Source: a virus
Length of the DNA: 52,785 nt
IMG/VR virus record: IMGVR_UViG_3300035145_002598
Span: 1-52,785 of that record
Reading direction: 5' to 3' (one strand)
Part shown: positions 1 through 52,785 of the stretch, piece by piece
Numbering within the stretch: the stretch's first letter is position 1
Layout of the letters: each line of letters begins with the position of its first letter
Program-made: the position numbers and the translations under genes
Notes under the pieces: generated by a model
Database searches by the model: none
The model's input: only the letters and a program-made list of their open reading frames with translations
What the model was told of the DNA's origin: nothing

Positions 1-26
1 CAACGAGAGCAGACGAGGAGATACAG

Positions 27-659
27 ATGCTCGATACTAAAAACGACGACGTCGTCTCAGCCGACGCATTGACGGAGGCGCTCGACGCTCTCTCGAAAGC
101 GATGCGTAAGGACGACGAGATGGACAAAGGCGACGAGATGCAGCGCGACGACGATCGCCAGATCAACCTCTTCGACGACGACGAGATCCTCGAGGACGAG
201 GGCGACATGCCCGCGGACGACGAGATCATCATCGAGGAGGAGGACGAGATGGACAAGGGGCGTATGTACGCCGACGCGATCAAGGCGCTCGCAGAGAACA
301 GCGACCGCGTGATCGGCGACATGGAGAAGCGCCTCGACGCTGTCATGAAGGCGCTCGACGCGATGATGACCGAGATGAAGGCGATGCAGGGCGACCGCGC
401 TGAGATGTCGAAGAGCCTGAACACGCTCCTCGCTCAGCCCAACGCACCCCGCGCCGTCGTCTCCGCGCCCGTCGCGCCCGTCGCCCAAGCCCCCGCAGGA
501 CCGACTCGCGGGGACGTGATCCGCAAGGGTCTCACGATGCTCCGCGACGACGCGGACAAGCTCACCAATACGCAGCGCGGACAGATCCGCAACGCGATCG
601 CACAACTCGAGGCGGGCGTTCCTGTGTCCGCTGTATCTCACATCATCGACGCAGAGTAA
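27..659 (+). CDS. Scaffold-like capsid assembly protein
   Basis: This 210-residue protein lies directly before the major capsid gene, the usual place of a scaffold. Residues about 20-80 are very rich in Asp and Glu, about 80-135 look like a coiled coil (regular Met/Leu/Ala spacing), about 137-165 are a Pro/Ala/Val linker, and the last 45 residues form a more basic helix. That layout fits scaffolds that hold capsid protein through a C-terminal helix. The ATG has GAGGAG seven bases upstream (15-20). No protease motif is visible, and a separate prohead protease would have to lie left of the window. The role is inferred from composition and position; no family signature is recognised. Confidence 0.6.
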   Translation: MLDTKNDDVVSADALTEALDALSKAMRKDDEMDKGDEMQRDDDRQINLFDDDEILEDEGDMPADDEIIIEEEDEMDKGRMYADAIKALAENSDRVIGDMEKRLDAVMKALDAMMTEMKAMQGDRAEMSKSLNTLLAQPNAPRAVVSAPVAPVAQAPAGPTRGDVIRKGLTMLRDDADKLTNTQRGQIRNAIAQLEAGVPVSAVSHIIDAE

Positions 660-668
660 GAGGTCGTC

Positions 669-2105
669 ATGTATTCATTTCCAGAAGCTAATCAGCTCGT
701 AAATATCGCGGACCTCGCTCAGCTTAATAGCGCGCTCCGTAAATCCGCAGACGCGGGATATCAGACTCCCGCCGGCACTAGTGGCGGTGACGCGGGTTCT
801 TTGAGCCCCCTCGTCCCACAGAGCATCGAGAACACTCTCAGCTCTGCAACGTACACGATGAAGGAGCTCGCGCTCTGGCCCGCGATCCCGAAGGTCAGCG
901 CGACGAACACCGTCCACGAGTACAGCGTGATCAACGATCACGGTCTCGATCTCGAGCCGTTCATCGCAGAGGGTAGCGCAGGCACGACTAACCGCTCTGA
1001 GTACGAGCGTAAGTCGGTCCGCGTTAAGTACCTCGCAGAGCGTCGCGAGGTGACTGACGTCGGTTCACTCGTCGGTCTCATCGGTAACAACGCGAACGCG
1101 ATCGCACAGGAGACCGAGCGCGGGACTCTGCGCCTCATGCAGAAGCTCGAGCGCTCACTCTGGCACGCGAAGGAGTCCGTTAACCCGCTCGCGTTCGACG
1201 GCATCATCGAGCAGATTGAGTCACACAACAGCGGAGCGAACACGTTCGATCTTCGCGGTAAGAGCCCGACTCCTCGCCTCCTCCAAGAGGTGCTCTCAGA
1301 GGTGCAGAGCGCTCCTCGATTCGGTCGCCCCGATTGTATTTATGTTGAGCCACGCATCCACGCGGAGCTCATCAAGTTCGCGGTTCAGTGGGGTCGCCAC
1401 GATCAATTCGCAGCTCTCCGCGCTGCGGACGGTCTCACGTATGGCGTTCAGGAGCTCAACATCATGAGCCCCTACGGACCCGTCCCCGTCAAGTCTGCGC
1501 CGTTCTTGTTCAACGCATACGCTGCTCCCGCGTCTGCGAGCTCAAGCGCTGCGCCCGCTGGTCCTACCATCTCAAGCGTAGCAGCTGCGGGAACCGCGGG
1601 AAGCTTCGCGGGTGATGACGCTGGCTTCTATGGTTACAAGGTCGTCGCGGTGAGCAACGACGGATTCAGCGCGGGCGTTAACTCCGCGACTGTTGAGGTC
1701 GCTGCGACTGAGAGCGTGACCGTGACCATCGCAGACGCGTCGGACGCCGTGTTCTACAAGATCTACCGTTCGGAGAAGGCAGCGACCGCGGGCGCGGTTG
1801 ACTTCGCTACATGTCGCTTGATCGGCGAGATCGCGAACACTAGCGGAGCGCCTACTGCGTTCATTGACGCGAACCTCGTGATCCCGAACACCTCGAAAAT
1901 CGTTTTCGTACAACACGATCCAACGGTCCTCGAGTTCGTGCGTCTCCTCGATTTCTTCCGTCGTCCTCTCGCCGAGGTAGCTACGAGCAAGCCCTTCTTG
2001 CTCATGCTCTTCGGTTCACCGATCGTCAAGGTCCCCTCTAAGTGCTTCGTGCTCCAGAACGCGGGTATCACCGACGTCGACTCGATGATTGACACCCGCG
2101 CTTAA
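669..2105 (+). CDS. Major capsid protein, HK97-like fold with Ig-like insertion
   Basis: At 478 residues this is the best major-capsid candidate. Residues 50-295 read like an HK97-type shell protein: an N-terminal region with an E-loop-like stretch, a long spine-helix region (about 140-165) and a P-domain-like stretch rich in Arg and Glu. Residues about 297-405 are different: after an Ala/Ser/Pro linker comes a beta-rich segment with GYKVVAVSNDG and VFYKIYRSEK, typical of fibronectin III or Ig-like decoration domains. The capsid fold then resumes (LEFVRLLDFFRRPLAEVATS). The Ig-like module therefore sits inside the chain, not at its end, and probably projects from the capsid. GAGGT precedes the start, and the gene follows the scaffold-like gene by 9 bases. 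The fold assignment is inference from pattern and context. Confidence 0.82.
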   Translation: MYSFPEANQLVNIADLAQLNSALRKSADAGYQTPAGTSGGDAGSLSPLVPQSIENTLSSATYTMKELALWPAIPKVSATNTVHEYSVINDHGLDLEPFIAEGSAGTTNRSEYERKSVRVKYLAERREVTDVGSLVGLIGNNANAIAQETERGTLRLMQKLERSLWHAKESVNPLAFDGIIEQIESHNSGANTFDLRGKSPTPRLLQEVLSEVQSAPRFGRPDCIYVEPRIHAELIKFAVQWGRHDQFAALRAADGLTYGVQELNIMSPYGPVPVKSAPFLFNAYAAPASASSSAAPAGPTISSVAAAGTAGSFAGDDAGFYGYKVVAVSNDGFSAGVNSATVEVAATESVTVTIADASDAVFYKIYRSEKAATAGAVDFATCRLIGEIANTSGAPTAFIDANLVIPNTSKIVFVQHDPTVLEFVRLLDFFRRPLAEVATSKPFLLMLFGSPIVKVPSKCFVLQNAGITDVDSMIDTRA

Positions 2106-2114
2106 GGTTAGTTG

Positions 2115-2348
2115 ATGCGTTGGTATCATGACACATTACGCGCGTGTACGCTCGACGTCGGCTCCGGTCGCGGTTCGGTGAAGATCGACCGCGAGGGATA
2201 CGTCGTCGAGATGAACGATTACGCGCGTCACGCGCTCGAGCTGTGGGCTCCATCGATCGGCTTTACGCAGGTCGACGACGCACCCACGGAGAGCGCACCC
2301 GCGAAGAAGCGAAAGCGCACCACTAAGCGCCAGAGCTCCGCGGACTGA
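2115..2348 (+). CDS. Small basic-tailed protein after capsid gene
   Basis: This 77-residue protein sits between the capsid gene and the first neck gene. The ATG at 2115 is chosen over the adjacent in-frame TTG at 2112. The first 55 residues alternate short strands and a helix (SVKIDREGYVVEMNDYARHA). The tail is lysine- and arginine-rich (AKKRKRTTKRQ), which could touch packaged DNA or the capsid lining. The family is not recognised; position suggests a minor head or decoration protein. Confidence 0.6.
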   Translation: MRWYHDTLRACTLDVGSGRGSVKIDREGYVVEMNDYARHALELWAPSIGFTQVDDAPTESAPAKKRKRTTKRQSSAD

Positions 2349-2368
2349 GAGCGAGAGAGGTCGATCAC

Positions 2369-3316
2369 ATGGGTATCTATTCACAGATCACTCCCGAGTT
2401 TCTGAAGAGTACGACGCTCCTCGGGATCGACCTCACGCTCGACGACGGTTCGGACTATCCGGACCTCGTCTACACCCAATCTATACAAGCAGCGATAAGA
2501 CACGTCGAGAGCGACCTCGGGATCAATGTCGAGCCGTTCAAGGTCACGCGGGAGCGCCACGACGCCGAGCGTCAAGGTCAGTTCTCGTACTGGCCGTTTC
2601 GCCTAGACGCGCGCCCCGTGATCTCGTTCCAAGCTGCGCGGATCAGGTTCGGCTCGTTTCAGCCCGTCGAGGTCCCGACATCGTGGATCACGGCGACCTC
2701 AACGACACACGGGCAGGTGCACCTCATCCCGAGCGAGGAGTCCCTCGGCTCCTATTTCTTCCGCGCGGGCGTTCCCCTGATGGGGGGCTTCGGGATCTAC
2801 GAGTCACGCGACTACATCCCCGCTTATTTCGAGTTCGACTACACTGCTGGATTCGACGAGCGCACAGGGACGGCGACGATCCCCGCGGGGGAGACGAGCG
2901 TCGATGTCACGCTCGACTCGCGCGTGCTCCTATCGTACCAAGTCACGACGGATCAATCGACGGTACGCGTGAGCGGTCGAGGGAATGAGGGCTTTACGCT
3001 CAGCGTAACGAGCGCACCCGCGGAGGACCTCGTGATCGAGTGGACGCTAGACACGCTCCCCGCGGACCTCAAGCAGGCCGTCGCGATCAAGGCTGCGACG
3101 CTCTTACTCTTACACGTCGCCGGTGACTTGATCCTCGGCGCGGGTATCGCGTCGCAGTCTGTCAGCGTTGACTCGCTGAGCACGTCGATTGATACGACCT
3201 CCTCGGCGATGTACTCGGGCTACTCAGCGCGCGCTGAGAGCCTCGACAAGCAGTACAAACTCCTGATGAACGGCCTACGATCTCAGTATCGCGTCACTCA
3301 GTTCGGTGTGATCTGA
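2369..3316 (+). CDS. Head-tail connector (neck) protein, adaptor type
   Basis: The protein has 315 residues. An N-terminal helical part (about 10-55, YTQSIQAAIRHVESDLGI) resembles gp6/gp15-type adaptor proteins that bind under the portal. A long beta-rich insertion covers about 80-230, and a C-terminal helical bundle begins with LPADLKQAVAIKAATLLLLHVAGD, a common pattern in this family. GAGAGAGG precedes the ATG. It is followed, with a one-base overlap, by the zinc-motif neck gene. Adaptor identity is inferred from helix pattern and gene order. Confidence 0.6.
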   Translation: MGIYSQITPEFLKSTTLLGIDLTLDDGSDYPDLVYTQSIQAAIRHVESDLGINVEPFKVTRERHDAERQGQFSYWPFRLDARPVISFQAARIRFGSFQPVEVPTSWITATSTTHGQVHLIPSEESLGSYFFRAGVPLMGGFGIYESRDYIPAYFEFDYTAGFDERTGTATIPAGETSVDVTLDSRVLLSYQVTTDQSTVRVSGRGNEGFTLSVTSAPAEDLVIEWTLDTLPADLKQAVAIKAATLLLLHVAGDLILGAGIASQSVSVDSLSTSIDTTSSAMYSGYSARAESLDKQYKLLMNGLRSQYRVTQFGVI

Positions 3317-4125
3317 TGACGACGTTCCCGAGCAGAGAGCCGACGAAGGTCAGACCCCGCGTCGACTTCGATCCTGAGCGATTCAGGAAACATATATTCG
3401 CGAAGGGCGTCGATCTGACGTGGGCGCAGTGCGCCGAGTGTCCCTGCGCTCGAAGCGCGAGCGACTTCACGCTCGACCTGAGCTACTCGAGCGCGTCGAC
3501 CGAGACAGGCGAAGCTCGACCCGATTGTCCGCTATGCGACGGTCGCGGGTACTTCTGGCACAGCGAGCAGACGATCCGCGCGATCGTGACATCCGGATCG
3601 AGTAAAACCGATTCGTTCGCGGTGTACGGCGAGTACGCTCGAGGGATGGTGTCGATCACGACGCTGCCCGAGCACCTCCCCGCGTTCGGCGATCGCTTCG
3701 AGATCGTCGACTCCGTGATCGTGTTCAGAGAGACACAGACGCGGACGGCGAACGCGGTCGAGGCGCTACGCTATCCGATCCAGTCACGGACGTTGGACCT
3801 CGCGACCGGCGAGACCGTCGTTCGTGTGTTGCGCTTGCAGTTCGCCGACGCGAACGGCTTGAGCGCCGAGGCTAACTCGTTAACAGAGGGAGAGGATTTC
3901 GTCGTCACCGAGGACGGCGAGATCGACTTCTCACTCGGCGACGCGAGCGGAACAGCGCCCGCGGAGGGTCTGCGATACAGTGTCTCGTATTATGCGCGTC
4001 CTCGTTACTACGTTGCTAGTCACCCTCACACTCATCGCGACTCTACACGGCGACGTAAGAGCACCACCGAGGCGCCGATCACGCTCCCGATACAAGTCGA
4101 GTGCTCGCTCGAGTTCATGGGGTGA
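3316..4125 (+). CDS. Head closure-like protein with N-terminal zinc ribbon
   Basis: This 269-residue protein has four cysteines arranged like a zinc ribbon: CAECPC around residues 38-43 and CPLCDG around 73-78, the latter followed by a GYFWH stretch. The rest (about 85-250) is predicted beta-rich, as in head-closure or stopper proteins that plug the connector. The C-terminal tail contains HPHTHRDSTRRRKST. ATG overlaps the previous stop by one base. Gene order (adaptor, this, completion, terminator, sheath) supports a neck role, but the exact role is not proven. Confidence 0.55.
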   Translation: MTTFPSREPTKVRPRVDFDPERFRKHIFAKGVDLTWAQCAECPCARSASDFTLDLSYSSASTETGEARPDCPLCDGRGYFWHSEQTIRAIVTSGSSKTDSFAVYGEYARGMVSITTLPEHLPAFGDRFEIVDSVIVFRETQTRTANAVEALRYPIQSRTLDLATGETVVRVLRLQFADANGLSAEANSLTEGEDFVVTEDGEIDFSLGDASGTAPAEGLRYSVSYYARPRYYVASHPHTHRDSTRRRKSTTEAPITLPIQVECSLEFMG

Positions 4126-4129
4126 GACG

Positions 4130-4879
4130 ATGCCACAGATCGAAGCGAACACGGACGCGCTACTCGCTGCGTTAGGTTTCTCACCCGCTGAGTCGCGACG
4201 TCGATCGCAGACGCTCGCGGACCTCGTGCTCGCCGAGTGGAGCGCGGGCGCGCGTAACAAATTGAACTCGACGCGCGCTGCTTACCTTCGATCGCTTCAG
4301 GTGCGCGACGTCTCGCCGTCTGGCTTCATCTGCGGATTACCCGCGTCACCCTCGACCGCGATCATCGCGCACATGGTCGAGCAGGGGATGGGGAGCGGGG
4401 GGATCGGCACGACCGGACCTTACGATGTCCGTAAATATCTACTCCAAGCGTCGACGCGTAACATACGCCGACGCAAGGACGGCGGGCTCTATTTGCACGT
4501 CCCCTTCGGACACAAAGCGAAGGATCTTAAAGCGAACTACGGCTCGCTCATCGCGAACGCAGCGCGCAGACTCCAGGCGACGACGACCGACCCCAACCGG
4601 CGAACGCGCTACGGTGGGCGACTCCCCGAGGGTCAAGTGCCTAAGCTGAAACCGCACCACGTGACCGACCCGCTCGCGGGTCTCGTGCGTCTCGCGTCCA
4701 CGTACTCTCGAGGGGCGGGAGGTCGAGCGCGCACGCAGACGAGCGGATATCGGACGTGGCGCACAGCGAGTTACGCGAACACTCACCCCGACGCGTGGAT
4801 GAGCTCAGGGATCACCCCGCGCCGAATCATGGACGACGTGTCGAGGGAGCTCCCGACGCTCATCTCTCAGGTGTACTAA
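4130..4879 (+). CDS. Tail completion / neck protein, gp10-like
   Basis: The product has 249 residues from the ATG at 4130, which follows GGGGTGAG and the previous stop closely. An upstream in-frame ATG at 3980 would overlap the previous gene by about 145 bases and is rejected. The N-terminal half is helical and basic, ending around GLPASPSTAIIAHMVEQGMG. The middle has KDGGLYLHVPFGHKA, and the C-terminal third carries GYRTWRTASY, a pattern seen in HK97 gp10-like or Mu gpG-like neck proteins. Placement just before the terminator-like and sheath genes agrees. Function is inferred. Confidence 0.5.
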   Translation: MPQIEANTDALLAALGFSPAESRRRSQTLADLVLAEWSAGARNKLNSTRAAYLRSLQVRDVSPSGFICGLPASPSTAIIAHMVEQGMGSGGIGTTGPYDVRKYLLQASTRNIRRRKDGGLYLHVPFGHKAKDLKANYGSLIANAARRLQATTTDPNRRTRYGGRLPEGQVPKLKPHHVTDPLAGLVRLASTYSRGAGGRARTQTSGYRTWRTASYANTHPDAWMSSGITPRRIMDDVSRELPTLISQVY

Positions 4880-5523
4880 TGTTATTCGACCTCAACGCAC
4901 AGAGCGCGCTCGCTGCCGGCTTCGGTTACTACAAGACGCGAGAGGCTGAGTTTCGCGCGCTGTTCACGGGAGTGAGTGACGACGTGCTCGGCGCGTGGTT
5001 CGCTGAGCTCTCGCAACATTACCCGCTGTTCAGGACACGCAACACGCGAGGGACTGATGAGGCTCCGATGCTGGTCGTCACTCCGCAAGACGAGCGCGTG
5101 ACGCAGACGGTCCTCGGCGACTTCGACGTGAGGGACGATCAAGGGCGGGGCGTCGACTCGTATCTGATCCGCGAGACGGTCGAGGTGCTGATTATGGCGC
5201 GCTCCGCTGATATGGCGCGCGTGTATCATGTCCTCACGAGAGCGTCGATCGCGATCGCTCGACGCGCGCTCCATCGCGCCGGATATCATCTCGTCGAGTA
5301 CGGGGGAGCCTCGGGGCTCGCTCCTGAAGAGGACCTCGCAGCGGAGGAGCTCGGGCTCTATATACGACGCGTCACGGTCACAGCGGACCGACGCGTCTCG
5401 ATCACGATCCCCGCGTCGGCTGAGTTCGACGTTGATGTCTACTCCGGTGATGAGATCCTCGTACTCTCGAGCGATCAAACCGACGCATCGGGAACGGCGG
5501 GGGGCGTCGACGTCGATGTGTGA
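4879..5523 (+). CDS. Tail terminator-like protein
   Basis: The ATG at 4879 shares one base with the previous stop, giving 214 residues. The mixed alpha/beta pattern includes ETVEVLIMARSADMARVYHVL in the middle and VTVTADRRVSITIPAS near the end. This matches small proteins that cap the tail tube, in which a beta sheet (EVEVLIMA, RRVTVTAD) packs on a long helix. It is the last gene before the sheath, the usual place of the terminator in myoviruses. Its stop lies beside the -10-like element at 5521-5529. The role is inferred mainly from order. Confidence 0.5.
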   Translation: MLFDLNAQSALAAGFGYYKTREAEFRALFTGVSDDVLGAWFAELSQHYPLFRTRNTRGTDEAPMLVVTPQDERVTQTVLGDFDVRDDQGRGVDSYLIRETVEVLIMARSADMARVYHVLTRASIAIARRALHRAGYHLVEYGGASGLAPEEDLAAEELGLYIRRVTVTADRRVSITIPASAEFDVDVYSGDEILVLSSDQTDASGTAGGVDVDV

Positions 5524-5529
5524 TATACT
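5521..5529 (+). promoter_or_regulatory. Extended -10 promoter element before the sheath gene
   Basis: TGATATACT is a TGnTATACT extended -10 box, 26 bases before the sheath ATG. No good -35 hexamer stands 17-18 bases upstream, which extended -10 promoters can tolerate. A matching TGTTATACT stands before the tail-fibre operon on the other strand. Confidence 0.4.
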
Positions 5530-5554
5530 CACTGCGAATCAATAGGAGGATTAA

Positions 5555-7519
5555 ATGCCGTCATCACTCAATCTAAACGGGCTCCGCGTATTCCGTCCCG
5601 CGGTATACGCGACCGTCGACGCCTCTGCGCTCGGTGGTCAAGAGCCGAGTACGGGAAACGTCTGCATCGTCGGCGCGTTCCCCTCGTTCAAACAATCCGA
5701 GGCGCTCACGTTCACGAGCGCGTCGAACCTCGTCGCGTATGATCCAACGGACCCAGAGCTCGCGCAGCTCGCGCGACTCGCGTTCTCTCCATCACTCGAC
5801 GACCGCATCCCCGCGGGCGTGAACTCGCTCTCGTTCCTCAACGTGCAGAGCACCACGCAAGCGAGCGCGATCTTACTCGACACCGACGGGGGCGACGCGC
5901 TGAGCGTTAAATCCTCGGTGTACGGTGAGCGCGGGAACCGTTGCACGATCGACGTCGAGAACATGAACACCGATCAAGTTAAGATCGTCATCAAGCGCGA
6001 CTCGATCGAGGAGACCTTCGAGGGCATCGAGAGCGGAGATCTCGCGTCACTGTACTACGCGGGCTCGCTCCTCACTCTCGTGTCGCTGAGCGCGTCTCGC
6101 TCTGCGCTCTCGATCTCATGGACTCAGGAGACCGCAGCCATGAACGCCGGAGCGCTGAGCGTGAACGTCGCCGACATGAGCTCGTCGTCTACGCTGAACA
6201 TCGGACTCAACGAGACCGACCACGCGAGCGCGGTGAGCGTCGTGATCACTGGACTCGACCAAAACGGCGCAGCAGCGACTGAGACGCTCACGTTTAACGC
6301 GGGTGACGGCACAGCGCAAGACACCGCGAACACGTACAGCTCAATAACGTCGATCGCTGTGAGCACAGCAGACAACGCGTACACGGGGACGCTCGACATC
6401 GCGGGCGAGATCGCGTTCACTCCTTCGGAGTTCGCGAACCTCCGCGAGCTGATCGAGGCGATCAACAGCCTCTCCGGATTTACCGCGACGTATGACGCGG
6501 GGCGCTCGTATCCCGCGGACGAGATCGACGCGCTCACCTCATCCGATATCATCGCGATCGGGAACAAGGCGACGCTCCGCGCGGATCTGTACGCAGTGAT
6601 CCAAGCGCTCGCACCATCTCAGCTCGTGGACGTAGAGCGCGCGAGCGGTGGGACTAAGCGACTCGCGCAGAGCGACGGCGATTCAGCGGTGAACGTGCGA
6701 CTCTCAGGAGGCGCGTCGAGCGCTGTAGTCTTGAGCGACTGGACCGACGCGCTCCAGACCATCGAGTCGAGTGACATTCAGATCGTCGTCGCGTGGACTA
6801 ACGCGATTAACGAGATGAAGGAGATCAAGAAACATCTCCCCCTCGCAGCTCGCGCGGGTCGTGAGCGTAACGCGTGGATGAGCGTCGCTGCGAACACGTC
6901 ACTCGCGACGCTCAAGAGTGATTACACGCAAGAGCTGAACGACCGAAACATCGCGATCGTCGGTCAGTCGATCGACGTGATTAACCCTCGAGGGATCAAA
7001 GAGACGCTTGCGCCTAAGTATCTCTCGCTCATGCTCGCTGCTATGCAAGCGGGGAGCGCGGTCGGGACTCCGCTCACGCGTAAGCGTCCGGACGTTGTCG
7101 ACGTAAGCGGAGCGTGGGATCCGAACCGCGACGCGACCGACGCGATCCGCGCGGGCGTCGTATCGCTCTCATTTAGCTCACTCGGTTATCGCGTCGAGCG
7201 CTCAGTCACTACGTACCTCGAGGACGATAACCCGATCTTCAGCGAGGTGTCAGCGAATGAGAGCGTTAACGCGTCCATCCGTGGACTCCGCTCACAGCTC
7301 GACGCGCTCATCGGAACCGCGAACCGAAGCCTCACAGCGAACCGCGTGACGTCGCTCGCACAAGCTCAGCTCAATCGACAAGTACAGGACGGCACGATTA
7401 AAGCGTTCCGCGACGTCGTCGTACAAGACCAGGGGGATACTTTGGTCGTCGGCTACACGGTAGCAGCGATCGAGCCCCTCAACTTCATACGCCTCGACGT
7501 CACCGTCGCGCGCTTCTAA
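5555..7519 (+). CDS. Tail sheath protein
   Basis: This 654-residue protein would form the contractile outer tail cylinder. The N-terminal region (RPAVYATVDASALGG, then TGNVCIVGAFP) and the C-terminal region (SANESVNASIRGLRSQLDAL, then AIEPLNFIRLDVTVARF) are typical of sheath subunits, whose N- and C-terminal arms link neighbours. The variable domain in between contains a Ser/Thr/Ala-rich beta stretch at about 195-300. A strong ribosome site (AGGAGG at 5545) precedes the ATG, as expected for a highly expressed gene. The tube gene follows by 12 bases. Confidence 0.88.
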   Translation: MPSSLNLNGLRVFRPAVYATVDASALGGQEPSTGNVCIVGAFPSFKQSEALTFTSASNLVAYDPTDPELAQLARLAFSPSLDDRIPAGVNSLSFLNVQSTTQASAILLDTDGGDALSVKSSVYGERGNRCTIDVENMNTDQVKIVIKRDSIEETFEGIESGDLASLYYAGSLLTLVSLSASRSALSISWTQETAAMNAGALSVNVADMSSSSTLNIGLNETDHASAVSVVITGLDQNGAAATETLTFNAGDGTAQDTANTYSSITSIAVSTADNAYTGTLDIAGEIAFTPSEFANLRELIEAINSLSGFTATYDAGRSYPADEIDALTSSDIIAIGNKATLRADLYAVIQALAPSQLVDVERASGGTKRLAQSDGDSAVNVRLSGGASSAVVLSDWTDALQTIESSDIQIVVAWTNAINEMKEIKKHLPLAARAGRERNAWMSVAANTSLATLKSDYTQELNDRNIAIVGQSIDVINPRGIKETLAPKYLSLMLAAMQAGSAVGTPLTRKRPDVVDVSGAWDPNRDATDAIRAGVVSLSFSSLGYRVERSVTTYLEDDNPIFSEVSANESVNASIRGLRSQLDALIGTANRSLTANRVTSLAQAQLNRQVQDGTIKAFRDVVVQDQGDTLVVGYTVAAIEPLNFIRLDVTVARF

Positions 7520-7531
7520 GGAGAGTAACTT

Positions 7532-7954
7532 ATGACACAGCCCGTATTCTCAGGCGCACGCGCGAAACTGATCGTCGACGGTCAGGAGATCGGATTCGCG
7601 ACAGGTGTATCAGCGAGCGAGAGCATCACGCACCAGCGCGTCGACGTACTCGGTAACATCGACTCGCAAGAGCTCGTCCCCGTGTCTCGCGTGGTGAGCG
7701 CGAACGCGGATTTCGTGCGCATCACGAACACCTCGATCCAAGAGCTCGGAATCATGCCACGAGGCAACACTGCGGACGTGATCAGCTTCCCCGAGTTGAC
7801 GCTCGAGATCTACGACCAAGTGAGCGACGTTCCCGTGTGGCGTATCGAGGGCGCTCGATGTGAGTCTCGCTCGTGGCAAGTCCAGAGCGGGAGCATCGTC
7901 ACCGTGAACGCGTCATTCCAAGCGCGCCGTTTATTTGACGAGCGAGGCGCGTAA
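7532..7954 (+). CDS. Tail tube protein
   Basis: This 140-residue protein follows the sheath gene. It begins with FSGARAKLIVDGQEIGFATGVSASESI, a pattern common to myovirus tube proteins: a short strand, then a loop, then 'G.....V'. It continues as a beta barrel and ends with IVTVNASFQARRLFDERGA. The size matches small tube subunits, which stack as hexamers inside the sheath. AAGGAGA precedes the start. Confidence 0.85.
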   Translation: MTQPVFSGARAKLIVDGQEIGFATGVSASESITHQRVDVLGNIDSQELVPVSRVVSANADFVRITNTSIQELGIMPRGNTADVISFPELTLEIYDQVSDVPVWRIEGARCESRSWQVQSGSIVTVNASFQARRLFDERGA

Positions 7955-7956
7955 AT

Positions 7957-8388
7957 ATGGATCTACGGAACATCAAGAGCGACGAGCCCGCGCAGAGCGC
8001 GACGTTGATTCCGCGTGAGGTGCGTCTAAACGTGTCATACGTGTCACCCGACGGCGTGCGTCACGACGACGTCCTCCTCTCTCGTATCCCTGACGGAGAC
8101 GGACGAACGCAGATCGATCGACGCTCTGCGATCCTCGCGGGTGTTCCGTGGCAACAGTTGAGCGAGTACGCGCAAGCGCGCTTTTTAGCGCTCGCGACAC
8201 TCTCGGTGTATCTCGTCGACCTCCCCGACTGGGTGAATCAGTGGGCGCAAGAGGACGACGAGCTCCTCTTCTCACTCCGCGAGGAGGTTGAGCGTCACGC
8301 GCTCGCGTGGTTTCGCTCAGGTGCGGGAGAGGGTGACGGCGATGAGGTCGCGCCCCGAGTTCGTATTTCTACAGCCGACGCTCGCTAA
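7957..8388 (+). CDS. Tail assembly chaperone, first part
   Basis: The product has 143 residues. It lies between tube and tape measure, where phages encode a pair of overlapping chaperones that coat the tape measure during tail assembly. The N-terminal part is beta-rich (EVRLNVSYVSPDG) and the rest helical (AILAGVPWQQLSEYAQARFLAL). The last 16 codons overlap the next reading frame, and a CCC-C tetramer at 8353-8356 in this frame would allow a +1 slip into it. Function is inferred from order, size and overlap. Confidence 0.65.
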   Translation: MDLRNIKSDEPAQSATLIPREVRLNVSYVSPDGVRHDDVLLSRIPDGDGRTQIDRRSAILAGVPWQQLSEYAQARFLALATLSVYLVDLPDWVNQWAQEDDELLFSLREEVERHALAWFRSGAGEGDGDEVAPRVRISTADAR

Positions 8389-8575
8389 GCCTAGCGCGAG
8401 CGCGTCGGACGTAGAGCGCCTCGAGCACTGGCTCCTCTCGCTCGATGATGAAACATTCGATACAATGACAACGAGGCCCGAGATCGCGATCCGCGACAAC
8501 GCGCCGAGCGCGACGGGCGACGAGGTCGGCGATCGGTGGGAGCGTGAGTTCTGGGCCAGCAGAGGTGCTAAATGA
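8342..8575 (+). CDS. Tail assembly chaperone, second part (overlapping frame)
   Basis: The product has 77 residues if started at ATG 8342, which has GGGAGAGGG at 8325-8333 as ribosome site. Alternatively it is made only as a frameshift extension of the preceding gene. The sequence is helical and acidic (DVERLEHWLLSLDDETFDTM) and ends DRWEREFWASRGAK. Its frame is +1 (equivalently -2) relative to the first part, not -1 as in phage lambda. Its stop overlaps the tape measure ATG. Confidence 0.6.
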   Translation: MRSRPEFVFLQPTLAKPSASASDVERLEHWLLSLDDETFDTMTTRPEIAIRDNAPSATGDEVGDRWEREFWASRGAK

Positions 8576-10368
8576 GTCAACAGAGACACAGCTCCGAGAT
8601 ACAGGTCACGATCGACGACTCGCAGGTCCGACAAGCTGCCGAGCGTCTCGCGCAGTCGATGGAGCGCGTCGGCGAGGCGGGCGAGCGCGCGTTCGATCGT
8701 ACAGCGCAAGCAGCGCGACGCGCTCGACAACCCGTCGCGACGCCACCGACGCCGACGGGCGCTGCTCCATCGGCTCCATCTGCGCCACCTAAAGCGCCCG
8801 TAGCGGTCCCCCCACCGGCACCAGGTACGCGACCGCGTGACGAAAAGGGGCGCTTCATCCCATATAAGGTGCAACAGCGTATGCTCGGGATGACCGCGCT
8901 CGATACGTTGGGCGTCGGGGACAGCAACCGCTCTCTCGACTCAATGGCAGCAGAGGGACGCAGAGCTCAAGAGGCGTCACGCCGACAAGCGGAACGTGAG
9001 GCTCAGGCGTTCACAGCGCAACGCCAACAGGAGCGCGAGCTCCGTCGTCAGCAGATCATAGGGGTCGGACAAGCGGGTTTAAGCGGTCTCGTCGGTGGCG
9101 CGCAGGTCGTCGCCGGCGGTGGCGCTGCGGACGTGTTCCGCGCGGGTGGCGCAGCTGCGGGGAGTCTCGCGGGCGCGTTCGGTCTGAGTCGGATCGCGGG
9201 GGGTCTCCCCGTCCTCGGTGGCATCGCGGGCTCGCTCATACAGCGACGCGCTCAGCGTATCGGGCAGATCGTCGGACTCGAGCGACCGCAGACCGAGCTC
9301 GCGCTCGGTGGAGCGGAGGGAGTGAGGGGAGCGCGCTCACGCTTCGCGCGTCTCGGGATCAGTAGCGCGGAGGGTGTCGGCACGCTCCGAGCGTTTGCGC
9401 GAGCGATCGGCGCGCGCACTGACCTCTTGAGCGGTCGATCGATCGGCTTCACGTCGGACTTTCTAGGGCAAGCAGCGCTCCGAGGGATCGACCCGACGAC
9501 GATCGGGGCGTTCGTGGGCGGTGGCGCGATCGGTGGAGGCGCGAGGGGTGACACGTTCCAAAGCGCGGGGCTCGCGAATCGCTTACTCGGTGGAGCGGGC
9601 GCGATGGGATTGACCGGCGCGGGCGCGACGAGGTTCCTCGCAGCTATCGCGCAGAACACACAGCGCATCGCGAGCGAGGGTCTATCGATCGATGAGGAGA
9701 GCGCGGGGCGCTTCATCATGGGGATTAACGAGGCAGCTCGACAAGGGGGTCAGCGTCAGCTGATGGGCGTCGGAGCTGCGCGCACGTTTCAAAGATTCGG
9801 GGGAGCGCTGAGCGGTGTCGCGGGCTCATTCCGCGGGCAGTTCGGCGGGATAGGGACCGGCGCGCTCACAGCAGCAGCAGCTCGAGGGGGCGGGGGTCCG
9901 CTCCAAGTGCTCAAGCGCCTCGAGCAGTTCCGCACCGACCCCGCGAGCGCGATCAAGGCGCTCCGCTCGATGGGGATCGAGGGCGACCTGCTTCAACTCG
10001 CGTTGAGCGGGATGGGACTCAGCACCGAAGAAGCGGACGTGCTCAGTCGCGCGGGAGAGGGTGATCTCGATACGGGGATGCTCGGAGCGGATCGCGGGAT
10101 CATGCGTCGCGGGATGGGCGTATCGCGGACGGTCCAGACCGCACAAGAGCGACTCATCCGACGCGTCGAAGCGGATCCCGCGTCGATTCAAGCGTTCGTG
10201 AAGCTGAACACCTCGATCGAGGAGCTCGCGCTGACGATGACAAAATCGAACAGCGTGCTCACGACCTCCATGCAGAGCATCGAGGGACACATCGCGAAGC
10301 TCGTAGACTTGATCGACTCGGGTAATCTCACCGACGCGCTCCGCAAGATGTTAAGAGAGCTCATATGA
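8572..10368 (+). CDS. Tape measure protein
   Basis: This 598-residue protein sets tail length and is ejected with DNA. Residues 1-55 are a coiled-coil start (SQVRQAAERLAQSMERVGEAG). About 57-90 are Pro/Ala rich, and 115-160 a charged helix (SRRQAEREAQAFTAQRQQ). About 165-225 form a Gly/Ala-rich hydrophobic stretch that could insert in the membrane. The rest is Gly-rich helical repeats with ARGGGG and SAEG motifs. The length predicts a tail of roughly 90 nm at the usual 1.5 angstrom per residue. The start overlaps the chaperone stop (ATGA). Confidence 0.8.
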   Translation: MSQQRHSSEIQVTIDDSQVRQAAERLAQSMERVGEAGERAFDRTAQAARRARQPVATPPTPTGAAPSAPSAPPKAPVAVPPPAPGTRPRDEKGRFIPYKVQQRMLGMTALDTLGVGDSNRSLDSMAAEGRRAQEASRRQAEREAQAFTAQRQQERELRRQQIIGVGQAGLSGLVGGAQVVAGGGAADVFRAGGAAAGSLAGAFGLSRIAGGLPVLGGIAGSLIQRRAQRIGQIVGLERPQTELALGGAEGVRGARSRFARLGISSAEGVGTLRAFARAIGARTDLLSGRSIGFTSDFLGQAALRGIDPTTIGAFVGGGAIGGGARGDTFQSAGLANRLLGGAGAMGLTGAGATRFLAAIAQNTQRIASEGLSIDEESAGRFIMGINEAARQGGQRQLMGVGAARTFQRFGGALSGVAGSFRGQFGGIGTGALTAAAARGGGGPLQVLKRLEQFRTDPASAIKALRSMGIEGDLLQLALSGMGLSTEEADVLSRAGEGDLDTGMLGADRGIMRRGMGVSRTVQTAQERLIRRVEADPASIQAFVKLNTSIEELALTMTKSNSVLTTSMQSIEGHIAKLVDLIDSGNLTDALRKMLRELI

Positions 10369-11777
10369 TCCGCGTGTTTATTCACAACTACACGGAGCGC
10401 GCAGGCGAGGCGCGCGTCGACGGCGTCAACCCACGCGTCGAGATCACGGACCGCGTCACCGGCGCGAGTTGGTCCTCCTCGCTCGTCGCACCTTACGAGC
10501 AAGCGAGCGTCTCGACATCGATCAAGATCGACGAGCTCGACGTCTTAGGTCTAGGGACACCTCGCCGAGGCTCGAGGCTCCCCGCGCTCCACGCGTCGGG
10601 GTGGCTTGAGATCCTGGATGAGGACGTCCGCGCGTTCTATGGTCCGATCACTCGACTCTCGACGGGGCTGAGGGTCGAGCACACAGGAGCGCGCAAATCG
10701 CGGGACGTGCAGCTCTCCGCGACGTCGTGGGTCTCGCTCGCGCTCCGTCCGTTTCGCCTCACGTCTCGCGACGACCTCCTCGTGAGCGGGAGCATCTACG
10801 AATATAATACATGGGCGCGGATCTTCGAGACCGTGTTCTCCGAGGGCGCAGCGGTGGACGTCGCGCAGGGTCTCGCGCTGAGTTGGGAGAATCTCGCGAC
10901 GCTCAAGACGCCAGAGGGCGAGGAGCTCAGCGACTACGAGGTGCTCATCACACCCGATCAGCTCACGGACAACGCGATCGAGGGGCGCACGTTGACGCGC
11001 GTCGAGGGTAAGAATATATCGCAGGTCCCCGTGAGCTCGACGGGTTCGTTGTGGAGCGCGTTCACGGGAGCGTTTCAACCCGCGCCCCAACTGATCGAGC
11101 TCTATCCGATGCGCGAGCGCGGTCGCCCATATCTTATGTATAGGATGAAACCGCTCCCCCCTCACGATCCCGCGTACTTCGACGAGCGAGGCGAAGCGCG
11201 GGGGATCGATGACGACGACTCCGGCGTCAAAGCGGAGCCCGTCACGGTGCAATCGTTGGGGCGCGTCGTCTCTTACACGCTCGACTACAGCGGAGAGCGT
11301 AACAATTACGTCGAGGTCACGTCCCCCTATCTCGGCGTCTCGCAGCTCGCCGGACTGAACAGCTCCCCCGTGATCATGCGCGACGACATCGCGCGTTATG
11401 GTCTCTCCCCTCTCGAGATCGCGTATCCACTATTACGCGAGACTAGTGGATCGCTGAGAACAGAGCTCGAGCGACTCACGACATACGCGGGCGCGCTGTA
11501 CTCAGAGGGTCACGCGTTCGCGGTCGCGACGCTCGAGGTGATGTATCAAGACGTGAAGGTCGGCGAGTGGGCGCGGTGGGCTTCGTACCTGGAGGGCGAG
11601 GGCTCGACGCTCATCGGATACGTGACGCGCGTCGATCAGCAGGTCCGCGTCGATCCGCAGCTCGGCACCGTGACACGGCGCACTCTGCTACAATTGGAGC
11701 GCGTATCGCAGGACGGGAGACCGTCCCGTAAGACGCCAGCGTATGAGGTATCGGTGACAGCGGAGCTCGCAGAATGA
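10365..11777 (+). CDS. Baseplate hub protein, gp27/gpD-like
   Basis: This 470-residue protein follows the tape measure with an ATGA overlap and precedes the OB-fold spike, the normal order for the hub ring that links tube and spike. It is a multi-domain, beta-rich protein: an N-terminal part (PRVEITDRVTGASW, SVSTSIKIDELDVLG) like the first tube-like domain, a middle helical part, and a C-terminal part with GEWARWASYLEGEGSTLIGYV followed by TRRTLLQLERVS, a common closing strand pair of hub domains. Identity rests on order and these general patterns. Confidence 0.65.
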   Translation: MIRVFIHNYTERAGEARVDGVNPRVEITDRVTGASWSSSLVAPYEQASVSTSIKIDELDVLGLGTPRRGSRLPALHASGWLEILDEDVRAFYGPITRLSTGLRVEHTGARKSRDVQLSATSWVSLALRPFRLTSRDDLLVSGSIYEYNTWARIFETVFSEGAAVDVAQGLALSWENLATLKTPEGEELSDYEVLITPDQLTDNAIEGRTLTRVEGKNISQVPVSSTGSLWSAFTGAFQPAPQLIELYPMRERGRPYLMYRMKPLPPHDPAYFDERGEARGIDDDDSGVKAEPVTVQSLGRVVSYTLDYSGERNNYVEVTSPYLGVSQLAGLNSSPVIMRDDIARYGLSPLEIAYPLLRETSGSLRTELERLTTYAGALYSEGHAFAVATLEVMYQDVKVGEWARWASYLEGEGSTLIGYVTRVDQQVRVDPQLGTVTRRTLLQLERVSQDGRPSRKTPAYEVSVTAELAE

Positions 11778-12406
11778 AACTCGGAAACAATCACTTAACG
11801 GCGACCGTAACACGCGTGTACTATGGCGAGCGCGGTCCACTGTATGACGTCCGCACGAATGACGGCGCGACGTTTCGGGGCGTTCGCGTGAGAGGGATGA
11901 GCGCGAGCTTCTACCCCGTGTCAGTCAATCAAGAGGTCCATCTGCTACGACCAAGGGGGGCGTATGATCCCCCGTACATCGTCGGCGCGGACCTCACGAG
12001 CATCGTAGAGAGCACGCCGTCCGCGTCCACGAGTGAGGACTACTCCCCCGACGCGCTCGATCTCCAGATCAGGCACGCAGACAACACGCTCTCGTTGAGC
12101 GAGTCGGGCGTGACTGTCGAGACGGATGTGTTCAGGGTGCAGGGTGGACCGTTGCGCGTCTCTCTGGATGGCGACGCGCCTCACAGCGTGTTAAGAGGTC
12201 AACAGTTCGTCGACTCATTGTACGCGTACATCACAGAGCTCGAGACCGCGATCGGCGCGTTACAGACTCAAGTCGGCGTGTTGAGCTCTGCGCTCGGCGT
12301 CGCGGGTACATCGACGGCGATCGCTGCGTCGATCCCCCCGTCGAGCTCCGCGACCGCTAAAGCCAACGCTGAGCAAGCGATCACAAACGCGATCAAGGTT
12401 ACATGA
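11774..12406 (+). CDS. Baseplate spike / puncturing protein with OB fold
   Basis: The protein has 210 residues. Residues 1-75 (NNHLTATVTRVYYGERGPLY, then GVRVRGMSASFYPVSVNQEV, then PYIVGADL) show the strand pattern of the gp5/gpV OB domain that joins hub and spike. About 85-135 would be the beta-helix spike region. The last 60 residues are a helix or coiled coil rich in Ala and Thr, unlike the metal-tipped ends of P2-type spikes (no HxH motif). The start overlaps the hub stop. Confidence 0.6.
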   Translation: MKLGNNHLTATVTRVYYGERGPLYDVRTNDGATFRGVRVRGMSASFYPVSVNQEVHLLRPRGAYDPPYIVGADLTSIVESTPSASTSEDYSPDALDLQIRHADNTLSLSESGVTVETDVFRVQGGPLRVSLDGDAPHSVLRGQQFVDSLYAYITELETAIGALQTQVGVLSSALGVAGTSTAIAASIPPSSSATAKANAEQAITNAIKVT

Positions 12407-12417
12407 GAGGGTGAATC

Positions 12418-13983
12418 ATGGGCAGCAAATCAGCGACACCTCCATCGATCCCGATTCCGTCGAGCGGGAGACTCGGCGCGCTCCTACGCGTGCCGGTCGA
12501 TTACCTCTTCGAGGTCTACGAGAACGACGAGATCACGAACGTGATCGCGCTCCCCAACGCTCCGCAGAGTGTGACGCAGGGACGCACGAGCGCGACCGCT
12601 GTGACGCATACGCTCGGCGAGGTCGTGCGCGAGATCACGCAGAACCACCGGACCGACATATCCTTGAGGGGCGTGAGCGGTCTCGCTCCTCGCAGCGGAC
12701 AGACGCGCGACGGTGGCGTCTCCTTATTGGGCGGTCGCACGATCCTCGAGGAGTTCGATCGATTCCTCGACGACTACCAGACTCGCGCGAGTCATGACGC
12801 GGAGCGCGTGTTCATGGTCTACCGATCGCTTAACGAGGGGTACGCGTTCCGCGTTGAGCCTCTCGAGTTTCGGTGGATGGAGGACGCCGAAGCGCACCGG
12901 CTCTCGTATCAATGGGAGCTCAAGCTCGAAGCTTACGCGGGCGCGCCGTCCGATCCGCGCGGGTCGATCCTCTCCCCCGTGACTGAGATGATCCGCGCTG
13001 CGTCGCAATACGTCGCGGTCGCCGGTGGTGTTGTGACGCTTGCGCAGAACGCGATCACGAACGTACACGGCGAGCTCGAGGAGGCGCGAGAGCTGTTACG
13101 CTCGATCGAGAGCGTCGTCCGCATCATCAGCGAGACCGCAGACAGCGCGGACGGCGTAACGAGATTCTTCTCTCGCGATCTCCCTGCGACGTGGGCGTCT
13201 CTCGCGCAGAGCTACGCGACCGCGAGGAGAGACGTTGATGAGCTCCTCGGCTTAGAGGATCCCTCGTACTCTGCGGAGCTCGTGCCGTATTACGCGCTCG
13301 TTACGGCGGGCTTGAGCGGAGCCGATCAGGGTGATCTAGACGCTAACGCAGACGCGTCGCGCATCGAGACACGCTCAGCGCTGAGCGTAGAGCGCCCACG
13401 CTTTACGAGAGACGTCACGCTCCGAGCCGGAGACACCGCGCAGAGCGTCGCGCTTCGCGCGTATGGTGACGCGTCTCGATATGATGAAATCATCGATTAC
13501 AACGGATTGAGGGACGCGAAGCACAAGGGGGACGGGCGACCGCTCCGCGCGGGTGATGTGCTCTCTGTACCGTTCGACGCGTCAACTAGTGATGACCTCG
13601 GGCTCCCGAGCAAGGGCGACGTGTTCGGGCGTGATCTGCGAGTCGACGCCGACGGTGATCTCGTGATCTCGGGCGACGACATCTCGACCATCGAGGGACG
13701 CGCGAACCTCGAACAAGCGCTCCGTCTCCGCTTACTCTCTGAGCAGGGGAGCTCGTGGATCCTTCCGGCGTATGGTCTCCCCGTCCAGGTCGGCGCACCG
13801 CTCACCGAGCGCGTCGCAGCGTATTGCGCGAGCCACGTGACACAACAGCTCGACGCAGACGCGAGAGTCGATCGAGTCGATAATGTGGTAGTATCTGACG
13901 AGGGCGACGCGCTCACTGTGAGCGCGAGAGTCGCACCGCTTAACGGCGCGTCGATGTCGCTCATCGTGCCGATGGGGAGCTGA
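12418..13983 (+). CDS. Baseplate protein: LysM domain fused to gp25-like wedge domain
   Basis: This 521-residue protein joins parts usually found in separate baseplate proteins. Residues about 20-175 are beta-rich (DYLFEVYENDEITNVIALPN) and resemble baseplate proteins that carry a C-terminal LysM, as in T4 gp53 or contractile injection systems. About 230-310 is helical. About 325-385 is a LysM domain (GDTAQSVALRAYGDASRYDE, then LRAGDVLSVP). About 395-521 is a gp25/W-like wedge domain with a lysozyme-like fold, recognisable from LEQALRLRLLSEQGSSWILP and LDADARVDRVDNVVV. The next gene is baseplate J, the normal partner of gp25. Start: ATG after GAGAGGGTG. Confidence 0.7.
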   Translation: MGSKSATPPSIPIPSSGRLGALLRVPVDYLFEVYENDEITNVIALPNAPQSVTQGRTSATAVTHTLGEVVREITQNHRTDISLRGVSGLAPRSGQTRDGGVSLLGGRTILEEFDRFLDDYQTRASHDAERVFMVYRSLNEGYAFRVEPLEFRWMEDAEAHRLSYQWELKLEAYAGAPSDPRGSILSPVTEMIRAASQYVAVAGGVVTLAQNAITNVHGELEEARELLRSIESVVRIISETADSADGVTRFFSRDLPATWASLAQSYATARRDVDELLGLEDPSYSAELVPYYALVTAGLSGADQGDLDANADASRIETRSALSVERPRFTRDVTLRAGDTAQSVALRAYGDASRYDEIIDYNGLRDAKHKGDGRPLRAGDVLSVPFDASTSDDLGLPSKGDVFGRDLRVDADGDLVISGDDISTIEGRANLEQALRLRLLSEQGSSWILPAYGLPVQVGAPLTERVAAYCASHVTQQLDADARVDRVDNVVVSDEGDALTVSARVAPLNGASMSLIVPMGS

Positions 13984-13985
13984 TA

Positions 13986-15350
13986 ATGTATGAACCAAGA
14001 TCAAGCGCAGAGATCACACGCGATTTAATCGCGAGGACGGTCGCGCGCACATCGTTAACGGACCTCGCGGAGAGCTCGACGCTCGGCGTGTTGCTGCGCT
14101 CGATCGCTGAGCAGATCGCAGAAGCGGACGTAAGACTCGCGCAGATCCGCGCGCAGTTCACCCTCGAGGGAGCGCGGGGCGTGGACCTCGACGAGCGCGC
14201 AGAGGAGATCGGCGTAACGCGCCTAACGGCGACCGCTGCCTCTGGATCCGTGGTCGTCGCACGCACCGACTCGAGCGCGTCGCTCACGATCCCCGCGGGG
14301 AGCGTGTTCGGGAGAGGTGATAGCGACGTGACCTACTCGACTACAGCGGACGCGGGGCTCTCGATCGGCGAGCTCACGAAAGAGATCTCGATCGTAGCGA
14401 ACACACGCGGAACAAGCGGGAACGCGCCCGCGCGATCGATCGACACGATCCTCGACGCTCCCTCCGCTCTAGTCAGCGTGACACAAGGCGAAGCGCTCGC
14501 GAACGCGACAGACGCGGAGACGGATCTCGCGCTCCGCTCTCGCGCGACGCTCGCGCTCAACAGCATCGCGCGCGCTCAACCGATCGCGCTCGAGTACACC
14601 GCGCGCACCTTCACGGCGACCGACGGCACACGCGCGACGACGGCGACGATCTACGAGCCCGAGACGCGTCTCGGTTACGTGGAGCTGCTGATCGACGACG
14701 GCTCCGGTCTAGGAGATCACGCGCCGACGCGATCGGGTGAAGCGGTGAGCGTGACGCTTAACGCCGTGTTAGGTCAGCTCATCGGCGTCGAGGCTCCGGT
14801 CGTCGGCTCGGTGCGCGTCCGCTCTGGGTCGAGCGTGCTCGTCGAGGGGCGCGACTATGACATCTCGAGATCGAGGGGCGTGATCACGTTACGCTCCGAC
14901 GCGAGCGTGTCGATCGGTGACACGATCACGGTCGATAATTACAGCGTATACACGGGGCTCATCGCTGAACTTCAGACGCTCATGAACGGCGACCCGAGCG
15001 ACGTCACATCCGGACACCGCGCAGCGGGGATCGCTTTAAGGGTCCTCCCCGCTCCCGTTCAGCGTATCCCGCTCGACGTGCTCATCGTCATCGAGGCGGG
15101 CTCTACGTTAACCACGGTTAAAGCAAACGTCGAGAGCGCGATAAGCGCGTACTTCTCAGCGCTCGGAGCGGGCGCTCCGGCGTATCGCTCCGCGTTGGTC
15201 TCCGTGGTGATGGGCGTCGGGGGAGTCGTGAACGCGACGATCCTCACGAGCGGGACCGCGAACGAGACACCCGATCTCTATCCCAACTCAGCGCGCCACG
15301 TACTCCGAGCGGGTAACGTGCGCGCGATCACTAGCACGACAGGCGGTTAA
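13986..15350 (+). CDS. Baseplate J-like wedge protein
   Basis: The 454-residue product matches the baseplate J / T4 gp6-like family. Seen are the N-terminal helical segment ending ARGVDLDERAEEIGVTRLTA, the beta domain TDSSASLTIPAGSVF, the GTSGNAPARSIDTIL turn, and the family-typical ATDAETDLALRSRATLAL followed by AQPIALEYTARTF. The C-terminal third repeats an alpha/beta pattern (PVQRIPLDVLIVIEAGSTLTT). It builds the wedges around the hub with the gp25-like protein just upstream. Confidence 0.82.
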   Translation: MYEPRSSAEITRDLIARTVARTSLTDLAESSTLGVLLRSIAEQIAEADVRLAQIRAQFTLEGARGVDLDERAEEIGVTRLTATAASGSVVVARTDSSASLTIPAGSVFGRGDSDVTYSTTADAGLSIGELTKEISIVANTRGTSGNAPARSIDTILDAPSALVSVTQGEALANATDAETDLALRSRATLALNSIARAQPIALEYTARTFTATDGTRATTATIYEPETRLGYVELLIDDGSGLGDHAPTRSGEAVSVTLNAVLGQLIGVEAPVVGSVRVRSGSSVLVEGRDYDISRSRGVITLRSDASVSIGDTITVDNYSVYTGLIAELQTLMNGDPSDVTSGHRAAGIALRVLPAPVQRIPLDVLIVIEAGSTLTTVKANVESAISAYFSALGAGAPAYRSALVSVVMGVGGVVNATILTSGTANETPDLYPNSARHVLRAGNVRAITSTTGG

Positions 15351-15351
15351 C

Positions 15352-16782
15352 ATGGATCGCGTAAAACTCTACGCACAGGAACGACTCGACCTCGATGACG
15401 CGAACGCGCTCCAGAGTCTCGTGTATGACTATGTACAGGAGGCGCTCGGCGGTTTATTCGGTCGCATCCGTGGCGCGTTGAGCGTCCCCACGATCACGCA
15501 GACCGAGAACAGCGGAGCGCCATACATCGAACTAAGCGCGTTTCAGTTCGTGACGACCGCGCCGATCTCAGCGAGCGCGCGGAGCGTGACCTCGCCGTCG
15601 AGCGGACTCGCTTACTCGCAGATGAAGACGATCGTCGTCACGTATGAGCCGACTGAGGAGACCTCGACGCAGATCTCGATTGATACGCCTCGCGCGTATT
15701 ATCAGGACTATGTTGACGCGTATCTATGGGCTCGACCGATTCAGCGAGACACAGACACCGCGACGCGCGCTCAGTGGAGCGTCGCTCAGGGTGACGAGAT
15801 CACGTTCTCGGATGAGACGAGATCGTCTCAGCGCGTCGAGTTCGCAGTCCAACGCAACGCGCCGACATACGCGGACGGCGAGGCAGCGTGGGCTCCGATC
15901 GCGAGGATCACCGGATGGACGGACGCGGATAACACCGACTCGCTCGCGCAGTGGCAAATCGAGAGCGCTTACGAGAACGACCTAACGCGTCAATTCGCGG
16001 GCTCGTATCTCAGCGGAGACACGCTCACGCGCCCGAACGTCACCCTCGACACTGTCGTTAACTCGATGTCGACGTATCCGATGGAGTCCGGAGCGTCCCC
16101 TCGCGTGTTGGGCGTCGCTGATCAGCTCGCGTTACTGCGTTATAAGATCGCGCAACTTCAGGGACACGGGGTTAATGACCCGAGCGACACGCAGTCGAGA
16201 GCGTGGTACACGGCCCCGCTCGTTTCCGCGAACGGCGTCGACGCGCGACTCAACACGATCGAGTCGCAGAGGACCTCGCCGATCGTCTGCATCGCTGCGG
16301 GGCTCGTCCAAGTGAACGTAAACAACGCGCGCGTGATCTCGTACAACCTACTCACGAACGAGGGGATCAGCGCGATACGCACCTCGCCGACGCGAGGCAA
16401 TCGAATGTGTGTCGAGCTCGACGCTGATCTGCTCGCCGAGGACTGGAGACTCTTACACGTGGACGTGAGCCAAGTCGCGACGCGCAAAGACAACGGCGAC
16501 AACACACACGACTATAATCGCGTACACGCGCAGATCGGCGACATCTTGAGCGGGTTACTCAGCGACGCGAACAGCTATCGACTCGACGACTACTCGACGA
16601 GCTCGGGGCGGGGCGTCAACATTGAGCTCTTAGCGCTCGAGCAGTCGAGCGAGGAGTCGATCGCGGAGGACGTCGGCAGCTCTGGACATCCGGACGTGAT
16701 CGGGACCGCGCCCGCGGTGAACGAGATCATCAACCTCACGCTCGCGATCTACGCGATTCACGACGACCAGGATAACTATTAA
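15352..16782 (+). CDS. Baseplate or fibre-attachment protein
   Basis: The 476-residue product lies between the baseplate J gene and fibre-type genes. The N-terminal 45 residues are helical (LDDANALQSLVYDYVQEALG). A beta-rich body follows with two sandwich-like stretches (about 55-110 and 125-215), then a helical part (about 245-275, LGVADQLALLRYKIAQLQGHG), then another beta part. The pattern fits baseplate periphery proteins that connect wedges to fibres. The family is not recognised. Confidence 0.5.
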   Translation: MDRVKLYAQERLDLDDANALQSLVYDYVQEALGGLFGRIRGALSVPTITQTENSGAPYIELSAFQFVTTAPISASARSVTSPSSGLAYSQMKTIVVTYEPTEETSTQISIDTPRAYYQDYVDAYLWARPIQRDTDTATRAQWSVAQGDEITFSDETRSSQRVEFAVQRNAPTYADGEAAWAPIARITGWTDADNTDSLAQWQIESAYENDLTRQFAGSYLSGDTLTRPNVTLDTVVNSMSTYPMESGASPRVLGVADQLALLRYKIAQLQGHGVNDPSDTQSRAWYTAPLVSANGVDARLNTIESQRTSPIVCIAAGLVQVNVNNARVISYNLLTNEGISAIRTSPTRGNRMCVELDADLLAEDWRLLHVDVSQVATRKDNGDNTHDYNRVHAQIGDILSGLLSDANSYRLDDYSTSSGRGVNIELLALEQSSEESIAEDVGSSGHPDVIGTAPAVNEIINLTLAIYAIHDDQDNY

Positions 16783-17870
16783 TGAGTATCATCGCATACG
16801 CGTCGGCGAACGTCGACCCGATAAACAATCCCCTCGAGGACGGCGAGATCGATCTCGCGAGCGTAGTGACGCCCGCCTCGATCACGCTGTACGGAGACGC
16901 GGTCGACACCGAGGATGGGAGCGCGTCGTTCTCGTTCGCGTGGACGTTGCTCGATCCGACCAACTCGGGCGCGGTGTTGTCGAGCACGACGACACAAAAC
17001 ATCACGATCAGCAATATCACCGCGTGGCATAACCTACGACTGCATCTCGTCGCCACGAACACAGCGACGAGCGCGACGAGCGAGACCGACGTTTTACTCG
17101 CGCCGTCTGCGTCGTTCGTCGAGGTGCGCGTGCTCTCTGAGAATCGAGGGATTCAGAAGATCGCGAAGGGGTCGCGCTCGTGGCATCCCGCGCTCGAGGT
17201 CTGGGCCGACGCGATCGAGACCGCGCCGAACCTCAACGACTTGAGCGACGTCACAAACGCGACCGGCGCAGAGCTCGACATCCTACGCGGGGGAGCGCTC
17301 GCGGAGTCGGGGGGCTCGGCGCTTCACACTCACGCGGGGGCGCACATTGCAGACGCGACCACGACGACCGCGGGCGTCGTTCAGCTCGAGGAGGCGAGCG
17401 ACGCGACGGGGACGCCTCGCGTCATCACTCAGGAGCGGATCGTCTTATCGGGCATGGTGACGAGCTCAACAGAGAGCGACGGCACACGACACGACGAGAT
17501 CATCGATATATCCGCAGTTAGCGAGGATATCCCTCACATCTATTTCGCCGTGTCGCGTCACGCGATCAAGGTCCACGCGTACACGGTCGCGATCGCTGAG
17601 ACCGGAGGGACGACCGACGCTTACTCGTTTAAGCTCGTCGAGTACACACCCGCGGACTTTCTGACGATGTCGGGTACGACTACGCACGACACCTTCTCCG
17701 CGACACCGAGCGCAGCGAACAAGCCGATCCTAGAGACGCGCACGTTATCGCCCGCCGTCGAGGTCCCCGCCGGTCGCGTGATCGGTTTACTGATTGGGGC
17801 GTCGCCCGCTGCGGGTAGCGGTGGTAGCTCGTTGAGCGTGACCATCGAGGCGACGAGGAGCGTGACGTGA
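16782..17870 (+). CDS. Short tail fibre / receptor-binding protein with PKD-like domain
   Basis: The protein has 362 residues. The first 110 form a PKD/Ig-like beta sandwich (VDTEDGSASFSFAWTLLDPT, then NITAWHNLRLHLVATN), a sugar-surface-type fold. Then comes a fibre segment with the recurring phage motif HTHAGAHIADATTTTAGVVQ, and a C-terminal beta-rich head (about 230-362) ending SSLSVTIEATRSVT. Start TAATG overlaps the upstream stop. Probably a short fibre at the baseplate; receptor unknown. Confidence 0.55.
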   Translation: MSIIAYASANVDPINNPLEDGEIDLASVVTPASITLYGDAVDTEDGSASFSFAWTLLDPTNSGAVLSSTTTQNITISNITAWHNLRLHLVATNTATSATSETDVLLAPSASFVEVRVLSENRGIQKIAKGSRSWHPALEVWADAIETAPNLNDLSDVTNATGAELDILRGGALAESGGSALHTHAGAHIADATTTTAGVVQLEEASDATGTPRVITQERIVLSGMVTSSTESDGTRHDEIIDISAVSEDIPHIYFAVSRHAIKVHAYTVAIAETGGTTDAYSFKLVEYTPADFLTMSGTTTHDTFSATPSAANKPILETRTLSPAVEVPAGRVIGLLIGASPAAGSGGSSLSVTIEATRSVT

Positions 17871-18733
17871 GGGGCTGGGGCGCGCCGAGTCATGAGACCG
17901 CGACCGAGTCGCTCACTCGCCCCGATTGGGGATGGGGTGATGACGCGCCGACCTCGTGGGACGTGTCAACGCTCGATTATGGGTGGGGCTCTGATCACGG
18001 GGCAGCGTTCCCGTCGTATCTCGAGCTCGAGACTCGCGCGATCGGAGACGACGGGGGATACGCGATTAAGATCGTCGGGGATTTCCCGCGTCGAGGGGCG
18101 TCCCGCTTCCAACGCCCGACGGGTTTTAAGGTGGTGCTCGTCGACGCGCAGAGCGTCGAGTATGCGTGTCACTCTGGTCTCTTCGGTCAGGGTGAGCAGT
18201 GCTCGACGAACATCCCCGCGCGGATCCTCAGAGCGTACTCTCCATCGTTGGGCGTGGGCGCGTATGATGTCGTCGTGAGATACGACGGGACAGAGCAGAC
18301 CGTCGGCACGATCAACGCGAGACGACGCGCGCGCACCGCTCACGAGTATGATCTCCGCGCAGCGTTACCGAGCGCTTACGCAACCGGCGCGCGACGAATG
18401 GAGCTCGACAGCGTGCTCGACACCTCTGCGCCTTCTGCGGTCGACGAGGTGCGCTCAACGCTCGAGACGCTCACGAGGGTCGTCGCGCAGTCACTCGCAG
18501 AGCTCAGCGCGAGCGGAGCGATCACGCGCCTCACGGTCGCATACACTGGAGGCGCTACGCTACACGTCGAGTCGACGCTCGGTTTCGCCGACGCGGGGGC
18601 GGTGTGGCTAGACGGCGAGCGCGTCGCGTACACGAGCAAGAGCGCGACCACATTGAACGGCGTAGACGCGCCACGGTTAACCGCTGCACGAGGGGCGAGG
18701 GTGACGCATGATCCGCACTCTATCACAGACTGA
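17867..18733 (+). CDS. Baseplate/fibre region protein, unknown
   Basis: This 288-residue product starts with GTG at 17867, which overlaps the previous stop. The N-terminus is rich in Trp and Gly (GWGDDAPTSWDVSTLDYGWG), followed by a beta-rich domain (about 50-155) with three cysteines (YACHSGLFGQGEQC). A helical segment (about 185-215) and a short C-terminal beta domain ending ARGARVTHDPHS follow. The Trp/Gly repeats look like a surface-binding arm. It overlaps the next gene by 26 bases. No family is recognised. Confidence 0.5.
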   Translation: MRGWGAPSHETATESLTRPDWGWGDDAPTSWDVSTLDYGWGSDHGAAFPSYLELETRAIGDDGGYAIKIVGDFPRRGASRFQRPTGFKVVLVDAQSVEYACHSGLFGQGEQCSTNIPARILRAYSPSLGVGAYDVVVRYDGTEQTVGTINARRRARTAHEYDLRAALPSAYATGARRMELDSVLDTSAPSAVDEVRSTLETLTRVVAQSLAELSASGAITRLTVAYTGGATLHVESTLGFADAGAVWLDGERVAYTSKSATTLNGVDAPRLTAARGARVTHDPHSITD

Positions 18734-19493
18734 GAGCGCTCGACGCTCGACGATCTTTACGCGCGCAACGGACGACGAGCTCGACGCGCTCGGTGAATAT
18801 TACGGGCTCGTGAGACCGAGCGCGTATCCTGTGAGCGCGTGGCGTGAGGTGCTCCGCGCGGTCGTGTATCGACCTCGTGGGACGGTGGGCTCGCTGTTCT
18901 CTGCGCTCAACGCGCTCTTTAAGCCGTGGACTGATACGACCGCGATCACGACCACGATCGACGCGAACGGCGAGTTCACTCACGCGAGTCTCACCTCGAC
19001 CGCTTACGCTCATCGATGGGTAAGGGTTGGCGGTGATTCGTATCACTGGGTCGATGAGGTCGACACAGCGACGACGACCGCGACGCTCAACACCGTGAGC
19101 TCGTCGTATTGGGACGCGTGGACCTCTGAGCGCTCAAACGTCGAGGTCGCGTTTCTCCCGTTTCATTTCGTCGAGAGCGACGCGCGGATCCGCGTCTATA
19201 TCGATCTCGACCTGCTCTCGGTCCCGCCGACGTACATCCAAGAATCCGGAGCGACGCGCCCCAACGGTCAGCCCTACGGCGGGCAGCTCCTGAACCTGTT
19301 AGACTTGGATCCGGACACGTTGGATTATGGCGACCAGGTCAACGGACCTTATCCGCTCTATCTGCGAGGAGACGAGGCTTCGGGGGTGTTGGGCGACGTG
19401 TTAAATCGTATTATCGTCGCGGGTGTTCGCGTCGACGTATTGGGTGTTTCGTTTAACGGGTCCCTTGGTTATCCGAGCATCTCAGAGTTATAA
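18708..19493 (+). CDS. Baseplate tail protein, gpI-like
   Basis: The 261-residue product closes the late plus-strand cluster. Its N-terminus (DDELDALGEYYGLVRPSAYP, then WREVLRAVVYRPRGTVGSLFSALNALF) resembles P2 gpI-like baseplate proteins, in which helices carry 'Ld.la..ygl.R' and 'l..av..r..gt...l..al' patterns. The C-terminal part is beta-rich and contains GDVLNRIIVAGVRVDVLG. It presumably attaches fibres to the wedge. Confidence 0.6.
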   Translation: MIRTLSQTESARRSTIFTRATDDELDALGEYYGLVRPSAYPVSAWREVLRAVVYRPRGTVGSLFSALNALFKPWTDTTAITTTIDANGEFTHASLTSTAYAHRWVRVGGDSYHWVDEVDTATTTATLNTVSSSYWDAWTSERSNVEVAFLPFHFVESDARIRVYIDLDLLSVPPTYIQESGATRPNGQPYGGQLLNLLDLDPDTLDYGDQVNGPYPLYLRGDEASGVLGDVLNRIIVAGVRVDVLGVSFNGSLGYPSISEL

Positions 19494-19496
19494 GCG

Positions 19497-19526
19497 TTGA
19501 CGGATGCGTCGATCTCGGTTTAGAGT
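19497..19526 (+). promoter_or_regulatory. Sigma70-like promoter for the replication operon
   Basis: TTGACG (19497-19502), an 18-base spacer and TAGAGT (19521-19526) stand 41 bases before the primase-helicase ATG, in the only gap between the structural and replication operons. Five of six and four of six positions match the consensus hexamers. Confidence 0.5.
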
Positions 19527-19567
19527 GTCGGCGCTACGTTCAACCCTTCACCCGAGATCGGATATCT

Positions 19568-22500
19568 ATGTCCCCCGTTTTATCTATTAATCAGCGCCTC
19601 GGCTCGTTGTTCGGCGAAGACGCTGCGCAGCAAATCAGCAAGGCATCGAAGCCGAGCCCGTCGGCTCCCGTGATGCTCGACGGCGCGTTCTACGCTCACA
19701 GCGAGCTCGACGACGCGCGCGCGAGGCTCGAGCATGTGTTCGACGCGCCGGTGCTCATATTACCCTCCCCACGAGTCACAGGAGCGAGCGATACGTCAAG
19801 CAACGCGAAGCGCTATCCGGTCGTCTCGATGAGCGACGCGCTCACGTCTACCCACACCGTCGACGCTCACATGCAGATGTGCATCGCGCCCGCACTCACG
19901 AAACACGGCAAAGCGCCACGCGCGCGAGTCGACGCGATCCAGACGGGCGACGTGTCTCTGAATTACATCGTTCTCGATTACGACCTCGAGGACCACGGGG
20001 GCGCGAGGATGACGCCCCCACTGTTCCGACGTCTCGTCGGTGAGCTCTCCGCTCATCCGATGCTCGCGGGCGCGGTGTGGTACTCGACGCGCGGAGGGCT
20101 GCGCGCGGTCGTGCGACTCGCTGAGAGCTTCGCTCTTGACCCATCGGCGAGGGGCGCGGATTGGACCGCGTTTTATACGCACATCGTCGCGTCGCTCCCT
20201 CACGCTGAGCGGTGGGATCTCGCTTGTAAGGACGCCTCTCGATTAATGCGTATGCCATACGTAAGGCGAGACGACGAGGATCAGAGAGGCGAGCTCTTTA
20301 TCCCGCGTAACGTGGGCGCGTATACGCTCGACGCTGCGGACCTCGCGGTCGTGGTCGGCGCGCTCACGCGCTCAACGTCTCGCCGTGACGCTGTGAGCGG
20401 TGACGCGCTCCCTCGATTGTTCGAGCGCCTCGGATGGATGAGAGGCGAGTTTAAGCACATCAACGGCGCCCCCGCGTACCTCGCGCAGTGTCCGCTTGAG
20501 CATCTCCACAGCTCCGAGAATGAGTCGTCGACGATCCTACACGCGACCGAGGACGACGGCGGGTACGTGCTTCACTGTCTGCACAACTCATGTCGACAAG
20601 TGTTCAGCGAGTCCGGAGGGTGGCGCGCGTACATCCAACAACGACACGCGGACGAGTGGCGCGAGTGTGTCGGGCGTGACGAGCTCGACTACGTGTACGA
20701 CCCGAATGATCACTGGCGATTCGTCGAGCAAGCGGTCGAGCTCCTCGAGACGGCGTTCCCGAATCGGATCTTTAGGCGTCACGATAACGTCGCGACCGTC
20801 GAGCGCGACATCCACGGAGGCGCGCGGTGGAAGGTCTGGAGCGTCGCGGATCTCACGGGGCTCTTGAATCGCGTCGGGCGATGGAGCGCGATCACGCGAG
20901 AGGGAGAGACGCGCCGAACCTCGGTCCCTGAGCGTATGGTCAAGATCCACCTAGTCGCGATCGCTGACGAGCTCCCGCTGTGTGAGACGTGTACGACGCT
21001 CCCCCCGCTCGATCCTGAGACGCTCGAGCCGACGAGGTTCAGCGAGGGTTACTGCGAGGTGACGCGGTCTTATTTCCTGCCGTGTCCGCAGTTGGACCTC
21101 GCTCAGCTGCGTCGCGTGTACGATCGCCCCGCGTCACCGAGCCGAGCGATAAACGCGTACATGAGGCTCATTGATATTTATCACGATTTCCCGTGGAGAG
21201 ATCGAGCGCACCAGGTCCTCGGCGCGTCGATCGCGTTTACTGTCGCGCTTCGTCGCTCGATGGACGTCGCGCCGATGGTGTTCGTCTCAGCGAACAATAA
21301 GGGCGTCGGGAAAACGAAATTGATCAGCGCAGCGACCGCGAGCGTGTATGGTACGACGCCCCCTCTCGCGTCACTCCCGTCGCGTGAGGAGGAGCTTAAG
21401 AAGGTCCTCGACTCGTTGGTCCACAGTGACTCGGATATCTTCATCGCGGATAATGTCGCGAGCCGTATCGGGGGAGCGACGCTCGACGCGTTCCTCACGT
21501 CCCCTCTACACACCTATCGCCCTTTAGGTATAACTGATACCCGCGTCGCTCCGAACCGCGTATTCATCGGCGCGACCGGAAACAACGCGACGCTGAGCGG
21601 TGACACCGACCGGCGCGCGATCATGATTCGTCTCGTGACCGATCTTGAGCACCCTGAACAGCGACGCGGGTTCAGGCACGCGGACCTCCTCGCGACCGCG
21701 CGGTCGCGTGTTACCGATACGTGGTGCGCGATCCTCGAGATCCTGCGAGCGTGGCGGTCGGCTCCCGAGGCTGAGCGTCGCGCGATCCTCGACGAGGCTC
21801 GACCGTTCGGATCATATGAGCGATGGGCTGAGATCGTGCGCGACCCTCTCATGTGGATCTCTGGGCTCGCTCACGGTGAAGCTCAGGACGTGGTCGCGCT
21901 GTCACGCGAGGAGGTCGACGTCGCACGAGAGGACGATCGAACGGAGCTCTTCTCGATCCTCGCGGATTGGCAAGCGTCGCGACGTGGCTCGGAGAGTTGG
22001 ACCTCTCGCGACCTGTTCCGCGCGATCACTTCCGCGATGGAGGACGAGCCCGACTCACCGCTCGCCGGTATCGGCGAGGGGATGTATCGATGTACGCTCC
22101 GCAGTGTGTCGCTCTTAGTCTCGCAACGACGCGACCAAGTCAGCGCGGGGTATCGCCTCAACGCGAAGAAGAGCGGGGGAACGCTGAAATACAAGCTCAG
22201 CGCGGTCGACGGGAGCGAGCCACCTCCACCACCGCCGAAGCCGGACCCGTGGGGGACGCCTCCCACGACGCCGACGACGCCCCCTCCCCCGAAGCCGAGA
22301 GGCGAGCCGTTACCCGTGATCAACTGGACGAGCGCGTGCGATCAGGGTTCGGCGTATGAGGTCGACGCGCGACTCGTCGAGGAGCGTCCGCATTATGAAC
22401 CACTCACTCGCCGATGCTCGTTTTTACGCGAGGACATGTGCGCGCGCGATCGTATTCCTTGCGAGTACATGAGCGCGATCGATGGCGGGGCTGATGGCGG

Positions 22501-23005
22501 GATCACTCAACAACTCACGGACGCATTACGGAGCACTATGAGCGACGATATTGAGCGCATTGAAGCGCCCCCTCTCATCCCCCTCGACTCGACGGATCAC
22601 CCGCGCGCGATCGAGATCATCCGCGCGGAGTTTGCGGTCAAGGCGACACAACAAGCGATCGCCGACCGGCTGAATCGTGAGAACGTCCCCCCGCCGAACG
22701 GGAGGAAATGGACGAGCGCGAAGGTCGGAGTCATCGCGCGGAAGAACCAGATCACACGCCCGAAGAAAGTCGACGCGCCGAAAGCGGACCGCGTGCTCGA
22801 GCGCGATGGGCATTGGGCGGGCTATTGGAGCGACGCTCACCCGCTCACGACCCCATCGAGCGACGCCCCGAGCGTACCACAAGCGCACAGCGGGACGCGT
22901 ACAGCGAGCGCGAAAGCGATCCTCTCAGCACTCTACGGTCGCGCGATGGATTGCCGTGACGCGTATCTCGCGCGCGTCAAGTTCGAGGAAGAGTCGCCCG
23001 CATGA
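19568..23005 (+). CDS. Primase-helicase with Pro-rich linker and recombinase-like C-terminal domain
   Basis: This 1145-residue replication protein has several regions. Residues about 60-275 look like an archaeo-eukaryotic-type primase: VLDYDLED near 136 offers metal-binding acids, and YSTRGGLRAVVRL follows. About 308-343 hold a zinc-type Cys/His cluster (CPLEHLHSS, then HCLHNSC). About 545-745 hold the helicase ATPase: Walker A NNKGVGKTK (about 577-586), Walker B DSDIFIADN, and the arginine region TLSGDTDRRAIMIRL, as seen in mobile-element primase-helicases. A run of proline follows at about 885-911. The last part carries AIADRLNRENVPPPNGRKWT, typical of the helical DNA-binding part of serine recombinases. 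First gene of a three-gene overlapping operon. Confidence 0.75.
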   Translation: MSPVLSINQRLGSLFGEDAAQQISKASKPSPSAPVMLDGAFYAHSELDDARARLEHVFDAPVLILPSPRVTGASDTSSNAKRYPVVSMSDALTSTHTVDAHMQMCIAPALTKHGKAPRARVDAIQTGDVSLNYIVLDYDLEDHGGARMTPPLFRRLVGELSAHPMLAGAVWYSTRGGLRAVVRLAESFALDPSARGADWTAFYTHIVASLPHAERWDLACKDASRLMRMPYVRRDDEDQRGELFIPRNVGAYTLDAADLAVVVGALTRSTSRRDAVSGDALPRLFERLGWMRGEFKHINGAPAYLAQCPLEHLHSSENESSTILHATEDDGGYVLHCLHNSCRQVFSESGGWRAYIQQRHADEWRECVGRDELDYVYDPNDHWRFVEQAVELLETAFPNRIFRRHDNVATVERDIHGGARWKVWSVADLTGLLNRVGRWSAITREGETRRTSVPERMVKIHLVAIADELPLCETCTTLPPLDPETLEPTRFSEGYCEVTRSYFLPCPQLDLAQLRRVYDRPASPSRAINAYMRLIDIYHDFPWRDRAHQVLGASIAFTVALRRSMDVAPMVFVSANNKGVGKTKLISAATASVYGTTPPLASLPSREEELKKVLDSLVHSDSDIFIADNVASRIGGATLDAFLTSPLHTYRPLGITDTRVAPNRVFIGATGNNATLSGDTDRRAIMIRLVTDLEHPEQRRGFRHADLLATARSRVTDTWCAILEILRAWRSAPEAERRAILDEARPFGSYERWAEIVRDPLMWISGLAHGEAQDVVALSREEVDVAREDDRTELFSILADWQASRRGSESWTSRDLFRAITSAMEDEPDSPLAGIGEGMYRCTLRSVSLLVSQRRDQVSAGYRLNAKKSGGTLKYKLSAVDGSEPPPPPPKPDPWGTPPTTPTTPPPPKPRGEPLPVINWTSACDQGSAYEVDARLVEERPHYEPLTRRCSFLREDMCARDRIPCEYMSAIDGGADGGITQQLTDALRSTMSDDIERIEAPPLIPLDSTDHPRAIEIIRAEFAVKATQQAIADRLNRENVPPPNGRKWTSAKVGVIARKNQITRPKKVDAPKADRVLERDGHWAGYWSDAHPLTTPSSDAPSVPQAHSGTRTASAKAILSALYGRAMDCRDAYLARVKFEEESPA

Positions 23006-24141
23006 TCCCACATGTTAGCGCGTCTCAGATAAAGACGTTCCGCGATTGTCCGCGTAAATGGTACTTACAGAAGGTCGTGAAACTCCCCTCGCCGTCTACC
23101 GCTGCGACGGAGCTCGGCGGTCAGGTACACGCGGAGCTCGAGGCGTGGTTACGGGACGGGAAAGAGTTCAGCGCGACGCTCGCCGGAGAGATCGCGAAGA
23201 GCGGAGCGCACCACGTCCCCACGGATCGACACGTCGAGATCGAGTTGAGTCTCGCCGAGCGTATCCCGATCAACGACTCGCCCGTCAGGGTGGTCGGGTT
23301 CATCGATGCGCTCTACCCCTACGAGCCCGCGATGATATTGGACCACAAGACGAGCTCAAATAAGCGCTACACGAAGACAGCGCGCGAGCTGGCTCATGAC
23401 GTGCAGCTCGCACTCTACGCGAAAGCGTACCTCGATCACGCGCCCGACGTGGACGAGGTCACTTTAACACACGTCTATTACGGGACGCGCGGAGCGCCCT
23501 GGAGTAAGCGCGTAGACTCGAAGGTAACACGCGACCACGTCGAGACACAGTGGGCGCAGATCCGCGCGACTATCGAGGAGATGATCGAGGTCTCACACGC
23601 ACAGAGCGCAGCGGACGCGCCCCCCTCATACGACTCATGCGATAAATACGGCGGTTGCCCCTACGCGGGGGAATGCTTCCACGCCGACAAACAACGACCC
23701 CCACAAACAGAGAACAACGAAACGGAGAACGACATGACACCAGCAGAGCGACTCGCACAGCTCGGACTCGCCGAGCCCACAGCACCAAAGACCCCGAAGC
23801 CTAAGACAACGAAGCCGACGACACCCGCTCCAAAGAGCGGAGCCCCTAAGACGCGTATTCTGTACATCGGATGCACGCCTATTAAAGGAGCGTCGAATCC
23901 ACCGACGAACGCGGTCGAGGCGTTCACAACGATCAACGCTAAGCTCTGCGCCGAGTTCAAGGTGCCACACTTGGGACTCGTCGATTACGGTCGAGGGTGG
24001 GCTGCGTACTCTGGCGCGATCACCTCGGCGGGGTGGCCTAACGACGTGAGCGCGCTTTATCTCGATCCGCTGTGTCAGGAGTACGAGCGACTCGTCTCTC
24101 CGCTCTCTGAGCTCGCGGACGTGATTATCCGTCGTCTATGA
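23002..24141 (+). CDS. Cas4/RecB-like Fe-S PD-(D/E)XK nuclease joined to a C-terminal domain
   Basis: The ORF has 379 residues. The nuclease part (about 1-235) begins VSASQIKTFRDCPRKWYLQK, and has the core GFIDALYPYE..MILDHKTSS with Asp, Asp and Lys of the PD-(D/E)XK site. A cysteine near 14 plus the SCDKYGGCPYAGEC cluster near 213-225 suggest a 4Fe-4S knot as in Cas4 and AddB. After residue 244 an in-frame ATG at 23734, preceded by GGAG and an A-rich leader, begins a Pro/Lys-rich linker and a separate small domain (ILYIGCTPIKG, then LGLVDYGRGWAAYSGAI). It lies between the primase-helicase and the SNF2-like helicase with ATGA overlaps, so end processing or recombination in replication is likely. 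Confidence 0.75.
   Translation: MIPHVSASQIKTFRDCPRKWYLQKVVKLPSPSTAATELGGQVHAELEAWLRDGKEFSATLAGEIAKSGAHHVPTDRHVEIELSLAERIPINDSPVRVVGFIDALYPYEPAMILDHKTSSNKRYTKTARELAHDVQLALYAKAYLDHAPDVDEVTLTHVYYGTRGAPWSKRVDSKVTRDHVETQWAQIRATIEEMIEVSHAQSAADAPPSYDSCDKYGGCPYAGECFHADKQRPPQTENNETENDMTPAERLAQLGLAEPTAPKTPKPKTTKPTTPAPKSGAPKTRILYIGCTPIKGASNPPTNAVEAFTTINAKLCAEFKVPHLGLVDYGRGWAAYSGAITSAGWPNDVSALYLDPLCQEYERLVSPLSELADVIIRRL
23734..24141 (+). CDS. Possible internal translation product of the nuclease gene
   Basis: An in-frame ATG inside the nuclease gene follows GGAGAACGAC and a leader (23711-23733) closely resembling the true leader before the gene at 40375. It would yield a 135-residue protein: a Pro/Lys/Thr linker and a mixed alpha/beta domain. 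Whether it is made separately is inference; the open reading frame continues through. Confidence 0.4.
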   Translation: MTPAERLAQLGLAEPTAPKTPKPKTTKPTTPAPKSGAPKTRILYIGCTPIKGASNPPTNAVEAFTTINAKLCAEFKVPHLGLVDYGRGWAAYSGAITSAGWPNDVSALYLDPLCQEYERLVSPLSELADVIIRRL

Positions 24142-25808
24142 GTGAACCGGAGGACGTTCGCCGACTGAGGGAGCTCCCCCTCGACGTCGAGGTCACGGGC
24201 GAGGAGTACGTCGATCAGTTGACGCGATTATACGCGCGCGATCCAGATGCACCGACGCAGACACTAAGACCGCTTCAAGCTGCGATGCTCGTGCAAGCGA
24301 TACGCGGAGACGGTCTCGTCGCGCTCGCGGGGTGTGGATCGGGCAAGACCTTAACGTCTCTCTTATTGCCCCTCGTGCTCGGCGCGGAGCGTCCGCTGTT
24401 ACTACTCCCCGCAGCGATGCGCGCGCAGAACGCGAGCGACCAACGCGACTACGCGCAGCATTGGCGACTCATCCCCGTCGAGGTCATGAGCTACGAGGGG
24501 TTAAGCTCACCGAGTCAACGCGCGCGTCTCGAGGAGCTCGCGCCCGACCTGATCATCTGCGACGAGGCTCACGCGTTAAGGAACCTCAAGAGCGCGCGCG
24601 TGAGACGCCTCGAGTCGTACATCCGAGCGAGTCGCGCGAAGCTCTGCGCGCTGAGCGGGACGCTCGTCTCTCGCAGTCTGCGCGACTACGCTCATGTGAT
24701 GAATTGGGCGCTCCGCGTGTGGTCCCCCCTCCCTCGACACAACAGCATGATCGACATGTTCGCTCGCGTGATCGAGGACGGCGACGCGACGAAACAGATG
24801 AGCGAATATGTCGACAGCGCGCTCCCTCCAGGTGACACGCTCGAGGATCGCTTACACGTCCGGCTCCGTCGATCGCGGGGGGTCGTGATCTCGAGTGATC
24901 AGCGCGTCGCGTCCTCCCTCGTTATCGAGACGCGCAGATACAAACAATCGAAGAGGCTGCGCTCGGCGCTCGTGCGTCTGCTAGCAGATCAGAACGTCGT
25001 GAGCGCGACACACGACGCGCTTGATGAGGAGACCGTCGAGCTCATGCTGCGTAGCTCGGATCTGTGGAGCCCGAAGGATGCGATCTACTCGCGCGTGTGG
25101 GCTCAGCTCGCTATGGGTTGCGTGTACATATGGGATTGGGGAGACCGCGCTCCCGATTATCAATGGGTCGAAGCTCGGCGCGGTTGGGGCTCGACGGCTC
25201 GGCGTATTCTGGACGTCGGTCGCTATGACTCCGAAGCGCTCTTAAAGCGTGACTTGAGGAGCGGAGCGTACAGAGATCAGCGTGCGCGCGACGCGCTTGA
25301 TGCGTGGGACGCTGTGAGGGATCGAGAGCCACCGATGACGCGCGCGATATGGGTTGATACGTCGTGGGTCGAGGACGTCGTCGCGTGGGCTCGTGCTCAG
25401 AAGGACCCGCCGATCATCTGGGTGCAGTTGCAAGAGGTCGCGCGCAAACTACACGATTTGACAGGGTGGGCGATGTACGGGAGCGGGAGCGAGGCGAGCG
25501 CGCAGCTCGACGCTAATCGACACACCGCTCACCCGTGTATCATGTCGATCGCGTCACATGGTACGGGGAAGAATCTCCAAGCGTGGCGCTCTCAGATCGT
25601 CGCGCATCCCCTCTCGCATCCGGCGCGATGGGAGCAGATGATCGCGCGCACACACCGACACGGACAGCTCGCCGACTCCGTGAGCGTGACCGTGTATCGT
25701 CACGGGCTGTTCGGTCGCGCGCTCAACAAAGCGAGGAAAGACGCGCAGTACATCGTCGACACGACGGGACAAGAGCAGCGCTTAATCTACGCCGATGAAG
25801 CGCGTTAA
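24138..25808 (+). CDS. SNF2/SF2-type DNA helicase-translocase
   Basis: This 556-residue protein has superfamily 2 motifs: motif I AGCGSGKT (about 64-71), motif II DEAH (about 138-141) with VEVMSYEGLSS before it, motif III ALSGT, and near the C-terminus motif VI QMIARTHRHGQ. RTHRhGQ is the SNF2-family form. The Q-motif-like TLRPLQAAMLVQAI precedes motif I. The region between the two RecA-like halves (about 190-420) is divergent and rich in charged residues. The start overlaps the nuclease stop. It probably remodels DNA or protein-DNA complexes during replication or recombination. Confidence 0.82.
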   Translation: MSEPEDVRRLRELPLDVEVTGEEYVDQLTRLYARDPDAPTQTLRPLQAAMLVQAIRGDGLVALAGCGSGKTLTSLLLPLVLGAERPLLLLPAAMRAQNASDQRDYAQHWRLIPVEVMSYEGLSSPSQRARLEELAPDLIICDEAHALRNLKSARVRRLESYIRASRAKLCALSGTLVSRSLRDYAHVMNWALRVWSPLPRHNSMIDMFARVIEDGDATKQMSEYVDSALPPGDTLEDRLHVRLRRSRGVVISSDQRVASSLVIETRRYKQSKRLRSALVRLLADQNVVSATHDALDEETVELMLRSSDLWSPKDAIYSRVWAQLAMGCVYIWDWGDRAPDYQWVEARRGWGSTARRILDVGRYDSEALLKRDLRSGAYRDQRARDALDAWDAVRDREPPMTRAIWVDTSWVEDVVAWARAQKDPPIIWVQLQEVARKLHDLTGWAMYGSGSEASAQLDANRHTAHPCIMSIASHGTGKNLQAWRSQIVAHPLSHPARWEQMIARTHRHGQLADSVSVTVYRHGLFGRALNKARKDAQYIVDTTGQEQRLIYADEAR

Positions 25809-25819
25809 ACTTTTTTAAC
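25804..25819. promoter_or_regulatory. AT-rich palindrome at the end of the helicase gene
   Basis: GTTAAA and TTTAAC are separated by CTTT, overlapping the helicase stop codon and lying nine bases before the -35 of the SSB promoter. A longer version of the same motif is at 40251-40270. Possible operator; a GC-poor stem is unlikely to be a terminator. Confidence 0.4.
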
Positions 25820-25827
25820 ATTGTATC

Positions 25828-25856
25828 TTGACACCTCGAGCGGGGTGTCTTACTGT
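25828..25856 (+). promoter_or_regulatory. Strong sigma70-like promoter for the SSB gene
   Basis: TTGACA (25828-25833), a 17-base spacer and TACTGT (25851-25856). The -35 is perfect. GAGGATCCTC (25857-25866), a perfect 10-base palindrome, covers the expected start site and may be an operator. An A-rich leader with ACGAAACAACGA leads to the ATG at 25927. Confidence 0.6.
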
Positions 25857-25926
25857 GAGGATCCTCGCTCGTTTCGCGGGGCAACACGAAACAACGATCG
25901 CACGATCAAAGACACAAGGAGTCAAC

Positions 25927-26490
25927 ATGACTTTTGACATTGGACAGTATTCAGACGACATCGCGAACGCGGAGTTCGACCGCGTGGACCGCGATTTCAT
26001 GGAGGCGGGGACGCACCTCATCCGGATCGAGGGAGTCCCCGCGATCACCTCGAAAAACACGGGGAACAATCTCGTGATCCTCGAGGCGCAGATCGTCTCG
26101 TCCGACTACCACGCGCCCGAGACGCTGGTTAAGCACCTCTTCCAACTCTCAGGGGTCGACCGTTGGAAGGTGCAGAGGAATCTCTCGCAACTGAAATCGA
26201 TCGTCGCTGCAACGCTCCCCGCCGAGGCGAGACACCTCGTCACCGCTGACATCGTAAACAAGGCGTTTCGCGAGGGGCTGTGCGTCGGCGCGGTCATCAA
26301 GGTCGTCGTCAAAAAGAAGACCTCTAAAAATGGCGCGGAGTACCTCGACTACTCGTTCCTCGCTGGACCCGAGGAGCTCAACCGAGGCGACGAGCCTGAG
26401 ACCGAAGAGACCGCTCCGTCCGGTAACAACTGGAACGTGAGCGAGGGTGATGACGCGAGCGACGACGACGGCGCTGACGTACCGTTTTAA
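25927..26490 (+). CDS. ssb: Single-stranded DNA-binding protein (phage type)
   Basis: The ATG at 25927 is preceded by AAGGAG and gives 187 residues; the longer in-frame reading from 25828 would begin inside the promoter. The N-terminal 140 residues are an OB-like alpha/beta domain (GTHLIRIEGVPAITSKNTGN, then LVILEAQIVSSDYHAPETL, then VKKKTSKNGAEYLDYSFL). The tail is acidic and ends DDDGADVPF, like the Asp-rich, Phe-ending tip with which SSBs recruit partner proteins. It has its own promoter. Its context is between the helicase and polymerase genes. Confidence 0.72.
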   Translation: MTFDIGQYSDDIANAEFDRVDRDFMEAGTHLIRIEGVPAITSKNTGNNLVILEAQIVSSDYHAPETLVKHLFQLSGVDRWKVQRNLSQLKSIVAATLPAEARHLVTADIVNKAFREGLCVGAVIKVVVKKKTSKNGAEYLDYSFLAGPEELNRGDEPETEETAPSGNNWNVSEGDDASDDDGADVPF

Positions 26491-26493
26491 TCG

Positions 26494-26520
26494 TTGACTG
26501 ACGACGCTAGACGTGATACT
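26494..26520 (+). promoter_or_regulatory. Possible promoter before the polymerase leader
   Basis: TTGACT (26494-26499) and GATACT (26515-26520), with a short 15-base spacer; TAGACG at 26508 is an alternative. It lies four bases after the SSB stop and 128 bases before the polymerase ATG, so a long leader containing a terminator would be made. Confidence 0.35.
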
Positions 26521-26565
26521 CAACGCGAGAACTCTCTCCGTTGGGTTCTGAACTAGCAAACGACG

Positions 26566-26602
26566 CCCTCGATCGTCAACACCGGTCGGGGGTTTCGTTT
26601 AT
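26566..26602 (+). terminator. Rho-independent terminator or attenuator before the polymerase
   Basis: CCCTCGATC (26566-26574) pairs with GGTCGGGGG (26584-26592) in nine base pairs, two of them G-U, with a nine-base loop, followed by TTTCGTTTAT. It could end SSB transcripts or control read-through into the polymerase gene, whose ATG is 20 bases further. Confidence 0.6.
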
Positions 26603-26622
26603 CTACGAGACAGGAGAGAGCG

Positions 26623-28482
26623 ATGCTAATCGCAATTGATACAGAGACCTATTTGATCAAGGGTAGGAATGTCCCGCCGTTCGTGTGCCTCAGTTACGCG
26701 GAGCTCGTCGGCGCTGAATGGCGCGCGGGTGTGATGCGCGGAGAGGACGCTCGCGCGTATCTGGAGCGCGCGTTCTTGGGACACACGGTGATCTTACATA
26801 ACGCGCGCTTTGACCTCTGCGTGATCGCGCGCACGTTCCCCTCGTTGATGCCGATCATGTTCACGGCGTTAGACGAGGGGCGCGTTCATGACACGCGGAT
26901 CCGCGAGAAGCTACACAAGATCGCGAGAGGGGGAACGGGGGACGGCGTGATCCTCGACGAGGACGGACAGAGCGTCGGCGCGAAGCTGAGCCTCGGCGGG
27001 CTCGCGTTCAAATACTATCAACTCGACATCCGAGAATCGAAGAGGGGGGGCGTCCGATACACGTATGACGAGCTCGCCGACACTCCGCTCGAGGAGTGGG
27101 GCGACCAGGCGATCAACTACGCTACACAAGACGCGCTCTTGACGGGGCTCGTGTTCCACGCACAAGCGCAAGCGATCCCGAGCGAGGAGCTCCTCGACGA
27201 GTGTGCTCAGGTGCGCGCTGATTTCGCGCTCGGCTTGATCGGCGCGGAGGGGATGCGCGTCGATCCAGACGCGGTCGGAGGGGTCCGCGCTGCGATCGAC
27301 GCCGAGGTCGAGGAGCTCAAGACTCAGCTTCGTCGCGTCGGTCTACTCGACGTAAAAGGTAAAGCGAACACCGCGCTCATCAAGGATAAGATTGACCTCA
27401 TCCTCTCGACGCGGGGCGACGAGGTCCCCAAGACCTCGAGCGGAGAGGTCAGCACATCACGCGACGCGCTCCTCGCGACGGGTGATCCGGATCTCGCGCT
27501 CCTCGATCAGTACCGTCGCGCGGTGAAGCTCGGCTCGACATACGTCGGAGAGCTCGAGAGCGCGAAGCACTACGGCGGGATCCTGCGCGCGGAGTATAGC
27601 GTGCTGATGAGGACGGGGCGAACGTCGTGCAAGCGCCCGAACTTACAGAACCTCCCGCGACGTGGGGGGATCCGCGACTGCTTCATCCCGCGCGAGGGTA
27701 ACGTGTTCATTCTCTGCGACTACGATGCAGCGGAGATGAGGACGCTCGCCGAGTGTTATCTCTACGTGACCGGCGAACACTCACCGCTCGGCGAGATGTA
27801 TGCGCAGGATCCGCAGTTCGACCCACACTCGTATTTAGGCGCGCGGATCCTCGGGATCGAGTACGAGGAGATGCTTAAGCGCGTCGCGGAGGGTGATGTC
27901 GAGGCGAAGGGCATGAGGCAACGAGCCAAGCCCGCGAACTTCGGATACGCGGGAGGCATGGGCGCGAGCGCGTTCATCAACTACGCGCGAGGGTACGGCG
28001 TCAAGCTGAGCGAAGAGGAAGCGAGCGACTTACGCGACACCTGGATCTCGACGTACAAGATGAGGCCGTGGTTCAAGGAAGCGGAGCGCGCGCACAACGA
28101 CGGGCGCGTGATCTGTCCATCGTCGCAACGCATCCGCGGGAATCCGAGTTATACGGAGTCCGCGAATATGCCGTTTCAAGGTATGGCTGCGGACGGCGCG
28201 AAGCGCGCTCTCTTCGAGCTCGCTCGCGAGTGTTGGACCGATCCAGAGTCTCCGCTGTTCGGGTGTCGTCCGGTCGCGTTCATTCATGATGAGGTGCTCG
28301 TCGAGTCCCCGAAGGAGCGCGCGCACGAGGCAGCGATGCGCGTGCGCGAGATCATGGAGCGCGAGATGATGGTGTGTACACCCAACGTCCCCGCGTCCGC
28401 GACGCCCGCGCTCGCGACGCGTTGGCTCAAGGGCGCTGAGCCCAAGTATGACGAGCGCGGTCGCCTCATCCCGTGGGGGTGA
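26623..28482 (+). CDS. DNA polymerase, family A (with 3'-5' exonuclease)
   Basis: This 619-residue replicative polymerase has both activities. Exonuclease: DTET with D6 and E8, HNARFD with D64, and ATQDAL near 166. Polymerase: RTGRTSCKRPNLQNLP, motif A DYDAAEMRTL (366 on), motif B RQRAKPANFGYAGG (about 430-445, with Arg, Lys and the NF pair) and motif C HDE (555-557). The lack of a 5' nuclease domain and the size match T7-like and other phage polymerases. ATG follows GGAGAG. It ends two bases before the convergent small membrane gene. Confidence 0.93.
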   Translation: MLIAIDTETYLIKGRNVPPFVCLSYAELVGAEWRAGVMRGEDARAYLERAFLGHTVILHNARFDLCVIARTFPSLMPIMFTALDEGRVHDTRIREKLHKIARGGTGDGVILDEDGQSVGAKLSLGGLAFKYYQLDIRESKRGGVRYTYDELADTPLEEWGDQAINYATQDALLTGLVFHAQAQAIPSEELLDECAQVRADFALGLIGAEGMRVDPDAVGGVRAAIDAEVEELKTQLRRVGLLDVKGKANTALIKDKIDLILSTRGDEVPKTSSGEVSTSRDALLATGDPDLALLDQYRRAVKLGSTYVGELESAKHYGGILRAEYSVLMRTGRTSCKRPNLQNLPRRGGIRDCFIPREGNVFILCDYDAAEMRTLAECYLYVTGEHSPLGEMYAQDPQFDPHSYLGARILGIEYEEMLKRVAEGDVEAKGMRQRAKPANFGYAGGMGASAFINYARGYGVKLSEEEASDLRDTWISTYKMRPWFKEAERAHNDGRVICPSSQRIRGNPSYTESANMPFQGMAADGAKRALFELARECWTDPESPLFGCRPVAFIHDEVLVESPKERAHEAAMRVREIMEREMMVCTPNVPASATPALATRWLKGAEPKYDERGRLIPWG

Positions 28483-28483
28483 G

Positions 28484-28741
28484 TTAACGGTTCTCGATCT
28501 TACGGTCGAGCGCGGTTAAGCGCTCCTCGAGTCGAGCGAGCGTCGTCGAGATCTTGGTGACGTTCTCCTCGATGCGCGTGAGCGTGCGCGCGGTGTCACC
28601 CGCTCCGCTCTCTAGCGCGGAGACCTTAGTGCGGAGCTCGGCGATCTCCGCAGCGTGAGACGCGCGCGCTCCGCTGATCTGCCAGAGCGAATACGCGATC
28701 CCGACGAGTCCGGTGAGCTGTGTGATGGTTAACTCGTTCAT
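28484..28741 (-). CDS. Small membrane protein with coiled coil
   Basis: The product has 85 residues from the ATG at 28741, which overlaps the upstream stop. Residues 5-20 are hydrophobic (LTITQLTGLVGIAYSLWQIS), followed by a long heptad coiled coil (ARASHAAEIAELRTKVSALE, then LTRIEENVTKISTTLARL). Last gene of the minus-strand fibre operon. The shape resembles holin-like or spanin-like accessory proteins, but no family is assigned. Confidence 0.6.
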   Translation of the reverse strand: MNELTITQLTGLVGIAYSLWQISGARASHAAEIAELRTKVSALESGAGDTARTLTRIEENVTKISTTLARLEERLTALDRKIENR

Positions 28742-29223
28742 CGTGTCGTCTCCTTCATCAACAGCGAGCCGACGATGATGATCGTCGCCGACCCGAGCAC
28801 GCCGATCGTCGCCCACATGTACAAGTCGCGCTCCGCTTCGAGCTCGGTGTTCAACGTGAGCGCGTCATTCAATGCGCTCTCGGTGTCCTGGAGTCTTAGC
28901 GCGTAGGTGTCAGCGACCTCGAGGAGCGTCGAGCGCTCAGCGTGTATGAGCTCGCGGTCTCTCTCGAGTCCGCGGATACACTCGTCGAGCGTCTCGTTGA
29001 TCGCCCACTGACACACAGAGCGCGAGGTCCTCAACGCTGAGCGGATCCGAACCCAGTCGCGCGGAGAGATGAACGCCCCGTCGCTCGGCGCGGGCTCGCT
29101 GAGCTTGAGGCGCGTCGCGGTGATCGGCTCGATCTCGTACCCGAGGTCGATCACGAGGAGGGGCGTCGCCGGTTGGAGTATCAGCGTAAGCGAGAGGAGC
29201 TGCGCGATCATGGTGACACGCAT
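28738..29223 (-). CDS. Membrane-anchored coiled-coil protein, spanin-like
   Basis: The 161-residue product starts at ATG 29223, which overlaps the upstream gene by 16 bases. A hydrophobic N-terminus (MIAQLLSLTLILQPATPLL) looks like a signal or anchor, the centre (about 65-130) is a coiled coil, and the C-terminus has a clear membrane segment (MWATIGVLGSATIIIVGSLL). A protein anchored at both ends recalls unimolecular spanins that connect inner and outer membranes, but there is no lipobox cysteine. Confidence 0.5.
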   Translation of the reverse strand: MRVTMIAQLLSLTLILQPATPLLVIDLGYEIEPITATRLKLSEPAPSDGAFISPRDWVRIRSALRTSRSVCQWAINETLDECIRGLERDRELIHAERSTLLEVADTYALRLQDTESALNDALTLNTELEAERDLYMWATIGVLGSATIIIVGSLLMKETTR

Positions 29224-29552
29224 CCCCACGCGCCCGCGTCGCTCAGCGCGTCGGCGACCTCTTGCGCGCAGACGCTCTCGCAGTCGATCGCGCAATCCGC
29301 TGCACCCTGCGCGCGCGCTCTCGTGAGTTGTCCGCTCAGCTCGTCGCGTTGCTTCGTGAGCTTCCGGACCTCTTCAAGCAACGGCTCGCGCTGCTCCGCG
29401 CAGATGACGCGCTGAGCGTTGACGCCCTGACGAACGCCCACCAAATAAGCGCCGAGGAGCAGAGAGAACGCGAGCACGCCCGCCCCGCCCCAGAGGAGCT
29501 CGCTTCGTCGCGCGCTGAACAACGCGCGGAGTGTTTCGAGTGTTGTAATCAT
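29208..29552 (-). CDS. Inner-membrane spanin-like protein
   Basis: The 114-residue protein has a single N-terminal membrane segment (about 18-40, LLWGGAGVLAFSLLLGAYLVG), a heptad coiled coil (about 52-80) and a Cys-rich C-terminus (CAIDCESVCAQEV). This is the i-spanin layout: N-in, periplasmic coiled coil. The start overlaps the upstream stop (ATGA). Together with its two downstream neighbours it could form a lysis set, which would sit after the fibres. Confidence 0.5.
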   Translation of the reverse strand: MITTLETLRALFSARRSELLWGGAGVLAFSLLLGAYLVGVRQGVNAQRVICAEQREPLLEEVRKLTKQRDELSGQLTRARAQGAADCAIDCESVCAQEVADALSDAGAWGCVSP

Positions 29553-30028
29553 CCGATCCTCACGATCTTGATGCAGGGCTCTCCATAGGTCGCAGATAAT
29601 GAGAGATTCGCGACCCCCACCTCAGCCGTTACGCGGGGATACACTGTCAGCGTTGAGTTAGCCCCAAAGTCACTCGCGAGGATTAGCGCGCGCGTCACTT
29701 TGCGTGTTTGGCGTAGTTCGTTTCGGAGACCGCTTCCATGCCTAGCGCAAACGGCCTCCTGCCCCACATATGCAGAGTCTGTTTCGTTATACCATTGAGC
29801 AGTATAGCCCCCGCTTTGAGACGTCGAGTAGACAGTTAGGTGACACTCAAGCATCCACGAGTAACCGCTTGATATCACGAGCTTATTAGAGCTCAGCGAC
29901 AGACCGGTCATCGATGGAGCGACACTCGTTCCGATGACCATTCCAACGCTGACGGCGCCCGTGTTACACACTAGAATGTCTGTCGCTACATTGTCGCAGT
30001 GGGTTGTATTCGCTGATAGATTAGTCAT
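29549..30028 (-). CDS. Small fibre-head-like protein 3
   Basis: The 159-residue product is beta-rich throughout (SWMLECHLTVYSTSQSGGYT, then STLTVYPRVTAEVGVANLSL), like jelly-roll head domains at the tips of tail fibres. It contains four cysteines. It follows two similar-sized proteins in the same operon, all downstream of the long fibre. Receptor-binding tip or fibre adhesin is inferred. Confidence 0.5.
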   Translation of the reverse strand: MTNLSANTTHCDNVATDILVCNTGAVSVGMVIGTSVAPSMTGLSLSSNKLVISSGYSWMLECHLTVYSTSQSGGYTAQWYNETDSAYVGQEAVCARHGSGLRNELRQTRKVTRALILASDFGANSTLTVYPRVTAEVGVANLSLSATYGEPCIKIVRIG

Positions 30029-30428
30029 GGATCACAGCCCCCAAGACGCAATCACCAATATTCACAGTGCAATTTGTCAAGCTGAGCCCCTGCCCCTGCG
30101 GGCTCAGTCCTGAGCCTCTCCCCCAAAACTCATCACGTGCAATCACGCTAGACGTTGAGCTTAACGGAACCTGTCGTGATTTGTCCACCGACCCCGACGA
30201 ACCAGCGAAAGCCGACGCGAACTGAATGGCGTTTCCAGAACCACTATAGATCACATCACACAACGCGATGAAACCATGACCGTTCACGCTCGTCAGATCC
30301 TTGTTTTCGTATCGGCTCGCGCCGACGACTGAGCGCCCTAAATCTAGGTCGACTGTCTGATTGCTCCCAACACTCGTCGTAGCGTTGTTGATACGCATCA
30401 CGATCGCGCTGGATGGTGAATAACTCAT
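30021..30428 (-). CDS. Small fibre-head-like protein 2
   Basis: The 135-residue product begins MSYSPSSAIVMRINNATTSV, similar to the next upstream gene (MSYLPARAAEL). It is beta-rich with Ser/Gly loops and two late cysteines (LTNCTVNIGDCVLG). The end overlaps the following gene by 8 bases. Likely a tip or adhesin module; function unknown. Confidence 0.5.
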   Translation of the reverse strand: MSYSPSSAIVMRINNATTSVGSNQTVDLDLGRSVVGASRYENKDLTSVNGHGFIALCDVIYSGSGNAIQFASAFAGSSGSVDKSRQVPLSSTSSVIARDEFWGRGSGLSPQGQGLSLTNCTVNIGDCVLGAVIHD

Positions 30429-30429
30429 C

Positions 30430-30870
30430 TCAATAAGCCTCCAAAATCTGAAGAGTAAACGCGGGGTTCGCGGTGAACGTTGCCCCGTTGTGCGTGTTTC
30501 TCAGAGTAAGCTGTTGACTACCGTTGACGGGAACATTCACACAGATGAAGCCTGTCAGGTTGTAAGTCGCAGCTGTTGAGTTCCACGTGATCGGACTCTG
30601 ATCAGTGATCGCGACCCCGTTCTGACAGAACTCGAGCTTGAAGAAATCGCCCGACGCTGCTCTCGTTGTGTCGGGTGACGCGATCAGCCAAAAGCTACCC
30701 GGCCCATCAAGCGTAATGTTCACGCCGCTCACCGTGTGGCGCTGTGTGCTCGATGTGGACCGCTTTGTCGTCGCGTCCCATGAGACATCATCGAGATACG
30801 CGATTGACTGAGATGTGATGGTGTACTCTGTGACTATGAGCTCAGCAGCTCTAGCAGGTAGATAACTCAT
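30430..30870 (-). CDS. Small fibre-head-like protein 1
   Basis: The start is MSYLPARAAEL at 30870; a longer start at 30882 would extend further into the fibre gene. The product has 146 residues. The second half (FFKLEFCQNGVAITDQSPIT, then QQLTLRNTHNGATFTANPAF) is a typical C1q/TNF-like jelly-roll pattern. The start overlaps the long fibre stop by four bases, suggesting that fibre and tip proteins are made in step. Confidence 0.55.
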   Translation of the reverse strand: MSYLPARAAELIVTEYTITSQSIAYLDDVSWDATTKRSTSSTQRHTVSGVNITLDGPGSFWLIASPDTTRAASGDFFKLEFCQNGVAITDQSPITWNSTAATYNLTGFICVNVPVNGSQQLTLRNTHNGATFTANPAFTLQILEAY

Positions 30871-33800
30871 ACGATGTACCACGCGTCGTTCGTCGTATCA
30901 CATACGAGCGTAACACTTGAGTATTGCACGTTCATCGCGAGCGTCCCGTTCACGACCGTGTCGAGGCTGTCGCCCGTGTTCGGCGTGATCGTGAACGTGA
31001 CGTTCGAGACCGACTTAATGTCGATCAAGGTCCCGCTCGTCACGCTCGACGCTGCGGGGAGGTTCACGACACGATCCGCGGACGACGTGAAGATGTAGAC
31101 GATCCGCGCAGCGCTTGGAGCGCTAATCGTATAATCTGCGCTCAGGGTGAGGGGCGAGACTGTCGCGTGAGCGCTTCCCCCTCCTCCGGATTGAGCGACC
31201 CATGAGAGGACGCCCGAGCCGTCGGTCTGGAGCACGTCGTTCGCGTTGCCGTCGTTTACGGGGAGCGTGAGCGAGTACGAGCCCCCCGTACTAAGCGCCG
31301 TATGAGTCGGGCTCTTGATCGTGACGTGGTGTGAGTTCTGCTCGCAGTTGAGACGGATCGCGCCCTGATTGTTCCCGCCGGTCGTGTTCCCGAGGATGTT
31401 GACGACGCCCGTCCCATCGGGCGCGAGCTCGAGGTTCGCGTTCGACGTCGTGACAATATCGTGACCGTTGAGATCGAGGTTCGCGCCGAGCTGCGGGGAG
31501 GCGTCCTCGCTCAAGTTCTGGAGACGTAAGCCGAGCGCCGTGTCAATGCCGATGAGGTGATCGTCGACATTAACGTCCGCTGCTGTGTAGTTCGAGGGCG
31601 TCGCGTGATCTGCGTTGAGGTCGTCCGCGCTGAGAACCACGGGACCCGTCGCGCCGTTCACCGAATCGACGGGCGCGCTCTGCGGGTCTCCGATTAAGTA
31701 TTTCCCGTTAGTCGCTGAGCTCTTCCAACCGACGATCTTGATCCACTGCCCCGCCGAGACTGTGAGCGTCGTAACGTTCGTGTTACTCGCACCCCCGATG
31801 CCGTCGATCCCGTCCGTCGCGTTGATGATGATATCACCATCGACCGCGCGCCCGACCCACATCTCGAACGTCTCGACGACACTCCCTGTCGCTCCGGTCC
31901 CCGTGAGCACCGAGAGGATCGAGGGGAGCGTGAGCGTAAAGTTCCCCGTACTGCTCGCGCCGTACCACACGTTTAAGTCTGGCGCGTCGCTCGCTGATGG
32001 CGAGTACGAGCTGCTCGTGGTCGCGTAGATGTTGGGATTCGTTGAGCCCCCGACCGACGCGAGCGCGGAGTCGATGCCCGCGAGGTGTCCGTCGATATTC
32101 GCGTTCGAGGCGGTGTAGTTCACGGCTGTGTGATCCGCGAGTAAGTCGTCCGCGCTCGGAGTCCCTGAGAGATCCGAGTACGCGCCCGACGACGCGACCG
32201 TCGCGAGACCGAGCGTCGTGCGCTGAGCTGCTGCGTCGGCGTCGTCGAGCAACGCGCGACCCGCTGCCGTGATCGACGCGGTCGTGTAGGAGTCCGCGCC
32301 GTCGGTGTAGATGATCTCGTCGCCCGACGTCGTCAAGCCCGCGATCGACGTGAGTCCAGAGTCGAGAGGTTGATACGAGAGATCGTCATTAAACGAGCTC
32401 AGAGCGATCGAACTTAAAGCCGTCGGCACGCTTCGATTATTCGAGTCGCCCAAGAAGATCTTGCCGTCGTTGAGGTTCGGAGTCGCTGCGCTACGTCCCG
32501 CCCCGCCGACTTTGATGATCCCTTCGGTCGCGCTCGCGCGAACGACGCGCCCGATGTTTTGGATCAAGTTCGCCTCGCCCGCGGGCGCTGTGTTCGTGAG
32601 CTCCCCCGCGTTCGTCGCTGAGACGTAGAGCGTATCGCCCACGCTGAGCGAGAGCGTCGTCGTGTCGTACTCCGTCAGATTCCCAAACGAGATGATCTGG
32701 ACCTCGGCTTGGTCGTTGGCGCCACTCGCAGCGAGACCAAACGCGGGCATCGTGGAGGCGCTGTTCGCCTGCGCGAGCTTCACGGTGGGGACGTCACCCG
32801 AGACGCTGTGGATGTAGACGACGTCCCCCTTGTTGATCGCGACGCCCTGGTCGTTCTTCGCCTTGAATCTGATCGCGCCGTTAAGGTCCGAATAAGTTGA
32901 CACGTAGCGCGCAGACTCTGAGCCGATGGTGTGCGTCCCGTCGGCGTCGGGGATGAGGTCCGCGCCGATCGCGATGTCCCCCGTCCCGTCGGGGTCGAGC
33001 GTGACGTCCCCATTCGATCCGGTCGCCGAGGTGATCGCGTGACCATTCACGTCGAGCGGGTTCCCGAGCTGTGGGGATGTGTCCTCGACGATGTTCGAGA
33101 GCCCACCCGCAGCGACGACAGCAGCGGAGACAAACGCGGTCGTCGCGATCTGTTGCGTGTTCGTCCCCGCGGTCGCTGTGGGAGCCTCGGGAACGCCCGA
33201 GAACGTGGGGGACGCGAGCGGGGCGAGGAGACCGAGCGCGTTATCGATGCCGACGAGGTGATCGTCGATATTAACGTCCCCCGCTGTGTAGTTCGTAGGC
33301 GTCGCGTGATCTGCGTTGAGATCGTTCGCGCTCGGCTTGTTCGCGAGATCGTTGTAGTCTCCGGAGGTCGCGACGGTCGCGAGCGTCGGAGTCCCTGAGA
33401 GGTCCGCATATGCGCCAGAGGTCGCGACGGTCGCGAGCGCGGGAGCGTTCAAGAGATCGTTGTAGTCTCCGCTCGTCGCCACAGTCGCGAGCGCGGGAGC
33501 GTTCAAGAGATCGTTGTAGTCTCCGCTCGTAGCGACGGTCGCGAGCGTTGGGGTCCCTGAGAGATCCGCGTATGCGCCAGAGGTCGCGACAGTCGCGAGC
33601 GTCCCGAGCTTCGCGTCGAGCCCGCTCAGGTGAGTCGTAAGCGTGTCGCTGTTCGTCGCGGTGTAGTTCGTCGCGTTGTGATTTCCGGTGATCTCGTCGC
33701 TCGTTGAGGGGTCGACGTTGTCGATCCTGTCGAGCTTCGCGTCGCTGAACGTCCCGCCCATATCGGCGTTAACGATGATCGAGTCGCCCACGCTGTAGAC

Positions 33801-34079
33801 GACGCCCCCGCTCGTCCCACCGGTCGAGATCTTGTAGTAGTCGCCGAGCTCAGCGTTCGCGAGCGTCGTCCCGAAGTTCGCGACGTCGATCGACCCGCGA
33901 TAAATCAGACCGTTCGCGAGGCTTGAGATCTCGGCTTGCAGTCCCGCGGGCGTGACCGCGATCGCCTCGCTCGTGCCCCCCGCCTCTGCGATCGTCGCGA
34001 GTCTGACCTTCCCGCTCGTCGTGGTCGTCGCGTCGGGGACGCTCGCAGCTCCCCCGCCTTGTGTATAGATTACGCTCAT
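30867..34079 (-). CDS. Long tail fibre with tandem repeats
   Basis: The 1070-residue protein starts with SVPDATTTTSGKVRLATIAE, a common fibre N-terminus. Residues 161-250 are five 18-residue repeats built on LATVATSG and DLLNAPA/DLSGTPT. Longer modules recur around LNADHATPTNYTAGDVNIDDH (near 255), ADHTAVNYTASNANIDGHL (near 640) and again near 845. The body has SPQLGNPLDVNGHAITSAT-type segments found in many phage fibres. The C-terminus (SGTLIDIKSVSNVTFTITPN) is a beta-structured tip. It forms the adsorption fibre and follows a small gene that may be its adaptor or chaperone. Confidence 0.82.
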   Translation of the reverse strand: MSVIYTQGGGAASVPDATTTTSGKVRLATIAEAGGTSEAIAVTPAGLQAEISSLANGLIYRGSIDVANFGTTLANAELGDYYKISTGGTSGGVVYSVGDSIIVNADMGGTFSDAKLDRIDNVDPSTSDEITGNHNATNYTATNSDTLTTHLSGLDAKLGTLATVATSGAYADLSGTPTLATVATSGDYNDLLNAPALATVATSGDYNDLLNAPALATVATSGAYADLSGTPTLATVATSGDYNDLANKPSANDLNADHATPTNYTAGDVNIDDHLVGIDNALGLLAPLASPTFSGVPEAPTATAGTNTQQIATTAFVSAAVVAAGGLSNIVEDTSPQLGNPLDVNGHAITSATGSNGDVTLDPDGTGDIAIGADLIPDADGTHTIGSESARYVSTYSDLNGAIRFKAKNDQGVAINKGDVVYIHSVSGDVPTVKLAQANSASTMPAFGLAASGANDQAEVQIISFGNLTEYDTTTLSLSVGDTLYVSATNAGELTNTAPAGEANLIQNIGRVVRASATEGIIKVGGAGRSAATPNLNDGKIFLGDSNNRSVPTALSSIALSSFNDDLSYQPLDSGLTSIAGLTTSGDEIIYTDGADSYTTASITAAGRALLDDADAAAQRTTLGLATVASSGAYSDLSGTPSADDLLADHTAVNYTASNANIDGHLAGIDSALASVGGSTNPNIYATTSSSYSPSASDAPDLNVWYGASSTGNFTLTLPSILSVLTGTGATGSVVETFEMWVGRAVDGDIIINATDGIDGIGGASNTNVTTLTVSAGQWIKIVGWKSSATNGKYLIGDPQSAPVDSVNGATGPVVLSADDLNADHATPSNYTAADVNVDDHLIGIDTALGLRLQNLSEDASPQLGANLDLNGHDIVTTSNANLELAPDGTGVVNILGNTTGGNNQGAIRLNCEQNSHHVTIKSPTHTALSTGGSYSLTLPVNDGNANDVLQTDGSGVLSWVAQSGGGGSAHATVSPLTLSADYTISAPSAARIVYIFTSSADRVVNLPAASSVTSGTLIDIKSVSNVTFTITPNTGDSLDTVVNGTLAMNVQYSSVTLVCDTTNDAWYIV
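33330..33599 (-). repeat. Five tandem 54-bp repeats in the fibre gene
   Basis: Two unit types alternate: one encodes LATVATSGDYNDLLNAPA, the other LATVATSGAYADLSGTPT, the last unit ending NKPS. Each unit is exactly 54 bases (18 codons), so copy-number change by recombination would keep the frame. Confidence 0.85.
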
Positions 34080-34409
34080 TTAGATACCTCGCTCCCAGAG
34101 TGTGACGTGTGCGGTGATGGTCGCGCCCCCCGTGGTCGCGACGGTGACGCGGATCGCCGAGAACAACGGCGCCTCCTTACCCGACAGCATGACGAGGTCG
34201 TCGGGCGTCGCGTCCGTGATGTGGCGCTTAAACTCGATGTGACCCGCGGGTCTAATGTCTACGTTGAACGTCGCGCCGACGGGTAAGTCCTCGACGCTGA
34301 CTTGCGCGTTCGCGGGGTAGCTGTCCATGCGCCATTTCGTGACGCTGTGATCGAACGTAACAGAGCCGTCGCCCGTCCGCTCGATCGAGATTGTTTTGTA
34401 TGTGCTCAT
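34080..34409 (-). CDS. Small protein upstream of the long fibre
   Basis: The 109-residue product starts at ATG 34409, after GAGGAGG. It is beta-rich (STYKTISIERTGDGSVTFDH, then AIRVTVATTGGATITAHVTL), like small baseplate or fibre adaptor proteins. Directly abuts the fibre gene. Function is unknown; adaptor is inferred from position. Confidence 0.55.
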   Translation of the reverse strand: MSTYKTISIERTGDGSVTFDHSVTKWRMDSYPANAQVSVEDLPVGATFNVDIRPAGHIEFKRHITDATPDDLVMLSGKEAPLFSAIRVTVATTGGATITAHVTLWERGI

Positions 34410-34429
34410 CGATGAGTCCTCCTCGCGCG

Positions 34430-34438
34430 TAGTATAAC
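34430..34438 (-). promoter_or_regulatory. Extended -10 promoter element before the fibre operon
   Basis: On the minus strand TGTTATACT, a TGnTATACT box, lies about 20 bases before the ATG at 34409. Next to it is an inverted repeat ACACAC-GCGCTA-GTGTGT (34437-34454) that includes the terminase stop. The same box type precedes the sheath gene. Confidence 0.4.
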
Positions 34439-34445
34439 ACACGCG

Positions 34446-36107
34446 CTAGTGTGTCGTGTAATTGCCCTGAAGCGCCTCGCCCCACCAGATATCGAGCCCG
34501 TCGTCCGCCTCGTCCGCGTTGAGCACGTCACCCCGTTCGTCGTAAATCGCGCCCGTCGAGTCGACATAACTATGCGCGAAGCGGTCCCGCCGTAACACGC
34601 TGTGAGCGATCCACAGCGAGAGGACCGTGTCGTCATGTTTCTCTCTGCCGAGCCCCCAGAGCTCCGAGATCAAAGGCTCGATCATTCGGCGATCGTGCTC
34701 GGTGCGACTCGGGAGGATGACTTTCCCGTTTTCAAAGAGCACCGAGAGCGACGCGACACCGCTCCACGGGTCCGCTTTTTTCGCGCCCGTGGTCAGGTGT
34801 GGCACGATCGGGAGGTCCGTCGATTGCCGGAGCCCGACGTAGTGCATCTCGCCGAACGCGTTACGCTCGACCGCGATACTCGAGACGCGCCCCCTGAAGC
34901 GGTTGAACTCCTCGATCACAGCGGTGCGGAGCTGCGCGGGCGTGAGCCCTCGCCGTCTAAACATCCCGAGGAGGTAGTGATCGCCGGTGTCCAAGTCGCG
35001 CGCCCACGTCGTCCCGACCGTGTAATCCGTGTCTCGCGCTTCCGCGTCGCGTACTGATTGGACGAGCGAGAAGTCCCAACCTTGCACGATCTCGAGGCGC
35101 TCTACGTATGGCGGGATCTCGTACATCGAGAGCTCGGAGCCTCGAGCCTTCGCGTCGCTCAACCACTCGAACCGAAACGCGCTCGCGCTGTCGTCCTGCA
35201 CTTGGTGCTGAAACTCACGCGCGAAGAGCTGCGCGCCCATCGAGCGACGCTCTCGCAGGAGGTACTCGATCGGTCTCTCTTCGGGCCACAGCACGCGCGC
35301 CTCTCCTTGTATAGAGACACCGCAGATCACCTCGCGCCCGTCGCGCGTCTCGGTCTCGTACGCGTAGCTCTCCGGCATCTGCGCGACCGCGGGGTCCTCG
35401 ATCAGCGCCCACGAGGGATCATTGATCATGTCCCCGTACAAATCGTCGTAATGTTTACGCGTCCCGATGACCGCGATCAAACCCCCACGCGACAACATCG
35501 GGAGCACCGTCGCTTTAAACCATCTTTTGGTCTTCGCTCGCTGCGCGCTCGTGTGACAACTCATGTCACTCTCCAAGTCATCCGCGAGGATGAGGTCGAA
35601 GTGAGCTCCGGTCACAGCGCCCCCGCTACCGATCGCCGTGATCGTAGGATCGACGCTCTCGAGCTTGCGCGGGACATACACTTGCGTCTGTGTCCACGGC
35701 GTCTCCTCAGACTCGAACGGGGTGCAACCGCGCGCGGGATCGCTCGCCCAATCCGCGACGATGCGCTCCGATCGTAGCAGCGCTTTGACGCGCCTCATGC
35801 GCTTCTCAGCCTGCGACGCGCTCTCGCAGATCCAGAGGATACGGACGTCTCGATTCAAGCAGATCGCGCGTACTGCGTAAGTGATGGCAGCCTCGGTTTT
35901 GCCGTGGTCGCGTGGCGCGAGTACGAGCTGCCGTCCCTTGTCTCCCTGTTCGCGCGCACCTTCCCACGTTCGATCGAGTTGATCGAACCAGTTCGAGCGG
36001 TGCGACGCGTAACGCATCCCGCAATAGTACGTATCGTAAAACACGGGCGACACCGAGCTGAGCGCTCGTCGCTCGATCGCTGACGCGGGTAGTAATGGGC
36101 GTGACAT
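34446..36107 (-). CDS. terL: Terminase large subunit
   Basis: This 553-residue packaging motor and nuclease has Walker A APRDHGKT (64-71), Walker B LILADD (174 on, with D176/D177) and the coupling segment GTRKHYDD. The RNase H-like nuclease acids are in QGWDFS (D345), AVERNAFGE (E414) and HDDT (D492/D493). The N-terminus is PLLPASAIERRALSSVSPVF. It starts at ATG 36107 with GAGGAG upstream. It is separated by about 10 kb from the likely small subunit, and is transcribed away from the capsid genes. Confidence 0.93.
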   Translation of the reverse strand: MSRPLLPASAIERRALSSVSPVFYDTYYCGMRYASHRSNWFDQLDRTWEGAREQGDKGRQLVLAPRDHGKTEAAITYAVRAICLNRDVRILWICESASQAEKRMRRVKALLRSERIVADWASDPARGCTPFESEETPWTQTQVYVPRKLESVDPTITAIGSGGAVTGAHFDLILADDLESDMSCHTSAQRAKTKRWFKATVLPMLSRGGLIAVIGTRKHYDDLYGDMINDPSWALIEDPAVAQMPESYAYETETRDGREVICGVSIQGEARVLWPEERPIEYLLRERRSMGAQLFAREFQHQVQDDSASAFRFEWLSDAKARGSELSMYEIPPYVERLEIVQGWDFSLVQSVRDAEARDTDYTVGTTWARDLDTGDHYLLGMFRRRGLTPAQLRTAVIEEFNRFRGRVSSIAVERNAFGEMHYVGLRQSTDLPIVPHLTTGAKKADPWSGVASLSVLFENGKVILPSRTEHDRRMIEPLISELWGLGREKHDDTVLSLWIAHSVLRRDRFAHSYVDSTGAIYDERGDVLNADEADDGLDIWWGEALQGNYTTH

Positions 36108-36166
36108 CGTGCGCTCCTCGTGCTATGCGTTGCGCTGTTTTAACCATCGTACCACAGGATATTAAG

Positions 36167-36787
36167 ATGCCTTGCTTGACTCCGAAGATCGACCTCGCGC
36201 TCTGGTGCTTCACCGCGCTCATGAGCCTCCTACCCGCCGGAGCCTCTCCGAGCTATAGAGCGAAGTACACGCGCATCATGGAGGGGCGCGTCGGGCGCTG
36301 CGTCTCGATCGCTCACCGAGCCGAGCAGGAGGAGCTCGACCCGCTCATCGCGATCGCGGTCGGCGCCTACGAGTCAAAGTTCGACCCGACCGCGAAGTCC
36401 TCGAGGGGCGCCGTCGGGGTGATGCAGATGACCCCCGTCGCGTTGAAGACGTGGTGCTCGGCTCACTCGATCAGGACGGGCGCGCCGAGCTTCGACCCCT
36501 CGCTGTATGCGACACGAGAGGAGATCCGTCGCTGTGATCACATCGGGGCAGCGATTCGATATCTCAGATACGTCGACGCGAAAGCGCCGGACCTCTGCTC
36601 GGCGCTCGCGATGTACAACGGGGGGACGCGGGGGAGCTGCAGAGGTCGAGGGGGCGCTTATGGTCGAGCCGTCGTACGCTTGATGTCTAAGGCTCACGAC
36701 GAGGTCGTCGATCACTATCGTCTCCTCGACGTCATTCAAGCGCACTATGACCTAGACGACGAGCGCGCGGAGTGTGCGGACGACTAG
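36167..36787 (+). CDS. Secreted lytic transglycosylase (endolysin)
   Basis: The ATG at 36167 (AGGAT upstream) gives 206 residues and puts a hydrophobic segment at 8-25 (DLALWCFTALMSLLPAGA) with a likely cleavage site after AGA. Starts further upstream lie in the terminase start region. The catalytic domain is SLT/GH23-like: GAYESKFDP with E69, then GAVGVMQMTP, then ALAMYNGGT near 148. Four or more cysteines suggest export to the periplasm. It converges with the reductase gene with a 4-base overlap. Confidence 0.8.
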   Translation: MPCLTPKIDLALWCFTALMSLLPAGASPSYRAKYTRIMEGRVGRCVSIAHRAEQEELDPLIAIAVGAYESKFDPTAKSSRGAVGVMQMTPVALKTWCSAHSIRTGAPSFDPSLYATREEIRRCDHIGAAIRYLRYVDAKAPDLCSALAMYNGGTRGSCRGRGGAYGRAVVRLMSKAHDEVVDHYRLLDVIQAHYDLDDERAECADD

Positions 36788-38874
36788 ATCTCGCACGCAC
36801 CGCCAGGGCATGACGGCTCGAGCATCATGGTCGTGTTGTCGTCGTCCTCGATGACCGCGCTGTAGTCGATCGGCGTGTACTGCGCCTCGAGTTGACAGAA
36901 GTAGTTATACGCTTCGATCTTCGCCTCGCGGTGTGGGTCGTCCTCCGCGATCTCGTGGGGGAAGCGGATCGCTTGAAACGGGGCTTGAGGGTAGTCGTAA
37001 TCACCACTCGCGCCGAGCAACGACACGCCCCCGAACTCGGCGCGACCATTTAACAGCGTCTCCGCGACCTCATCCCACTCGTCCGCGCTCACGGTGCATG
37101 TGTTCGAGACGTTGTGTGTGAGCCCCTCGACGCTGTTCGAGCGCAGCGTGCCACGCTTAACCCACGTCCCTTGCACCTGCTTAACCCACGAGAGGAACTC
37201 CGTCGCGCTGAGGTCATCCCGTGTCAGCGCGTCCTCGGGTGCGGTGATCGCGAACGCGAGACAGAGGTCCTCGCCCGACGCGCTCCACACAGAGCGCTCG
37301 ACCGCTTGGGGGTTCGCAGAGGCGAACGCTTGAACGATCGGAGAGCTCGCGGGGACCTGTACCCGTCGGATGTAGCGTCGCGAGTGCTCCGGATGAACAC
37401 CGCTCGCGCATCCGAGGTTAACCGCAGCGTTACCCGACGGCTTGACGCAGGTGACTCGCGCGGGCGCTTTCGGGAGCCCGACGCGCTCCCACGACTGCTC
37501 GGCGGTGCGTCGCGCGATCGTGCTCAGGTGCTCGAGCAGGTGAGACTCGCGCGCCCAATCTGGAGCGGAGCCGAGACCCGTCAGAGAGACGCCGAGCAAA
37601 CACTCGCGCTCGAGGATCGCGCGCGTCGCTGTGTCTGCGAGATAGTCGCCGTCGGTCCCCGTGTAGGTCGCTTGGATCATGCCGAGGATCGTCGCGAGGT
37701 ACACCGCGCGCTCGGCGTCCTCGATCGTGCGCCACGCGCTCGCGTTGATCTCGCAGAGGTTGCAGAATTGGAACGCGGTCTCGTAGCTGTAGCCGTCGAG
37801 CTCCCACGCGTGACGGCGTGAGTCCTCGAGCATGTCGATCGTGTACTCGTCGACGATCTCGCCGTCGCGGCCCCTGATCAACGTCGGACACATCCCGATC
37901 TCGACGCACGGGTTGTAAGCGACCTCGAGGGAGTCGCACCAGATCACCGCGGGCTCACCATACGCGCGCGTCGCCCTGAAGATGCGATCGAAGTGTGCGC
38001 GCGCGTCGGGGTCGCTGCGTAGGATCATCGCGGAGATGTTCGCGCGCGCGCGATAGGGATACGCGTCCCACCAGTTCGGCGCGCTCTTGTATCCGATCAT
38101 CTCCTCGTCGTCGGGGCTGAACATGCAGAGCAGCGCAGAGCGACGCACGCCCCCCGCGAGCACGCAGTCCGCGAGGATGCACATCAGGTCGCTCGCGTCG
38201 ATGGGGCGTAGAGCGGAGCCCGCGCGCTCTTTAAGCAACGTCTCAGCGCGAGCGAGCGCGATGCGGAGAGGCTCGGGGCCGGGCGCTTTGCCTCCACACG
38301 ACGAGATCGGCGCGCCCTTCTCGCGAATCATCGAGAAGTCGAAATCAAAGAGCGGTGTGATGGGGTCCGTGTAGCTCCGCACGAGCCCCTTGAACGCGTT
38401 AGCCCATCCCTCGATCGTGTCGGGGATGCACCGATCGACGCGCGCTTTATCTGCGAGCGTGTCCTCGTCGAGGATCGGGGGGAGTTTGGCGACGTGATGC
38501 CTTTGCACTGAGTACCCGACGCCCGCTCCGCAGAGCAGAAGATAGAGCGCTTGTGCGAATCGATCCACGTGGTCCACGTAGCATGACGTGCAGTTGTAGC
38601 TCCGCGCGTGCTTTGCGAGCACCGCGTCCCCCCCGAACTGCAGCGAGCGCTGAGAGCCGAGGATGCGACGCTCGTTGATCAGGAGCTCGATCTCCTCGAG
38701 CTCGACGCTCAGCTCCTCGGCGCGCTCGCCGAGCTTGGTCCGGTGCATGCTCATCACGCGCGCGGTCGCTTCGCTCCACGTCTCCCGCCTCTTGAGCTCT
38801 GGTAAATAGCGCGCGTATTTCTGCGCAAAATTAAACGACGCGAGCGCGTCGCGTTGGGGGTTCTCAATCGTCAT
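36784..38874 (-). CDS. nrdJ: Ribonucleotide reductase, class II (cobalamin-dependent)
   Basis: From the ATG at 38874 the protein has 696 residues, close to monomeric class II enzymes. It makes deoxyribonucleotides using adenosylcobalamin. Visible features are CTSC (95-98), the LLCGAGVGYSVQ segment, VLAGGVRRSALLCMF, NPCVEI, CNLCEIN, VKPSGNAAVNLGCASGVHPE, and a C-terminal redox pair CPGGAC. No separate small subunit or activase is nearby, which agrees with class II and not class I or III. It overlaps the RecU-like gene by 11 bases. The N-terminal part before this ATG is not conserved-looking. Confidence 0.88.
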   Translation of the reverse strand: MTIENPQRDALASFNFAQKYARYLPELKRRETWSEATARVMSMHRTKLGERAEELSVELEEIELLINERRILGSQRSLQFGGDAVLAKHARSYNCTSCYVDHVDRFAQALYLLLCGAGVGYSVQRHHVAKLPPILDEDTLADKARVDRCIPDTIEGWANAFKGLVRSYTDPITPLFDFDFSMIREKGAPISSCGGKAPGPEPLRIALARAETLLKERAGSALRPIDASDLMCILADCVLAGGVRRSALLCMFSPDDEEMIGYKSAPNWWDAYPYRARANISAMILRSDPDARAHFDRIFRATRAYGEPAVIWCDSLEVAYNPCVEIGMCPTLIRGRDGEIVDEYTIDMLEDSRRHAWELDGYSYETAFQFCNLCEINASAWRTIEDAERAVYLATILGMIQATYTGTDGDYLADTATRAILERECLLGVSLTGLGSAPDWARESHLLEHLSTIARRTAEQSWERVGLPKAPARVTCVKPSGNAAVNLGCASGVHPEHSRRYIRRVQVPASSPIVQAFASANPQAVERSVWSASGEDLCLAFAITAPEDALTRDDLSATEFLSWVKQVQGTWVKRGTLRSNSVEGLTHNVSNTCTVSADEWDEVAETLLNGRAEFGGVSLLGASGDYDYPQAPFQAIRFPHEIAEDDPHREAKIEAYNYFCQLEAQYTPIDYSAVIEDDDNTTMMLEPSCPGGACEI

Positions 38875-39499
38875 CTCTCGTCTCTTCCGTATCATCACCG
38901 TCTCGCGTCGCGAGATACCTATCCGCTGCGCGTATCGCGTCATCTAGTACCGCGAGGAAATCAGGGAGCCCATGCTCGTTTAACGGCACGTGGACGCCTT
39001 GCACCTCTAGATCGTGCGCGTTGAGGCTCCGTTTTTTGTCATGCGTCCACGCACGATAATCGATGAGATACCACGCCTCGGCGATTCGGACAAGTACGAG
39101 CGCGAGGTGTCCCCAGTAGCTCATACGAGTGAGGTCCATCGCTTGCGCCTCGCCGACACACGACAGCGTGACGCGGTTTCCTTTGCGCGACTTGACCTCG
39201 AGGAGACCGGCGCGCCCGTCCGCTAACCAGAGCTCGAAATCGGGACCACTCGCTCCGATGTTCACCGCCTTAAAGAGCCCGTTTTTACCCGCTCCCCCGA
39301 CGCGCTTATAAGGCTCGTATCTCTTACGCACGCGCGCTCGTAAACGAGCCTCGTAGTGTACGCCGATCTGCTCGACTAGATACTCCGCGTTAGCGCCTGA
39401 GCGCTGCGCTTCGCGGTTTACGTCGCTCGTTCGATTGCTGCGTGATGGTGGTCGTCGTCTCATGTATGGGGCGTACTCTCTGCGTCTGCGTCGTGTCAT
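38864..39499 (-). CDS. RecU-like Holliday junction resolvase / PD-(D/E)XK nuclease
   Basis: In this 211-residue protein the core SGPDFELWLADGRAGLLEVK, followed by SRKGNRVTLS, has the D-x-E-x-K acids of PD-(D/E)XK enzymes. Residues 25-70 are basic (ARLRARVRKRYEPYKRVGG), and LALVLVRIAEAWYLIDYRAW resembles the following RecU strand. It resolves junctions in recombination-dependent replication, or trims before packaging. The N-terminus from 39499 is Arg-rich. Next gene downstream: ribonucleotide reductase. Confidence 0.65.
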   Translation of the reverse strand: MTRRRRREYAPYMRRRPPSRSNRTSDVNREAQRSGANAEYLVEQIGVHYEARLRARVRKRYEPYKRVGGAGKNGLFKAVNIGASGPDFELWLADGRAGLLEVKSRKGNRVTLSCVGEAQAMDLTRMSYWGHLALVLVRIAEAWYLIDYRAWTHDKKRSLNAHDLEVQGVHVPLNEHGLPDFLAVLDDAIRAADRYLATRDGDDTEETRDDD

Positions 39500-39501
39500 C
39501 G

Positions 39502-39530
39502 TTGCGTCTCGCCGTGGGTTGGTCTACGCT
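39502..39530 (+). promoter_or_regulatory. Promoter for the deoxynucleoside kinase
   Basis: TTGCGT (39502-39507), 17 bases, TACGCT (39525-39530), in the divergent gap before the kinase gene. Hexamers match at four positions each. Confidence 0.35.
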
Positions 39531-39564
39531 CGCCGAGACGAGCATCACGAGAGGAGATTAACAC

Positions 39565-40221
39565 ATGTTCAATGAATACGATACGCGCTCGCCGGTCATC
39601 GCCCTCGAGGGGAATATCGGCGCGGGGAAGTCGACGCTCGCGAAATACGTGCGCCGATATTACCCGTCGTGTCACGTCATCGACGAGGCAGAGAGCGCGC
39701 TCATGAGCGCGTATTCGCGCAATCCGGAGAGGTGGGGGGCGCTCGTACAGATTGACCTCCTCACGCAGAGAGCGACCGCGCTGAGACTCGCGCATCGGCG
39801 CGCGCTGATGAGCGACGGACCCGTGATTCTGGACCGCTCGATCGTGGGGGACCGCGCTTTCGCTCGCGCGAATTGGGCGCTCGGTCGTATCAGCGCGATC
39901 GAGTATACGATGTGGGAGAACCTACACGAGGAGCTGATGAAATCCACACCCGCGCCCGACATCGTCGTCTACCTGGACACGGACGTGAAGCTCGCGCACG
40001 AGCGCGCAGAGCAGAGGGATCGACGACAGCACAGCCTCGACTACCTCGAGGAGCTCGCGCGGGAGCACGTCGCAGCGCTCGATCACATCCGGTCGCACGG
40101 GGTCCGCGTCACGCGTGTTAAATGGGGTCACTATCCGTTACATGAGTATCACGTTCACGCCGATAATCTGCTCTCTAGGATCATGAAGGAGCACGAGGGA
40201 GCCGTGATCGACGATCTCTAA
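39565..40221 (+). CDS. Deoxynucleoside kinase
   Basis: The 218-residue protein has the P-loop ALEGNIGAGKST (14-25) and the deoxynucleoside-kinase DRS motif (VILDRSIVGDRAFARANW), with an arginine lid (HERAEQRDRRQ) further on. It phosphorylates deoxynucleosides for the phage dNTP supply with the reductase, ThyX and deaminase genes nearby. GAGGAG precedes the ATG. Exact base preference cannot be read from sequence. Confidence 0.85.
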   Translation: MFNEYDTRSPVIALEGNIGAGKSTLAKYVRRYYPSCHVIDEAESALMSAYSRNPERWGALVQIDLLTQRATALRLAHRRALMSDGPVILDRSIVGDRAFARANWALGRISAIEYTMWENLHEELMKSTPAPDIVVYLDTDVKLAHERAEQRDRRQHSLDYLEELAREHVAALDHIRSHGVRVTRVKWGHYPLHEYHVHADNLLSRIMKEHEGAVIDDL

Positions 40222-40250
40222 GTACGCGGATTCGTTGGTGTTCTAGTGTC

Positions 40251-40270
40251 TTGTTAAAACTTTTTAACAA
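40251..40270. promoter_or_regulatory. Perfect 9-bp AT palindrome in the kinase-downstream gap
   Basis: TTGTTAAAA and TTTTAACAA flank CT. It lies 30 bases after the kinase stop and before a leader of about 100 bases; a shorter relative is at 25804-25819. Candidate operator or weak early-region regulatory site. Confidence 0.5.
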
Positions 40271-40374
40271 AGTACTTGTGTTACTTTGTGATCTGTGGCA
40301 TATGTTTACCACGAGTCGGGGACGACCTCGAAACACGGTAAAACGAAACAACGAAACAACGAACGGAGAACACA

Positions 40375-40671
40375 ATGAACAACCGAACACTCAACACGAT
40401 CCGCGAGATCCTCATCGTCGCGACCTTCTGCTCTGGATGCGTCGCCTTCATCGCTCACATGGCTGCGGAGCTCGACCGACACAACCGCAGCGAGGCGGGC
40501 CGGTGCTACGACGCACACGTCAACGCCGGATTCGCTCACATCGAATTCAAGAGCGTCGATCATGGGGTGGCGTGGTGCGAGGCACATGAGGGCGACTGGC
40601 GCAAGCGCGTAAACGGGCGAGTCCTCGAGGCTGCCAAGCGCATCGACGCCCGCTACGCTGAGACCAAGTAA
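40375..40671 (+). CDS. Small single-pass membrane protein
   Basis: The 98-residue protein has an N-terminal membrane segment (about 11-32, ILIVATFCSGCVAFIAHMAA) and a soluble Cys/His-containing domain (GRCYDAHVNAGFAHIEF, HGVAWCEAH). The leader is A-rich with CGAAACAACGAA repeats and GGAG ahead of the ATG. Function unknown. Confidence 0.6.
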   Translation: MNNRTLNTIREILIVATFCSGCVAFIAHMAAELDRHNRSEAGRCYDAHVNAGFAHIEFKSVDHGVAWCEAHEGDWRKRVNGRVLEAAKRIDARYAETK

Positions 40672-40696
40672 GAACGAACAACGAACGGAGACAGTC

Positions 40697-40933
40697 ATGT
40701 ATCAACGAGACGACGAGCTCATCGAGCAATTCAAGAACGGGGACCGCGCGGGGCGCGGAGTCGGCTTCGGTGAGAACGACCCGCAGGACATCGAGGACGC
40801 GTGCGACGAGCTCGGCGCGACGCTCCTCGAGGATGTCGGACACGGTTATCACCTGGTCACGTGGAACGGTCGCGCGTACCTCGTGGGGGACGTTAACGGA
40901 TGGTGGGCGGTGCCTGTCGAGATGGAGCGCTGA
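40697..40933 (+). CDS. Small hypothetical protein
   Basis: The 78-residue acidic protein (ERDD/END-type N-terminus) continues into GYHLVTWNGRAYLVGDVNGW, a small beta pattern. ACGGAG precedes the ATG, in the same leader style as the previous gene. No family recognised. Confidence 0.6.
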   Translation: MYQRDDELIEQFKNGDRAGRGVGFGENDPQDIEDACDELGATLLEDVGHGYHLVTWNGRAYLVGDVNGWWAVPVEMER

Positions 40934-40937
40934 GACC

Positions 40938-41342
40938 ATGCACACGACACCCGAGAACATCGCGAGCGACATCGCAGACTCTACGCTGTGGGCGCACATG
41001 CTCCGGCGCTCCTCAATCCTCGCGCTCGATGCAAGCTTCGATCACGCCTTCGGGACCGAGTACCGAACGGAGTACGAGTTCTACTCAGCGCGCGCGCACA
41101 CTGTGACGCTCGATATGGTCGTCACCGATCGCCCCGAGTGGCGCGAGTGGATGACACAGCTCCCCGCGTATGTCGCTTGGACGTGGGACGACGAGAGCGG
41201 GGAATATGACGCGCCGTTTCACAAGGTCACGATCACGAGTCACGCGTATCTCCAGAGCTTCAGCGTCGAGCTCGTCGGTCAGAGCGTGCTCGTCTCCATC
41301 GTCTACAGCTACGAGAACGAGATCGGCGCGCTCGAGGTATAG
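40938..41342 (+). CDS. Hypothetical acidic protein
   Basis: The product has 134 residues from ATG 40938; the longer in-frame reading from 40770 would overlap the previous gene almost entirely. Aromatic-rich alpha/beta sequence (EYRTEYEFYSARAHTVTLDM, then YVAWTWDDESG, then SFSVELVGQSVLVSIVYSYE). It could be a small inhibitor-type protein, but nothing specific is seen. Confidence 0.6.
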   Translation: MHTTPENIASDIADSTLWAHMLRRSSILALDASFDHAFGTEYRTEYEFYSARAHTVTLDMVVTDRPEWREWMTQLPAYVAWTWDDESGEYDAPFHKVTITSHAYLQSFSVELVGQSVLVSIVYSYENEIGALEV

Positions 41343-41368
41343 ACGCGCGAGCCGGTCGCGAGTATAGT
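41340..41368 (+). promoter_or_regulatory. Promoter before the TM/coiled-coil gene
   Basis: TAGACG (41340-41345), 17 bases, TATAGT (41363-41368). The expected start site falls inside the left arm of a hairpin that can mask the ribosome site of the next gene (41369-41398). Confidence 0.4.
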
Positions 41369-41398
41369 GAGCCCCTGTAACACACACACAGGAGGCTC
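41369..41398 (+). promoter_or_regulatory. Hairpin covering the AGGAGG ribosome site
   Basis: GAGCCCCTGT (41369-41378) pairs, with one bulge, to ACAGGAGGCTC (41388-41398). The right arm contains the AGGAGG five bases before ATG 41404. Read-through RNA would hide the ribosome site; RNA started at the local promoter would lack most of the left arm. Confidence 0.45.
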
Positions 41399-41403
41399 GA
41401 CAC

Positions 41404-41796
41404 ATGGAAGATCAGATTATACCGCCCCCCGATCAGCTCGGGACGCTCGTTCAGTTATTGGGCGTTTGGGGGACCGTCGCCGTCGGCGGGCTCTTCGCGC
41501 TCTATAAGGTCGCGAACAAGTGGCTCGCGCAACGCGCAGAGATGAAGCGCGACGCGAACATCGAGACGAACTCCGAGGACCTGGAGGTCGTGCTGCAGAT
41601 GATCGCGGACGACGAAGATAAGGACCTCCAGCTCATCGCTCAGGTGAACACGCTGCGCTGTGAGGTCGAGGAGATCCGCGCCACGCGCGCCGAGTTGGTG
41701 GAGCTGCACGCGACGCGTCGAGAGATCGAGGAGCTCCGCGCGGAGCTGAAGGAGGCGCGCGACACGCTGAGCGCGCTCGAGGAGCTGATCAAGTGA
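41404..41796 (+). CDS. Membrane protein with coiled coil (holin/spanin-like)
   Basis: In this 130-residue protein a hydrophobic segment at about 14-34 (TLVQLLGVWGTVAVGGLFAL) is followed by a long helix with heptad pattern (about 45-128). The shape resembles phage lysis accessory proteins (XhlA-like or i-spanin), but no family is certain. The start may be controlled by the hairpin upstream. Next is a 30-residue microprotein that overlaps its stop. Confidence 0.55.
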   Translation: MEDQIIPPPDQLGTLVQLLGVWGTVAVGGLFALYKVANKWLAQRAEMKRDANIETNSEDLEVVLQMIADDEDKDLQLIAQVNTLRCEVEEIRATRAELVELHATRREIEELRAELKEARDTLSALEELIK

Positions 41797-41885
41797 GCGA
41801 TGCGATACTCGAACATACTGTGTTGACGGTCATCACGCTCGTGATCATCGCGTATCTCGCTCGCGGACTCGATGGGAGGCGATGA
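41793..41885 (+). CDS. 30-residue membrane microprotein
   Basis: A GTG start at 41793 overlaps the previous stop. The product reads MSDAILEHTV with a hydrophobic stretch LTVITLVIIAYLARGL and a basic end. Its stop overlaps ThyX start codons. Such tiny TM proteins often accompany phage lysis genes. No separate strong ribosome site is seen; translation coupling is likely. Confidence 0.45.
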   Translation: MSDAILEHTVLTVITLVIIAYLARGLDGRR

Positions 41886-42556
41886 TGCGCGTCTCCCTCT
41901 ACACTGGACAGGGTTACGTTGAGCTCGTCTCCTCGATGGGGAGCGATGCGACACCCGCGCGATCCGCTCGAGTCTCGCTCGACAACGACACCGCAGACTC
42001 GACACCCGAGAGGGACGCGAGGCTCGTGCGGTATCTCGCCGAGCATGAGCACCTCTCGCCTTTTGAACACTGCGTCGCGACATTACGAATCAAGGTCCCG
42101 CTGTTCATCGCGCGTCAAGTGATGCGTCATAGGACTTTCGCGTTCAATGAGGTGTCGCGCCGATACACGGACGAGGGCGTCGAGCTGCTCCGGATGGATT
42201 CGCTGCGCAAGCAGCACGACACGAGGCTCCAATGCTCGACGGATGAGGTGATCGAGGATGAGGAGCTCGAGGCGCTCGTCGAGGACTCCCAGATGCGCGC
42301 GCTCTACGCGTACCGGCAGATGTTGAGCGCGGGGGTCGCTCGAGAGCAAGCGCGCGCGGTGCTCCCTCAGTCCATGATGACGACGTTCTGGATGAGCGGG
42401 AGCTTGAGAAATTGGGCTCACTTCCTCCGGCTCCGGCTCGACTCGCACGCGCAACCCGAGGCGCAGGAGCTCGCGAGGGGTGTCGCTTCGATTCTCCGCT
42501 CGCTCTATCCCGTGTCGCTCGACGCGCTGCTCGGTGAGGGAGGGAGCGATGAGTGA
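41882..42556 (+). CDS. thyX: Flavin-dependent thymidylate synthase
   Basis: The 224-residue enzyme makes dTMP from dUMP using FAD and folate. The ThyX signature reads RHRTFAFNEVSRRY: RHR, seven residues, then Ser. The usual first Ser of the segment is Ala here. FEHCVATLRIKVPLFIARQV precedes it, and VAREQARAVLPQSMMTTFWM with NWAHFLRLRL follows, as in the family. Start is ATG at 41882 or the next ATG at 41885. It overlaps the next gene, the dCMP deaminase, which supplies dUMP. Confidence 0.93.
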   Translation: MMRVSLYTGQGYVELVSSMGSDATPARSARVSLDNDTADSTPERDARLVRYLAEHEHLSPFEHCVATLRIKVPLFIARQVMRHRTFAFNEVSRRYTDEGVELLRMDSLRKQHDTRLQCSTDEVIEDEELEALVEDSQMRALYAYRQMLSAGVAREQARAVLPQSMMTTFWMSGSLRNWAHFLRLRLDSHAQPEAQELARGVASILRSLYPVSLDALLGEGGSDE

Positions 42557-43010
42557 TAAACATGTCGGGCAAAGGATCGCGATCGCGCACCTCATCGCGC
42601 GCTCGTCTCCCTGCCCGCGCGCCCAAGTCGGCGCGGTCATCTTCCATCCTGGCAGTTGGGCGATCGTGTCCGACGGGTACAATGGACCGCCGAGGGGCGG
42701 GGGGCATCTGTGCGGGGGCGACGTGTGTCACCGGACGGAGCGGGGCGTCGCTTCGGGCGAGCGCTGCGAGCTCGGATGCCACCACGCGGAGACGAACGCG
42801 CTGATGAACGCTCTAAGGCACGGCGCAGCTACAATGGGCGCTTGGCTCGTGTCTACGCGCGCCCCGTGTCTCATGTGCGCTAAAGCCGTACATCACGCGG
42901 GGATCACGCGCGTCTATTGCCCGCCAGAGGAGGAGGGCGAAGCCGGAGACGGCGAGGGTACGAGATACTTACGACGGCACAAGGTCGAGGTGCTCTTCTT
43001 CGAGGGTTGA
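42549..43010 (+). CDS. dCMP deaminase
   Basis: The ATG at 42549 overlaps the ThyX stop and gives 153 residues. The zinc site is clear: HAETNAL (H-x-E) and PCLMCAK (PCxxC). An extra Cys/His group (HLCGGDVCHRT, ERCELGCHH) matches the second zinc or structural cluster of ComEB-type dCMP deaminases. It makes dUMP for ThyX. The C-terminus EVLFFEG is typical. Confidence 0.9.
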   Translation: MSDKHVGQRIAIAHLIARSSPCPRAQVGAVIFHPGSWAIVSDGYNGPPRGGGHLCGGDVCHRTERGVASGERCELGCHHAETNALMNALRHGAATMGAWLVSTRAPCLMCAKAVHHAGITRVYCPPEEEGEAGDGEGTRYLRRHKVEVLFFEG

Positions 43011-43086
43011 CGCGCGTCGCGAAACGTGCGAGCGTGGCGTCGAGGCTGCGCTCCGCTGTTACATTTACACTAGAGTCAGATCCTAA

Positions 43087-43103
43087 CCCCCGTTGCGGAG
43101 GGG
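43087..43103. terminator. Hairpin between convergent genes
   Basis: CCC-CCG-TTG-CGG-A-GGGG can fold into a six-pair stem with one bulge. It lies between the deaminase and the recombinase ends. There is no T-run, so a terminator role is uncertain. Confidence 0.3.
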
Positions 43104-43112
43104 CGCAGTCTC

Positions 43113-44102
43113 TCACTCAAAGAGGCTTAGCTGATCGCAAGCGCTCGACGTTTGACGCTCGACGCTCTGCGCTGCTGCGCTTGAGGGTTTCGAGCACATA
43201 GGGGAGCGCGTATCCGCGCGCTTTAAGATTCGCGCGATCTGATTCACAGCGTACGCGCCCCCCTTGCTCGTCCGATATCCGCGACGCGTGAGCTCGTCAG
43301 TGATCGCGCGGAGCGAGAGCCCCTTCTCGCGTAGATCTTGGATCACGTAGACGAGTTGCGGGTGGAGCTCGTTCAATGAAGGACGAGCGCGATGAGGCTT
43401 GCGCGGATTCACGTTCGGTGAGCGTGGCTTACGCTTGGGACGCGTCACCTCGATCCCCGTACACCAACGGCGTAACGTCGTCCCGCTTGGTGCTGATCCG
43501 CTACGCGCACGAATCCCCTCGCGTTTACACGCCTCGTGTAGACGCGTGAAGCTGAGACCCTGAGCGCGGAGCTCGCGGGCGCGCTCGATCTGCGCGCGCT
43601 CCTCCTCGTTGGGGACGATGTGTCCGTCGACCTCGCGGTATCCGAGAGGGACCGTCCCTGTACGCTCTCCGCGCTCGCGCTTCGCTCTGAGTGTCGCGCG
43701 GACGCGACGAGAGAGGAGCGCTTGCTCGTACTGCGCGACCATGTCGAGCATCGAGCGGAGGAGCGCGGACTCTGGCGACGCGTCCGTCTCTGCGTCGAGT
43801 GTGATGAGGCGCGCCCCCACGCGCTCGATGTGACGCCCGGTGAGCGTGTTGTCCATCGCGTCTCGACCGACGCGATCGCGCGCCGACGCGAGGATCGTGT
43901 CACCCGCTGAGAGGACGTTGAGGAGCTCACCGAAACCAGAGCGCTTGACCGCGGGAACTCGACCGCTGCATGTGTCAGAGAACACGCGAGAGACGTGCCA
44001 CCCCTGCGCGGTCGCGTGTGTCTCACACTGCGCGCGTTGTCTCTCGAGGCTCGTCTCTTGTCGCGGTGTGCTCCTGCGGGTGTAGATGTATACGTGTGTC
44101 AT
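43113..44102 (-). CDS. Serine recombinase (resolvase/integrase family), mid-size
   Basis: From the ATG at 44102 (GAGGAG upstream) the protein has 329 residues. The catalytic domain has YTRRSTPRQETSLERQRAQC with S11 as nucleophile, SARDRVGRD with the DRxxR pattern and LRSMLDMVAQYEQALLSRRV. A linker RERGERTGTVPLGYREVDGH leads to helical DNA-binding repeats (about 185-290; SFTRLHEACKREGIRARSG, LSLRAITDELTRRGYRTSKG). It is longer than resolvases and shorter than large phage integrases. The structured region on its upstream side may hold its crossover site. Longer starts upstream (to 44471) run into the non-coding region and are rejected. Confidence 0.8.
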   Translation of the reverse strand: MTHVYIYTRRSTPRQETSLERQRAQCETHATAQGWHVSRVFSDTCSGRVPAVKRSGFGELLNVLSAGDTILASARDRVGRDAMDNTLTGRHIERVGARLITLDAETDASPESALLRSMLDMVAQYEQALLSRRVRATLRAKRERGERTGTVPLGYREVDGHIVPNEEERAQIERARELRAQGLSFTRLHEACKREGIRARSGSAPSGTTLRRWCTGIEVTRPKRKPRSPNVNPRKPHRARPSLNELHPQLVYVIQDLREKGLSLRAITDELTRRGYRTSKGGAYAVNQIARILKRADTRSPMCSKPSSAAAQSVERQTSSACDQLSLFE

Positions 44103-44570
44103 CGGCTCCTCGTCTCTCCGTTGGTTGTGTTTGTTAAACCGATAACACACCCCGCGCGACGAGGCAACGGTGAGCGATGAGGCGACGGGGCGCTTATGGT
44201 CGAGCGGTGAGCGTCGGAGCTCAGCGACACACGACGCGCTCACACACGCGCGCTCGTTGTCGATGGTGTGAGGGACGACGCGCTCGCAGAGGTGCGAATT
44301 CTTGCGATCACGCACTCCGGCCTCGCACACGCGCCCGCACGCGCCCACCCTCGCCTCCGCGATCCGCAGCCCCTCGAGGTCATCCCCCGCGTCTACCTGG
44401 TTCTCTGAGACAAGCTCGTCGAGCGCTCCCGCGATACGCGGATCGATGGAGCTCGTCGTTCGCCGGTCCACGTCTCAGCGTTCACTCTGGAGCGCTTCGC
44501 GCAGCTCTCCGGAGGTGCGTTTCGCGATTCGCGATTTACGCGTTTAGGTGTCGACGATTTCTCGCCACCT

Positions 44571-44830
44571 CTCGACACCTCGCTCGACACCACGCTGAAA
44601 CCCCCACGCGTTCGGCGTTCTGCGTTTAAATGGTGTCGAGGTGTCGAGGTTGTGGAGTTGAGCGGAGAGAATACGAAAACGGGTCTCCTCTTTTCTGTTT
44701 ACTTCTAACAATGTTTCCCCAGAACTCCACACTCTCGACACCTCGACACCAAAACACGAAATAATCGTTACTTATTACATACTTACGTGTGGTGTCGAGA
44801 AGGTGTCGAGAGGTGTCGAGAGGTGTCGAG
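44571..44830. repeat. Ten nine-base iterons GGTGTCGAG in alternating clusters
   Basis: Minus-orientation copies begin at 44571, 44583, 44734 and 44742. Plus-orientation copies begin at 44632, 44640, 44791, 44802, 44812 and 44822. Two pairs overlap by one base; the last four are spaced 10-11 bases, one DNA turn. This is the layout of replication-initiator iterons. Confidence 0.7.
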
Positions 44831-44843
44831 AACATTTTCGACG

Positions 44844-44882
44844 TTCTAACCTTCGATATTCGATCATTACCGAAGGTTAGAA
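44844..44882. repeat. 12-bp inverted repeat in the AT-rich zone
   Basis: TTCTAACCTTCG (44844-44855) and CGAAGGTTAGAA (44871-44882) are perfect arms around 15 bases. Just outside, CATACTTACGT occurs twice (44778-44788 and 44911-44921). Confidence 0.7.
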
Positions 44883-44954
44883 ATCGAAACTTGTTTTCGT
44901 AGTAGTTACGCATACTTACGTCGCGCGGGGGCTCGATTTCACCAAATTTTGATA

Positions 44955-45147
44955 GGGGCGCGCGGTACCACGTCAATAGGGGCGCGCGGTACCACGCCAT
45001 AGGGGCGCGCGGTACCACGCCATAGGGGCGCGCGGTACCACGTCTACCCCCTCAGACGTGGGCGCGCGGTACCACGCCATAGGGGCGCGCGGTACCACGT
45101 CAATAGGGGCGCGCGGTACCACGTCAATAGGGGCGCGCGGTACCACG
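44955..45147. repeat. Eight GGTACC repeats around a central hairpin
   Basis: Copies of GGGGCGCGCGGTACCACG begin at 44955, 44979, 45002, 45025, about 45060 (one G shorter), 45082, 45106 and 45130, with 23- or 24-base spacing. The fourth and fifth are separated by ACGTCT-ACCCCCTC-AGACGT (45040-45059), a perfect six-base hairpin. Because spacing mixes 23 and 24, the array cannot be a coding repeat. Confidence 0.9.
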
Positions 45148-45153
45148 TCTCTA

Positions 45154-45182
45154 TTGACTCACGCCTCGAGGCGTGCTGAGAT
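45154..45182 (+). promoter_or_regulatory. Promoter of the RHH gene with palindromic operator in the spacer
   Basis: TTGACT (45154-45159), a 17-base spacer and TGAGAT (45177-45182). The spacer contains CACGCCTCGAGGCGTG (45160-45175), a perfect 16-base palindrome, so a bound repressor would block the polymerase. A dimeric RHH protein encoded 50 bases downstream is the obvious candidate. Confidence 0.55.
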
Positions 45183-45234
45183 GATCGCGCTATGTCGATC
45201 ACGACGGTCGACGGTTCATCCAACGGAGACACAC

Positions 45235-45582
45235 ATGAACAGATCAACATCGAAGCGCTATACGCTGCGCTTGACTGCGGAGCTCGAGGAGCTCATCGAG
45301 ACGCGACGCGCTGAGCTCTGGGCTGACTTGAGAATCCGCATCCAGCACGCGGACGGCTTAACCCCCGCTTACGTGATCCGCGACCTCGTCGCGTCGGGTG
45401 TGATGAAAGTGATGAGCGGGGGAGCGACGCTCGCCCCCGTCACCGGAGCGACGACGCGCACACTCAAGCTACACATCCCCCGCAGTCAGTTCGAGCAAGC
45501 GCTCACAGAGATCGCGCAAGCGTATGAGCTCTCGATCCACGCGACGCTCCGCGCGCTGATCGTCGCCGGTGCGTCGTCATGA
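45235..45582 (+). CDS. Tandem ribbon-helix-helix DNA-binding protein
   Basis: The ATG at 45235 (ACGGAG upstream) gives 115 residues. Two RHH-like units are visible: KRYTLRLTAELEELIETRRA with AYVIRDLVASGVM (1-60), and TRTLKLHIPRSQFEQALTEI with SIHATLRALIVAGAS (about 75-115). Each has a strand of alternating residues followed by two helices. RHH proteins act as autoregulators or centromere-binding partition proteins and bind short direct repeats. It follows the eight-repeat array and its palindromic promoter, which makes self-control or array binding likely. No ParA-type partner is visible next to it. Confidence 0.65.
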   Translation: MNRSTSKRYTLRLTAELEELIETRRAELWADLRIRIQHADGLTPAYVIRDLVASGVMKVMSGGATLAPVTGATTRTLKLHIPRSQFEQALTEIAQAYELSIHATLRALIVAGASS

Positions 45583-45818
45583 TGCGCGTCGCGTACAGGC
45601 TCGGAGTGAGCGGAGGTGAGGGGGAGTGTGTCGAGCTCACAGCTCGCGCGAGCGTCGGCGGGTATGTCGCGCAGCTCCCTCGCCGGTCGCGCTTCATCGT
45701 GATCACGCGCGACGGCGTCCGCTGCGCTTCGTCTGAATACGACGCTCGACGCTCTGCGACCAGGTTGACCTCGAGGGGCGTCTACGCGTGTTGGGCTCGC
45801 GTCGAGTTGACGCGCTAA
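45579..45818 (+). CDS. Small hypothetical protein
   Basis: The 79-residue protein overlaps the RHH stop (ATGA). It is Arg-rich beta sequence (ELTARASVGGYVAQLPRRSR, then FIVITRDGVRCASSEY). No family recognised. Operon position next to the RHH gene may matter. Confidence 0.55.
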   Translation: MMRVAYRLGVSGGEGECVELTARASVGGYVAQLPRRSRFIVITRDGVRCASSEYDARRSATRLTSRGVYACWARVELTR

Positions 45819-45853
45819 CACAAGCGCACTATCATCGCGCCGAGGAGGTGCGC

Positions 45854-46582
45854 ATGACAACAGAGCAGACACGAGCGGAGCGACGCGAGGCGCGTCGCGC
45901 AGAGAATCGAGCGAGACACGCGGAGCGTCTAGAGCAGGCTCACGCGCGATCAATGACCAAAGCGCAACGCGCCGAGCTACGCGCTCAGGTGATCGAGGAC
46001 TCACTCCCAAGTGTAGACGTGGGACAGTTCCAAGGCGTCGAACCACCGCCGACGACGAGCTATACACATGATCAGGTACTCGCAGCGGGCGAGGCGCTGA
46101 TCAGGGGGGCGACGTTGGGGGACGCCGAGGTCCTCTGCGGTCTCGCGCGTGGCGCGCTCCGTCGTTGGGTGAAGCGTCAGCGCGCGAGCGATCGAGGGGG
46201 AGAGCGCGTCGGAGCGTGGGCTAGCGCTTGCGCGTACACGGTGGAGCGCGCTCTCGCGATTCGCCGGATGAGGTGGCAAGGGCTCGCAGAGGAGGGGGGC
46301 AAGGGGTCGAGCGCTGCGCTCTGGATGCTAGAGCGTCGAGGCGGTCGCGAGTATCAACCGCCGGCTCAGCGCCACGAGGTCAAGCGCGAGTCTCAGGAGG
46401 TCGTCGTGCACACGACGCTCGAGTCAGCGATCGAGCACACGGCGCGCGAGCTCGGTCTCGACGAGGCTGAGCTGAGAGCGCAGGGTGAGTATTGGGCGCG
46501 CGCGATCACGGCGAGCGGGAGAGGCGAATCACTACCCGCGCCGGTGACGATCGACGCCTCCCCCATCGAGGGCGACGAGTGA
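45854..46582 (+). CDS. terS: Terminase small subunit-like protein
   Basis: The ATG at 45854 with GAGGAGG upstream gives 242 residues. The N-terminal 45 are a charged helix (AERREARRAENRARHAERLE). About 75-110 is a helix-turn-helix-like region (ATLGDAEVLCGLARGALRRW). The segment YTVERALAIRRMRWQGLAEE followed by SSAALWMLERRGGREYQPP is typical of small terminase proteins, in which the 'aA.WlLERR' stretch packs the oligomer core. It recognises the packaging site and loads the large subunit. Distance from terL (about 10 kb, other strand) is unusual; identity is based on this pattern. Confidence 0.6.
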   Translation: MTTEQTRAERREARRAENRARHAERLEQAHARSMTKAQRAELRAQVIEDSLPSVDVGQFQGVEPPPTTSYTHDQVLAAGEALIRGATLGDAEVLCGLARGALRRWVKRQRASDRGGERVGAWASACAYTVERALAIRRMRWQGLAEEGGKGSSAALWMLERRGGREYQPPAQRHEVKRESQEVVVHTTLESAIEHTARELGLDEAELRAQGEYWARAITASGRGESLPAPVTIDASPIEGDE

Positions 46583-47076
46583 GCGAGCTTACACGCGACG
46601 AGGATGCGTCGTCGTGGTCATCCAAAGCGCGCCGACAGCCGTATCAAGCGAGACGCTTAGCGCTCCGCGCGCTTCGAGCCCAGCGTTCGGGAACGCTCTT
46701 ATACGAGTTCGTCGACTCGCATGACGCGCCGTCCGTCGTCTCAGAGCTCGCCTATTGGTGCGCGTGGGAGCGTCGCTCACGTCTGCGCCGAGACTACGAT
46801 GAGCGCCTGAGCGTCGCGCCGATGGATGAGCAGACGCGCGCGCTCCTCCCCTTCATCGAGGCGTCTCAGCCGGTGCTCATCCGACTGAGCGACCACGAGC
46901 GACGCTATGGGATCCGGTGGATCCGAGCCCCGTTATACGTAGCGATCATGAGGGGGGACCTAGAGCGCGAGCTGCGCCGGTGCTATCGATACTCGCTCGC
47001 GTTCGTCGTGTTGGACCGCGAGGAGCTCGTCGCGACGTGGGAGGGCGATCTCGTGCCGTGGCTCCCTAGTGAGTAG
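46579..47076 (+). CDS. Hypothetical protein after the small terminase
   Basis: The GTG start at 46579 overlaps the previous stop, giving 165 residues. Basic N-terminus (SKARRQPYQARRLALRALRA), then a Trp/Arg-rich helical part (AYWCAWERRSRLRRDYDERL) and a C-terminal alpha/beta stretch. Converges with the next gene by 11 bases. Function unknown; small terminase neighbours sometimes act in packaging. Confidence 0.55.
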   Translation: MSELTRDEDASSWSSKARRQPYQARRLALRALRAQRSGTLLYEFVDSHDAPSVVSELAYWCAWERRSRLRRDYDERLSVAPMDEQTRALLPFIEASQPVLIRLSDHERRYGIRWIRAPLYVAIMRGDLERELRRCYRYSLAFVVLDREELVATWEGDLVPWLPSE

Positions 47077-47665
47077 CCTCCAGAGTCGAGTGAACCACGC
47101 CCGCGCGCATCTCGACGAGCGTGACGGCGGTGACAGCGCGCGACCAATCGCCGAGCTCCTCGATGAGCTCGACCCGCGGGTCTCGAGCGTACTCTGCGAG
47201 TACGGAGAGCACCTCGTCACGCGTCAAACCGAACACGGTGGGCGCGCTGAGCGCGTGGACGACCATCACGCGCATCTCGTGGTCTGCGACGATCTCGCGC
47301 GCGAACGCCTCGCGGTCGACGCAGTTCGCCAACAACTCCGAGAGCTGTCGCGTGTTGGGTAAGACCGGAGCGAGCGCGTAACCCGCGGGGCGCTCGATCT
47401 CGACGAACCCGAGGGGCAGCGCGTACCACGTCTGGGCGACCTCGACGTACACAAAGGGCATCCCGACGGCGCGCTCGAGGTCCTGACGCGTCGGCGTGTA
47501 CGTCTCATCAAGCGCGACGAGAAACTCGAGACGCGCAGCCTCGAGCGCGCAGTCGAGACGCTCGTCTCTCTCAATGGGTCCGACATTATCCTGAGTCATG
47601 AGCTCGAGGTGCTCCTCGATCTCGCGGACGCGCGTCAGCGTGTTATATTCGCGTGTGTCTTCCAT
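47066..47665 (-). CDS. Hypothetical acidic protein
   Basis: The 199-residue protein is on the minus strand between plus-strand operons, with GGGGAGAG before the ATG. The N-terminal 65 residues are helical (LTRVREIEEHLELMTQDN), followed by a beta/alpha part (PFVYVEVAQTWYALPLGFVE). It could be a phage regulatory or moron gene, since it is transcribed against its neighbours. Nothing specific recognised. Confidence 0.55.
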   Translation of the reverse strand: MEDTREYNTLTRVREIEEHLELMTQDNVGPIERDERLDCALEAARLEFLVALDETYTPTRQDLERAVGMPFVYVEVAQTWYALPLGFVEIERPAGYALAPVLPNTRQLSELLANCVDREAFAREIVADHEMRVMVVHALSAPTVFGLTRDEVLSVLAEYARDPRVELIEELGDWSRAVTAVTLVEMRAGVVHSTLEATH

Positions 47666-47745
47666 TCTCTCCCCTTGTGTTCTTTGGTGACATGGTTTAA
47701 CGTGACCGCGTCACACTACATCAAAACGTTACGGAGCACAACGAA

Positions 47746-48336
47746 ATGAACCCCGAAGACTATCAACCACCGCCGTCGTTATCGCCAGAGCGCGCCGAGG
47801 AGCTCCGCGCGCTCCACGGCTTCGCGGGTCGTGAGGCTTCAATCCCGAGCCACTTCGCGGTGAGCCTGAGCGAGCTACGCGCGCAAACGCAAGCGCAGCC
47901 ATCGAAGCCATCGGAGCCACAAGCGGAGCCTGTAACGGCTCACACGGCAACCGTTATCGCCGATTCAGCACCCGATCGGTCAACATGTGAACCGCTCGTC
48001 TACCCCGTGGAGACGTGGGCAGACGTGCCGACATTCGAGGCGCTCATCCCCCGAATCGCTGAACAGCTCGAGCGCATCGCGGAGAGCGACTCACCGATAC
48101 ACCGCTCCGCGCTGCTCGGCTTAGCGCGTCGCTTGTCATCGATCGAGGTGGGCGACCCCGCGTTACGCTTAGCGCGTCAGCGCCGACTCGAGGGTAAGCG
48201 ATGGCGCGCGATCGCGGAGGAGCTCAACGAGCGGATCGAGAAGGGCGAGACGCGCTTCACGCGCCCCAACGGTAAGCTCTGGAACGAGAACAACCTGCGA
48301 TCACTCGACACGCAGAGACGGAGGAGGTCTAAATGA
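47746..48336 (+). CDS. Protein with recombinase-like C-terminal helical domain
   Basis: The 196-residue product has a variable, Pro-rich first half (about 1-95) and a C-terminal segment LARQRRLEGKRWRAIAEELN, then RFTRPNGKLWNENNLRSLDT. The latter matches the helical DNA-binding part found in serine recombinases and in the C-terminus of the primase-helicase here, both with a 'PNGk.W....' turn. Probably a DNA-binding regulator. Confidence 0.6.
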   Translation: MNPEDYQPPPSLSPERAEELRALHGFAGREASIPSHFAVSLSELRAQTQAQPSKPSEPQAEPVTAHTATVIADSAPDRSTCEPLVYPVETWADVPTFEALIPRIAEQLERIAESDSPIHRSALLGLARRLSSIEVGDPALRLARQRRLEGKRWRAIAEELNERIEKGETRFTRPNGKLWNENNLRSLDTQRRRRSK

Positions 48337-48422
48337 GCTGCGAAGATGTATCTTGGATGGTGTGGCTGACGTGTCTGCTGTTGCTCGTCACGGTGGACCT
48401 GTTCTCGAACCCCCCGCGCTAG
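48333..48422 (+). CDS. 29-residue membrane microprotein
   Basis: The ATG overlaps the previous stop and follows GGAGGAGG. The product reads MSCEDVSWMV with a hydrophobic stretch WLTCLLLLVTVDLF and ends NPPR. It has two cysteines and one membrane segment. The strong ribosome site argues that it is really translated. Confidence 0.55.
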   Translation: MSCEDVSWMVWLTCLLLLVTVDLFSNPPR

Positions 48423-48426
48423 CGCG

Positions 48427-48618
48427 TCAACGGTGATCGAGGATCCGGTCGTTCAGCTCCTCGGGCTTCGGTGGCTCGGGGTCGTCGTCCTCAACGTCGA
48501 GGGTGTCGTCGATGTCCTCCTCGTCGAGATCGTCGAGCAGGTCCTCGAGCTCGGGGTTCGTGGGGGGCGCGACCCTGCGGGGCGGGGTGATGTGTTGAGC
48601 GAATCGGCGTCGTATCAT
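48427..48618 (-). CDS. Small acidic hypothetical protein
   Basis: The 63-residue protein is nearly all Asp/Glu after a basic start (MIRRRFAQHITPPRRVAPPT, then ELEDLLDDLDEEDIDDTLDV). AAAGGA precedes the ATG on the minus strand. DNA-mimic-like charge, but a short natively disordered protein is equally possible. Confidence 0.5.
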   Translation of the reverse strand: MIRRRFAQHITPPRRVAPPTNPELEDLLDDLDEEDIDDTLDVEDDDPEPPKPEELNDRILDHR

Positions 48619-48660
48619 GGTCGTATCCTTTGAACTTGGAATCTATGGAGAGAGTAACAA

Positions 48661-48873
48661 ATGAACACAGAGACAGAGATAAAACTATGGGCGAAGATCG
48701 TGCTCCCCACGGTCGGCGATCCGGTCGCGGAGCGCGAGGCGATCAAGCTGTATCACGACACGCTCCGCACGTTGAGGGAGGTAACGCGCGCGCTGAGCTC
48801 ACCAGTCGCGACCACGCGCGCGCGTTTCGTGTCTGCGCTCGAGGGTGAGCGGACGGTGGAGGGTGACGAATGA
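48661..48873 (+). CDS. Small protein opening the charged-repeat operon
   Basis: The 70-residue helical protein (EIKLWAKIVLPTVGDPVAER, then LYHDTLRTLREVTRALSS) is not made of the charged repeats. GGAGAG precedes ATG and the stop overlaps the next gene (ATGA). Function unknown. Confidence 0.6.
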   Translation: MNTETEIKLWAKIVLPTVGDPVAEREAIKLYHDTLRTLREVTRALSSPVATTRARFVSALEGERTVEGDE

Positions 48874-49268
48874 CACCCGAGCAGATCTACAACGCGCACG
48901 CGAACGAGCGACGCAAAGCGCGACGCGCGAACGAGACCGAAGAGGAGCGCGAAGCGCGTCGCGCCAAACGCCGAGCGTATGATCGAGCGCGCGCGAAGGA
49001 GCGCAACGCGCGACGCCGAGAGCGTCGAAGGGAGATCATCGAGACGGAGACCGCGCGCGAGCGCTCAGCGCGTAAGGAGCGAGAGCGCGCGTATGAGGAG
49101 CGTCGACGCGCGGAGCGGACGCCCGAACAACGAGAGCGGATCCGCGCTTATCAAGCGGAGTACAGACGCCGACGCAAGGAGACGGAGACGCCGGAGGAGT
49201 ACCAGGCGCGCAAAGACCGCGCGAACCTGCTGCGCAGAATCAGATACGCGATGAGGAGCGAGACATGA
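48870..49268 (+). CDS. Charged-repeat helical protein 1
   Basis: The 132-residue protein is almost wholly Arg, Lys, Glu and Ala. Repeats of the form E-T-x-E-E-R-E-A-R-R-A-K-R-R run through the chain, and it ends RSET. Expected to be a long single alpha helix, positive overall. The DNA around its end (AGGAGCGAGACATGA) carries the ribosome site of the next paralogue. Role unknown; nucleic-acid binding is a plausible inference. Confidence 0.7.
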   Translation: MTPEQIYNAHANERRKARRANETEEEREARRAKRRAYDRARAKERNARRRERRREIIETETARERSARKERERAYEERRRAERTPEQRERIRAYQAEYRRRRKETETPEEYQARKDRANLLRRIRYAMRSET

Positions 49269-50062
49269 GCCGACGCAAAGAGACCGAAGAGGAGCGCGAA
49301 GAGCGTCGCCTGTACCGCAGGATCATGTATCAGCAGTACATCGAGAACGAGACAGAGGAGCAGCGCGAGCGGAGACTCGCGCAGATGAGAGAGCGCAAGC
49401 GTCTGCGGACTCAGCGCGAGACGCCGAAGGAGCGCGCGAGGCGACTCGAGAAGCACGCGCTTCACGCGCGGGTCAAGTACGCGCTCAACCGCGACGAGCT
49501 CCAGGCGTATCACCGCGAGCGCTACCAGCGCTTGAGCGAGGAGCAGTATGAAGCGTACCTCGCGCGCAACCGCGCGAGCCGGAAGCGTCGACGCGAGGAG
49601 GAGACGCCCGAGCAGCGCGAGGAGCGACTCGCGAAGCGTCGCGCTAAGTATCACGCGAAGAAAGCAGCGGAGCGCAGATCGAGCGAGCGCGAGCAAGCCG
49701 ACAAGCGAGGCGCGCGGGTGGAGACCGAAGAGGAGCGCGAAGCGCGACTCGCATATCGTCGAATGGCGCGCAAGGTCGCGCTCGAGATGGAGACCGCAGA
49801 GCAGAGGGAGGAGCGACTCGCGAAGCGTCGCGCGCGCCGAGCGGAGCGCACAGCGCGAGAGACCGAGGAGCAACGCGAGCGCAGACTCGCCTCGAGCGCG
49901 GAGCGGAGACGCGCGAAACGCGCCAACGAGACCGAGGAGCAACGAGAAGCGCGACGCGCTAAGCGCCGAGTTGCGAACATCGAGGAGACGCCCGAGCAGC
50001 GCGAGGAGCGACTCGCGAAGCGTCGCGCTAAGTATCACGCGAAGAAAAGGAGCGAGACATGA
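49265..50062 (+). CDS. Charged-repeat helical protein 2 (longest)
   Basis: The 265-residue protein has about nine repeats of ETxEQREERLAKRRAKYHAK type. An exact 66-base duplication inside the gene (49598-49663 and 49982-50047) encodes one full repeat. Start overlaps gene 1, end overlaps gene 3. The middle (about 60-100) has HARVKYALNRDELQAYHRER, less regular. It is probably an elongated helix; no known domain. Confidence 0.7.
   Translation: MSRRKETEEEREERRLYRRIMYQQYIENETEEQRERRLAQMRERKRLRTQRETPKERARRLEKHALHARVKYALNRDELQAYHRERYQRLSEEQYEAYLARNRASRKRRREEETPEQREERLAKRRAKYHAKKAAERRSSEREQADKRGARVETEEEREARLAYRRMARKVALEMETAEQREERLAKRRARRAERTARETEEQRERRLASSAERRRAKRANETEEQREARRAKRRVANIEETPEQREERLAKRRAKYHAKKRSET
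49598..50047 (+). repeat. Exact 66-bp direct repeat pair
   Basis: 49598-49663 and 49982-50047 are identical. Both encode the same repeat unit in the same frame. Recombination between them would delete 384 bases, an in-frame change. Confidence 0.9.
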
Positions 50063-50316
50063 TGCAGACACGAGAGGAGCGTCGCGCGTATCTGCGCGAG
50101 TACATCCAGCGCCCGGAGGTGATCGCGCACCGTCGCGCGTGGCACGCGGAGCGACGCGCGAGGATGAGCGACGAGGAGCTCGCCGAGCGACGCGCGTATG
50201 ATCGGCAGTGGAGAGCGGATCGTCGCGCGAGGATGAGCGACGAGGAGCGCGCGGATCGTCGCGCTAAGGACCGAGAGTATCAACGGAGACGACGCGCCGA
50301 GAGGAGCGAGACATGA
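50062..50316 (+). CDS. Charged-repeat helical protein 3
   Basis: The product has 84 residues from ATG 50062 (or 85 from ATG 50059, which overlaps the previous stop). Repeats are ARMSDEExAxRRAxDRxxRADRR-like, and QRPEVIAHRRAWHAERRA resembles a segment in protein 4 (QRPEVIERRKAWMREYRR). Ends RSET. Same operon and same style. Confidence 0.65.
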   Translation: MQTREERRAYLREYIQRPEVIAHRRAWHAERRARMSDEELAERRAYDRQWRADRRARMSDEERADRRAKDREYQRRRRAERSET

Positions 50317-50660
50317 TCAAACAGGACCCGACGGTGTACGAGACGCCGATCAAGAGACGCGGAGCGGGGCGACCGCGTAAAGCGCAGAAGCAGACAGCGG
50401 AGGAGCGACGCGCGTATCAGCGCGAATACAACCAGCGCCCCGAGGTGATCGAGAGGCGTAAGGCGTGGATGCGCGAGTATCGGAGGATGCGGCGATCCAC
50501 AGAGACGCCCGAGGAGCGCGAGGAGCGCCTCGCCTACGCGCGCCTATGGAGAGAGGCGAAGCGCGCGAGCGAGACCGACGAGGAGCGCGAGGCGCGCCTC
50601 GTGCGTCAACGTATGTATCAGCGCAAATACAAGCAACGAAAGAAGGAGCGAGCGCAGTGA
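50313..50660 (+). CDS. Charged-repeat helical protein 4
   Basis: The 115-residue protein has an N-terminal segment KRRGAGRPRKAQK, which looks like an AT-hook (GRPRK). This is followed by ETPEEREERLAYARLWREAK-type repeats. The end overlaps the start of protein 5 (GTGA). The hook motif supports DNA binding by the family. Confidence 0.65.
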   Translation: MIKQDPTVYETPIKRRGAGRPRKAQKQTAEERRAYQREYNQRPEVIERRKAWMREYRRMRRSTETPEEREERLAYARLWREAKRASETDEEREARLVRQRMYQRKYKQRKKERAQ

Positions 50661-50875
50661 CAGAGGAGCAACGAGAGAAGCAGCGCGCATACATGCGCGA
50701 GTACATGAGGAGGAAGCGGGCGACGGAGACGCCCGAGGAGCGCGCCGAGCGTCTGCGCTTCGACAGGATGCGCGCGCGGATCCGCTTAGACGCTGAGACA
50801 GAGGAGCAGCGCGAGCGGAGACTCGCGAAATGTCGCGCGTATTACCACGCTAAGAAGAAGGAGACGCAACGATGA
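50657..50875 (+). CDS. Charged-repeat helical protein 5
   Basis: The GTG start at 50657 overlaps the previous stop, giving 72 residues. Repeats are ETPEERAERLRFDRMRARIR and ETEEQRERRLAKCRAYYHAK. It ends ETQR and overlaps the DUF3310 gene (ATGA). It is the shortest member and contains one cysteine. Confidence 0.65.
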   Translation: MTEEQREKQRAYMREYMRRKRATETPEERAERLRFDRMRARIRLDAETEEQRERRLAKCRAYYHAKKKETQR

Positions 50876-51105
50876 GCGATCCAGTGAACCACCCCTCGCA
50901 TTATCGCGGGGGCGTGTATGAGGCGATCAACGTGATCTCCGCGTGGAGGCTCGACTTCGCGCGCGGGAACGTGGTCAAATACATATGTCGCGCGGGGTTG
51001 AAATCGAAGGAGACGGAGCTCGAGGACCTGCTCAAAGCGCGGGAGTATCTCGATTTCGCGATCGCTCAGCTCTCCGAATCGGAGTCCGGCGAGTCCGACG
51101 ACTGA
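50872..51105 (+). CDS. DUF3310 (SaV-like) protein
   Basis: The 77-residue protein has the DUF3310 pattern: VNHPSHYRGG, then YEAINVISAW, GNVVKYICRAGLKSKETELE and DLLKAREYLDFAI. The family is common in phages near nucleotide or replication genes; its role is not established. It closes the charged-repeat operon and overlaps the end of the opposite-strand membrane gene by 40 bases. Confidence 0.8.
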   Translation: MSDPVNHPSHYRGGVYEAINVISAWRLDFARGNVVKYICRAGLKSKETELEDLLKAREYLDFAIAQLSESESGESDD

Positions 51106-51542
51106 GAGGGGAGCCAACGAGAGACGGTCTCATCGAGCTCGACGCGCTCGGGTGACGGTCTCTCTCTGAGCTCGAGCGCGCTGAGTCGCTCGATGATCGC
51201 GCGCTGTAGATCCGTGATCATGTCGCGGTGAATCTGGAGTTGAATCTGCGCGTCCCTCAATCGGGCGATCAGCGCCTCGCGGTCCGCGTTCGCCTTGCCG
51301 AGCTTGTCGCGCAGCTCCTCGACTTCGCTCGGATCTCGACCGCTCGCGATCGCGAGCATCGACGAGATTGAGCCGGTGATGACGCCGAGAATACCCACCA
51401 ACACATCCCGATTCTGATCGACGATCGTGACGCGCGCGAGGAACACGACGAGCCCGACGACGAGCAGTAAAAAGAACACGGCGAACCACCAACCGCGTCG
51501 CGCTTTGTATTCGTCCAACTCCGTCACCTGTTCGCTCACCAT
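51066..51542 (-). CDS. Two-TM membrane protein with coiled coil, partner of the cyclase
   Basis: The 158-residue protein has TM segments at 18-40 (WWFAVFFLLLVVGLVVFLAR) and 46-66 (VLVGILGVITGSISSMLAIA). A long charged helix follows at about 70-130 (VEELRDKLGKANADREALIA), then a disordered acidic end. Its start overlaps the cyclase end by 7 bases, so the two are co-translated. It could be a PycTM-type effector opened by a cyclic nucleotide, or a holin-like protein; no nucleotide-binding domain is visible. The 3' end overlaps the DUF3310 gene by 40 bases. Confidence 0.6.
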   Translation of the reverse strand: MVSEQVTELDEYKARRGWWFAVFFLLLVVGLVVFLARVTIVDQNRDVLVGILGVITGSISSMLAIASGRDPSEVEELRDKLGKANADREALIARLRDAQIQLQIHRDMITDLQRAIIERLSALELRERPSPERVELDETVSRWLPSQSSDSPDSDSES

Positions 51543-52363
51543 TGCTTAAACGCCTCTCTGATCGCTTCGACGGCGATCACGATATAATCGAACCAATCTA
51601 ACCAGGTCACGCCCCACAAGTGACGCCCATCTCGATTCGACATCCACGGGTATATCATAGCGAGAATGTAACCGACGCTGATCCAAGCGAGCCGATACGC
51701 GCTCCACAGCGCCCACTCCCTCCAACGACGATGACGCGCGCGCGATCGAATCGCTTTAGCGCCCCCGACGCGCTTCGCCTTCTCGTTACCGCGCGGAGGT
51801 TGAAGCGACTCGATGGTGTCGCCCACAGCGTACAGCGTGACGGGGTCTCTGACACCCTTGAATCGATAGAGCCCAACGCACGCGAAGCGCGTCCCCTTGG
51901 GCGTCTGTGGGTTCGTTCGATTGCGTACCGCGCGCATCGCGTCCCGCGTGAGGATGACTTGACCCGCTTCGCAGACGGACATCGCGCGCGCGGAGATGTT
52001 CTTCGCGACCCCCTCGAGCTCGACGGACTTCGCTCCGACGGCTGAGTAGAGCTCGTCCTGCGTAACCTCCACAATGTCCCCGTAATGAACGCCGATCCGC
52101 GCGTCGATCTTGACGCGTTGCGGGATCTGGGCTTGATAGTGAAGCGCGAAATTGAGCGCGTCGATCGGTCGCTCGAACGACAACAAGAAGCCGTCGCTCC
52201 TGTCGATCTCGCGCCCGTTGAATCGGTAGAGCAGAGAGCGCGCGAGCCGGTCGTGATATTGTAACCACGTCGCAGCGCGCATCGCCCCGACGCGTTGCAC
52301 GAACGCGGTCGAGCCGATCAGGTCGAGCAATACGATCGCGAGTCTGCGGTGCTTGAGCTCCAT
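51536..52363 (-). CDS. Class III nucleotidyl cyclase with C-terminal membrane segments
   Basis: The ATG at 52363 (GAGG upstream) gives 275 residues; longer starts lie in the divergent promoter region. Residues 1-185 are a class III cyclase domain: LLDLIGSTAF with metal Asp D14, SDGFLLSF with D57, DARIGVHYGDIVEV, KNISARAM with N122 and R126, and GLYRFKGVRDPVTLYAVGD. The residue that is usually Lys for adenine (three before the Gly-Asp pair) reads as Ile, so the product may not be cAMP. About 217-240 and 252-272 are membrane helices at the C-terminus. The following gene is a two-TM protein in the same operon. Pycsar-type defence or phage signalling is inferred. Confidence 0.78.
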   Translation of the reverse strand: MELKHRRLAIVLLDLIGSTAFVQRVGAMRAATWLQYHDRLARSLLYRFNGREIDRSDGFLLSFERPIDALNFALHYQAQIPQRVKIDARIGVHYGDIVEVTQDELYSAVGAKSVELEGVAKNISARAMSVCEAGQVILTRDAMRAVRNRTNPQTPKGTRFACVGLYRFKGVRDPVTLYAVGDTIESLQPPRGNEKAKRVGGAKAIRSRARHRRWREWALWSAYRLAWISVGYILAMIYPWMSNRDGRHLWGVTWLDWFDYIVIAVEAIREAFKQW

Positions 52364-52424
52364 GTGTCCTCGATTCAGCGCGCGTGTGATACACTCCACA
52401 TGATAACAGAGAGGAGCGTCACAG

Positions 52425-52785
52425 ATGGACGAGCACAACACCAGAGTCGAGAACTGTATCGCGCGCGCAGAAGACGCGCACGCGTTTAACGTCACCGAGC
52501 CCCCTCGCGGGTATTACGTCGATAAGGACGGCGTGATCTTGAAGAAGGGCGTGAGCGGATTCAGCGAGGTGTCGGGCGAGGACGAGTGTCACCGCGGAGC
52601 CGAGATCATCCGATACATCAACGACGGTCTCGGGTGGTCTAAAGAGGACCCCTACACCAACTCGTACAACCTGAAGATCGGCGGGTTCAGTTGGTGCGGA
52701 GCGTTCGCTGCGTGGTGTGACATCACGCTGAAAGCGGAGCTCCGTAAAAAAGTGATGCCGTCCACGTATCGCTTGTGGGAGTTCT
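52425..52785 (+). CDS. CHAP/peptidoglycan hydrolase-like lysin, partial (right end open)
   Basis: The ATG at 52425, with GAGGAG upstream (52411-52416), opens a frame with no stop to the window end (120 codons seen). Residues about 85-100 read FSWCGAFAAWC, the catalytic-cysteine pattern of CHAP/NlpC-like phage lysins ('WC.AFv.WC'). The N-terminal 80 residues are acidic with no signal peptide. It is divergent from the cyclase. The His part of the active site would lie outside the window. Confidence 0.6.
   Translation, partial: MDEHNTRVENCIARAEDAHAFNVTEPPRGYYVDKDGVILKKGVSGFSEVSGEDECHRGAEIIRYINDGLGWSKEDPYTNSYNLKIGGFSWCGAFAAWCDITLKAELRKKVMPSTYRLWEF

Follow-up and report, generated by a model that had tools for sequence, protein, structure and literature searches.

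The window analysed here, a virus record of 52,785 bp, comes from an uncharacterised tailed phage and carries, ahead of a terminase gene string, an array of eight direct repeats (array B; Table 1) that lies far above chance expectation. The repeat array and a small DNA-binding-like gene form a recurring module: sister phages keep its layout and carry different repeat sequences, and the protein encoded beside the array changes at an accelerated pace. We propose that array B is a multi-site operator of this protein, a putative ribbon-helix-helix (RHH) protein, at the promoter of the string formed by the RHH-like gene, a 79-aa ORF and the small terminase subunit (TerS) candidate. This is our best explanation, offered tentatively, as we rate its chance a little short of even. 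If it is true, a partner-less, centromere-sized repeat array adjoins the terminase gene string of a phage. If the protein reads the array, the three sisters would also offer a naturally occurring set of changed DNA-binding specificities on one scaffold, with two to a few residues as candidate determinants.

Table 1 Features of the array region, in positions of the window
Feature	Position	Strand	Description
Serine recombinase	43113..44114	-	Pfam Resolvase, 4.5e-29; upstream neighbour
Element A	44552..44840	.	~10 copies of GGTGTCGAG(A) in both orientations; 28-bp near-perfect inverted repeat with ~65-bp loop
Array B	44952..45149	+	Eight 23-24-bp direct repeats; consensus ATAGGGGCGCGCGGTACCACGYCA
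8-bp inverted repeat CCACGTCT...AGACGTGG	45038..45061	.	In the long step (34 bp) from copy 4 to copy 5
TTGACT, candidate -35 box	45154..45159	+	13-15 bp after the last repeat core start in 3/3 phages
16-bp palindrome CACGCCTCGAGGCGTG	45160..45175	.	3' of the TTGACT box; partly kept in relatives
Putative tandem RHH protein, 115 aa	45235..45582	+	Proposed array reader; ATG 86 bp past the array
79-aa conserved ORF	45579..45818	+	Overlaps the RHH-like stop codon; 95-96% and 88% identity in sisters
TerS candidate	45854..46582	+	phrog_4102, E=2.7e-5; downstream of the array

The array and its counterparts in sister phages

All eight copies of array B fit the pattern ATAGGGGCGCGCGGTACCACG(T/C)C(A/T), and their GGTACC cores start at 44964, 44988, 45011, 45034, 45068, 45091, 45115 and 45139. 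The core-to-core spacings are 24, 23, 23, 34, 23, 24 and 24, which gives a 4+4 grouping, and the TRF scores are 166-168. The window holds eight copies of a 12-mer within 220 bp, against at most two in 60 order-3 Markov simulations. These results bear out the first-pass annotation, which had described eight GGTACC repeats of 23-24 bp split 4+4. The unit is absent elsewhere in the window, even when three mismatches are allowed. All of the GGTACC sites in the window (8/8) lie inside the array; this avoidance is weak evidence because only ~3-5 are expected outside. A role as KpnI-site decoy, or in KpnI-site avoidance, was rejected on the same expectation, and also because many palindromes are absent and the sister arrays contain zero GGTACC. 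A CRISPR-like array was rejected, as the conserved unit is ~20 bp with merely ~4 bp between units. Translated repeats were likewise rejected, since the 23- and 34-bp steps in the window break any frame; the conserved ATG with its preceding GGAGACACAC also speaks against them. An Rfam search returned sub-threshold chance matches only.

Three IMG/VR records carry the RHH-like gene (L009, L010 and L038). The first does not differ from the window in the part that it covers, and the RHH-like protein is 87% identical in L010 and 57% in L038. The first-pass annotation had named the lack of an array in related phages as a result that would count against its reading; an array was found in 3/3 related contigs that reach the site, one of them being near-identical to the window. 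In L010 it consists of eight GTGTCACTGTGGTGACAC units (spacings 24, 24, 24, 33, 24, 24 and 33), and in L038 of six GTGATCACGCTGTACACA units (spacings 25, 32, 32, 31 and 25). Units are 93% identical within the window array, 84% within that of L010 and 73% within that of L038, the last value being slightly low as its set also counts one unit-like sequence from another part of the contig. Between arrays the unit identity is 43-48%, near background. The unit of the window array is without the inverted-repeat symmetry seen in the sisters' units, and the L010 unit is a 20-bp inverted repeat. Each array's unit, at no more than two mismatches, was found only in its own array and in no other phage. A 15-mer of the window unit, scanned over viral contigs, matched seven times in the near-identical contig alone, and other contigs gave isolated chance matches. 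Among 34 TerL-related records, most of which end before the site, no additional copy of the RHH-like protein was found.

The surroundings of the array are retained. In L010 the 420 bp before the array match the window at 98% identity and the 560 bp after it at 91%, and the last repeat core of the window, L010 and L038 starts the same short distance 5' of a conserved TTGACTC (Table 1). Swapped arrays beside a kept box and a kept gene are what one would expect if the neighbouring protein is the reader of the array. The first-pass annotation had also described the repeats as symmetric about a 6-bp hairpin at 45040-45059. That hairpin is present, and two further pairs extend it to an 8-bp stem (arms CCACGTCT at 45038-45045 and AGACGTGG at 45054-45061). 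It is missing from the L010 and L038 arrays, whose spacings also differ from 4+4, and the symmetry about it is not supported. We rejected a significant role for the hairpin, as relatives do not keep it, and regard it as probably incidental.

The adjacent RHH-like protein

The array had initially been placed directly before a tandem-RHH gene. A small gene does follow it at a short distance (Table 1), and the tandem RHH assignment fares less well. Searches with the protein against Pfam, NCBIfam and PDB sequences gave zero matches, and a direct search against the RHH_1 and TraY models gave no match. In PHROGs an Arc-like family was reached at E=0.32 only. Two AlphaFold models were poor (mean pLDDT 46 and 45) and, at that confidence, showed helices at 83-96 and 101-113 and no strands. 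An alignment of one half of the protein to the other was no better than shuffles. Searches for relatives gave none in phage records and one weak chance match in plasmid records. Short folds such as RHH frequently escape sequence models. By eye, putative strands can be read at residues 8-14 and 74-81, with the strand-like sequences RYTLRLT and TRTLKLHIP, and two helix-like stretches come after each one; on this reading the 115-aa protein may adopt a tandem RHH fold. TraY of F carries a tandem RHH within one chain, and the two RHH units proposed here for a single polypeptide resemble it; unlike TraY, the protein has no TraY Pfam match and no conjugation genes were seen with it.

In one of the two comparisons the protein stands out by its divergence. 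Between the window and L038 its identity is 55-57%, against 83-98% for the majority of the other proteins compared; the other low values belong to a tail-fibre-like protein, a lysozyme-like ORF and a few small ORFs. Its dN in this comparison is 0.37 and its dN/dS 0.50, against a dN of 0.06-0.08 and a dN/dS of 0.13-0.17 for the 79-aa ORF and TerS. Across comparisons its dN/dS is 0.35-0.50 and that of its neighbours 0.08-0.22. Between the window and L010 the protein (87%) is not an outlier, as several other genes are at 87-90% and most at 87-99%. On the assumption of an RHH fold, the putative outward triad of the first strand (R8-T10-R12) is invariant in the window, L010 and L038, and that of the second (T76-K78-H80) reads T-K-H in the window, T-A-H in L010 and T-K-A in L038. 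This pattern, taken from metagenomic contigs of three distinct phages and not statistical, is suggestive of array and protein changing together between sisters. For SmpO proteins of staphylococcal plasmids, which are 82-86% identical, a single F7K substitution switches the specificity for the oriT site (PMC8136818).

Element A and candidate functions of the array

Upstream of array B lies a further repeat cluster, element A, whose motifs form both inverted and direct repeats. The density of GGTGTCGA is 35 per kb inside element A and 0.1 per kb outside. Clusters of this type are noncoding and occur family-wide, with a ~10-bp motif that is nearly exclusive to the cluster and differs among the window, L038, L081 and L086. 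L010 keeps the window's motifs at 98% identity, and element A has therefore stayed unchanged while array B changed. In the L038 equivalent (4680-5000), GGGGGGCTAGGTGGTCGAG motifs occupy the corresponding four places, and there is a perfect 32-bp inverted repeat. In L081 (930-1260) and L086 (1110-1770), more distant relatives found via TerL, clusters of TAACTACATG and AATCTTAACT, respectively, lie directly 5' of TerS. The RHH-like gene and array B were not detected in these two phages, and array B, together with its gene, appears to have been inserted as an accessory unit between the family-wide element A and TerS. In the element-A region of L081 there are also four 9-bp tandem copies of ATGTGAGAG (1064-1108), which are absent from the window. 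Element A is a candidate pac site or replication origin with a reader of its own, and the family-wide cluster may mark the start of packaging or replication. The serine recombinase was rejected as this reader: in L038 a DNA methyltransferase-like gene, its motifs read by eye, occupies the recombinase locus (2595-4076), and the partial L038 contig has no Resolvase match. Since the recombinase is replaced in this phage, it is not required for either repeat cluster.

For array B, we infer three linked steps, namely that the protein is an RHH protein, that it binds the array and that its binding controls the promoter. Copies of the RHH-like protein would line up along the eight 24-bp units, and a unit that forms a 20-bp inverted repeat, like that of L010, would be bound by two molecules. 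The nucleoprotein stretch would end beside the TTGACT box and would set the transcription of the RHH-like gene, the 79-aa ORF and TerS. Specificity would have been switched between sisters by replacing the array with one of the same layout and by altering the DNA-facing residues in one of the two putative strands. The candidate sites do lie near the putative promoter of the proposed binder's own gene, in all three phages. The TTGACT box probably marks the promoter from which the genes downstream are transcribed, although a consensus promoter scan did not report it, its -10 criteria being unmet and the -10 box poor. The poor -10 box argues against an operator, as does the length of the array, ~200 bp being long for simple autoregulation. 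The window unit, which has no symmetry of the kind found in the sister units, makes a common binding mode uncertain. The closest likeness for the swapped specificities is the SmpO/oriT system of pWBG749-family plasmids, in which 82-86% identical RHH readers have different cognate sites and autoregulation from the bound site has been proposed (PMC8136818). That system differs from the present one in being a conjugation oriT with two ~6-10-bp sites, in place of an 8-copy 24-bp phage array with a putative RHH reader (PMC8136818).

The array could also be a partition centromere, with the RHH-like protein as a ParR/ParG/omega-type adaptor that segregates an extrachromosomal prophage, its motor being undetectable, host-encoded or absent; the divergence of the arrays would then be a divergence of incompatibility groups. 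We consider this unlikely in itself, and less likely than an operator. The layout is parC-like, with direct repeats 5' of a promoter, and the array adjoins the gene of the proposed adaptor, as in a partition locus. Plasmid prophages frequently have an RHH protein together with ParM or ParA (PMC8026635). Published ParR sites comprise 20-bp repeats in pSK41, four 17-bp repeats in C. perfringens pCW3 and 11-bp repeats in R1; the parC repeats differ strongly among C. perfringens families, and ParR binds within its own family only (PMC9426499). A repeat sequence that varies between families with a shared layout is a trait common to these ParR/parC systems (PMC9426499) and the sister arrays. Unlike them, the array here has no detected ParM, lies in a phage terminase string and has a proposed reader with two putative RHH units per chain. 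The Omega (ParB) protein of pSM19035, an RHH protein that acts on promoter repeat arrays serving as both centromere and operator (PMC9499535), also offers a likeness; its parS sites, though, are contiguous 7-bp heptads in mixed orientation, as opposed to ~20-bp units spaced 23-34 bp, and ParA is needed there (PMC9499535) and was not found here. The window and sister contigs, covering almost the whole map, contained no ParA (PF13614, PF01656), with controls detected in 14/14 genomes, and no ParM-like protein (PF06406, PF17989), in a weaker test given incomplete contigs and weak controls. The search elsewhere in the genome that had been suggested was negative, with the same reserve for ParM, and the plasmid-like partition function itself is unsupported. 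No NTPase partner was detected for the proposed adaptor, and its partner gene downstream is a small terminase candidate. The ribonucleotide reductase, ThyX, deoxynucleoside kinase and DNA polymerase genes fit a lytic way of life, although the phage also has a serine recombinase.

Array B and element A may together be an origin or pac region in which the protein shapes DNA for initiation or terminase loading, a reading to which we also give only a small chance. The occurrence of element A upstream of TerS across the wider family speaks for it, and SPP1/SF6 pac, with direct repeats spanning promoters 5' of the small terminase gene (PMC4737164), is comparable to element A, except that element A has ~8-12 copies of a single short motif, which varies in sequence from phage to phage. 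However, in L081 and L086, which have element A, neither array B nor the RHH-like gene was found, so that a family-wide origin or pac can do without array B. TerS orthologs are 96, 94, 45 and 34% identical, and the 94-96% identity among phages with unrelated arrays makes TerS an unlikely reader of array B; we rejected it as too conserved. The DNA-binding domains of SF6 TerS show little sequence preference for repeats (PMC4737164). We hold it rather improbable that A and B, both just 5' of the terminase gene, diversify independently, are replaced wholesale with their readers and let sister phages in one host tell self from non-self, through incompatibility, exclusion or packaging choice. Very unlikely, in our estimate, is a lysogeny repressor of the immunity type, with the array as its operator set and swapped specificity giving heteroimmunity among sisters. 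The serine recombinase divergently upstream would suit such a repressor, and the divergence of array and protein between otherwise close relatives resembles the immunity specificities of Cluster A mycobacteriophages (PMC6550527). Against it, the window has no operator copies elsewhere (at up to three mismatches), unlike the genome-distributed stoperators (PMC9283540), the recombinase locus of the partial L038 contig holds the methyltransferase-like gene, and the array-adjacent promoter leads into terminase and not visibly into early lytic genes.

The phage and its gene content

The tail sheath and baseplate genes of the phage are those of a myovirus type. Its other genes include a large terminase, DNA polymerase, B12-type ribonucleotide reductase, ThyX, dCMP deaminase and deoxynucleoside kinase, and its capsid protein bears a distant likeness to those of Staphylococcus and Bacillus phages. 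A search for a cellular host found none; one deltaproteobacterial MAG includes a 3.6-kb contig whose TerL is 54% identical, and this contig is possibly mis-binned. Sister contig G001 runs from window position 44519 past the window end, through 8.3 kb lacking in the window, to window position 2129. This suggests, from two relatives, that the phage map closes at ~61 kb.

Several further features were observed. In a ribonucleotide reductase homolog of L081 (record G021, 25413-27890) the match falls into two pieces ~240 bp apart, corresponding to residues 28-389 and 341-719, possibly through an insertion or a frame break. A 319-aa protein of the window (51536-52495, minus strand) has, by eye, a class III nucleotide cyclase-like domain and hydrophobic C-terminal stretches, with zero Pfam or PHROGs matches at the cut-offs used. 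The 1070-aa tail-fibre-like gene, among the more diverged genes in L038, contains 54-bp tandem repeats (4.4 copies, 33364-33603). Three adjacent, strongly charged ORFs at 48870-50660 are composed of repeating ETxEERExRLAKRRA-like segments, and DNA repeats occur within this stretch at 49859-49959 and 50145-50309.
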